Assembly: GCA_947630375.1 (NCBI GenBank)
Contig: CANRHH010000027.1
Location: 1 to 32,279, forward strand
DNA length: 32,279 nt
From: an uncultured Oscillospiraceae bacterium
GTDB lineage: Bacteria; Bacillota; Clostridia; Oscillospirales; Oscillospiraceae
Direction: 5' to 3'
This document shows, piece by piece, positions 1 to 32,279 of the stretch (positions are counted from its first letter, which is position 1; each line of letters starts with the position of its first letter). The translations under genes were made by a program, and so were the position numbers. The notes under the pieces are model-generated. The model was given only the letters and a program-made list of their open reading frames with translations, did no database searches and had not been told where the DNA came from.

Positions 1-192
1 CGCTTCGCGGATTGCGTCGATCTTCTCCCGGTTGATATGGGATAAGCCCGCAAGGGTATAATCCCAATCTTCGGGCAAAGACAGCATTTGCGAAAGCAAG
101 CCTTTTGCCTTTAAGGTGAGTTCCTTATTGCGCAAGTGGTGGTTGCTCATAACGGTATAGCCCGTATTTCTCTCAACTCGGAAAACTGCCAT
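1..192 (-). CDS. replication-initiator-like helix-turn-helix protein of a conjugative element (partial, 5' end only)
   Basis: Only the first 64 codons are present; the gene runs off the left edge. The ATG at 192 is preceded by a good ribosome binding site (AAAGGAAG, 8 bases upstream). The product starts MAVFRVERNTGYTVMSNHHL and continues with a short winged-helix-like stretch (LTLKAKGLLSQMLSLP, then a DWDYTLAGLS segment). This start is typical of the DnaD-like/replication initiator proteins with a helix-turn-helix that Firmicutes conjugative elements and plasmids carry. It would act in the cytoplasm on element DNA. Base composition is lower in GC than the genes to the right, which fits a mobile element. 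The family call rests on recognising the N-terminus; the rest of the protein and the element lie outside the window. Confidence 0.7.
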   Translation of the reverse strand, partial: MAVFRVERNTGYTVMSNHHLRNKELTLKAKGLLSQMLSLPEDWDYTLAGLSHINREKIDAIREA

Positions 193-298
193 TTTTTATC
201 ACTTCCTTTCTCGGTCTGCGTGGAATAATAGAAAGCCGTTTTCGGCGGTTTTGGTATTGCAGTATGCCTTTGCCGTTTTTGCGTCTGAAAAGCCTTGT

Positions 299-335
299 AT
301 TATAAGGGCTTTTTCGCGCCTAACGTTCCACGTTA
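299..335 (-). promoter_or_regulatory. promoter with overlapping palindromic operator for the replication-initiator-like gene
   Basis: On the minus strand a perfect TATAAT -10 lies at 304-299. Seventeen bases upstream, the -35 position (AACGTT, 327-322) is poor and sits inside a perfect inverted repeat, TAACGT-TCC-ACGTTA (321-335). A weak promoter with a 15-bp palindrome on its -35 element is the usual form of a repressor-controlled promoter. The leader to the ATG at 192 is about 100 bases. No regulator gene is visible in the window. Confidence 0.45.
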
Positions 336-352
336 CCGCCTGTTTTCGGGCA

Positions 353-383
353 TAAAAAAACCGCAACTCTTTTCAAGCTGCGG
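353..383 (-). terminator. rho-independent terminator, minus strand
   Basis: Read on the minus strand, CCGCAGCTT and the near-complementary AGAGTTGCGG form a 9-bp stem (one G-T and one T-G pair) around a GAAA loop. Seven T residues follow (360-354). It sits about 70 bases after the stop codon of the collagen-like gene and upstream of the replication-initiator promoter, so it separates the two minus-strand units. Confidence 0.75.
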
Positions 384-403
384 CGACATATCCTACTCAC
401 TTA

Positions 404-446
404 AAAACGCCATATCAAGGCTTGTCCAACCTTGCTACGGCGTTTT
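404..446. repeat. nested inverted repeat, candidate recombinase site at a mobile-element end
   Basis: AAAACGCC (404-411) and GGCGTTTT (439-446) form an 8-bp perfect inverted repeat. Inside it CAAGG (416-420) faces CCTTG (430-434). A related block, TTACGGCATTTT (501-512), repeats the right arm CTACGGCGTTTT (435-446) about 66 bases further on. Multiple short imperfect arms at the border between low-GC element DNA and host DNA resemble the end of an element moved by a tyrosine recombinase. No integrase gene is in the window, so this is inference. A simple RNA hairpin is the alternative. Confidence 0.35.
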
Positions 447-454
447 AGGTGTAA

Positions 455-1027
455 TTATAGGGGTTGTTTAATTGTCTGTAATGTGCTGAAAGCCGCATGG
501 TTACGGCATTTTCCTTGTTGTGCATATATTGACGGGGCAGTCGCGCCGGTCGCGCCGGCAGGGCCTACAGGACCGGCAGGGCCCGCGGGGCCCACCGCGC
601 CCGTGGCGCCGGTCGCGCCTGTTGCGCCGGCAGGACCTACAGGACCGGCAGGACCCGCAGGGCCTACCGCGCCCGTGGCTCCGGTCGCACCCGTTGCGCC
701 GGCGGGGATCGTAAAGTTAAGCACCACATTGGCCGGCGTGCCGGTATTTGTGACTGTGGCGCTGGAGCCGGGGGCCCCGGTGCTCACCGCGCCCACCGTT
801 ACCGTGACGGGCGTCCCCGCAGGGCCGGCAGGCCCCTGGGGTCCGGCGGCGCCCGGTGCGCCGGCAGGGCCTTGGGGGCCCTGGGGTCCCACAGGCCCTT
901 GGGGACCTACCGGCCCCTGGGGACCCATGGGGCCGGCCGGGCCCACGTTGCTGCCGCAGCCGCAGCCGCAGCTTCCGTTGCTGCTGTTGGTATAGATCTT
1001 GGTAACACAGCAATCCTTTTCAGGCAT
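455..1027 (-). CDS. collagen-like triple-helix repeat protein, C-terminus probably lost
   Basis: The 190-residue product has a short Cys-rich head (SCGCGCGS near residues 19-26), a Gly-Pro-X block at about 29-71, a conserved non-collagen insert at about 72-110 ([15 protein letters not shown] and [10 protein letters not shown]) and a second Gly-X-Y block at 110-163. Such proteins, related to BclA, form trimeric filaments on spore surfaces or exosporium and normally end in a globular trimerisation domain. Here the repeats stop at about position 540 and the last 27 residues read into low-GC DNA with no recognisable domain. The gene therefore looks truncated, probably by insertion of the element seen at 1-540. 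The start ATG has a strong GGAGGAG site 7 bases upstream. A terminator follows at 383-353. Promoter and sigma dependence are not clear from the sequence. Confidence 0.8.
563..706 (-). repeat. two tandem 72-bp units encoding 24-residue collagen-like blocks
   Basis: Residues 108-131 and 132-155 of the collagen-like protein are near copies of one 24-residue block ([15 protein letters not shown] followed by PAGPAGPVG). A third partial copy (about 539-562) ends at the presumed junction. Such in-frame repeats change number by slippage or recombination, so length can vary between strains. Confidence 0.75.
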
Positions 1028-1200
1028 GGTTCTCCTCCATGAGATGGTTTTGAGGATGCCCTCCTCATGCCATTATATGCCAACTGCCTCCCATTGTCCG
1101 CCGCATGGGCTCAGATTCCGCCCGGACCGGCAAATTCTCCGTCTTTTTGCACTACTTTACTATGTTAAATTTATCGAAATTAAATAAAAAAATTTCAACT

Positions 1201-1251
1201 ATGGTAATTTACAAAAACAGATGATATAATGATTTGCGTTCAATTTACCAT
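1201..1251 (+). promoter_or_regulatory. probable promoter of the oxaloacetate decarboxylase operon with flanking inverted repeat
   Basis: TATAAT (1225-1230) is a perfect -10. The -35 position 17 bases upstream (TGGTAA, 1202-1207) is poor. ATGGTAA (1201-1207) and its complement TTACCAT (1245-1251) lie symmetrically around the -10, so an activator, a repressor or a transcript hairpin could act here. The leader to the ATG at 1335 is about 100 bases and shows no riboswitch I recognise. The remainder of the 307-base gap (1028-1334) shows no gene. Confidence 0.5.
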
Positions 1252-1334
1252 TGTTCCGCACCCTCGCGGGCTATGGGAAACAAAGAGAGATATCCCCCTA
1301 AAAATCATCCTATTCTGACTTTAGAGGAGGAACC

Positions 1335-2717
1335 ATGAAGAAAGTTCAGTTTACTGAAACGATCCTGCGGGATGCGAACCAATCTCTGGTGGCTACGCGC
1401 CTGTCCTATGACAAGTTCGAGCCTATCCTGGAGACCATGGACAAGGCCGGGTTTTACTCGGTGGAATGCTGGGGCGGCGCCACTTTTGACGTATGCCTGC
1501 GCTTTCTGAACGAGGACCCCTGGGAACGGCTGCGGAAGATCCGCGCCAAGATGCCCAACACCAAGCTGCAAATGCTGCTGCGGGGCCAGAACCTGCTGGG
1601 CTACAAGCATTACAGCGACGATGTGGTGCGCCGCTTTGTCCGGGCCGCCGTGAAAAACGGCATTGACATCATCCGTATTTTTGACGCGCTGAACGACCTG
1701 GACAACCTGAAGGTCGCCGTGGAGGAGACCATCCAGTCCGGGGCGATGGCTTCCGGCGCCATCTCCTATACCACCAGCCCTGTGCACACGCTGGACAAGT
1801 ATGTGGCCATGGCCAAGGAGCTGGCCCAGATGGGCGTAGGCTCCATCTGCATCAAGGATATGGCCGGCATCCTCCTGCCCAAGAGCGCCTATGACCTGGT
1901 GGCCGCCATCAAGGACGCGGTGGACCTGCCGGTGGTGTTGCACACCCACTGCACCACGGGCCTGGCCTTCATGACCTATCTGAAGGCCATCGAGGCCGGG
2001 GCCGACGTGATCGACACCGCCATCTCCCCCTTCTCCGGCGGCACGGCCCAGCCCGCCACCGAGACCCTGTACTATACGCTCCAGGAGATGGGCTACGACA
2101 CCGGGCTGGATCCGGATGTGCTGCTGAAGATGGCCAACTTCTTCAAGCCGATCCGGGCCGACTTCATTGCCGACGGCACCCTGGATCCCATCTCCCTCAC
2201 CACGGACACCCAGTGCCTCACCTATCAGATCCCCGGCGGTATGCTCTCCAATCTGCTCAGCCAGCTGAAGATGCTCAACGCCCAGGACAAATTTGAAGAG
2301 GCCCTGCTGGAGACGCCCCGGGTCCGGGAGGACATGGGTTATCCCCCGCTGGTCACCCCCACCAGCCAGCTGATCGGCAGCCAGGCGGTGCAGAACGTGC
2401 TGGCCGGCGAGCGCTATAAAAACGTGGGCGCGGAGCTGAAGGCCTACTGCCGGGGCGAATACGGCAAGACCCCCGCTCCCATCGATCCCCAGGTCCGCGA
2501 GAAGATCCTCAAGGGGGAGAAGCCCCTGGAGGGCCGCTACGCCGACACGCTCCCCGCCGACCTGTATGAGCAGGCGGAGAAGGCCCTGGGAGGCATCGCC
2601 CGCAGCGAAGAGGACGTGCTCAGCTATATCGCCTTCCCCTCTGTGGCGGAGACCTTCTTTGAGAAGCGCCAGGCCGCGGAAGACAACGTGGTCAAATACA
2701 GCATTGAGGAAATATAA
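1335..2717 (+). CDS. oadA: oxaloacetate decarboxylase alpha subunit (carboxyltransferase), no biotin domain
   Basis: This 460-residue cytoplasmic enzyme moves the carboxyl group of oxaloacetate to biotin, giving pyruvate. It has the DRE-TIM barrel of the pyruvate carboxylase/HMG-CoA lyase superfamily. Visible residues are ETILRDANQSL (metal-binding D13), CIKDMAG (K174, the carboxylated lysine) and LHTHCTTGLA (metal ligands H203 and H205). After the barrel comes the conserved PYC/OADA domain (about 300-455). Enterobacterial OadA is near 590 residues because it ends in a biotinyl domain; here that domain is a separate gene two positions downstream. The start has an AGAGGAGGA site 5 bases upstream. 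It is first in a tight operon with gamma, biotin carrier and beta subunits. The alternative name, pyruvate carboxylase subunit B, fits less well beside a complete Na+ pump. Confidence 0.92.
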   Translation: MKKVQFTETILRDANQSLVATRLSYDKFEPILETMDKAGFYSVECWGGATFDVCLRFLNEDPWERLRKIRAKMPNTKLQMLLRGQNLLGYKHYSDDVVRRFVRAAVKNGIDIIRIFDALNDLDNLKVAVEETIQSGAMASGAISYTTSPVHTLDKYVAMAKELAQMGVGSICIKDMAGILLPKSAYDLVAAIKDAVDLPVVLHTHCTTGLAFMTYLKAIEAGADVIDTAISPFSGGTAQPATETLYYTLQEMGYDTGLDPDVLLKMANFFKPIRADFIADGTLDPISLTTDTQCLTYQIPGGMLSNLLSQLKMLNAQDKFEEALLETPRVREDMGYPPLVTPTSQLIGSQAVQNVLAGERYKNVGAELKAYCRGEYGKTPAPIDPQVREKILKGEKPLEGRYADTLPADLYEQAEKALGGIARSEEDVLSYIAFPSVAETFFEKRQAAEDNVVKYSIEEI

Positions 2718-2730
2718 GGAGGCACCCTGA

Positions 2731-3078
2731 ATGACTGAACTATCCATAGGGACAGCCGCGCTGGTGGCCCTGCTGGGTTATGTGGTGGACTTCTTCGGCA
2801 TCGTCCTTCTGCTGGGTGTGGTGACGGTCATGGTCAAGCTGATGGTCAACTCCCAGAAGAAGGCGGCCGCGAAAGCCGCTGCCGCCCCTGCGGCCGCTCC
2901 GGCCCCCGCCGCCGCGCCTGCCGCCGCGCCCGAAGCCAAGGGGACGGCCGGTGAGCTGATGCTCCACGACGTAGACCCCAAAGACGCCGCCATGGTCATG
3001 GCCATTGTGGCCCACCAGTTGAACAAGCCCCTCAACGAACTGCGTTTTCGTTCCATTAAGGAGGTTAAAGAGAAATGA
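2731..3078 (+). CDS. oadG: Na+-pump decarboxylase gamma subunit
   Basis: The 115-residue protein has one N-terminal membrane helix (about 8-38, rich in Leu, Val and Gly), a basic stop (NSQKK), a flexible Ala/Pro linker (about 45-70) and a conserved soluble tail (about 78-115, [20 protein letters not shown] then NELRFRSI). The gamma subunit holds the alpha and beta subunits together at the membrane and in studied enzymes binds a zinc ion. Length and layout fit the OadG/MmdD family. It starts 13 bases after oadA, with a GGAGG site, and its TGA overlaps the ATG of the biotin carrier gene, so translation is probably coupled. Confidence 0.85.
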
Positions 3079-3467
3079 AATATAAAGTAACGCTCAACGG
3101 CCGGACCTATGAGGTCGAGGTCGATCAGGACAAGGCCATGCTGGTCGATGAATACGAGGCCTATGCCCCCGCCCCGGCGGCTGCTCCCGCTGCCGCCGCC
3201 GCTCCTGCGGCCGCCCCGGCCGCCGCGCCCGCGGCCCCGGCCAATGTGGCCGCCGGTGAGCCGGTGCTCTCCCCCATGCCCGGCAACATCCTGAAGATCC
3301 TGGTCAGCCAGGGCCAGCAGGTCAACGAGGGCGATGTGCTCATCATCTTAGAGGCCATGAAGATGGAAAACGAGATCGTGGCTCCCAAGAGCGGGACCGT
3401 GGCCCAGATCCTGGTGACCAAGGGCGCCGTGGTGGAGACGGGCGCAACCCTCGCCGTTATCGCGTAA
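3075..3467 (+). CDS. biotin carboxyl carrier protein of the decarboxylase pump
   Basis: The 130-residue protein has a short N-terminal strand region (1-30), a mobile Ala/Pro linker (31-57) and a C-terminal biotinyl domain (62-130). The biotin attachment motif EAMKMEN is clear, with K96 as the modified lysine, and the [11 protein letters not shown] start of the domain is typical. It carries the carboxyl group from the alpha subunit to the membrane beta subunit. In enterobacteria this domain is fused to OadA; here, as in methylmalonyl-CoA and glutaconyl-CoA decarboxylases, it is free. The start overlaps the oadG stop by four bases (ATGA). It needs a biotin protein ligase encoded elsewhere. Confidence 0.9.
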
Positions 3468-3477
3468 GGAGGGGCCC

Positions 3478-4785
3478 ATGAATATACTTGAGACGCTGGG
3501 CAGGTTGGCCAGCGAGTCCGGCTTTGCCGGGTTCCTGGCGGCGGGCGGCTGGAAAAACCTCATCATGATCGCCATCGCCTGCGGCCTGCTGTACCTGGGC
3601 ATTGTCAAGAAATTTGAGCCCCTGCTGCTGGTGGGCATCGCCTTCGGCTGCCTGCTCACCAACCTCCCCGGCGCGGAGCTGTACCATCTGCGGATGTGGG
3701 ACGCCTATATCTATGACTGCCCCTACGACGTGGCCAACGAGGCCATTCTGTACGACGTGGAAAACAGCCGGGAGATCAGCGTGGAGGACTACCTGGCCAG
3801 TCTCCCGGCGGACGCCGCGGAGCCGGAGATCCTGGAGGATCTGTCCTTTACGGACATCATCCACCACGGCGGCCTGCTGGACTTCTTCTACATCGGCGTA
3901 AAGGCCGGTATCTACCCCTCCCTGATCTTTATGGGCGTGGGCGCCATGACGGACTTCGGCCCGCTGCTGGCCTATCCCAAGAGCCTGCTGCTGGGCGCGG
4001 CCGCCCAGCTGGGCGTGTTTGTGGCCTTCTTCGGGGCCATTCTCCTGGGCTTCAACGGGCCTGAAGCGGCCTCTATCGGCATCATCGGCGGCGCGGACGG
4101 GCCAACGGCCATCTTCCTGACCACGAAGCTGGCCCCCCATCTGTTAGGGCCCATCGCCATCGCGGCCTACTCGTACATGGCGCTGATCCCGCTGATCCAG
4201 CCGCCCATCATGAAGCTGATGACCACCCCCGCCCAGCGGGTGGTGAAAATGGAGCAGCGGCGGGAGGTCTCCAAGACCGAGAAGATCATCTTCCCCATCG
4301 TAGTCTCCGCCTTTGTCATTCTGCTTCTGCCCTCCACCGCGCCCCTGATCGGCTGCCTGATGCTGGGCAACCTCTTCCGTGAGTGCGGCGTCACCGAGCG
4401 GCTGAGCGACACGGTGCAGAACGCGCTGATGAACATCGTCACCATCTTCCTGGCCACCTCCGTGGGCGCCACCATGGTGGCCGAGCGGTTCCTGACCCTG
4501 TCCACCATCGCCATCGTGGTCCTGGGCCTGGTCGCGTTCTCCATCTCCACCGCCGGCGGCCTGCTGGGCGGCCGGGTCATGTACCGGCTCTCCGGCGGCC
4601 AGATCAACCCCCTGATCGGCTCTGCCGGTGTGTCCGCCGTGCCGATGGCGGCCCGGGTGTCCCAGGACGTGGGCCGGAAGTACAACAAGACCAACTTCCT
4701 GCTGATGCACGCCATGGGCCCCAACGTGGCCGGCGTCATCGGCTCCGCCATCGCGGCCGGCTTCCTGCTGTCCGTGTTCGGCTGA
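3478..4785 (+). CDS. oadB: Na+-translocating decarboxylase beta subunit
   Basis: This 435-residue integral membrane protein decarboxylates carboxybiotin and uses the energy to pump Na+ out. It shows about nine to eleven hydrophobic segments and the family motifs GVGAMTDFGPLLA (about 153-165), GIIGGADGPTAIF (201-213, with D207 matching the essential Asp203 of the Klebsiella enzyme), SYMALIPLIQPPIMK and NPLIGSAGVSAVPMAARVSQ near the C-terminus. Length equals the family norm. The stretch at about 66-132 is the part that varies most among members and here is acidic. It closes the operon, 10 bases after the biotin carrier gene, behind a GGAGG site, and is followed by a strong terminator. Confidence 0.93.
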   Translation: MNILETLGRLASESGFAGFLAAGGWKNLIMIAIACGLLYLGIVKKFEPLLLVGIAFGCLLTNLPGAELYHLRMWDAYIYDCPYDVANEAILYDVENSREISVEDYLASLPADAAEPEILEDLSFTDIIHHGGLLDFFYIGVKAGIYPSLIFMGVGAMTDFGPLLAYPKSLLLGAAAQLGVFVAFFGAILLGFNGPEAASIGIIGGADGPTAIFLTTKLAPHLLGPIAIAAYSYMALIPLIQPPIMKLMTTPAQRVVKMEQRREVSKTEKIIFPIVVSAFVILLLPSTAPLIGCLMLGNLFRECGVTERLSDTVQNALMNIVTIFLATSVGATMVAERFLTLSTIAIVVLGLVAFSISTAGGLLGGRVMYRLSGGQINPLIGSAGVSAVPMAARVSQDVGRKYNKTNFLLMHAMGPNVAGVIGSAIAAGFLLSVFG

Positions 4786-4801
4786 TAAGCAAAAAACCTA
4801 A

Positions 4802-4833
4802 CCCCCGGAAAACCATTTCCGGGGGCTTTCTTT
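4802..4833 (+). terminator. rho-independent terminator after the oad operon
   Basis: A perfect 10-bp stem, CCCCCGGAAA (4802-4811) with TTTCCGGGGG (4816-4825), closes a four-base loop and is followed by CTTTCTTT. It lies 16 bases after the oadB stop. Confidence 0.9.
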
Positions 4834-4844
4834 ATGCTGGATGC

Positions 4845-4873
4845 TTGCAATACCCCTGGCTTTATGCTACAAT
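4845..4873 (+). promoter_or_regulatory. sigma-A-type promoter of the FkbH-ACP-MBOAT cassette
   Basis: TTGCAA (4845-4850), a 17-base spacer and TACAAT (4868-4873) make a near-consensus promoter. It starts 11 bases after the oad terminator and about 30 bases before the ATG at 4905, so the cassette is an independent unit that is probably expressed during growth. No operator-like repeat is visible. Confidence 0.8.
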
Positions 4874-4904
4874 TTACCCATTCTTGGTAGTTGCGGAGGC
4901 AGGC

Positions 4905-6707
4905 ATGCACAGTTTACTGGAATACCCTTTTGACAGCCAGGCGATCTCCCGCAAGCGCCGGTCGATCCGCCGGGAGCTCCTGTCCAAACCGGATCTGATC
5001 GAGAAGCGCATTGCGATCCTGGGCGGGTCCACCACCCACGACATCCGGGAGATCCTGGAGCTCTTCCTGCTGGATTACGGCATCCGGCCGGTGTTTTACG
5101 AGTCGGAATACGGCCAGTACTGGCAGGACGCCATGTTCCCCCCGGAGGAGCTGCTCCGCTTCCAGCCGGAACTTTTTTATATCCACACCACCAACCGGAA
5201 CATCTCCGCTTTTCCCGGCCTGGGCGACACGGCCCAGGCGGTGGAGGCGCTGCTGGATCAGGAGTACGCCCGCTTTTGCGCCATGTGGGACAAGCTGCGG
5301 GAGACCTTTCACTGCCCCATCCTCCAGAACAATTTTGAGTATCCTCTTTACCGGCTCCAGGGGAACCGGGAGGCCAGCGATGTGCATGGGCGGGTCCACT
5401 ACATCACCTGTCTGAATCTGCGGTTTGCCGGTTATGCCCAGGCCCATGACGATTTCTATATCAACGACATCAACTATCTCTCCGCCGCCTACGGGCTGGA
5501 AAAATGGGCGGACCCCTTTTTCTGGCATATGTACAAATATGCCCTGAGCCTGGACGCCATCCCCAGCCTGGCCTTCAGCCTGGCGAAGATCATCAAGTCC
5601 CTCTACGGGAAGAACAAAAAAGCCCTGGCCCTGGATCTGGACAACACCCTGTGGGGCGGCGTCGTGGGAGACGACGGGGTGGAGAATCTGGTGCTGGGCC
5701 GCGAGACCTCCATGGGCCAGGCGTACACGGAGTTTCAGGCATATTTAAAGGCCCACAAGGACCTGGGGATTCTGCTGAACGTGGTCTCCAAAAACGACTA
5801 TGAAAACGCCATCGCCGGGCTGAACCACCCGGACAGTGTGCTCAGGCCGGACGATTTCACCGTCATCAAGGCCAACTGGGAGCCGAAGAGCCGCAATCTC
5901 CTTCAGATGGCGCAGGAGCTGTCCCTGCTGCCGGAGAGCTTTGTCTTTGCCGACGACAACCCGGCCGAGCGGGAGATCATCCGCCAGCAGGTGCCCGGCG
6001 CGGCGGTGCCGGAGCTGCAGGATGTGGAGCGCTATATCAGCCAGATCGACCACGGGGGCTATTTCGAGGTGACCAAGCTCACGGCGGACGACCGGAAGCG
6101 GGGCGAGATGTACAAGGAGAACCTGGCCCGTGCCAGGCTGGAGAACAGCTTTGCGGACTACGGGGCCTATCTCCTTTCCCTGGATATGCATGCGGAGATC
6201 GCCCCCTTCGCCCCGGTCCACATGGGCCGTATCGCCCAGCTCACCAACAAGAGCAACCAATTCAATCTGACCACCCGCCGCTGCACCCAGGAGGAGATCG
6301 AGGGCTTTGCCGCCGATCCGGCCTGCGTCACCCTCTGCGGCCGGCTGTCGGACCGCTTTGGGGACAACGGCATCGTGTCCGTCGCCGCGGGGCGGGCCGT
6401 TGGCACGCGGCTGGATATCTTTTTGTGGCTGATGAGCTGCCGGGTGCTGAAGCGGGACATGGAGTACGCCATGATGGACGAGCTGGCCGCGGAATGCCTG
6501 CGCCGGGGCCTGCGCTCCGTCCGGGGCTACTATTACCCCACCGCCAAAAACGGCATGGTGCGGGATTTCTACGAGAAACAGGGCTTTACCAAGCTGTCCG
6601 AAGCCGAGGACGGGAGCACCGTCTGGGAGCTGGATCTGACGGGCGGCTATACGCCGAAAAACAAGGTCATTCAAATCGACCGGATGGGAGAGGAAACTGC
6701 CACATGA
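4905..6707 (+). CDS. FkbH-like HAD-IIIC enzyme, candidate glyceryl-ACP loader
   Basis: The 600-residue protein has three parts: an SGNH-like N-terminal region (about 35-200, with GGSTTHDI at 40-47), a HAD phosphatase domain (about 237-380) and a GNAT-like C-terminal region (about 420-590). HAD motifs are intact: DLDNTLWGG (D244, D246), SK (295-296), K328 and ADDNPAE (D350, D351). Characterised FkbH proteins dephosphorylate 1,3-bisphosphoglycerate and load the glyceryl group onto an acyl carrier protein thiol. The next gene encodes such a carrier, overlapping by four bases (ATGA). I chose the ATG at 4905 because it has a GGAGG site and lies just after a promoter; the open frame continues upstream into oadB, which would be an artefact. 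The substrate is inferred from the family. The dehydrogenases of methoxymalonyl-ACP pathways are absent here. Confidence 0.87.
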   Translation: MHSLLEYPFDSQAISRKRRSIRRELLSKPDLIEKRIAILGGSTTHDIREILELFLLDYGIRPVFYESEYGQYWQDAMFPPEELLRFQPELFYIHTTNRNISAFPGLGDTAQAVEALLDQEYARFCAMWDKLRETFHCPILQNNFEYPLYRLQGNREASDVHGRVHYITCLNLRFAGYAQAHDDFYINDINYLSAAYGLEKWADPFFWHMYKYALSLDAIPSLAFSLAKIIKSLYGKNKKALALDLDNTLWGGVVGDDGVENLVLGRETSMGQAYTEFQAYLKAHKDLGILLNVVSKNDYENAIAGLNHPDSVLRPDDFTVIKANWEPKSRNLLQMAQELSLLPESFVFADDNPAEREIIRQQVPGAAVPELQDVERYISQIDHGGYFEVTKLTADDRKRGEMYKENLARARLENSFADYGAYLLSLDMHAEIAPFAPVHMGRIAQLTNKSNQFNLTTRRCTQEEIEGFAADPACVTLCGRLSDRFGDNGIVSVAAGRAVGTRLDIFLWLMSCRVLKRDMEYAMMDELAAECLRRGLRSVRGYYYPTAKNGMVRDFYEKQGFTKLSEAEDGSTVWELDLTGGYTPKNKVIQIDRMGEETAT

Positions 6708-6943
6708 GCAAAGCGGAAATTTTTGAGAAGCTGGAAGAGATCTTCCGGGACGTTTTTGACGACGAGTCCCTCCAGATCGGCGAGCGCACCACCGCCGCCG
6801 ATGTGGACGGCTGGGATTCTCTCAGCCACATTATGCTGCTGTCCGCCATCGAGGACGAGTTTGACATCAAGTTTGACATGAAGGCCGTCCAGGGGCTGCA
6901 GGATGTGGGCGCCATGGCGGATCTGATCGGGGAGCTGCTGTAA
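6704..6943 (+). CDS. acyl carrier protein dedicated to the FkbH cassette
   Basis: This 79-residue acidic helical protein carries the phosphopantetheine site GWDSLSH, with S39 as the modified serine. Helix II begins with the usual LSHIMLLSAIEDEFDIKF pattern. It overlaps the FkbH-like gene by four bases. The GWDSL form and the position between a loader and an MBOAT gene suggest a specialised carrier rather than the fatty-acid AcpP. By analogy with DltC it would present an activated acyl group to the membrane acyltransferase. It needs a phosphopantetheinyl transferase encoded elsewhere. Confidence 0.92.
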   Translation: MSKAEIFEKLEEIFRDVFDDESLQIGERTTAADVDGWDSLSHIMLLSAIEDEFDIKFDMKAVQGLQDVGAMADLIGELL

Positions 6944-6945
6944 TC

Positions 6946-7356
6946 ATGCGGGTGCACCACATAGGGTACCTGGTCAAGCGCCTGGAGAAGGCCGCGGCCG
7001 CCTTTGAAAAGCTGGGCTTCTCCCGGGCCGGGGAGGCTGTTTACGACGAAGGCCGGGATGTGGACATCCTGTTTCTGACCAAGGACGGCACCACCGTGGA
7101 GCTGGTCAGCCCCAAGAGCGGCGGCTCCGTGGTGGCGGCGCTGATCAAGACCTACCACAACGCGCCCTATCATATCTGCTACGCCTCCGGCCGCTTTGAG
7201 GAGGAGATGCAGGCCCTGTCCGGCAGCGGCTTTACCCTGATCGAGCCCCCCGCCCCCGCGCCGGCCTTAGGCGGCCGGCAGGTCTGCTTTTTCATGAGCC
7301 CGCAGATCGGCATGGTGGAGCTGCTGGACGAGGGAGGGACCGGGCTGTGTCGCTGA
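6946..7356 (+). CDS. VOC-superfamily (glyoxalase I/epimerase-like) metalloenzyme
   Basis: The 136-residue protein shows two beta-alpha-beta-beta-beta halves of the vicinal oxygen chelate fold. Four likely metal ligands sit at the expected places: H5 (VHHIGYLV), E52 (TVELVSP), H76 (PYHICYA) and E125 (GMVELLD). This 2-His-2-Glu set is shared by methylmalonyl-CoA epimerase and glyoxalase I. The gene starts 2 bases after the ACP stop and overlaps the MBOAT gene by 10 bases, so it belongs to the cassette. It might epimerise or otherwise rearrange the carbon next to the thioester of the acyl-ACP, but the sequence does not define the substrate. Confidence 0.8.
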   Translation: MRVHHIGYLVKRLEKAAAAFEKLGFSRAGEAVYDEGRDVDILFLTKDGTTVELVSPKSGGSVVAALIKTYHNAPYHICYASGRFEEEMQALSGSGFTLIEPPAPAPALGGRQVCFFMSPQIGMVELLDEGGTGLCR

Positions 7357-8879
7357 CCTCCTTCCCCTTCATCGCCTTTTTCCTTGTCTCCCTGGCGGTG
7401 TATTACGCCGTTCCGGAGAGGCTGCGTTGGTGCGCCCTTTTTGCGTTCAGCGCCCTTTTTATGCTGCTGTCCTCGCCTCTGCTGCCGCTGCTGTACTGGG
7501 CGGCGGCGGTGCTGGCCGTCAATTTCTGCGCCAGGCAGATCGCCGCGGGCCGCGCTGCGGGCAACGGGCGGCGGGCCAAGGGGGCGTTGGCCGCCGGCAT
7601 CCTCCTCACCGTGGGGCTGCTGGCCGCGCTGAAATACAGCGGCTTTCTCGCCGCCAATTTAAACGCGCTGCTGGCCCTGCTGCGCGTGGACTACCGGCTG
7701 CCCATCCCCGCGCCGGCCTCGCCCCCCGGCGTCAGCTTCTATACGCTGACCGCCGTCGGCTATCTGCTGGACAGCTACTGGGGCATCAGCCCGGTCCAGC
7801 CCAACCTGCTGAAGACCGCCCTCTTCATCGGCTACTATCCCCAGCTGATCTCCGGCCCCATCACCCGCTACCGGCAGATCGAGCCGCAGCTTTTCACGCC
7901 CCACCGGTTTGACTATGTGCAGGTCTGCTTCGGGCTGCAGCGGATGGTCTGGGGCTTTTTCAAAAAGCTGGTGCTCTCTGCCCGTCTGGGCATTTTAGTG
8001 GACACGATCTATGCCCATCCGGAGCGGTATACCGGCCTGTATATCTGGCTGGCGGCGGCGCTGTTTCTGTTCCAGCTCTATACGGATTTCTCCGGATGTA
8101 TGGATATCGTGCTGGGCGCCTCCGAGTGCTACGGGGTCCTTCTGCCGGAAAACTTCAAAACGCCCTTCTTCTCCCGCTCGGTGCAGGAGTACTGGCAGCG
8201 CTGGCACATCACCCTGGGCGCCTGGCTGCGGGATTATATCCTCTACAGCCTGCTGCGCTCCCGGGCCTGGCGCGGGCTGACCAAATGGGCCAAGGCCCAT
8301 TTGGGGAAAAAGGCCGCCCGCCAACTACCCACCTATCTGGGTACGCTCTGCGTCTGGCTGCTGATCGGCCTGTGGCACGGCGGCGGCTGGCAGTACATTT
8401 TGGGCATGGGCCTGTGGTTCTGGCTGCTGATCACCCTGTCCCAGCTCTGCGAGCCCCTCTTCAAAAAGGCCCTGGCCTTTCTGAAGATCAACACCGCCGG
8501 CTTTGCCTGGCACCTGTTCCAGTCCCTGCGGGTGTTCGCGCTGGCCGCCGTCGGCAACATGTTCTTCCGCCTCCAAGGGCTCGGCGCCGCGCTGGAAACC
8601 ATGCGCGCCGGGCTGCATTGGAACCCGGAGATTTTTACGGACGGCTCCCTGCTGAGCCTGGGTCTGGATCTGAAAAACATCTGGGTGCTGCTGCTGGGCC
8701 TGGTTTTGCTGCTCCTCGTCTCCTGGCTGCAGGAGACGAAAAGCATCCGGCAGCGCCTGGCGGAGCAGCCTCTGCCCCTGCGCTGGGCGATCCTGCTGCT
8801 CCTGTGCTTGGCCGTGGCCCTGTTTGGCATGTACGGGCCCGAATTTAACGCCGCGACCTTCATTTACGAACAGTTTTGA
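7347..8879 (+). CDS. MBOAT-family membrane O-acyltransferase (AlgI/DltB-like)
   Basis: The 510-residue protein has about ten hydrophobic segments and the hallmarks of bacterial MBOATs: a PQLISGPITRYRQ block (165-177), DFSGCMDI (247-254), QEYWQRWHITLGAWLRDYI (280-298, with H287) and the catalytic-type histidine H344 in GLWHGGGWQYILG. These enzymes take an acyl group from a cytoplasmic donor and pass it through the membrane to an acceptor outside, such as alginate (AlgI) or teichoic acid (DltB). The start is GTG at 7347, inside the end of the VOC gene, with a GGGAGGG site 8 bases upstream. The ACP in the same operon is the likely donor. Confidence 0.9.
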   Translation: MSLTSFPFIAFFLVSLAVYYAVPERLRWCALFAFSALFMLLSSPLLPLLYWAAAVLAVNFCARQIAAGRAAGNGRRAKGALAAGILLTVGLLAALKYSGFLAANLNALLALLRVDYRLPIPAPASPPGVSFYTLTAVGYLLDSYWGISPVQPNLLKTALFIGYYPQLISGPITRYRQIEPQLFTPHRFDYVQVCFGLQRMVWGFFKKLVLSARLGILVDTIYAHPERYTGLYIWLAAALFLFQLYTDFSGCMDIVLGASECYGVLLPENFKTPFFSRSVQEYWQRWHITLGAWLRDYILYSLLRSRAWRGLTKWAKAHLGKKAARQLPTYLGTLCVWLLIGLWHGGGWQYILGMGLWFWLLITLSQLCEPLFKKALAFLKINTAGFAWHLFQSLRVFALAAVGNMFFRLQGLGAALETMRAGLHWNPEIFTDGSLLSLGLDLKNIWVLLLGLVLLLLVSWLQETKSIRQRLAEQPLPLRWAILLLLCLAVALFGMYGPEFNAATFIYEQF

Positions 8880-8890
8880 GGTAAACGCAG

Positions 8891-10207
8891 ATGAGAAAAC
8901 TTTATCTGGTCCGGGCCCTGGCTTTTCTGCTGCTTCTGCTTCTGCTTCTGGGCTGCCTGCAGTACGCTCTCACCCGCAGCATTGACCAGCAGAATTACAA
9001 CTGGCTCGCCAACATCTATAAAGAGCCCGCCGGTTCCCTGGACGCGGTCTATATCGGGGCCAGCAACGTGTACAGCACCTGGCTGCCGCCGGTGGCCTTT
9101 GACCGCTGCGGCATCACCGTCTACAACTATACCAACAGCTCCCAGCCCTTTGAGTCCGCCCGGTTCCTGATCTTGGAGGCCCAGAAGAGGCACCCGGACG
9201 CCCTCTGTATCATCGGCCTGAACAATCTGTATGACGGGATCAGCGACCTGGGCATCCACTACTCGACCAACGGGTTCCGGCCCTCCGTGAACAAGTTCCA
9301 CATGATCCGCCGCCTGACCGGGTCTCTGTATACGCCCCTGGAGAGTATGCAGTATTTCGTGCCCTTCCTCCGCTTTCACTCCCGCTGGGCCGATATCAGC
9401 CCCCGGGACCTGGTCTTTTCAGACGGGGATGTGAAGGGGGGCAATGTGGAGATCAAGTACTTCTTCTCCACGATCCAGGATATGACCTCCTCCTATTCCT
9501 ACACCATGGAGGCCGCCGAAGGGGAATCCCCCGGCGTTCTGCTGGAGCTGCTGGACTTCTGCGACCGGGAACAGATCCGCCCGCTCTTTGTGGCCTCGCC
9601 CCAGCCCCGGGAATGGGACTACGTCACCAGTCTCAACCGGGACATGGAGCTGATCCGGCAGCGGGGGTACGACGTGCTGGACATGATGGGCAGCATAGAG
9701 GAGCTGGGTCTGGATCTCCGGCAGGATTTTTACAACTCCAGCCACACCAACATCCACGGCGCCATCAAGGTGACGGAATATCTGGCCGCCTGGCTGGCTG
9801 AGCGCTACGGCTTTTCCGACAAACGGGGCGACGCGGCCTATGCCGACTGGCAGCAGGCCTTTGAAAACTACGTGGAGGACATCGCCCCCTATACGCTGGA
9901 TCTTGAATACCTGGGCCTGGCGCGGGACTTCTCTCTGCCGGTCCCGGCGCTGGCCGTCTCCGGGGCCCCCGGCGCGGCGCAGCTCTCCTGGGAGCCGGTC
10001 CCGGGGGCGGCGGGCTATTGCGTATACCGGAAAACCGGGGACGGCCCCTGGCAGGCCCTGGCCTCTCTGGGCCCGGAGGCCCTGCTCTATGAGGACGAAA
10101 GCGGCGCCCCCGGCGAGGGCTGTACCTACACGCTGGTCCCCTTCTCCCTCTCCTCCGGTGAACCCTGTTACGGGAACTTCGACTATACCGGCGTGCCGGT
10201 CGGCTGA
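8891..10207 (+). CDS. membrane-anchored SGNH-like protein with C-terminal fibronectin-III-like domain
   Basis: The 438-residue protein begins with an uncleaved-looking membrane anchor (about 8-28, a long Leu run). An extracellular SGNH-hydrolase-like domain follows: YIGASNVY (S58 and N59, block I), IIGLNNLYDG (108-116), and DFYNSSHTNIHG (279-290) with candidate acid and base D279 and H285. Residues 350-436 look like one fibronectin type III domain (LSWEPVPGAAGYCVYRK, then TYTLVPFS). It starts 11 bases after the MBOAT gene with a GAGG site. A single-pass SGNH protein beside an MBOAT is the layout of DltB-DltD and AlgI-AlgJ, where it completes acyl transfer to the acceptor outside the cell. The acceptor is unknown. 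Confidence 0.75.
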   Translation: MRKLYLVRALAFLLLLLLLLGCLQYALTRSIDQQNYNWLANIYKEPAGSLDAVYIGASNVYSTWLPPVAFDRCGITVYNYTNSSQPFESARFLILEAQKRHPDALCIIGLNNLYDGISDLGIHYSTNGFRPSVNKFHMIRRLTGSLYTPLESMQYFVPFLRFHSRWADISPRDLVFSDGDVKGGNVEIKYFFSTIQDMTSSYSYTMEAAEGESPGVLLELLDFCDREQIRPLFVASPQPREWDYVTSLNRDMELIRQRGYDVLDMMGSIEELGLDLRQDFYNSSHTNIHGAIKVTEYLAAWLAERYGFSDKRGDAAYADWQQAFENYVEDIAPYTLDLEYLGLARDFSLPVPALAVSGAPGAAQLSWEPVPGAAGYCVYRKTGDGPWQALASLGPEALLYEDESGAPGEGCTYTLVPFSLSSGEPCYGNFDYTGVPVG

Positions 10208-10210
10208 TAG

Positions 10211-10246
10211 AAAGCGGTGGCTGCCCCTTTGGGCAGCCGCCGCTTT
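10211..10246. terminator. bidirectional terminator between convergent operons
   Basis: AAAGCGG-T-GGCTGCCC and GGGCAGCC-G-CCGCTTT pair over 15 bp with one T-G wobble around a short loop. T-rich sequence follows on the plus strand (TTTATTTA), and on the minus strand the flanking AAAG gives CTTTCTA. It sits between the stops of the SGNH gene and the Nudix gene and probably serves both. Confidence 0.8.
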
Positions 10247-10247
10247 A

Positions 10248-10268
10248 TTTACATAATATGATTTACAT
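10248..10268. repeat. TTTACAT direct repeat, 14-bp period
   Basis: TTTACAT occurs at 10248-10254 and again at 10262-10268, exactly 14 bases on, directly beside the terminator hairpin. The same heptamer lies next to hairpins at 18638-18672 and 22486-22492 (see findings). Function unknown. Confidence 0.5.
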
Positions 10269-10272
10269 AATG

Positions 10273-10836
10273 TTATTTATAGTCAACCAATTTCTCGTTC
10301 AGCTTTTTCAGGATTCGCTCATTGAACCAGGGCTCGGTAGACACGGTCAGGACCTCATCCCGGTCAAACCAGCCCACGCCGCTGTTCTCCCCTTCCCGAA
10401 TGTGGAGGGCCTGGTCCTCCTCCGCCTCCAGCAGGTAGGTCACATTCATGTGCAGATGACTGGAGACGTACTCGCCCCGCTTCTCGTGGCCGTCCACGGT
10501 GAGGACCTCCAAGGAATAGATCTCCCCGGACACCGGGCGCACAGAGCGGATCCCGGTCTCCTCCCGGGCCTCCCGGAGGGCCACGGAGAGCAGATCCGTC
10601 TCCCCGTCGGCGTGGCCGCCGGTCCAGGTCCAGGAGTGATAGATGTTGTGATAGATAAGCAGCACCCTGTCCCTGGCCGGGTTTACGATCCAGGAGGAGG
10701 CTGTCATATGGGCGGTCCGGTTGCTGCGCAAAAAGGCGTCCGGGTTCCGGTCCAGAAAGTCCAGGATCCGCTCTTTGTCCCGCTGCTCCTGCTCATTGTA
10801 GGGGCGGAATTTTTCCACATCCTGCCGGATCCCCAT
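10273..10836 (-). CDS. Nudix hydrolase
   Basis: The 187-residue cytoplasmic protein carries a complete Nudix box at residues 73-96 (GGHADGE, then REAREETGI), which binds Mg2+ and cleaves nucleoside-diphosphate-X type substrates. The surrounding fold contains ASSWIVNPARDRVLLIYH on the N-terminal side and HMNVTYLLEAEED on the C-terminal side, typical of MutT-like proteins that act on small metabolites. The start overlaps the stop of the amidase gene by one base (TGATG), so the two are translationally coupled. It is the last gene of the minus-strand operon that begins with mgtE. Substrate cannot be predicted. Confidence 0.88.
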   Translation of the reverse strand: MGIRQDVEKFRPYNEQEQRDKERILDFLDRNPDAFLRSNRTAHMTASSWIVNPARDRVLLIYHNIYHSWTWTGGHADGETDLLSVALREAREETGIRSVRPVSGEIYSLEVLTVDGHEKRGEYVSSHLHMNVTYLLEAEEDQALHIREGENSGVGWFDRDEVLTVSTEPWFNERILKKLNEKLVDYK

Positions 10837-11660
10837 CAGTCCGCCACCTCATACACGTCCCGCCGCAGATGCAGGAAGGTGGGCAGCTGGCGGCGCACCT
10901 GGTCCACCCGGTCCAGATCCAGCTCCGCGTAGAGGACCGTCTCCTCCGCCTGGCAGGCGGCCAGGATCTCCCCATAGGGGTCCACCGCCATGGAGTGCCC
11001 CCAGCACTCGTAGCGGAAGCCCTCGTACCGGGCCGCGGCAGCGGCCACCATGAACAGCTCGTTGTCCACCGCCCGGGCGCGCAGGCTCATCTCCCAGTGG
11101 GCGGGGCCGGTGGTCATGTTGAACTGGGCCGGCAGGAAGATCACCCGGGCCCCCCGGTTGGCCATGGCCCGGAACATCTCGGGAAAGCGCAGGTCAAAGC
11201 ACACCGCCACGCCCATTTTCCCATAGGGCGTGTCAAACACGGTGATCTCCTCCCCGGGGGTGAAGGTGTCGGACTCCCGAAAGCGCATCCCCGGCAGGTC
11301 CATATCGAACAGATGCACCTTCCGGTGCCGGGCGATCTGGCGTCCCTGGCTGTCAAAGACAAAACTGGTGTTATACAGCTTCTCCCCCTCCGCCTCGGGC
11401 ACGGAGCCGCCCACCAGCAGGATCCGGTTGTCCCGGGCCCAGGCGGACAGGGCCCGGTGCACCTCCGCGTGCCCCTGCCGGGCAAAGGGCCTGAAATAGG
11501 CGCTGTCATAAGGGCAGTTGAACATCTCCGGCAAGACCACGATCTTCGCCCCGTTTTGGGCCGCCCCGGCCACCATGCGCGCCGCCTTCTCCAAGGTCTG
11601 GGCCTGGTCCAGCTCCGTGCGGAGCTGGCAGATGGCCACCTTCAGTTTCCCGTCACTCAT
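10836..11660 (-). CDS. carbon-nitrogen hydrolase (Nit2/omega-amidase-like)
   Basis: The 274-residue protein shows the nitrilase-superfamily catalytic triad: E45 (VVLPEMFNCPYD), K114 (RHRKVHLFDMDLPG) and C154 (GVAVCFDLRFPEMFR). The DLRFPE sequence after the cysteine and the FDMDLPG sequence after the lysine are typical of the Nit2/YafV branch, whose known members hydrolyse alpha-ketoglutaramate, alpha-ketosuccinamate or deaminated glutathione, often as metabolite repair enzymes. Length is normal for this branch. Its ATG overlaps the stop of the upstream DUF1643 gene by four bases, and its own stop overlaps the Nudix start. Confidence 0.87.
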   Translation of the reverse strand: MSDGKLKVAICQLRTELDQAQTLEKAARMVAGAAQNGAKIVVLPEMFNCPYDSAYFRPFARQGHAEVHRALSAWARDNRILLVGGSVPEAEGEKLYNTSFVFDSQGRQIARHRKVHLFDMDLPGMRFRESDTFTPGEEITVFDTPYGKMGVAVCFDLRFPEMFRAMANRGARVIFLPAQFNMTTGPAHWEMSLRARAVDNELFMVAAAAARYEGFRYECWGHSMAVDPYGEILAACQAEETVLYAELDLDRVDQVRRQLPTFLHLRRDVYEVAD

Positions 11661-12277
11661 AGCGCTGCCAAATACCCCCTTATATCAAACTCCACTGTTT
11701 TCTCGTCCTTTTTCAGATACAGAGGATGGTGGGGATGGCCCTTGACGGAGAGCTTCCCCGCCCGGAGCCACCGGGCCCCATAGCGCTCGCCCAGCTCCAC
11801 CATGTCCCGCACACAGCCGGGCAGATAGGCCCGCTTCTCGATGACCGCCCCCCAGGCGGCCCAGATCGCCGGGACGGCCCCGCCCCGGGACACCGTCTCT
11901 AAGATATAGGCAAAGGCCCGCATGTTCTCCCGGTGGAGCCGGCTGTTCAGCTCCCGGTCCATATCGTCGGGCCGGGTGGCCCGCTGGGCATAGACGTTGA
12001 ACATGATCCAGCTGTCATAGCCGTTGGCGGCGGCAATGCGGGCGACGGACTTGAGGGTGTTGTCCAGGTCGTCCGGGGCCGCGGTAGAGGGGTTGACGCC
12101 GATGCAGATCAGCGGATCCTTCCCCCGGGTGCCCAATATGTACCGGTATTCCGTATAGAAGTCCGGCACATAGAGCCATTTTTCGCTGTCATAGCCTCCG
12201 CTCTGCCCGGAAAGGGCCAAAGCCTCCTCAAAATCCAGCAGCTCTATGGTCTGGCTGCCTCCCTTGGGAATGTGCAC
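11657..12277 (-). CDS. DUF1643-family protein
   Basis: The product of about 206 residues contains the signature of DUF1643: YRYILGTRGKDPLICIGVNP, then STAAPDDLDNTLKSVARIA, followed by IMFNVYAQRATRPDDMD. The fold is thought to be globular and cytoplasmic; no activity is established to my knowledge. I place the start at the GTG at 12277 because a strong GGAGGGGG site lies 4-5 bases upstream; an open frame continues further but without a ribosome site and into the AEC gene. The stop overlaps the amidase start (ATGA). Co-expression with an amidase and a Nudix enzyme suggests a nucleotide or amide metabolism role, which is inference. Confidence 0.78.
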   Translation of the reverse strand: MHIPKGGSQTIELLDFEEALALSGQSGGYDSEKWLYVPDFYTEYRYILGTRGKDPLICIGVNPSTAAPDDLDNTLKSVARIAAANGYDSWIMFNVYAQRATRPDDMDRELNSRLHRENMRAFAYILETVSRGGAVPAIWAAWGAVIEKRAYLPGCVRDMVELGERYGARWLRAGKLSVKGHPHHPLYLKKDEKTVEFDIRGYLAAL

Positions 12278-12311
12278 CGTTCCCCCTCCTTTCTCTGGCC
12301 GCCCGGCCGTC

Positions 12312-13226
12312 TCACAGCAGCAGATACACCAGCAGCGGGATGGTCCCCATGGCCAGCACCGTGCTGTGCAGGATCCCCTCCGAGGTAAAGACCGCATCCC
12401 CGCCGTTTTTCACAGTGAGCACCGTGACGATGACGCCGCTGGGGCTGGCGGCGATCAGGGTCCCCGTGGCCCGGAGCACCGGGTCCGCCGTGAGCAGGCC
12501 GCAGACCGCCCAGACCAGCACCGGCGCCAGGAGCAGCTTCACCAGCGCGGAGAGATAGAAGCGCCCCCTGCGGAAAGCGTCCAGCAGGCTCACGCTGCTC
12601 AAGGACGCGCCGATGACGATCATAGACAGGGGCATGGTGGCCCCGGACATGGTGTTGAGCAGTTCCTGCAGCAGCGCCGGCACCTGCAGCCGGGTCAAAA
12701 AGAGGACCACCGCCACCAGCGTGGAGATCAGCGGCGCGCTGAGCATCTGCCTCAGCCGGAACCGCTCTCCGCCCTCCCCCTTCTTCAGCCGCCACATGCC
12801 GTAGGTATACAGGACCAGATTGAAGGGGATGTTGGACAGGCCGCAGTAAAACACCGCGGCGGGGCCGTAGAGCTGGTCCAGAACCGGCAGGGCAATGAAC
12901 ATGTTGTTGGGCACCGCCATCATCAGCTCGAAGCCCGCCCGGCGTTTCTCCTCCACCGGCAGCAGCCGGGCAGCCAGCGCCGCCAGCAGATACCCCAGGC
13001 CGATGGCGGCGCAGTCCACCAGCATGATCTGCCCCAGCTGGCCCCAGCTGGCCTCCAGCTGGGCCGAGGCCACCGAGTTGATGATGGTAGCGCTCATAAA
13101 GACGTTGATGACCAGGCTGCTGGCAGCTCTGGTGAAGCCGCCGCTGGGGTCCTCCCGCCGGGCAAAGAGATAGCCCGTACACATGAGCGCCACAAAAATA
13201 ACCATTTTGGTCAGCAGGCCAGCCAT
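12312..13226 (-). CDS. AEC-family (auxin efflux carrier-like) transporter
   Basis: The 304-residue membrane protein has about ten hydrophobic segments in two similar halves, with the conserved central AVPNNMFIALPVL (family pattern NxxxxxxP) and a C-terminal half containing SGATMPLSMIVIGASLS. Bacterial AEC proteins move organic acids such as malate or malonate. The start has a GGAGG site 9 bases upstream. It lies 55 bases downstream of mgtE and 34 bases upstream of DUF1643 on the same strand, so co-transcription is likely. The substrate is not evident. Confidence 0.87.
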   Translation of the reverse strand: MAGLLTKMVIFVALMCTGYLFARREDPSGGFTRAASSLVINVFMSATIINSVASAQLEASWGQLGQIMLVDCAAIGLGYLLAALAARLLPVEEKRRAGFELMMAVPNNMFIALPVLDQLYGPAAVFYCGLSNIPFNLVLYTYGMWRLKKGEGGERFRLRQMLSAPLISTLVAVVLFLTRLQVPALLQELLNTMSGATMPLSMIVIGASLSSVSLLDAFRRGRFYLSALVKLLLAPVLVWAVCGLLTADPVLRATGTLIAASPSGVIVTVLTVKNGGDAVFTSEGILHSTVLAMGTIPLLVYLLL

Positions 13227-13281
13227 AGGATCGTTCCTCCGTGGAAAAGCGGGCAGGCAGCCGGCGTGGGCCGGCGCCGCC

Positions 13282-14691
13282 TTAAATATGCAGGATCAGT
13301 TTTGCGATATAGATATAGATCAGCAGCGACACCGCGTCGGTGACGGTGGAGATCAGGGGATTGGCCATCACCGCCGGGTCCACGCCGATCCGCTCGGCCA
13401 GGATGGGGAGCATACTGCCCACCACCTTGGCGAACATGACGATGAACACGATGGACAGACTCACCACCGCCGCCACGGCCACGGTGACCCCGTCATTGCC
13501 CAGCAGCATCCCGTCCACCAGCAGCATCTTGACAAAGTTCACCGCCGCCAGGGTGACCCCGCACAGCAGCGCCACCCGCCACTCCTTCCACATGACCTGC
13601 AGCGCGTCCCGGGGCTCGATGTCCCCTAAAGAGAGGCTGCGGATCACGGCGGTGGAGGCCTGGGCGCCGGAGTTGCCGCCGGTGCCCATGAGCATGGGGA
13701 TAAAGGCCACCAGCGCCGCCTGCACCGCCAGCATGTTCTCAAAATTGGTGAGGATCATGCTGGTAAAGGTGGCCGAGAGCATCAAAAACAGCAGCCAGGG
13801 GATGCGGTTTTTCCAGATCTCCTGGGGAGAGGTGCGGGAATAGGGCTTGTCAGAGGGCATGATACCGGCCATCTTCTCGATATCCTCGGTGGCCTCCTGC
13901 TCCATGACGTCCATCACGTCGTCCACGGTGACGATGCCCACCAGGCGGCCTTCCTTGTCCACCACCGGCAGCGCCATCAGGTCGTAGTCCGAGAAGGTCT
14001 CCATCACGCTCTCCTGGTCCTCGGTGGTGGAGGCGAAGATCACATTCCGGTCCATCAGGTCCTCGACCACGTCCTCATCGTCGGCCAGGAGCAGGTCCTT
14101 CACCGTGACGATGCCCTCTAAGTGCCGGTCTGCGGAGATGACAAAGCAGACGTAGATGGTCTCCTTGTCCTCGCCGATGCGGCGGATGCGCGCCAGAGAC
14201 TCCCGCACGTTCATGTATTTTTTCAGATCCACGAACTCCGAGGTCATGATACTGCCGGCGGAGTTCTCCGGATAGCGGAGATATTGGTTGATAAGGGCCC
14301 GGGTCTGGGGCGTGGCCGTGCGCATGACACGCTTGACCACGTTGGCGGGCAGCTCCTCCATCATGTCCACCGCGTCGTCCACGTACAGCTCTTCCAGCAG
14401 CCCGGCCAGTTCCGAGTCTGTGATGGAGTTGATGATCTGCTCCTGCTCCGGGGCATCGAAATTGGCAAAGACCTCCGCCGCCGTTTCCTTGGACAGGAGC
14501 CGGTACACCATGGGCATCCGGTTGTCCTTGATCTCGCTGAGAAATTCGGCCACATCGAACTCGTTGAGTTCCTCCATGCGCCGCTGGAGCTGTTTCATAT
14601 CCCGGCTGTCCAGCAGGCGGGTCAACTCATCGGTCCGCTGTTCCTGGATGGCGTCATAGTCCGCTCCGCTGCGGATATTTTTCTCATCCAA
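13282..14691 (-). CDS. mgtE: MgtE-type magnesium transporter
   Basis: The product of about 469 residues has the MgtE layout: a helical N domain (about 25-130, with LLEELYVDDAVDMMEELP), two CBS domains (about 135-255, with GIVTVKDLLLADDEDVVEDL and GIVTVDDVMDVMEQEATEDI) and five membrane helices (about 290-468, with PMLMGTGGNSGAQASTAVIR lining the pore). It is a Mg2+-gated Mg2+ channel. The frame can start at GTG 14700, but that codon lies inside the best ribosome site (GGGAGG). The TTG at 14691, eight bases after that site, is the better start. No Mg2+ riboswitch is visible in the roughly 30-base leader, so control probably rests on the protein's own sensing domain. Confidence 0.93.
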   Translation of the reverse strand: MDEKNIRSGADYDAIQEQRTDELTRLLDSRDMKQLQRRMEELNEFDVAEFLSEIKDNRMPMVYRLLSKETAAEVFANFDAPEQEQIINSITDSELAGLLEELYVDDAVDMMEELPANVVKRVMRTATPQTRALINQYLRYPENSAGSIMTSEFVDLKKYMNVRESLARIRRIGEDKETIYVCFVISADRHLEGIVTVKDLLLADDEDVVEDLMDRNVIFASTTEDQESVMETFSDYDLMALPVVDKEGRLVGIVTVDDVMDVMEQEATEDIEKMAGIMPSDKPYSRTSPQEIWKNRIPWLLFLMLSATFTSMILTNFENMLAVQAALVAFIPMLMGTGGNSGAQASTAVIRSLSLGDIEPRDALQVMWKEWRVALLCGVTLAAVNFVKMLLVDGMLLGNDGVTVAVAAVVSLSIVFIVMFAKVVGSMLPILAERIGVDPAVMANPLISTVTDAVSLLIYIYIAKLILHI

Positions 14692-14729
14692 AGCGCCCAC
14701 CTCCCGGCTTGCAAATTTTCTTTCGTTTC

Positions 14730-14758
14730 AGTATAGTTTACCATGTTCAGGAAGTGAA
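14730..14758 (-). promoter_or_regulatory. promoter of the mgtE operon
   Basis: On the minus strand TTCACT (14758-14753), a 17-base spacer and TATACT (14735-14730) form a reasonable sigma-A promoter about 35 bases from the mgtE start. The rest of the divergent gap to the sigma factor gene holds no clear plus-strand promoter: TTGACC (14786-14791) and TATATA (14814-14819) are 22 bases apart, too far for sigma-A. Confidence 0.55.
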
Positions 14759-14853
14759 TACAAGAACAAAAATCTTTCGCCCCCTTTGACCCCTTTTCGT
14801 CTTTTTGCGCGTCTATATACATGTGTGCACATTCCCTTTCAGGAGGCCGGACC

Positions 14854-15405
14854 ATGGACGATGCCCTTATCCTGCAAAAACTCCGCGCCGGGGACCCGGC
14901 GGGCCTCGGCGCGGCCATAGAGACCTATACCGGCTACGTGGGCGCCGTGATCGCCAACCAGCTCCGGCGCCGGGGCAGCCGGGAGGACATCGAGGAGCTG
15001 ACGGCCAACGTCTTTGTCTCCCTGTGGGAAAACCGCCTGTCCATCCGGAGCGGCCGCCTCCGGGGCTGGCTGGGGGCGGTGGCCCGGAACGAGGGCCGCA
15101 GCTTCCTGCGGAAAAACCGGCTGCTCACCGTCTCGCCGGAGGACGTGCTGCTCATCTCCGGGGACGTGGCGGAGAAGCTGCTGGAGAGAGACGAGGCCCG
15201 GCGGCTCCTGTGGGAGGCCGTGGACAGCCTGACAGAGCCGGACCGGGAGATCTTTCTGCGGTACTATTACTACGACCAGAGCATCCCGGCCATCGCCCGG
15301 GACATGAAGCTGCACCGGGAGGCGGTCAAATCCCGGCTCCGCCGGGGCCGGGACAAGCTGCGGGACATGCTGGAGCGAGAGGAGGGACCTTTCCATGGAG
15401 CATAA
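14854..15405 (+). CDS. ECF-type RNA polymerase sigma factor
   Basis: The 183-residue protein has sigma region 2 (about 22-90, with EDIEELTANVFVSLWENR and the DNA-melting/-10 binding stretch LRGWLGAVARNEGRSFLRK) and region 4 (about 125-175, with LTEPDREIFLRYYYYDQS followed by the helix-turn-helix IARDMKLHREAVKSRLRRGR). The ATG at 14854 has an AGGAGG site 7 bases upstream; an in-frame ATG at 14821 lacks one. The gene overlaps the next by 11 bases, and that gene encodes a membrane protein of the expected anti-sigma type. Its regulon probably includes its own operon, but no ECF promoter could be recognised. Confidence 0.9.
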   Translation: MDDALILQKLRAGDPAGLGAAIETYTGYVGAVIANQLRRRGSREDIEELTANVFVSLWENRLSIRSGRLRGWLGAVARNEGRSFLRKNRLLTVSPEDVLLISGDVAEKLLERDEARRLLWEAVDSLTEPDREIFLRYYYYDQSIPAIARDMKLHREAVKSRLRRGRDKLRDMLEREEGPFHGA

Positions 15406-16456
15406 CATCCGCGACCTGCTGGACGATTATACGGAAGAGGAGATCCCCCTGCGCAGCCGCCGGAGCCCCCGGCCGGAGACCGTTCAAAAGCGGGTGGAGG
15501 CCCGGCTGTTTCCGGGCGAAGCCTCCGCCCCCCGCCGCCCGGCCCGGTCCCTTCTGCGGACCCTCCGGGCTCTGCCCGCGGCGGCCCTGCTGCTGAGCCT
15601 GCTGACCGTCACCGCCTACGCCGGGCTCTCCTCCCTGCTCTCGGAGCGGGTCTACACCCCCGAGGGCGCCCGGGAGGAGCTGATCCTCAACTTAGGCGCG
15701 CCGGAGAGCCCGGAATTTCAGGCCGCGCTGGACTGGGAGCAGCGCCGGGAGGCGCTGGACCTCGCCGGAGAAAACGACATTGGCCTCGACCAGCCGGAGC
15801 CGGGCAGCCAAGAGGCCCTCTACGCCCAGAACGGGGCCTTTACCCAGGCCGCCCGGGAGGCGCTGGACGGGATCTTGGAGCAATATGGCCTGACCATGGC
15901 GGCCCTGCTCTCCCCTTTTCAGGAGCCGGAGGAGCTCTATGCCCTCACCGGCCGGGACGGTTTTCTCCCTCCCGCCGGGCAGCCGGGCCAGGATCCCTGG
16001 ACCGGGCCGGACCCCAACATTCCCGGTGCGGAGCACCAGATCCTCCTGCCCTCCGGGGCCCTGTACGAGGGGGGCAGCCTGACCTACAGCGGCTATGCCC
16101 TTCTCTCCGGCGGCGGGACCGTGCCCTACGACCTGACCCTAATCGCCAACGGCCGCTTCCTGGCGGGCGCGGGCATCATCACCCGGGGGGACGGCTTCGA
16201 GGAGTGGAGCCTTACCGCCCAGGACGGCACGGCCCTGACCCTGGATTTAGGGTCCGGGCAGGCCTTTGTGGAGGCCCGGCTGGCAAACGGCGCGGTGTTC
16301 CTCTTTGTCCGCGCAGGCGCCGAGCCGCCGGACGAGGATACCGACATCGGCCGCGTTGCCGCTTACAGCGGCTTTCCCCCACTGACCCGGGAGATGCTGG
16401 AGGAGCTGGCCGTGAGCTTCGACTACGCCGCCCTGAACGCCCTGTGTATTGGTTGA
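15395..16456 (+). CDS. probable membrane anti-sigma factor with extracellular sensor domain
   Basis: The 353-residue protein has a short cytoplasmic N-terminus (1-55, acidic then basic), a single membrane helix (about 58-76, ALPAAALLLSLLTVTAYAGL) and a large outside part (77-353). The overlap with the sigma gene (11 bases) and this one-helix layout are the usual form of an ECF anti-sigma factor. The N-terminal part lacks the Zn-binding HXXXCXXC motif of ZAS anti-sigma factors, so it would be a different class, closer to the DUF4179-type proteins of Firmicutes. The outside part contains a strand-rich stretch (about 205-310). The call rests on gene order and topology. Confidence 0.65.
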   Translation: MEHNIRDLLDDYTEEEIPLRSRRSPRPETVQKRVEARLFPGEASAPRRPARSLLRTLRALPAAALLLSLLTVTAYAGLSSLLSERVYTPEGAREELILNLGAPESPEFQAALDWEQRREALDLAGENDIGLDQPEPGSQEALYAQNGAFTQAAREALDGILEQYGLTMAALLSPFQEPEELYALTGRDGFLPPAGQPGQDPWTGPDPNIPGAEHQILLPSGALYEGGSLTYSGYALLSGGGTVPYDLTLIANGRFLAGAGIITRGDGFEEWSLTAQDGTALTLDLGSGQAFVEARLANGAVFLFVRAGAEPPDEDTDIGRVAAYSGFPPLTREMLEELAVSFDYAALNALCIG

Positions 16457-16474
16457 CATAAGAAAGGATTTTCG

Positions 16475-18634
16475 ATGAAATTCTGGAAAAAATTCTGCGC
16501 GCTGTGCTTCTCCCTCTGCCTGCTGCCGGGCCTGACCGGCTGCGCCGGGAAGGGCGGCGGGGCCGCCCTCTCCCCGCCGGCCCGGGAGGCGCAGACCGTC
16601 TATTCTGTCTCGCCCCTGCTGGAGCTGGAGGAGAGCCCGGGGCTCTACCGGAGCCTGAGCCGGCCCCTGGCCGCCGGGGACTGGGTGTACACCGTCTTAG
16701 GCGAATCCGACGGGGCGGCCTTCACCGGCCGGAACGGCACCCTCTACCGTCTGCCCCTCTCCGGCGGGGAGCCGGAGGCTCTGGGCCGGCTGCCGGAGGA
16801 CCTGGACTCCCAGCTCTGTGCCGCCGGGCCCGGCGGGGACCTCTGGTTTTACAGCCGCTCCGCCCCCACGCTGACCCGGCTGGACGGGTCCGGGCAGCCC
16901 TTAGCCGTCTATGACCTGGGCGGCCTGGATCTGCCGGACCCCACGGACCTGTTCATCGGAGCGGACAACACCGCCTATCTCGCCTGCTTCGGGGCCGGAC
17001 AGAGTCTGGCGGCGGTGGCGCTGGAGGGCGGCCCCCGCCTGCTCTGGACCCGGGAGCTGGACCGCTCCTTTACCCTGGGCCTGTACAGCTTCGCCCTCTG
17101 CGCCGGCGGCGGTCCCGCTGCCCTTGTGGAGACGGAGCGCGGCTCCGCCCTGACGGTTTTCGACCCGGCCACCGGTGAGCCCCTGCGGCAGCTCTCCCTG
17201 GAGGGGGCGGTGTATGACGGGCTTTTCAGCGGCGCCGGGAACACGGCCCTGTATCTCCGGGCCGGCGGGCTGCTCTTTTCCCTGGACCCGGAGACCGGAG
17301 CAACGGCCGGGGCCTTGGACCTGAGCCTGGCGGGGCTCTGGCTGTATGCGCCCCTGTGCCCCCTGCCGGACGGCAGTTTTGCCGCCCTGGACAGCGAGAG
17401 CGACTCTGCCGTGGCGCTGCTGCGCACGGTCCGGGAGGCGCTGCCCCAGGGCGGCGCGGTGCTGACCCTGGCCCTGAGCGGCCCGGAGGGCAGCCAGAGC
17501 CGGGATCTGCTCCAGACCGCCGCCGGCCGCTGGAACCGGACCCACCGGGAGATCAAGGTCCGGCTGCTGGATTACAGCATCTATTCCACCTCCTCGGACC
17601 CGGAGGGCGGCAGCCTCCGGCTGCTGGCGGAGCTGACCACTGGGGTCGCCCCGGACCTGTATGAGCTGTCCGGCCTGCCGGCCTCCTTCGCCGCCAAGGA
17701 CCGGCTGGCGGACCTGGGCCCCTGGCTGGAGGCGGATCCGGCGCTGGACCGGTCCGGCCTGCTGGAGAACGTGCTGGAGGCGGGCAGGCTGGGCGGCGCA
17801 CTCAAGTGCCTGATCCCTGCCTTTGACCTGGCCACCGGCGCGGCCGGCGCCGTTTTCGTGGGGGACCGGCAGGGGCTGACCCCTTCGGATTACGAAGCGC
17901 TTTTGGCGGAAAACCCGCCCTTAGAGCGGCTCTTTACCCAAACCTACAGCCGGACCGACCTGCTGGATCTGCTCTTGCGGGCAAACCTCTCCTCCCTGGT
18001 GGACTGGGAGACGGGCCAGCCCTGTTTTGACAGCGCGCTGTTTCGGGAGCTGCTCTCCCTCTGCGCCCGGCAGCCGGCCCAGCCCTCGGAGACCTACCGG
18101 CCCTCCGAGATGCTCGCCGCCGGCCGGCAGCTGCTGGACATCCGCTCTCCCTCCCTAAGCCTGGACGAGGCGGACGCCCTGCTGGACCGGCTGGGGCCGG
18201 ACTTTCGCTTTCCCGGCCTGCCCTGCGGCGGCGGCTCCGGCACGGTGATCCGGCCGGTGGTCTCCTTAGGCATGGCCGCCGCCTCACCCCATCAGGAGCA
18301 GGCCTGGCAGTTCCTGCGCGCCTTTCTCACCGGGGAGCTGTCCCTGCATACGGGCGCTTTCTCCATCCGCCGGGAGGAGAACCGGCAGCTGCTGGACCGG
18401 GCTTTGGGATCCGCCGCCGCTTCCGCCCACGGCCCGGAGGCCGTCTCCGCCGCTCTGGAGAAGATCTTCGCTCTGGCAGAGCGGGCGGACCGGCTCGCCG
18501 CCGGGGACGCGCCTCTGTTTTCTCTGATAGAGGAGCTCACCGGGGCCTACTTTGCCGGGGACCGGAGCTTGGAGGACACGGTGTCCGATATCCAGTCCCG
18601 CTCGAAGCTTTACCTGGCCGAGCAGCTGGGATAA
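16475..18634 (+). CDS. lipoprotein: propeller-like region fused to solute-binding-protein-like region
   Basis: The 719-residue protein has a lipoprotein signal with lipobox LTGC (C23). Residues about 60-335 show repeated strand-rich units of the pattern GDWVY, GTLYRL, GDLWFY, NTAYLA and GGLLFSLDPETG, suggesting a beta-propeller. Residues about 340-719 resemble an ABC-transporter extracellular solute-binding protein: LLQTAAGRWNRTHREIKVRL at the start, APDLYEL, then QAWQFLRAFLTGE and a C-terminal QSRSKLYLAEQLG. No permease gene is nearby. It starts 18 bases after the anti-sigma gene behind an AAAGGA site, so it belongs to the sigma operon and may be its sensor or output. A paralogue lies convergent at 18711-20834. 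Domain assignments are by eye. Confidence 0.7.
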   Translation: MKFWKKFCALCFSLCLLPGLTGCAGKGGGAALSPPAREAQTVYSVSPLLELEESPGLYRSLSRPLAAGDWVYTVLGESDGAAFTGRNGTLYRLPLSGGEPEALGRLPEDLDSQLCAAGPGGDLWFYSRSAPTLTRLDGSGQPLAVYDLGGLDLPDPTDLFIGADNTAYLACFGAGQSLAAVALEGGPRLLWTRELDRSFTLGLYSFALCAGGGPAALVETERGSALTVFDPATGEPLRQLSLEGAVYDGLFSGAGNTALYLRAGGLLFSLDPETGATAGALDLSLAGLWLYAPLCPLPDGSFAALDSESDSAVALLRTVREALPQGGAVLTLALSGPEGSQSRDLLQTAAGRWNRTHREIKVRLLDYSIYSTSSDPEGGSLRLLAELTTGVAPDLYELSGLPASFAAKDRLADLGPWLEADPALDRSGLLENVLEAGRLGGALKCLIPAFDLATGAAGAVFVGDRQGLTPSDYEALLAENPPLERLFTQTYSRTDLLDLLLRANLSSLVDWETGQPCFDSALFRELLSLCARQPAQPSETYRPSEMLAAGRQLLDIRSPSLSLDEADALLDRLGPDFRFPGLPCGGGSGTVIRPVVSLGMAAASPHQEQAWQFLRAFLTGELSLHTGAFSIRREENRQLLDRALGSAAASAHGPEAVSAALEKIFALAERADRLAAGDAPLFSLIEELTGAYFAGDRSLEDTVSDIQSRSKLYLAEQLG

Positions 18635-18637
18635 ATT

Positions 18638-18672
18638 ATGTAAATTATATTGTGTAAACTGTTTTATGTAAA
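18638..18672. repeat. ATGTAAA/GTGTAAA repeat, three copies, 14-bp period
   Basis: ATGTAAA (18638-18644), GTGTAAA (18652-18658) and ATGTAAA (18666-18672) are spaced exactly 14 bases apart. They abut and slightly overlap the long terminator stem. This is the reverse complement of the TTTACAT repeat at 10248-10268. Function unknown. Confidence 0.5.
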
Positions 18673-18712
18673 GCAATTCTCCCTTTGGCACAGTCAAAGG
18701 GAGAATTGCTTT
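18670..18712. terminator. long perfect palindrome between convergent lipoprotein genes
   Basis: AAAGCAATTCTCCCTTTG (18670-18687) and its exact complement (18695-18712) form an 18-bp stem with a 7-base loop. The last two bases belong to the stop codon of the minus-strand lipoprotein gene. T-runs after the stem are short on both sides, so it may stop transcription weakly, block antisense read-through or stabilise 3' ends. Confidence 0.65.
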
Positions 18713-20834
18713 AACTCTGTTCGGATAAATAGATGGAAGCCCGGGACTGGATGTTGGCGGCGGCCTCCGCCGGGCTTATCTGCCCGGCGAAAGTCCGCTC
18801 CGCCTCGCTGCGGACGATGTCCCACAGCTGGGCGTCAAAGCGGTAGACGGCGTCCACCCGGTCCCACGCCTCCAAGAAGCGGGTGCAGGCCGCCTCCGCG
18901 TTGGGGTGGAACTGGGCGTTCCCCTCCTCCTGATTTCGCAGGAGGGCCCGGTCCCTGGCCTCGAACAGGGCCTCCCGGTTCAGGCTCAGGCCGTTGGGAT
19001 CTGCCCCGGGCAGGAGAAACTGCCGCAAAAACTGCCAGCAGGCCTCCTTGTTTTCGCTGCCGCCGGAGATGCCCAGGCTCAGTTGGGGGTACAGGGCCGT
19101 GCCCAGCTCCGGCAGGCCCACCAAGGCGAAGTCCGGCCCGTACACGTCCATGGCAGTCTCCAGGCACGTCACGCTGTCCATCCAGAGCGGGAACAGGAGC
19201 GCGTCGCTCTGGCGCAGGATGTCCTCCAAACGCCCGCCCCCGCCGGAACCGGCGGACGCCGGCTGGGCCATGGCCGTCTCCAAGATCTGGCGGAAGTAGT
19301 CCGAATCGAAGCAGCACCGGCCCTGCCCCCAGTCCACCAGCTTGTCCCCGGAGCAGCTCAGAGCCGTTTCCAAAAACTCTATTCGCTCCTCTCCGCTGCC
19401 GAACAGCGGGGCATCCCCCGCGGTCTGCCGGAGGGTCTCATAGGTCCAGCCGCTCTCCGGCCCCACCCGGGCCGGGTCCGCCGCAGTGAAGATGTATTCG
19501 CTCCGTACCGGCAGCTCATACAGGGCCCCGCCGATCTCCAGGGCCGCGAGGGGCCCGGAGAACAGCCGGTCCCGGCTCAGCTCCCCGTCTCCGTCCAACC
19601 AGGGATACAGGTCCTCCAGCAGCCCCCGGCGGGCCAGCAGGCCCGTGGAGAAGGGCTCCAGGCCCGTCTCCGCATCCGTCTCCGCGGACAGGTCGAACAG
19701 GTCCGGCACATCGCCTCCGGCGATATCCGTCAGCAGGCGCAGCTGGGCGGCGCGGGGGTCGCTGCCGTCGGCATAGAGGGCATAGTCCCGGACCTGGATA
19801 GGGCTCTCCGGGTGGGCCCGGTTCCAGGCCTTGAGCGCGTCCCCCAAGTACAGATCCAGGGTGAAGCTGCTCATGGTGGCCAGCACCAAAGGCCGGACCT
19901 CTCCCTCCAGCTCCACCGCCCGCAGGCGGATGAGCCGGGGCGCGGCGGCGCTGTTCAGGGCGGCCAGGCACAGGAAGTCCGCCTCTCCGCTCTCCAGCAC
20001 CACCCCGCCACTCAGGCCGCAGCTCTGCCAGCTCAGCAGCTTCTCCAGGTCCCCGTGGACCGGGTCGCAGCCGTAGAGGCTGCTCCCGTCGGTCAGATAG
20101 AGGCCAAAGCGGTCGCCGCCGGTGTAGGGGCAGGAAAAGCTCTCGTCATAGAGCAGCTGCCCGGTCCGGTTCCCGGCCGTGTCGAAAAAGCGGAGGGAAT
20201 AGCCCGTGTCCGTGCTCTCGCCCAGGGCGAAGCCGCCTCCGGGCAGCTCCGCCAGCCGGGCGGAATAGCCCGCCTCCACGGTAAAGAGGGGCTGGGCCGG
20301 GTTTTCCGGGTCCAGGCCGCAGAGGCCGCCTTCCCCGGTCAGGGCCAGGACGCCGCCGCTGTAAGCCGCCGAGACCGGCGTCCAGCCCTCCGGCCAGCCC
20401 TCGCCGCCCAGGGGGATGTTCCCCGTCTCCGCGCCGTTTTCATCCAGGATGCGCAGTTCCCAGCCCTCCGGCTCCAGGCCCCGCCGCTCCATCAGCAGAT
20501 ACACCCGCCCGTCCCCGGCGCAGAGATCCCACAGATTGCCGCCCTGAAACCGGGCGATCTCCGCAGCGCCGCTGCCGTCCCGCCCGGCGCGGAAGACCAC
20601 CGTGTCCTCCCACTGGCCGCCGGCAAAATAGACCTGGTCCCCCAACACCGCCAGCCGGTCCACCAGCCAGACCTGCTCCGGCCCCTCCAAGGTGTCCGCC
20701 GCGTAGACGGTCCGGACCGGGGCGGCCACGGTGTCCAGGGCCTCGATCTCCTTAGGGGCCGCCTCGTCCTTTTTACAGCCTGCCAGGGAAAAGGCCAGCT
20801 CCAGGGCCAGCAGCGCCGCCAGGATTTTTTTCAT
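18711..20834 (-). CDS. paralogous lipoprotein: propeller-like region fused to solute-binding-protein-like region
   Basis: The 707-residue protein starts MKKILAALLALELAFSLAGC with lipobox C20. The ATG at 20834 has an AAAGGAGGCG site; an open frame runs 29 codons further upstream without one. Residues about 50-325 are strand-rich repeats (GDQVYFAGGQW, GRVYLLMERRG, GGVLALTGEGGLCGLDPENP), and the C-terminal half resembles a solute-binding protein. It matches the convergent neighbour at several places: VRDYALYADGSDP against LLDYSIYSTSSDP, KLVDWGQGRCCFDS against SLVDWETGQPCFDS, WQFLRQFL against WQFLRAFL, and IQSRASIYLSEQ against IQSRSKLYLAEQ. The two therefore arose by duplication and inversion. 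The promoter region holds four 11-bp repeats, which separates its control from the sigma operon copy. Confidence 0.72.
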   Translation of the reverse strand: MKKILAALLALELAFSLAGCKKDEAAPKEIEALDTVAAPVRTVYAADTLEGPEQVWLVDRLAVLGDQVYFAGGQWEDTVVFRAGRDGSGAAEIARFQGGNLWDLCAGDGRVYLLMERRGLEPEGWELRILDENGAETGNIPLGGEGWPEGWTPVSAAYSGGVLALTGEGGLCGLDPENPAQPLFTVEAGYSARLAELPGGGFALGESTDTGYSLRFFDTAGNRTGQLLYDESFSCPYTGGDRFGLYLTDGSSLYGCDPVHGDLEKLLSWQSCGLSGGVVLESGEADFLCLAALNSAAAPRLIRLRAVELEGEVRPLVLATMSSFTLDLYLGDALKAWNRAHPESPIQVRDYALYADGSDPRAAQLRLLTDIAGGDVPDLFDLSAETDAETGLEPFSTGLLARRGLLEDLYPWLDGDGELSRDRLFSGPLAALEIGGALYELPVRSEYIFTAADPARVGPESGWTYETLRQTAGDAPLFGSGEERIEFLETALSCSGDKLVDWGQGRCCFDSDYFRQILETAMAQPASAGSGGGGRLEDILRQSDALLFPLWMDSVTCLETAMDVYGPDFALVGLPELGTALYPQLSLGISGGSENKEACWQFLRQFLLPGADPNGLSLNREALFEARDRALLRNQEEGNAQFHPNAEAACTRFLEAWDRVDAVYRFDAQLWDIVRSEAERTFAGQISPAEAAANIQSRASIYLSEQS

Positions 20835-20865
20835 CTTCTCACGCCTCCTTTTTAGGTGTGGCGGT

Positions 20866-20923
20866 ATCATACGCCTGTGTTGTATCGGTTTTGTCAATTT
20901 CTTGTATCTGTTTTGTATCATTT
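20866..20923 (-). promoter_or_regulatory. four tandem 11-bp repeats over an activator-type promoter
   Basis: On the plus strand, 11-base units begin TTGTATC (20880), TTGTCAA (20891), TTGTATC (20902) and TTGTATC (20913), in perfect 11-base register. Read on the minus strand, the transcribed direction, the second unit contains TTGACA (20897-20892), a perfect -35. The best -10, TATGAT (20871-20866), is 20 bases away, longer than the 16-18 that sigma-A prefers. Helix-phased 11-bp direct repeats are the binding sites of OmpR/PhoB-family response regulators. Read together, this is a candidate activator-dependent promoter of the lipoprotein gene at 18711-20834. Confidence 0.55.
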
Positions 20924-20943
20924 AGATAAAATTTTTATGAACA

Positions 20944-21009
20944 AACCGCCTGCGGTTATTTTGCGCTTTCCCGGGCAAACTAAGCCCGTGCCGCCGGAAG
21001 CTTCGGCGG
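20944..21009 (+). promoter_or_regulatory. three small inverted repeats in the spoVAD leader
   Basis: AACCGC-CT-GCGGTT (20944-20957), CGGGC/GCCCG (20972-20976 and 20984-20988) and CCGCC/GGCGG with inner GAAG/CTTC (20991-21009) follow one another just before the GGAAGGGAG ribosome site at 21011. CAAACTA (20977-20983) resembles a sigma-G -10 element (CATWHTA), but I found no matching -35, so no sporulation promoter is claimed. Confidence 0.3.
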
Positions 21010-21025
21010 CGGAAGGGAGCAGCCT

Positions 21026-22042
21026 ATGTACAGACGTTTAGGCAGACAGACTGTGCAGCTCTCCTCCGGTCCCTCCATCCTCTCCTATGCCGGCATCGCC
21101 GGCAAAAAAGAGGGCCAGGGCCCGCTGAAGGAGCGCTTTGACTACATTTCCGAAGATTCCTATTTTGGAGAGGAGACCTGGGAGAAGGCCGAGAGCCATA
21201 TGATCCGGCAGTGCTTTTCCCTGGCCTGCGACAAAACGGGCCTGGCCCCCTCCTCTCTGGACTATATTTTTGCCGGGGACCTGCTCAACCAGTGTGTCAG
21301 CAGCGCCTTTGCCATGAAAGACAGCCACGTCCCCTATTTCGGCATGTACGGGGCCTGCTCCACCATGGCCGAGTCCCTGTCCCTGGCGGCCATGCTGGTG
21401 GACGCAGGCTATGCACGTACTGCTTGCGCCGTCACCGGGTCCCACTTCTGCTCGGCCGAGCGGCAGTTTCGCTTCCCGCTGGAGTACGGCGGCCAGCGTT
21501 CTCCCACCTCTCAGTGGACCGTCACCGGGGCGGGGGCGGTGCTCCTGGGCGCCTCCGGCTCCGGCCTGCGGGTGACCCACGTGACCACCGGGGCCATCGT
21601 GGACGCGGGCATCACCGACGCCAACAACATGGGCGCGGCCATGGCCCCCGCCGCCTACGACACCCTGAAAGCCCACTTTGCTGACACCGGCCGTAGCCCC
21701 GCCGATTACGACGCCATTTTCACCGGGGATTTAGGGGCCGTCGGGCACGACATCCTCCAGGCGCTCTTTGACGCGGACGGGGTCCGGCTGGGGGCGCGCT
21801 ATATGGACTGCGGCGTGCTCATCTACGACCTGAACACCCAGGACGTCCACGCTGGAGGCTCAGGCTGCGGGTGCAGCGCTTCGGTATTGGGGGCCCACAT
21901 TCTCAAGGCCATGGAGGCGGGGGTCTGGGGCCGGATCCTCTTTGCCGCCACCGGCGCGCTCATGTCCTCCACCAGTGCCCAGCAGGGGGCCAGCATCCCC
22001 GGCATCTGCCACGCGGTGGCCATAGAAAAGAGGGACAGCTGA
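21026..22042 (+). CDS. spoVAD: stage V sporulation protein AD
   Basis: The 338-residue protein is a clear SpoVAD. It has the thiolase-like fold of the family (FGMYGACSTMAESLSLAAML at about 109-128; VTGSHFCSAERQFRFPLEYG; a GSGCGCSASV block near 286-295; and the C-terminal GALMSSTSAQQGASIPGICH). SpoVAD sits in the spore inner membrane and helps the SpoVA channel load dipicolinic acid into the forespore. The start has a GGAAGGGAG site, and the stop overlaps the spoVAE start. The usual upstream partner spoVAC is missing here. Confidence 0.95.
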   Translation: MYRRLGRQTVQLSSGPSILSYAGIAGKKEGQGPLKERFDYISEDSYFGEETWEKAESHMIRQCFSLACDKTGLAPSSLDYIFAGDLLNQCVSSAFAMKDSHVPYFGMYGACSTMAESLSLAAMLVDAGYARTACAVTGSHFCSAERQFRFPLEYGGQRSPTSQWTVTGAGAVLLGASGSGLRVTHVTTGAIVDAGITDANNMGAAMAPAAYDTLKAHFADTGRSPADYDAIFTGDLGAVGHDILQALFDADGVRLGARYMDCGVLIYDLNTQDVHAGGSGCGCSASVLGAHILKAMEAGVWGRILFAATGALMSSTSAQQGASIPGICHAVAIEKRDS

Positions 22043-22413
22043 TGGAACTGTTTTTGGAATACCTGAAGGCCTTTGCCGTAGGCGGCGCACTGTGCGTCAT
22101 AGGGCAGCTGCTCATAGACTACACCAAACTCACCCCCGCCCGGATCCTGACCCTGTTCGTGGTCTCCGGCGTAGTGCTGGGGGCTCTGGGCATTTACCAG
22201 CCCTTGGCGGACTGGGCCGGGGCGGGGGCCACCGTCCCCCTGACCGGCTTCGGCAATCTGCTGGCCAAGGGCGTCAAAAGGGCCGTGGAGGAATCCGGCC
22301 TGCTGGGGGCCTTTACCGGCGGTTTCACCGCCGCGGCAGGCGGCATCTGTGCCGCCGTGTTCTTTGGGCTGTTGGTGGCCCTGGCCTTCCGGCCCAGCGA
22401 TAAAAATAAATGA
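22042..22413 (+). CDS. spoVAE: stage V sporulation protein AE
   Basis: The 123-residue membrane protein has about four hydrophobic helices and the SpoVAE features GGALCVIGQLLIDYTKLTPA (14-33), the GVVLGALGIYQPL segment and GFGNLLAKGVKRAVEESG (about 72-89), followed by TGGFTAAAGGICAAV. It acts with SpoVAC and SpoVAD in the dipicolinic acid channel of the spore inner membrane. The start overlaps the spoVAD stop by one base (TGATG), so the two are coupled. The length fits the short SpoVAE (AEb) form. Confidence 0.92.
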   Translation: MELFLEYLKAFAVGGALCVIGQLLIDYTKLTPARILTLFVVSGVVLGALGIYQPLADWAGAGATVPLTGFGNLLAKGVKRAVEESGLLGAFTGGFTAAAGGICAAVFFGLLVALAFRPSDKNK

Positions 22414-22452
22414 ACGAACCTTCCCTTGTGCCTGAGTCTGAAAAAGGCAAGA

Positions 22453-22475
22453 CCCGGAGCGCAGTGCGCTCCGGG
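22453..22475. repeat. perfect 10-bp inverted repeat after spoVAE
   Basis: CCCGGAGCGC (22453-22462) and GCGCTCCGGG (22466-22475) close a three-base loop. No T-run follows, so it is not a standard terminator; it may protect the 3' end of the spoVA transcript. Confidence 0.5.
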
Positions 22476-22492
22476 CGGCATGAGGTTTACAT

Positions 22493-22526
22493 AAAACATC
22501 CGCCGGCCTATGCCGGCGGATGTTTT
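22493..22526. terminator. bidirectional terminator between spoVAE and the dehydrogenase gene
   Basis: AAAACATCCGCCGGC (22493-22507) and GCCGGCGGATGTTTT (22512-22526) form a perfect 15-bp stem with a CTAT loop. Each strand therefore has a GC-rich stem ending in four T residues. It lies 9 bases from the dehydrogenase stop (minus strand) and about 80 from the spoVAE stop. TTTACAT (22486-22492) abuts it. Confidence 0.85.
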
Positions 22527-22535
22527 GACGCTTTT

Positions 22536-23495
22536 TCAATTCACCACGTTCTGGGGCGTCCCGGCCAGGAACGCGCGGATGTTCTCCGCCGTGCAGGCCA
22601 TGATCCGCGCCCGGCTCTCCTTGGGCGCCCAACTGATATGGGGGGTGATGAAGCAGTTTTTGGCGTGGAGCAGCGGGTTGTCGTCGTTGATGGGCTCCTG
22701 GGAGACCACGTCGATCCCGGCGGCGTAGACCTTGCCGCTGTTCAGCGCGTCGGCCAGGTCCTGTTCCACCACCAAGGGGCCCCGGCTGTTGTTCAGAAGA
22801 ATGACCCCGTCCTTCATTTTGGCGATGCTGTCCTTGTTGATGATGCCCCGGGTGGAGTCAAACAGGGGGCAGTGGAGGGAGATCACGTCGGACCGGGCAA
22901 AGAGCTCGTCCAGATCCACATAGTCGGCGATCAGGGCGCCGGTCTCGCTGCGGCTCCGGTTGTAGGCGATCACATCCATGCCCAGGGCCCGGGCGATCTT
23001 GCCCACGGTCTGGCCGATGCGGCCAAAGCCGATGATGCCCATGGTCTTCCCCGCCAGCTCGATCAGGGGCCGGTCCCAAAAGCACCAGTCCCCGCTGCTC
23101 TGCCAGCGGCCCTCATGGACGGCGGCGGAGTGGAGCCCCACGTTGCCGCAGATCTCCAGCAGCAGGGCGATGGCGAACTGGGCCACCGAGGCGGTGCCAT
23201 AGCTGGGCACATTGGACACGGGGATGCCCTTCTCCCGGGCGTACACATAGTCGATGGGGTCATAGCCCGTGGCCTGGACGGCGATAAAGCGGATATTGGG
23301 GCAGGCATCGATCACCTTCCGGCCCACCCTGGATTTGTTGGCCACCACGATCTCCGCATCCCCGATGCGGCGGATGACCTCCTCCTCGCTGGAAGTGGCG
23401 TGGTCAAAGACCCTCAGCTCCCCCAACTCCTCCAGCGGAGCCCAGCTCAGGTCGCCGGGGTTCTCGGTGTAGCCGTCGATCACAGAAATTTTCAT
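22536..23495 (-). CDS. D-2-hydroxyacid dehydrogenase (glycerate/hydroxypyruvate reductase-like)
   Basis: The 319-residue NAD(P)-dependent enzyme has the Rossmann motif GIIGFGRIGQTVGKIA (about 148-163) and the catalytic blocks of the D-isomer-specific family: NNSRGPLVVEQDLADAL (active-site Arg), AAGIDVVSQEPINDDNPLL (Glu) and CFITPHISWAPKESR (His). The ending HISWAPKESR is common in clostridial glycerate/hydroxypyruvate dehydrogenases. The ATG at 23495 has a GAGGAG site 5 bases upstream; an in-frame GTG 18 bases earlier does not. It follows the hexokinase gene by 60 bases on the same strand. The exact 2-keto acid is not certain. Confidence 0.88.
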   Translation of the reverse strand: MKISVIDGYTENPGDLSWAPLEELGELRVFDHATSSEEEVIRRIGDAEIVVANKSRVGRKVIDACPNIRFIAVQATGYDPIDYVYAREKGIPVSNVPSYGTASVAQFAIALLLEICGNVGLHSAAVHEGRWQSSGDWCFWDRPLIELAGKTMGIIGFGRIGQTVGKIARALGMDVIAYNRSRSETGALIADYVDLDELFARSDVISLHCPLFDSTRGIINKDSIAKMKDGVILLNNSRGPLVVEQDLADALNSGKVYAAGIDVVSQEPINDDNPLLHAKNCFITPHISWAPKESRARIMACTAENIRAFLAGTPQNVVN

Positions 23496-23555
23496 AAGCG
23501 CTCCTCTATACACCAGATTTTTTCTATAGCTTTTCCCTCTGGGTGCTTTTTTATG

Positions 23556-24839
23556 CTATCGGTTGAGCAGCGCCGCGGCGGCGGAGCCGGAGAGCGTGGC
23601 CTCGTTCACCAGGCGCAGCACCGCCCGGCGGCCAAGCTTTTCCTCCAGCTCCTCCCGCAGCATCCGCTCCAGCACCGGCCGGTAGCAGCGGCTCTTCTGG
23701 ACCAGAGAACCCTCGGCGCAGACGCAGTAAGGCCGCGCCGGGTCCTGCCCGCCGCCGGTCAACAGCAGCAGCGCGCCGATATTGGCGGCCATGCAGCGGG
23801 CGGAGCGCTCAAAGAGAGCCAGGGCCAGGGTCCGGGCAAAGGCGCTGTCCGCCTCGCTGCCGCTGATCCGGTCCAGTCCTTCCCCGGCGGCCCAGCCGTC
23901 GATCACGGCGGAGTCGATGGGCCCCAGGGCCCGGGCCTTTTCCGCCCCGGCGGGGGACAGCAGCCCCTCGTCCGCCGCGGCGGCCAGCAGCAGGCGGCAG
24001 AGCTCTCCCAAATAGACCCCCGCCGTCTGCTTTTCAAAGCGTTTGGAGCCCGCCTCCCGGCTGGCCCGGTCCAGGGCCAGGTCAAAGTCCCCGGCGGGGA
24101 TGCCGTCATACATGCCGGATTCTGTGTTGACGATCATCTCCCCTTCCCCTGTCAGGCCCAGCTTGCCGATGCGGTTTAGGGGCAGGACGCAGCAGGTATT
24201 GGTCCCCGTGCCGCTGACCTGGCCCAGGAAGCCGTCATAGGGGGCGTCTATGTGGTCGGCCTTGCCGCCTAAGAGGACGGCGGCCGTGTCGTTCAGGACC
24301 ACGATCTTCTTGCCGTGGATGCCCCGGCGCTCCAGCTCCGCGTTTAAGGAGGCCCCCACCTTCTGCCCTTTGGCCCCGGTGATGACCACCTCTTTGTCGA
24401 TGCAGACCACCGTGCCGTCCACATCCGGCCCCATCACCGCCGAATAGGAGAAGCAGAAGCCGATCCGGTCCGTCTCGCCCAGCAGGGGCTCCACTCCGTC
24501 GGCCACAAAGGAGATGAACTCCTCCCAGCTGGCCGGCCGGTCGATGCCCGGCATTTTCCGGCTCTGCAGCCGGCTGACCTCCACGCCCCGGCCCGGAAAA
24601 CGCACCAAGGCCGTGCGGAAATTGGTCCCCCCCGCGTCGATGACGGCGGCGCAGTCCCCCGGCTGGATGATCCCGTGAGGGCGCAGATAGGTGGGGATCA
24701 TGGGCACCGAGCTGCCGGTCCCCGCCAGGCCCCGCTCCATGTCCGCCGCCATTTTCTCCGCCTCCCGGGCCGGGTCCACCCGCTCCGGGTCCATGCCGTG
24801 CCGCTTTAAAAAATCCAAGGCTGCTGTGCTGCTGTTCAT
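23556..24839 (-). CDS. hexokinase-family sugar kinase
   Basis: The 427-residue protein has the actin-like ATPase fold of the eukaryote-type hexokinase family found in many Clostridia: phosphate-1 motif VIDAGGTNFRTALVRF (67-82), sugar-binding GFCFSYSAVMGPDVDG (127-142), catalytic aspartate D184 in VVLNDTAAVLLGG, and GQVSGTGTNTC (206-216). It would phosphorylate a hexose at the expense of ATP. I use the ATG at 24839 (MNSSTAALDF); its ribosome site (AAAGGAAC) is only fair. The frame stays open upstream, but that part overlaps a terminator stem. No own promoter is visible, so it may depend on read-through from the SPFH-NfeD operon. Confidence 0.82.
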   Translation of the reverse strand: MNSSTAALDFLKRHGMDPERVDPAREAEKMAADMERGLAGTGSSVPMIPTYLRPHGIIQPGDCAAVIDAGGTNFRTALVRFPGRGVEVSRLQSRKMPGIDRPASWEEFISFVADGVEPLLGETDRIGFCFSYSAVMGPDVDGTVVCIDKEVVITGAKGQKVGASLNAELERRGIHGKKIVVLNDTAAVLLGGKADHIDAPYDGFLGQVSGTGTNTCCVLPLNRIGKLGLTGEGEMIVNTESGMYDGIPAGDFDLALDRASREAGSKRFEKQTAGVYLGELCRLLLAAAADEGLLSPAGAEKARALGPIDSAVIDGWAAGEGLDRISGSEADSAFARTLALALFERSARCMAANIGALLLLTGGGQDPARPYCVCAEGSLVQKSRCYRPVLERMLREELEEKLGRRAVLRLVNEATLSGSAAAALLNR

Positions 24840-24865
24840 ACGCTTTTGTTCCTTTTCTCTTCTGA

Positions 24866-24900
24866 AAATAGACCGGCCTGCCGCAACGGCGGCAGGCCGG
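24866..24900 (-). terminator. terminator after the SPFH gene
   Basis: CCGGCCTGCCG (24873-24883) pairs perfectly with CGGCAGGCCGG (24890-24900) around a six-base loop. On the minus strand it is followed by GTCTATTTTC. The T-run is short, which would allow some read-through into the hexokinase gene 30 bases on. Confidence 0.65.
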
Positions 24901-24915
24901 CCGGTCAAAGCCCTT

Positions 24916-25815
24916 TTACTCGGCTTTCTGCTGGGGCTCTTTCACCGCCTCCACCAGGCCGGCCGCCAGGCCCGCCAGGCTCTGGATCTCGCTGGGAATG
25001 ATGATCTTGGTGGCCTTGCCGTTGGCGGCCGCCGCAAACGCCTCCAGCGCCCGGATCTTGATGACCGCATCGGTGGGGCAGGACTCGTTGATCAGCCGGA
25101 TGCCCTCGGCGGTAGCGGTCTGGACCTTCAAAATGGCCTCCGCCTGGCCCTCGGCCTCTAAGATCTGCTGCTGCTTTTTGGCGTCGGCCCGGAGAATGGC
25201 GGACTCCTTCTCGCCCTCGGCCTCCAGGATGGCGGCCCGCTTCTCGCCCTCGGCCCGCAGGATGGCTTCACGCCGCTCCCGCTCGGCCTTCATCTGCTTC
25301 TCCATGGCGTTCTGGATCTCCTTGGGCGGCAGGATGTTCTTCAGCTCCACCCGGTTGACCTTGATGCCCCAGGGGTCCGTGGCCTCGTCCAGGATCGCGC
25401 GCATCTTGGTGTTGATGATGTCCCGGCTGGTGAGGCACTGGTCCAGCTCCAGGTCGCCGATGATGTTACGCAGGGTGGTGGCGGCCAGGTTCTCGATGGC
25501 CACCATGGGCTGCTCGATGCCGTAGGTGTACATCTTCGGGTCGGTGATCTGGAAATAGATGACCGTGTCGATCTGCATGGTCACGTTGTCCTTGGTGATC
25601 ACAGGCTGGGGCGGGAAGTCCGCCACCTGTTCCTTCAGGGACACGATCTTGGCCACCCGCTCGATAAAGGGCATTTTCAGGTGGATGCCCACGTTCCAGG
25701 TGGTCTTATAGGCGCCCAGGCGCTCAATGACATAGGCCCTGGCCTGCTGCACGATCCGCAGGCAGCGCACCAGGATAACGATAACAATGACAACGAGGAT
25801 CAAAATGTACGGCAT
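24916..25815 (-). CDS. SPFH/band 7 (stomatin-like) membrane protein
   Basis: The 299-residue protein has one N-terminal membrane helix (about 2-19, VVIVIVILV), an SPFH domain (about 25-180: ERLGAYKTTWNVGIHLKMPF, QPVITKDNVTMQIDTVIYFQ, WGIKVNRVELKNI) and a long charged coiled coil (about 185-240) with repeats of EGEKRAAILEAEGEKESAIL type. Such proteins (QmcA, stomatin) form large rings or scaffolds in membrane microdomains and control membrane proteases. It starts 28 bases after the NfeD gene, the standard partner in bacteria. The ATG at 25815 is preceded by an AAAGGGAG site. Confidence 0.92.
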   Translation of the reverse strand: MPYILILVVIVIVILVRCLRIVQQARAYVIERLGAYKTTWNVGIHLKMPFIERVAKIVSLKEQVADFPPQPVITKDNVTMQIDTVIYFQITDPKMYTYGIEQPMVAIENLAATTLRNIIGDLELDQCLTSRDIINTKMRAILDEATDPWGIKVNRVELKNILPPKEIQNAMEKQMKAERERREAILRAEGEKRAAILEAEGEKESAILRADAKKQQQILEAEGQAEAILKVQTATAEGIRLINESCPTDAVIKIRALEAFAAAANGKATKIIIPSEIQSLAGLAAGLVEAVKEPQQKAE

Positions 25816-25843
25816 AGCGTTTTCTCCCTTTCTTCGTTTTATT

Positions 25844-26308
25844 TTATTTTTGTTCCTTGGCGGAAACAATGAGCTTCACGCCCTCGATCCGCTCCACCAC
25901 GACCACACTGCCCTTGGGGATCTTTCCGCCCTCCGCGGCAGAGCGGGCGGTCCAGGTCATGCCCCGGACGGTCACCTGGCCCTGGTCCAGGAGGTTGTCG
26001 ATCTCCTCGGTGACGACGCACTCTTTCCCGATCAGCACATCCGCGTTGGTGGGCTGCACCCGGGAATTGACATACTTTTTTGCCAGCGGCCGGGTGAGGG
26101 CCAGGGTCCCCACCGAGATGAGGACGAACCACAGGCATTGCAGCCAAAGCGGCGCCCCCAGGGCCGCGGAGATCAGCGCCGCCAGCGCGCCCAGAGCAAA
26201 CCAGATCGACACCAGGCCCGGCACCGCCGCCTCCACCGCCAGCAGCACGATCATGGCCACCAGCCAAACCATCGCCATATTCACATGGAAAAAACCGAAC
26301 GGGACCAT
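25844..26308 (-). CDS. NfeD-family membrane protein
   Basis: The 154-residue protein has two to three membrane helices (about 10-80: MVWLVAMIVLLAVEAAVPGL and IWFALGALAALISAALGAPL) and a C-terminal OB-fold domain (about 95-150: ADVLIGKECVVTEEIDNL and GSVVVVERIEGVKLIV). This is the short NfeD type without the serine protease domain, which works with SPFH proteins to organise membrane domains. The ATG at 26308 has an AAAGGAGAG site 7 bases upstream; the open frame continues upstream into the promoter, so a longer form is not real. It is first in the SPFH operon. Confidence 0.9.
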   Translation of the reverse strand: MVPFGFFHVNMAMVWLVAMIVLLAVEAAVPGLVSIWFALGALAALISAALGAPLWLQCLWFVLISVGTLALTRPLAKKYVNSRVQPTNADVLIGKECVVTEEIDNLLDQGQVTVRGMTWTARSAAEGGKIPKGSVVVVERIEGVKLIVSAKEQK

Positions 26309-26390
26309 GGCGCGTCTCTCCTTTTCTTTCTCGCCTGCGGGAGCCGGGCCGGGCTTTGGCCCCTTTGCGCCCGCATACTTACTTGATTGT

Positions 26391-26419
26391 ATTATACAAT
26401 GACCCTCCGCTTTTCGCAA
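26391..26419 (-). promoter_or_regulatory. promoter of the NfeD-SPFH operon
   Basis: On the minus strand TTGCGA (26419-26414), a 17-base spacer and a perfect TATAAT (26396-26391) make a good sigma-A promoter, about 80 bases from the NfeD start. Confidence 0.75.
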
Positions 26420-26477
26420 GAGGCGTTTTACATCCAGTGATAAAATTTCCTGAAATCTACAGTTTGGTCTTTACTTT

Positions 26478-26522
26478 TTGTAGATAATGTTGTAATATGG
26501 TATTACACTAAATTGCCATATT
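26478..26522 (+). promoter_or_regulatory. promoter and nested palindromes upstream of the yerC-type gene
   Basis: TTGTAG (26478-26483), a 17-base spacer and TATTAC (26501-26506) form the promoter. A perfect palindrome, TGTAATA-TGG-TATTACA (26491-26507), covers the end of the spacer and the -10. AATATGG (26494-26500) also pairs with CCATATT (26516-26522). A palindrome over the -10 is a typical repressor operator, and the gene just downstream encodes a TrpR-like DNA-binding protein, so autoregulation is likely. Confidence 0.6.
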
Positions 26523-26545
26523 AGGCGATAGTAACGGAGGAGAGC

Positions 26546-26869
26546 ATGAACAAGCTTCCCAAAAAGCCCCGCAACGAGAGCATGTACAAGGCGATCCTGT
26601 CCCTGCGGACGGTGGACGAATGCATGAAATTTTTTGACGATCTCTGCACCGTTACAGAGCTGGTTGCCCTGGAGCAGCGCTTTCAAGTGGCCTGCTGTCT
26701 CAACGATGGCATGATCTATAACGATATTTTGGCTGTTACCGGCGCCTCCAGCGCCACCATCAGCCGCGTGAACCGCTCCCTGCAATACGGCAGCGGCGGG
26801 TACAGCCTGGTTTTTGACCGGGCCCAGGAGCAGCAGGCGCAGGAGCAGGCGAAGGAGCCGGGGGCATGA
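26546..26869 (+). CDS. yerC: YerC/YecD family TrpR-like transcriptional regulator
   Basis: The 107-residue protein is all helical. It matches the YerC/TrpR-related family: MYKAILSLRTVDECMKFFDD (13-32), LVALEQRFQVACCLNDGM (39-56), then the helix-turn-helix YNDILAVTGASSATISRVNR (58-77). The TrpR-like fold binds operator DNA as a dimer. The C-terminal tail (88-107) is rich in Gln and Glu. It lies under a promoter with a palindrome over the -10. Its TGA overlaps the ATG of a methyltransferase gene by four bases. A ligand, if any, is not known. Confidence 0.85.
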   Translation: MNKLPKKPRNESMYKAILSLRTVDECMKFFDDLCTVTELVALEQRFQVACCLNDGMIYNDILAVTGASSATISRVNRSLQYGSGGYSLVFDRAQEQQAQEQAKEPGA

Positions 26870-27591
26870 ATTGCTACGGGCCGCTGGCCGGGTGGTATGA
26901 CCGGCTGACGGAGGATGTGCCCTATGACCGGTTCGCGGACCTCTATGAGGCGGAATTTGCCCGGGAAGGGGGCAAATTCCGCCTTCTGCTGGACCTGTGC
27001 TGCGGCACCGGCACCTTGACCTGTCTGCTGGCCCGCCGGGGCTATGAGCTCATCGGGGTGGACGCCTCGGTGGATATGCTCATTCAGGCCCGCGCCAACG
27101 CCGCCGGGCTGGAGGTCCCGCCCCTGTTTCTGTGCCAGGAGGCGGCGGAGCTGGACCTGTACGGCACGGTGGATGCGGCGGTCTGCTCCCTGGACGGGCT
27201 GAATTATATCCCGCCGGAGGAGCTGGACCGGGTTTTCGCCCGGCTGCGGCTGTTCGTCCGGCCCGGGGGGCTGTTTCTCTTCGATCTGCGCACGCCGGAC
27301 TTTCTCCGCTCCCTGGACGGGGAGACCTTTGTGGACGAGACGGAGGATCTGCTCTGCCTCTGGCGGGCGGATTTTGACGCTGGGGACAGCTGCCTGGTCT
27401 ACGGCATGGACCTCTTTACCCGGCAGGGCTCGCTCTGGAAACGGGAGTCTGAAGAGCATGTGGAGTATGCCCATGAGCTCTCTTTTGTTACGGGCCTGTT
27501 GGAAAAGAATGGGTTTGACAGGGTCCATCCGGTCCTCCCCTGCCCCCAGCAGGAGGAGGGGCGCGTGTTTCTCTCGGCCTGCCGGTCTTAA
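26866..27591 (+). CDS. class I SAM-dependent methyltransferase
   Basis: The 241-residue cytoplasmic protein begins with the common YGPLAGWYDRLTEDVPYDRF pattern of small-molecule methyltransferases. It has motif I LLDLCCGTGTLTCLLARRGY (41-60), motif II acidic residue D66 in IGVDASVDML, and a post-II block DAAVCSLDGLNYI (about 103-115), then LFVRPGGLFLFDL. The substrate is not predictable. Coupling to the yerC-type gene (ATGA overlap) suggests it is controlled by that regulator. Confidence 0.87.
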   Translation: MNCYGPLAGWYDRLTEDVPYDRFADLYEAEFAREGGKFRLLLDLCCGTGTLTCLLARRGYELIGVDASVDMLIQARANAAGLEVPPLFLCQEAAELDLYGTVDAAVCSLDGLNYIPPEELDRVFARLRLFVRPGGLFLFDLRTPDFLRSLDGETFVDETEDLLCLWRADFDAGDSCLVYGMDLFTRQGSLWKRESEEHVEYAHELSFVTGLLEKNGFDRVHPVLPCPQQEEGRVFLSACRS

Positions 27592-27596
27592 AAAAA

Positions 27597-27618
27597 TTTT
27601 CCCCCGGCCGGGGGAAAA
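27597..27618. terminator. self-complementary hairpin after the methyltransferase gene
   Basis: TTTTCCCCCGG (27597-27607) and CCGGGGGAAAA (27608-27618) are perfectly complementary; with a minimal GGCC loop this gives a 9-bp stem. On the plus strand the T-run comes late (ATTTTTG); on the minus strand TTTTTTT follows the stem at once, so termination should be more efficient there. Confidence 0.6.
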
Positions 27619-27633
27619 AAATCATTTTTGATA

Positions 27634-27662
27634 TTGACAACTCTGGTTTTTTTTAGTATGAT
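27634..27662 (+). promoter_or_regulatory. strong promoter of the tRNA cluster
   Basis: A perfect TTGACA (27634-27639), a 17-base spacer with a T8 run and TATGAT (27657-27662) lie 16 bases before the first tRNA. This is what is expected for a stable-RNA operon. Confidence 0.85.
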
Positions 27663-27678
27663 AACAAAGCTGTCACGG

Positions 27679-27755
27679 GGGAGCATAGCTCAGCTGGTTA
27701 GAGCACCTGCCTTACAAGCAGGGGGTCACTGGTTCGAGTCCAGTTGTTCCCACCA
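27679..27755 (+). tRNA. tRNA-Val (anticodon TAC), CCA encoded
   Basis: The acceptor stem GGGAGCA pairs with TGTTCCC. The anticodon arm CCTGC-CTTACAA-GCAGG gives TAC at 27713-27715, and the T arm contains GGTTCGAGTCC. ACCA ends the gene at 27755. First of four tRNAs under one promoter. Confidence 0.95.
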
Positions 27756-27763
27756 GGTCATAT

Positions 27764-27839
<76 letters not shown>

Positions 27840-27859
27840 CCCCGCTTTTGAAAGCGGGG
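27840..27859 (+). other. spacer hairpin between tRNA-Phe and tRNA-Gly
   Basis: CCCCGCTTT (27840-27848) and AAAGCGGGG (27851-27859) pair perfectly, starting on the base after the tRNA-Phe CCA. No T-run follows, so it is probably a processing or stability element rather than a terminator. Confidence 0.5.
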
Positions 27860-27864
27860 TCTAC

Positions 27865-27940
27865 GCGGGCATAGCTCATCCGGTAGAGCGCCACCTTGCC
27901 AAGGTGGAGGTAGCGAGTTCGAGCCTCGTTGCCCGCTCCA
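27865..27940 (+). tRNA. tRNA-Gly (anticodon GCC), CCA encoded
   Basis: The acceptor stem GCGGGCA pairs with TGCCCGC. The anticodon arm CCACC-TTGCCAA-GGTGG gives GCC at 27898-27900, and the T arm has GAGTTCGAGCCTC. TCCA ends the gene. Confidence 0.95.
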
Positions 27941-27948
27941 TAAAAAAG

Positions 27949-27980
27949 AGATTTGCGGGCCTGTGTTCGCCCGCAAATCT
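27949..27980 (+). other. spacer hairpin between tRNA-Gly and tRNA-Cys
   Basis: AGATTTGCGGGC (27949-27960) and GCCCGCAAATCT (27969-27980) make a perfect 12-bp stem with an 8-base loop, followed only by TATATC. It could be a weak terminator that lowers tRNA-Cys output, or a processing site. Confidence 0.5.
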
Positions 27981-27987
27981 TATATCA

Positions 27988-28062
27988 GGCGCCATAGCCA
28001 AGTGGTAAGGCAGCGGACTGCAAATCCGCGACTCCCCAGTTCAAATCTGGGTGGCGCCTCCA
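27988..28062 (+). tRNA. tRNA-Cys (anticodon GCA), CCA encoded
   Basis: The acceptor stem GGCGCCA pairs with TGGCGCC. The anticodon arm GCGGA-CTGCAAA-TCCGC gives GCA at 28020-28022, and the T arm has CAGTTCAAATCTG. TCCA ends the gene at 28062. Its 3' end is part of a long inverted repeat with the sequence just downstream. Confidence 0.95.
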
Positions 28063-28107
28063 GAAAACAGCACCGGCCTTCGGCCGGTGCTGTTTTCTGG
28101 AGGCGCC
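28053..28107 (+). terminator. 26-bp perfect inverted repeat: tRNA operon terminator overlapping the tRNA-Cys 3' end
   Basis: Positions 28053-28078 and 28082-28107 are exact reverse complements separated by TTC. The left arm starts with GGCGCCTCCA, the acceptor 3' strand and CCA of tRNA-Cys. The inner part (CAGAAAACAGCACCGGCC and its complement) is enough to act as a terminator, with GTTTTC on the 3' side. The outer ten pairs compete with folding of the tRNA acceptor stem. Confidence 0.7.
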
Positions 28108-28237
28108 TTCGGCGCAACGATCCGCTTCGCTCAATTTTTGCGAGAGGGGCATCCCCTCCCCTCTCGCGCTCTCCCCATACCTCGCCCGCCGTTCTCTTCT
28201 GCCCGGCCGGTTTTTTGTCTGGAGGCGCCTTCGGCGC
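28096..28237 (+). repeat. repeat-rich non-coding stretch after the tRNA cluster
   Basis: The 20-mer TCTGGAGGCGCCTTCGGCGC occurs at 28096-28115 and 28218-28237. A diverged copy of its second half plus the following GTCCTC appears again at 28482-28504 inside the small ORF. Between the copies lies a 10-bp hairpin, GCGAGAGGGG/CCCCTCTCGC (28140-28149 and 28158-28167). I see no gene here; the frames that stay open read tRNA or repeat sequence. It may be a dispersed non-coding repeat or the remnant of an insertion at tRNA-Cys. Positions 28238-28356 hold only AT-rich sequence with no recognised feature. Confidence 0.55.
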
Positions 28238-28356
28238 GTCCTCAAAATGCAATTTTTGCCGCCTAAATGGGGAAAATTTTTCTTTTTTGTCTAAAGTGCC
28301 GGAGTTTCGTCTTTTCTTTTGCGCAATTTATATAAATTTTACCGTGCATCTGCCTG

Positions 28357-28385
28357 TTGACTTTCTCGGGTATGGCTGGTAAAAT
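28357..28385 (+). promoter_or_regulatory. promoter of the small ORF and probably of the liv operon
   Basis: TTGACT (28357-28362), a 17-base spacer and TAAAAT (28380-28385) form a good sigma-A promoter. No equal promoter is visible between the small ORF and livJ, so this one probably also drives livJHMG through the terminator at 28663-28695. Confidence 0.7.
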
Positions 28386-28427
28386 GAGAACACTTTTCAA
28401 AGATCTTTTCAGAAGGGGGCGAAACGC

Positions 28428-28646
28428 ATGATGTTCCGGCAGTCTGATCCTATGATGTCTGCTCATGCGTCCGCTTCTTTTGCAGGCGCTTTTGGCGCGT
28501 CCTCTGTCAACTTCATACTGGTCATTTTGGGCGCCATTTTGGCGTCCATTCTTATTTCCCTTCTGGGCCTGCTGGGGCTGCTGCTTCTGGCCCTGCTGGT
28601 ACTTCCTTTTGACCGGGTCCCCATACGGCGGTATAGCCAAGCCTGA
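28428..28646 (+). CDS. small Leu/Ile-rich membrane-like ORF, possible leader of the liv operon
   Basis: This 72-residue ORF is preceded by a promoter and an AGGGGGCG site. Residues 1-27 are polar, with an Ala/Ser/Gly-rich part (ASASFAGAFGASSVN) that coincides with a diverged copy of the nearby DNA repeat. Residues 28-60 are almost only Ile, Leu, Val, Ala and Gly, long enough for one membrane helix. A basic tail (DRVPIRRYSQA) follows. I do not recognise a family. It may be a real small membrane protein, or its Leu/Ile/Val codon run may act as a sensor of branched-chain amino acid supply, since a terminator and livJ follow. Either ATG (28428 or 28431) could be used. Confidence 0.5.
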   Translation: MMFRQSDPMMSAHASASFAGAFGASSVNFILVILGAILASILISLLGLLGLLLLALLVLPFDRVPIRRYSQA

Positions 28647-28662
28647 CTGTTTGGATACAGCT

Positions 28663-28695
28663 AAGCGGCTTCGCCTGGGGCGGGGCCGCTTTTTT
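28663..28695 (+). terminator. terminator between the small ORF and livJ
   Basis: AAGCGGC (28663-28669) pairs with GCCGCTT (28685-28691) over a 15-base GC-rich loop, and six T residues follow (28690-28695). It lies 17 bases after the stop of the small ORF and 33 bases before livJ. It could be a simple terminator with read-through or part of an attenuator. Confidence 0.75.
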
Positions 28696-28727
28696 GTATA
28701 AATATCATCTTTAAAAGGAGAAACAAA

Positions 28728-29957
28728 ATGAAAAAGATTCTCGCGCTCCTGCTGGCCATGGCGATGGTCTTCGCCCTGGCTGCCTGCGGCGGCAACAGCG
28801 CCCCCGCGGCCACCCAGGCCCCTGCGGCCGAAGCTCCTGCCGAGGCTCCCGCCGATTCCGGCGACGCCCCTGCCGAAGCCCCCGCTGCCGGTGAAGCTTC
28901 CGGCACCTTCAAGATCGGCGGCATCGGCCCCATGACCGGTGACGCTGCCCAGTACGGCATCGCCGCCATGGGCGGCGCCCAGATCGCCGTGGACGAGATC
29001 AACGCCCTGGGCGGCCCCGTACAGTTTGAGTTCCAGGCCGAGGATGACCAGGCCGTGGCCGACAACGCCGTCAACGCCTACAACACCCTGAAGGACTGGG
29101 AGATGCAGATCATGGTCGGCGCCGTCACCACCGGCTCCTGCGTGGCCGTGGCTTCCGAGGCCTACAACGACCGCATTTTCTCTCTGACTCCCTCCGCCTC
29201 CTCCACCGACGTGACCGCGGGCAAGGACAACATGTTCCAGATGTGCTTCACCGACCCCAACCAGGGCAAAGCCGGCGCTGAGTACATCTCCACCAACTTC
29301 CCCGAGGCCAAGGTGGCCGTGATCTACCGCAACGACGACGCCTACTCCGTGGGCATCCGTGACGCCTTCTATGCCGAGATGAGCGACTCCATCGTCTATG
29401 AGGGCACCTTCACCGCCGACACCCAGACCGACTTCTCCGTCCAGGTCAAGGCCGCCCAGGACGCCGGCGCGGACGTTGTGTATCTGCCCATCTACTATCA
29501 GCCCGCCACCGTCATTCTGACCCAGGCCAAGTCCATCGGCTATGCCCCCACCTTCGTGGGTGTGGACGGCATGGACGGCATCCTGGATCAGGAGGGCTTT
29601 GACGCCTCCCTGGCCGAGGGCGTGCTGGTCATGTCCCCCTTCTCCGCTTCCTCCACCGACGATTTGACCGTATCCTTCGTCAGCAAGTTCCAGGAGGCCC
29701 ACGGCCAGCTGCCCAACCAGTTCGCCGCGGACGGCTATGACTGCGTGTATGCCATCTACAACGCCATCCAGGCCGCCGGTGTCACCGCCGACATGTCCAA
29801 TGAGGAGATCTGCGACGCTCTGATCGCCGTGTTCACCTCTGACGACTTCTCTTACAGCGGCCTGACCGGCGAGGGCATGACCTGGAGCACCGCCGGCGAA
29901 GTCACCAAGCTGCCCATGGCCTTCGTGATCACCGACGGCGTCTATGTGAAGCCGTAA
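28728..29957 (+). CDS. livJ: branched-chain amino acid ABC transporter substrate-binding lipoprotein
   Basis: The 409-residue protein has a lipoprotein signal with lipobox LAAC (C20), an Ala/Pro/Glu-rich linker (about 24-60) and a type I periplasmic-binding fold of the LivJ/Leu-Ile-Val family: FKIGGIGPMTGDAAQYGIAA (about 62-81), GAQIAVDEINALGGPVQFEF, then VGAVTTGSCVAVASEA and FSLTPSASSTDVTAG. It captures the amino acid outside the membrane and delivers it to LivHM. The start has an AAAGGAGAAAC site. Permease and ATPase genes follow. The exact ligand (Leu/Ile/Val or another) is not proven by sequence. Confidence 0.92.
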   Translation: MKKILALLLAMAMVFALAACGGNSAPAATQAPAAEAPAEAPADSGDAPAEAPAAGEASGTFKIGGIGPMTGDAAQYGIAAMGGAQIAVDEINALGGPVQFEFQAEDDQAVADNAVNAYNTLKDWEMQIMVGAVTTGSCVAVASEAYNDRIFSLTPSASSTDVTAGKDNMFQMCFTDPNQGKAGAEYISTNFPEAKVAVIYRNDDAYSVGIRDAFYAEMSDSIVYEGTFTADTQTDFSVQVKAAQDAGADVVYLPIYYQPATVILTQAKSIGYAPTFVGVDGMDGILDQEGFDASLAEGVLVMSPFSASSTDDLTVSFVSKFQEAHGQLPNQFAADGYDCVYAIYNAIQAAGVTADMSNEEICDALIAVFTSDDFSYSGLTGEGMTWSTAGEVTKLPMAFVITDGVYVKP

Positions 29958-29980
29958 GCTTTTATCCCGCTTTGTTCCGC

Positions 29981-30072
29981 TGCCGGGGAGTTTCTCTCCC
30001 CGGCAGCCTTGCCGGTTTCTATGGCAGAGACGCGCGTGGCCGTCCGGCGGCCATATGGGTCCCTGCCATAGA
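29981..30072 (+). other. two hairpins between livJ and livH
   Basis: TGCCGGGGAG/CTCCCCGGCA (29981-29990 and 29996-30005) is a perfect 10-bp stem. It is followed by a larger nested one: TCTATGGCAG (30018-30027) with CTGCCATAGA (30063-30072), enclosing TGGCCG/CGGCCA (30037-30042 and 30048-30053). No T-runs follow. Such structures after the first gene often stabilise the binding-protein message relative to the permease genes. Confidence 0.6.
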
Positions 30073-30097
30073 CAGAATCAGAAAAAGAGGTGCCCGA

Positions 30098-30976
30098 ATG
30101 GTATTCTTCTCTTATCTCTTCAGCGGTATCAGCCTGGGCAGCGTCTACGCCATCATCGCCCTGGGCTATACCATGGTGTACGGCATCGCCAAGATGCTGA
30201 ACTTCGCCCACGGGGACGTGATCATGGTAGGCGGTTACATCTGCTACTGCTCCATGAGCTACCTGGGCCTGCCCGCCCTGCTGTCGGTGCTGCTGTCCAT
30301 GCTGGTGTGCACGGTCCTGGGCGTGGTGATCGAGGGTCTGGCCTATAAGCCCCTGCGGCAGGCCTCCTCCCTGGCGGTGCTGATCACCGCCATCGGTGTC
30401 AGCTACTTCCTTCAGAACGCGGCCCAGCTGATCTGGGGCGTGACGCCGAAGATCTTCATGTCCGTGGCCTCCTTCCCCATGCCCGAGTCCGTCAGCTCTT
30501 TGGGGCTCAGCAGCGAGGCCGTGGTCACCGTGGCCAGCTGTATCGTCATCATGATCGCGCTGACCCTCTTTGTGAGCAAGACCAAGATGGGCAAGGCCAT
30601 GCGGGCCTGCTCCGAGGACAAAGGCGCGGCCCAGCTGATGGGCATCAACGTGAACCAGACCATCTCCATGACCTTTGCCATCGGCTCTGCCTTGGCGGCC
30701 ATCGCCGGGGTGCTGCTGTGCTCCAATTACAATACGCTGATCCCCACCACCGGCTCCATGCCCGGCATCAAAGCCTTTACCGCCGCCGTGTTCGGCGGCA
30801 TCGGCTCCATCCCCGGGGCCTTCCTTGGCGGGCTGCTGCTGGGCATCATCGAGGCCATGGCCAAGGCGTACATATCCACCCAGCTGGCCAACGCCATCGT
30901 GTTCGCGGTGCTGATCGTGGTGCTGCTGGTAAAGCCCACAGGGCTGCTGGGCAAGGCCGTACCGGAGAAAGTGTGA
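30098..30976 (+). CDS. livH: branched-chain amino acid ABC transporter permease LivH
   Basis: The 292-residue membrane protein shows eight or so hydrophobic segments and LivH motifs: GISLGSVYAIIALGYTMVYG (10-29), LNFAHGDVIMVGGY (34-47), MRACSEDKGAAQLMGINV (the cytoplasmic EAA-like loop that contacts the ATPase, about 168-185) and KAFTAAVFGGIGSIPGAFLG (about 226-245). The ATG at 30098 has an AGAGGTG site; the frame is open further upstream, but that part lies in the inter-gene hairpins. livM follows after 7 bases. Confidence 0.93.
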   Translation: MVFFSYLFSGISLGSVYAIIALGYTMVYGIAKMLNFAHGDVIMVGGYICYCSMSYLGLPALLSVLLSMLVCTVLGVVIEGLAYKPLRQASSLAVLITAIGVSYFLQNAAQLIWGVTPKIFMSVASFPMPESVSSLGLSSEAVVTVASCIVIMIALTLFVSKTKMGKAMRACSEDKGAAQLMGINVNQTISMTFAIGSALAAIAGVLLCSNYNTLIPTTGSMPGIKAFTAAVFGGIGSIPGAFLGGLLLGIIEAMAKAYISTQLANAIVFAVLIVVLLVKPTGLLGKAVPEKV

Positions 30977-30983
30977 GGCGGCT

Positions 30984-32048
30984 ATGAAGAAACTGAAAAC
31001 GACTACGAAAATCGATTTCGCCACCTATCTGGGCGTCACCCTGGCCTTTGTCATCGTCTATTCTCTCCAGAAGGCCGGTTCTCTGTCCAACGCCATGAAC
31101 TCCTGGCTGGTGCCTATCTGCAGCTTCATCGTCATGGCCGTGAGCCTGAACTTAGTGGTGGGCATCTCCGGCGAGCTGAGCCTGGGCCACGCGGGTTTTA
31201 TGAGCGTGGGGGCCTTCTCCGGCATTGTCACCGCCATGAGCCTGACCAACGCCATCCCCTCCGGGGCGGTGCGGCTGGTGCTGGCCATCCTGGTGGGGGC
31301 CGTTTTTGCCGCGGTGACGGGCTTTATCGTGGGCGTGCCGGTGCTGCGGCTCCGGGGCGACTATCTGGCCATCGTCACCCTGGCCTTCGGCCAGATCATC
31401 AAGGACCTGATCAACTGCCTGATCGTGGGCTATGACAGCCGCGGGCTGCACATCCTGTTCAATATCAGCGGGCAAAAGAGCGTCACCGACCTGCACATGG
31501 ACGAGGCGGGGGTGGCCATCATCAAGGGGGCCCAGGGGGCCGTGGGCATCACCAAGCTGTCCTCCTTCTTCGCCGGCTATATCCTGGTGATGATCACGCT
31601 GATCATCGTGCTGAACCTGATCCGCAGCCGCACCGGCCGGGCTATCATGGCCGTGCGGGACAACCGGATCGCCGCCGAGAGCGTGGGCATCAACGTGACC
31701 AAGTACCGGCTGATCGCCTTCGTCACCTCCGCCGCCCTGGCGGGGGCTGCGGGGGCCCTGTTCGGCCTGAACTACGGCGGCCTGCTCTCCAGCCGGTTCG
31801 ACTTCAACACCTCCATCCTGGTGCTGGTGTACGTGGTCTTAGGCGGTTTGGGCAGCATCTGGGGCTCCGTTATCGGGGCCACGGTGCTGTATATCCTGCC
31901 CGAGGCGCTGCGCAGCCTCCAGGACTACCGGATGCTGATCTACGCTGTGGTGCTGATCCTGGTCATGCTGGCCACCAACAACGCCCAGCTCAAGGCCCTG
32001 CTGGGCCGTGTGATTCCGAAGCGGAAGGGGGCGCGCTCCAATGGCTGA
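30984..32048 (+). CDS. livM: branched-chain amino acid ABC transporter permease LivM
   Basis: The 354-residue membrane protein has LivM features: LNLVVGISGELSLGHAGFMS (about 54-73), LRLRGDYLAIVTLAFGQIIK (about 129-148), MAVRDNRIAAESVGINVTKY (the ATPase-contacting loop, about 222-241) and VLGGLGSIWGSVIGA (about 287-301). Length is within the family range. It pairs with LivH as a heterodimeric channel. The next gene, livG, starts inside its last codons (8-base overlap). Confidence 0.93.
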   Translation: MKKLKTTTKIDFATYLGVTLAFVIVYSLQKAGSLSNAMNSWLVPICSFIVMAVSLNLVVGISGELSLGHAGFMSVGAFSGIVTAMSLTNAIPSGAVRLVLAILVGAVFAAVTGFIVGVPVLRLRGDYLAIVTLAFGQIIKDLINCLIVGYDSRGLHILFNISGQKSVTDLHMDEAGVAIIKGAQGAVGITKLSSFFAGYILVMITLIIVLNLIRSRTGRAIMAVRDNRIAAESVGINVTKYRLIAFVTSAALAGAAGALFGLNYGGLLSSRFDFNTSILVLVYVVLGGLGSIWGSVIGATVLYILPEALRSLQDYRMLIYAVVLILVMLATNNAQLKALLGRVIPKRKGARSNG

Positions 32049-32279
32049 AAAGAAGGTATTTGAAAAGGGCAAGATGGTCCCTGTCCCCAGCAAGGCCATC
32101 ATCCCCGAGCGGGATATCGACAAGTCCCCCATTTTGGAGTGCAGCCACCTGGGCATCGATTTCGGCGGCCTGAAGGCCGTGGACGACTTCAACATCACCT
32201 TGGGCCGCACGGAGATCGCCGGCCTCATCGGCCCCAACGGCGCGGGCAAGACCACCATCTTCAACCTGCTGACCAACGT
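32041..32279 (+). CDS. livG: branched-chain amino acid ABC transporter ATPase LivG (partial)
   Basis: Only the first 79 codons are in the window. The ATG at 32041 overlaps the livM stop. After an unusual charged extension of about 30 residues (MAEKKVFEKGKMVPVPSKAI), the ABC domain begins with LECSHLGIDFGGLKAVDDFN and reaches the Walker A motif GPNGAGKTT. LivG hydrolyses ATP to drive LivHM. Walker B and the signature motif lie beyond the edge, and livF probably follows. Confidence 0.92.
   Translation, partial: MAEKKVFEKGKMVPVPSKAIIPERDIDKSPILECSHLGIDFGGLKAVDDFNITLGRTEIAGLIGPNGAGKTTIFNLLTN

Follow-up and report, generated by a model that had tools for sequence, protein, structure and literature searches.

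What does an operon do that sets an FkbH-type enzyme beside the parts of a D-alanylation system? The Dlt machinery puts D-alanine on bacterial cell-wall polymers, and the FkbH family takes a glyceric-acid unit directly from sugar breakdown. We addressed this question for a locus in an uncultured Oscillospiraceae bacterium, analyzing a 32,279-nucleotide stretch of contig CANRHH010000027.1 (hereafter the window), for which a sequence-only reading had proposed a Dlt analogue with a different loading enzyme. Our analysis favors the view, with a probability of roughly 0.6, that the operon encodes a machine of the Dlt plan with another loader, one that is fed by a carrier and acylates a surface polymer across the membrane.

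The operon and its five proteins

Direct reading of the open reading frames upheld the proposal of one plus-strand operon at positions 4905-10207, encoding FkbH, an acyl carrier protein (ACP), a VOC protein, an MBOAT protein, and an SGNH-like protein. The FkbH (HAD-IIIC) gene (4905-6707; 600 aa) starts with ATG downstream of GGAGG and overlaps the ACP gene (6704-6943; 79 aa) at an ATGA, which is followed by the VOC gene (6946-7356; 136 aa). The MBOAT gene (7347-8879; 510 aa) has a GTG start and a 10-base overlap with the VOC gene, and the DltD-like SGNH protein gene (8891-10207; 438 aa) follows after an 11-base gap. The spacing is as tight as had been claimed and leaves no room between the genes for another one such as DltX. 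Upstream, a terminator-like stem-loop of the oxaloacetate decarboxylase genes (4802-4825, plus strand; pattern match) marks the boundary. Downstream of it lies the single plus-strand promoter-like site that had been expected before the operon (TTGCAA-17-TACAAT with TG before the -10; 4845-4873). This site is a consensus match only, and promoter-like sites on both strands of 4600-10400 numbered 3, versus 1.2 in shuffled sequences. A second terminator-like stem-loop closes the operon (10211-10246, plus strand; -33.6 kcal/mol, z -7.6). No Rfam family matched 4700-10400 at gathering scores, and no polymer-synthesis gene adjoining the cassette was seen by eye in the window. Recent transfer was considered from base composition and set aside, as the G+C contents of 62.3% here and 63.5% in the rest of the window make composition uninformative on this point.

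The FkbH protein scores above the cut-offs of TIGR01686 (272 bits; cut-off 147) and FkbH_N PF21211 (38 bits; cut-off 27) and matches the BF1531 structure 3slr (E 1.5e-50). It carries the HAD motif DLDNTLWGG with D244 and D246 and, in its C-terminal part, S511-C512-R513; its motifs are common to five other FkbH proteins, and a Streptomyces FkbH adjoining KS and FabH-type genes has them. The ACP matches PF00550, and its GWDSL motif is intact, as stated earlier, with phosphopantetheine Ser39 kept in 83 of 83 aligned sequences including the window. Eight ACP models matched it below their cut-offs, and the DltC model NF003464 was not among them. The VOC assignment was confirmed by a match to PF13669. 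This protein resembles glyoxalase I and methylmalonyl-CoA epimerase (structure matches 2qh0 and 3hdp), scoring 41 bits against the methylmalonyl-CoA epimerase model TIGR03081, below its cut-off of 115. Residues H5, E52, H76, and E125, candidate metal ligands whose H, E, H, E set is glyoxalase I-like, are kept in 30 of 30 aligned sequences including the window. The alignments, cut by score and length, comprised 29 of 31 VOC matches plus the window, 82 of 84 for ACP, and 90 of 92 for FkbH.

The MBOAT protein matches PF03062 and has both conserved histidines that had been attributed to it, His287 and His344; in the alignment of 43 MBOATs (the window plus 42 of 60 listed), these two and Tyr507 are kept in all 43. 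It is homologous to the DltB structures 6bug and 8jem (E about 5e-19) and, with 124 bits against the DltB equivalog model TIGR04091 (cut-off 375), is a homolog that falls outside the equivalog. Its C-terminal FIYEQF (8859-8876, plus strand), which the earlier reading had not mentioned, is an FXYXXF acyl-shuttle motif centered on Tyr507, as the motif is defined in the accessible part of PMC12148441. Of 93 MBOAT ORFs, among which the window copy is counted twice (L006 and the cut L007) along with five others from its own genome, six lack the motif at their end: L007, L039, and L054, which are cut or split; L060 and L076, which carry variants; and L042_6414.

The fifth protein is unrecognized by the Pfam and NCBIfam models. 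Its proposed SGNH identity is supported, at the level of residues and profiles, by profile-profile matches and by Ser58 and His285, present in 65 of 65 aligned proteins (the window, 54 of 84 homologues, and 10 of 22 locus proteins), and an N-terminal hydrophobic helix is visible by eye. The SGNH profile matches the SGNH proteins of the adenylation cassettes described below (E 6.5e-54 over 347 columns) and, as a distant link, a family having a sub-cut-off DltD match (E 1.5e-7). DltD PF04914 matched neither this protein nor any other in its genome, and the comparison with solved structures returned the FN3 part and chance-level matches, with zero SGNH proteins. This FN3-like C-terminal domain, at about profile positions 361-425, is a further addition to the earlier description; Pfam matches among 65 family members were DltD in 1, fn3 in 9, and GH85_C in 14. 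A profile comparison with a GDSL hydrolase family gave a probability of 4.3 and was set aside. The operon has the features of the MBOAT-SGNH class, namely the universally conserved MBOAT histidine (His344, also His287), FXYXXF with Tyr507, and a putatively membrane-anchored SGNH partner with Ser and His.

Related loci and the loader slot

We examined 79 loci, the best of 578 FkbH relatives, so the linkage figures apply to near relatives. The exact five-gene order recurs in four of them (L015, L019, L064, and L084), which argues that the cassette is not a chance assembly. Flanks of 6 kb are available on either side of 53 FkbH loci. An ACP lies within 3 kb in 52 of these, and a cassette-type MBOAT lies within 8 kb in 48, leaving five without one; an SGNH match is missing within 9 kb in 15, and VOC is missing within 3 kb in 30. 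The cultured clostridium Kineothrix alysoides is the source of one locus (L082). The five kinds of part are also found, in changed order, on pSymB of Sinorhizobium meliloti. The expected conservation of the neighborhood is seen in distant relatives. FkbH proteins above 50% identity were found in two of 59 other genomes searched and in none of the 36 that belong to the genus.

Sister cassettes have a DltA-like adenylation enzyme in the position that FkbH takes here. The organism's own genome contains two paralogous cassettes of adenylation enzyme, ACP, MBOAT, and SGNH protein (L095 and L096), in both of which the loader lies below the DltA cut-off. In the 40 MBOAT-first regions outside this genome, best-ranked among the matches listed (at least 143 of the 291 genomes of the class matched), the loader is an adenylation enzyme in 29, FkbH in 7, and unclear in 4. 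Of the 25 SGNH proteins from adenylation cassettes that were aligned, out of 36 listed, 17 have Cys as the nucleophile.

In an MBOAT tree of 132 rows, each labeled by the closest loader on its own strand up to 9 kb away, 68 of 75 FkbH-linked MBOATs fall on one branch (SH-aLRT 99) adjoining adenylation-linked MBOATs. The seven outside it include that of S. meliloti, which has a long branch and groups with MBOATs of the CoA type. A more careful tree was built from 62 of the 132 rows, picked by hand, with FkbH rows taken only from the 68-row branch and outliers omitted; in this chosen set, 35 FkbH-branch rows form a clade with 100/100 support. This clade is nested among the 21 rows of an adenylation group, where support is weak at one deeper node (68/32); the group includes L138 and L146, whose loader was not found, and the FkbH-labeled L019_3713, paired with L096. 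FkbH and MBOAT distances correlate across 65 sets (r 0.83; 0 of 2000 permutations), a value that common descent alone could explain. Taken together, the FkbH and adenylation cassettes suggest that the loader is swappable.

A proposed route for the acyl group and its alternatives

The Dlt-like reading starts from parts, conserved residues, and a conserved linkage that are directly observed. With loader, carrier, MBOAT, and SGNH protein in one operon, homology to DltB, the shuttle motif, and a slot otherwise held by a DltA-like enzyme, the earlier Dlt analogy stands, and it is well supported that the operon works like Dlt. As its family suggests, FkbH would draw a glyceryl group from the glycolytic intermediate 1,3-bisphosphoglycerate and load it on the ACP phosphopantetheine, and on the same ground we infer glyceryl as the default acyl donor. 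The VOC protein, the weakest step, is proposed to epimerize or isomerize the 2-hydroxyacyl group while it is bound to the ACP, most likely by epimerizing the alpha-carbon of the thioester. Acyl-ACP would dock on the MBOAT and pass its acyl group to Tyr507 of FIYEQF at the outer face, a transfer suggested by the invariant His and Tyr and by the mechanism reported for PatA and DltX. Ser58 of the SGNH protein would then accept the acyl group for delivery to a surface polymer, either a glycan or one like teichoic acid, at its hydroxyls. Genes that might relate to such an acceptor in the same genome comprise two LCP genes, two PF04464 genes, and six of the sulfatase family, which includes LtaS.

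The surroundings of related cassettes bear on the acceptor and on the acyl group. Glycosyltransferase queries match 41 of the 79 loci, and any glycosyltransferase, sugar, or export query matches 58, a generous count because the Wzt query may match any ABC ATPase; the 21 loci without such a match include all four with the five-gene order. Directly after the five-gene cassette, L019 has genes for an acyltransferase 3, a TagF-type protein (PF04464), a PEP mutase with cytidylyltransferase, and an Fe-ADH. LicD, a flippase, and an IspD-type cytidylyltransferase neighbor the cassette in L012, and a Pfam scan of parts of L064 and L084 found only unrelated genes and zero polymer genes. SDR matches, which may be generic, occur in 24 of the 79 loci, MaoC in 23, and transketolase halves in 8, with the nearest FkbH relatives (L008-L010) among these loci, so that the acyl group there is probably not plain glyceryl. 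The same machine might accordingly carry a processed hydroxyacyl group here as well, such as hydroxypropionyl, hydroxybutyryl, or dihydroxybutyryl; FkbH and ACP would then begin a pathway whose other enzymes are encoded elsewhere in the genome. However, SDR, MaoC, and transketolase genes are absent inside the window operon and the cassettes of L015, L019, L064, and L084, and we regard this variant as unlikely, though worth keeping in view. Genes of 2-hydroxyacyl-CoA dehydratase-like type (HGD-D) beside the cassette in L012, L013, L014, L032, and L035 were also considered as pathway members and rejected. The query additionally matches L029, and the Pfam assignment was made for two of these genes; because they come after differing last genes and, in loci that continue further, run into GcvH/LplA/Lpd-like genes (names by eye), they seem to belong to a constant flank on the chromosome.

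Two further explanations were weighed. In one, the cassette would tailor a glycolipid or a small molecule for secretion, with the MBOAT placing the FkbH/ACP glyceryl unit on a metabolite. FkbH and MBOAT both appear in proposed cyanobacterial suomilide-type pathways, as far as the accessible parts of PMC13122637 and PMC10143770 describe them, other FkbH cases in the accessible literature are polyketide pathways, and the cassette itself has no adjoining polymer genes. In the suomilide proposal, however, FkbH loads an NRPS PCP and the MBOAT acylates a sugar, with no joint chain proposed for the two, and in our operon both the SGNH partner and the fused shuttle suggest that the acceptor lies outside. 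The sequence-only reading had allowed that extra genes might betray a small-molecule pathway; ketosynthase, FabH, and adenylation queries matched none of the 79 loci at E 1e-6 (single-protein queries, flanks of at most 9 kb), and a looser limit yielded one adenylation-like match, in L060 (20.6 bits). We consider this explanation very improbable. An intracellular alternative, in which FkbH and ACP serve a soluble nucleotide-sugar acyltransferase and the MBOAT-SGNH pair is a co-transcribed, acetyl-CoA-fed O-acetylase, draws on NeuB matches in 5 and DegT matches in 14 of the 79 loci, on FkbH, ACP, and WcbI-type acetyltransferase genes in a row in Niveispirillum, and on the fkbH-domain gene cj1302 among Campylobacter jejuni flagellar glycan genes in the accessible part of PMC7099621. 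It appears remote, given that FkbH-linked MBOATs mostly form their own branch among carrier-fed MBOATs and away from the CoA type, that FkbH and MBOAT distances co-vary, and that the operon has no separate sugar acyltransferase gene.

Position among known acylation systems

The operon and Dlt have in common a loader, a carrier, a DltB-like MBOAT with both histidines, an SGNH partner, encoding in one operon, and a transmembrane logic. They differ in that FkbH replaces the DltA AMP ligase, with no adenylation domain in the operon; the shuttle motif is fused to the MBOAT, with no separate DltX microprotein in the operon; the SGNH protein is unrecognized by the DltD model; and a VOC protein is added. 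The acyl group is probably a neutral hydroxyacyl, unlike the D-alanyl of Dlt. Assignment as a classical dlt operon was rejected, as the features of DltA, DltC, the DltB equivalog, DltX, and DltD were all absent from the operon. The adenylation cassettes of Clostridia are likewise carrier-fed, with homologous MBOAT and SGNH proteins in the same slots and a fused shuttle motif, in some cases a variant such as PIYAGF, whereas their loader is DltA-like, their carrier is of another type, and their SGNH nucleophile is often Cys. Methoxymalonyl-ACP and tetronate modules also place FkbH beside a discrete ACP and share its motifs. The two dehydrogenases of the methoxymalonyl route are missing from the operon, as had been noted, together with O-methyltransferase, FabH, and PKS genes, and a membrane exporter is the predicted destination of its acyl-ACP.

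In its accessible part, PMC12148441 describes PatA-PatB and AlgI-type O-acetylation as acetyl-CoA-fed and without a carrier protein, sharing with our operon an MBOAT with a fused C-terminal FXYXXF, the conserved histidine, and an SGNH partner; our operon differs in encoding a carrier and its loader. That account sets carrier-fed Dlt with a detached DltX against CoA-fed pairs with a fused motif. Unlike this division, the FkbH family and the adenylation cassettes combine a carrier with the fused motif. No FkbH/MBOAT cassette of this kind was found in the accessible portions of the open-access literature searched, and this carrier-fed, fused-shuttle, FkbH-loaded variant of Dlt may represent an undescribed route of surface decoration.

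More tentatively, and less likely than not when the whole is taken jointly, the operon could belong to an undescribed, widespread envelope modification that uses glycerate from 1,3-bisphosphoglycerate without an AMP-forming ligase or CoA, exports it through a carrier-fed MBOAT to which the Tyr shuttle is fused, forms surface-glycan esters with stereochemistry set by a VOC epimerase, and arose from DltA-type amino-acyl cassettes mainly via one loader swap. If this is true, surface charge and hydration would be tied to glycolytic flux. Gut Lachnospiraceae and Oscillospiraceae, and perhaps Sinorhizobium meliloti, may carry a class of surface esters that has escaped notice.

Operon build and a possible acyl chain

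The five tightly packed genes at 4905-10207, with ORFs read from the sequence, lie in a single operon that is a Dlt-like machine in build, real and conserved. This bears out the sequence-only reading, which had proposed a Dlt-like cassette with FkbH as loader, and adds to it an FXYXXF motif, the invariance of the His and Tyr of the MBOAT and the Ser and His of the SGNH-like protein. All on the plus strand, the genes encode FkbH (4905-6707; TIGR01686, 272 bits against a cut-off of 147), an ACP (6704-6943), a VOC protein (6946-7356) and an MBOAT with a GTG start (7347-8879), the latter three identified by domain search, and an SGNH-like protein (8891-10207) for which domain searches matched no model. 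On the same strand, the operon is preceded by a stem at 4802-4825, terminator-like by pattern, that belongs to the upstream oad genes, and by one promoter-like site (4845-4873), and a very stable stem-loop (10211-10246; -33.6 kcal/mol, z -7.6) follows it. By sequence search, FkbH is related to BF1531 (3slr), the MBOAT to DltB (6bug, 8jem; E about 5e-19) and the VOC protein to the glyoxalase-type entries 2qh0 and 3hdp, all of solved structure.

The MBOAT terminates in FIYEQF. In MBOAT-SGNH systems an FXYXXF hexapeptide serves as acyl shuttle: auto-acetylation of its tyrosine has been demonstrated for PatA, and in the Dlt pathway a separate microprotein, DltX, carries the motif (PMC12148441). 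In the window it forms the end of the MBOAT itself. His287, His344 and Tyr507 are invariant across 43 aligned MBOATs, the window's included, and 87 of the 93 MBOAT ORFs from the initial locus set, which counts the window's copy twice and includes five other ORFs of its genome, keep the C-terminal motif. Conservation extends to Ser58 and His285 of the SGNH protein (65/65 aligned), the ACP serine (83/83), the VOC ligand set H5/E52/H76/E125 (30/30) and the FkbH motifs (nearly all of 91). The SGNH protein has an FN3-like C-terminus, and its profile matches the SGNH proteins of adenylation cassettes (E 6.5e-54, 347 columns), in which a DltA-like enzyme stands in place of FkbH, and more distantly (E 1.5e-7) a family in which one member has a sub-cut-off Pfam DltD match. 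Judged by the features tested, the operon is placed outside Dlt membership.

On the basis of published or proposed FkbH chemistry, in which a discrete ACP receives glyceryl from 1,3-bisphosphoglycerate (PMC7489565, PMC3679948), and of that of MBOAT-SGNH pairs (PMC12148441), the simplest chain would run from 1,3-bisphosphoglycerate through glyceryl-ACP, acyl-Tyr507 and acyl-Ser58 to a polymer ester. In the Dlt system, hydrophobic and salt-bridge contacts beside Ser35 of DltC join it to DltB (PMC11035591). The part of the VOC protein in this chain is guessed from its fold and ligand set; both glyoxalase I and methylmalonyl-CoA epimerase work beside a thioester-type carbon. Our open-access searches showed no comparable cassette, although one may nonetheless be in print.

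Elsewhere in the window, inspection by eye showed a collagen-like Gly-X-Y repeat protein (455-1027, minus strand), which may belong to the spore or to surface filaments. The stretch 14821-20921 holds ORFs resembling an ECF-type sigma factor, a membrane protein and two large lipoproteins, the last two alike in layout and tail to tail (16475-18634 plus, 18711-20921 minus; by eye). The position of a D-2-hydroxyacid dehydrogenase-like ORF (22536-23513, minus; by eye) gives no tie to the cassette.

Neighbourhoods of FkbH relatives

A GTDB genome scan yielded 578 FkbH relatives, the best of which gave 79 retained loci (L-numbers). The neighbourhood is conserved: the five-gene order first noted recurs exactly in 4 of 79 loci (L015, L019, L064, L084), and among 53 loci flanked by 6 kb or more on each side, an ACP lies within 3 kb of FkbH in 52 and a cassette-type MBOAT within 8 kb in 48. 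SGNH matches within 9 kb (38/53) and VOC within 3 kb (23/53) are not always nearby. FkbH, ACP, MBOAT and SGNH adjoin with no VOC there in nine loci (L012, L013, L014, L037, L048, L056, L070, L079, L083), and their order is found in 14 of 79 when intervening genes are allowed. The cassette is patchy, since 36 other genomes of the genus hold no close FkbH.

The closest FkbH relatives bear extra tailoring genes, which counts against the plain reading. Recurrent matches to SDR (24), MaoC (23) and transketolase halves (8) among the 79 loci indicate that the acyl group probably differs from one member to another. Split transketolase matches occur in L008, L010, L011, L024, L034, L049, L053 and L066, several also with MaoC, SDR and MBOAT; this gene content suggests that the acyl chain made on the ACP is longer or modified.

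The surroundings bear on whether such cassettes serve a polymer or a small metabolite. Ketosynthase, FabH and adenylation queries matched 0 of 79 loci at E 1e-6, with one adenylation match of 20.6 bits (L060) at the looser E 1e-3. The window's FkbH motifs are common to FkbH of S. meliloti, Niveispirillum, Paroceanicella, Subdoligranulum and one Streptomyces, the last adjoining ketosynthase and FabH-type genes. Glycosyltransferase queries matched 41 loci and any sugar or export query 58; the 21 without a match include L014, L029 and all four exact five-gene loci. A later Pfam scan of chosen flank genes found a glycosyltransferase in L029, and LicD, a flippase and an IspD-type cytidylyltransferase in L012. 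Downstream of the L019 cassette it found acyltransferase 3, TagF-type PF04464, PEP mutase with cytidylyltransferase and Fe-ADH, four gene clusters shared by L015 by similarity; they look like a set for a phosphonate-bearing teichoic-type polymer. The set lies directly after the cassette (L019:14030-19625), and its PEP mutase is fused to the cytidylyltransferase. At L064 and L084, all seven of the scanned flank genes were unrelated (EAL/GGDEF, metallophosphatase, zinc ribbon, radical SAM, RNase E/G, citrate synthase, carboxypeptidase), so within these genes both cassettes stand alone, like the window's; the L064 SGNH protein had no Pfam match. Polymer genes are not in sight beside some exact five-gene loci, nor beside the window cassette, which counts against the reading. 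As possible acceptor genes, the window's genome has two LCP, six sulfatase-family and two PF04464 genes. C. jejuni cj1302, which is listed with the flagellar glycan genes (PMC7099621), is a precedent for FkbH in a surface-glycan setting.

A proposed exchange of the loader

Two further cassettes of like build in the window's genome carry a DltA-like adenylation enzyme at the position of FkbH, both loaders scoring under the DltA cut-off. One (L096) reads adenylation, ACP (just under the Pfam cut-off), MBOAT ending FMYANF and SGNH; the other (L095) reads adenylation, MBOAT ending FIYNQF, a lipoprotein-like ORF, ACP and SGNH. Of 25 aligned SGNH partners of adenylation cassettes (L095:2231-3283, minus, and 24 relatives), 17 have Cys (GDC) instead of Ser as nucleophile and 8 keep Ser; these residues may indicate a cysteine-based outer acyl transfer step.

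An MBOAT-first search covering 291 genomes from the class, taking the best 40 regions outside the own genome, gave adenylation loaders in 29, FkbH in seven (L135, L136, L144, L156, L158, L162, L166) and an unclear loader in four (L138, L146, L168, L174). One branch of a 132-row MBOAT tree unites 68 of 75 FkbH-labelled rows (SH-aLRT 99), all seven MBOAT-first FkbH rows among them; L019_3713 and six other FkbH-labelled MBOATs fall outside. A careful mixture-model tree was built from 62 rows hand-picked from the 132, with FkbH rows taken from the 68-row branch only and outliers excluded; its 21-row adenylation group takes in L138 and L146, whose loader is unclear, and the FkbH-labelled L019_3713, which pairs with L096. 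There the 35 FkbH rows form one clade (100/100), which, rooted on CoA-type MBOATs, nests among the adenylation group, one deeper node being weak (68/32). Distances across 65 sets correlate for FkbH-MBOAT (r 0.83), FkbH-ACP (0.63) and MBOAT-ACP (0.71; 0/2000 permutations each), which common descent alone could also yield. We read these results as pointing to a change of loader, from adenylation to FkbH, that happened mainly once, with other pairings arising independently.

Plasmid-borne cassettes

Contiguous FkbH, ACP, WcbI-type polysaccharide acetyltransferase and SDR genes occur on a Niveispirillum plasmid (L101:5785-10265). On a Paroceanicella plasmid (L104:5585-9287), ACP, FkbH, methyltransferase and VOC genes lie upstream of a gene for a hypothetical protein and of mprF; FkbH, ACP and VOC thus recur, but with no annotated MBOAT within the displayed stretch.

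FkbH matches occur in 40 Sinorhizobium plasmid records, with gene order taken from one, S. meliloti pSymB (L102): VOC, MBOAT (ending FLYQGF), SGNH-like protein (assigned from a GGSTT motif, with no model match), ACP and FkbH. The five genes lie in a row (L102:3410-9440), followed by ORFs resembling RTX-type repeat proteins by eye. The presence of all five parts together, in a new order, in a second phylum argues for a joint function, although in the 132-row tree this MBOAT groups with CoA-type MBOATs on a long branch. The S. meliloti cassette is a tractable Gram-negative version.
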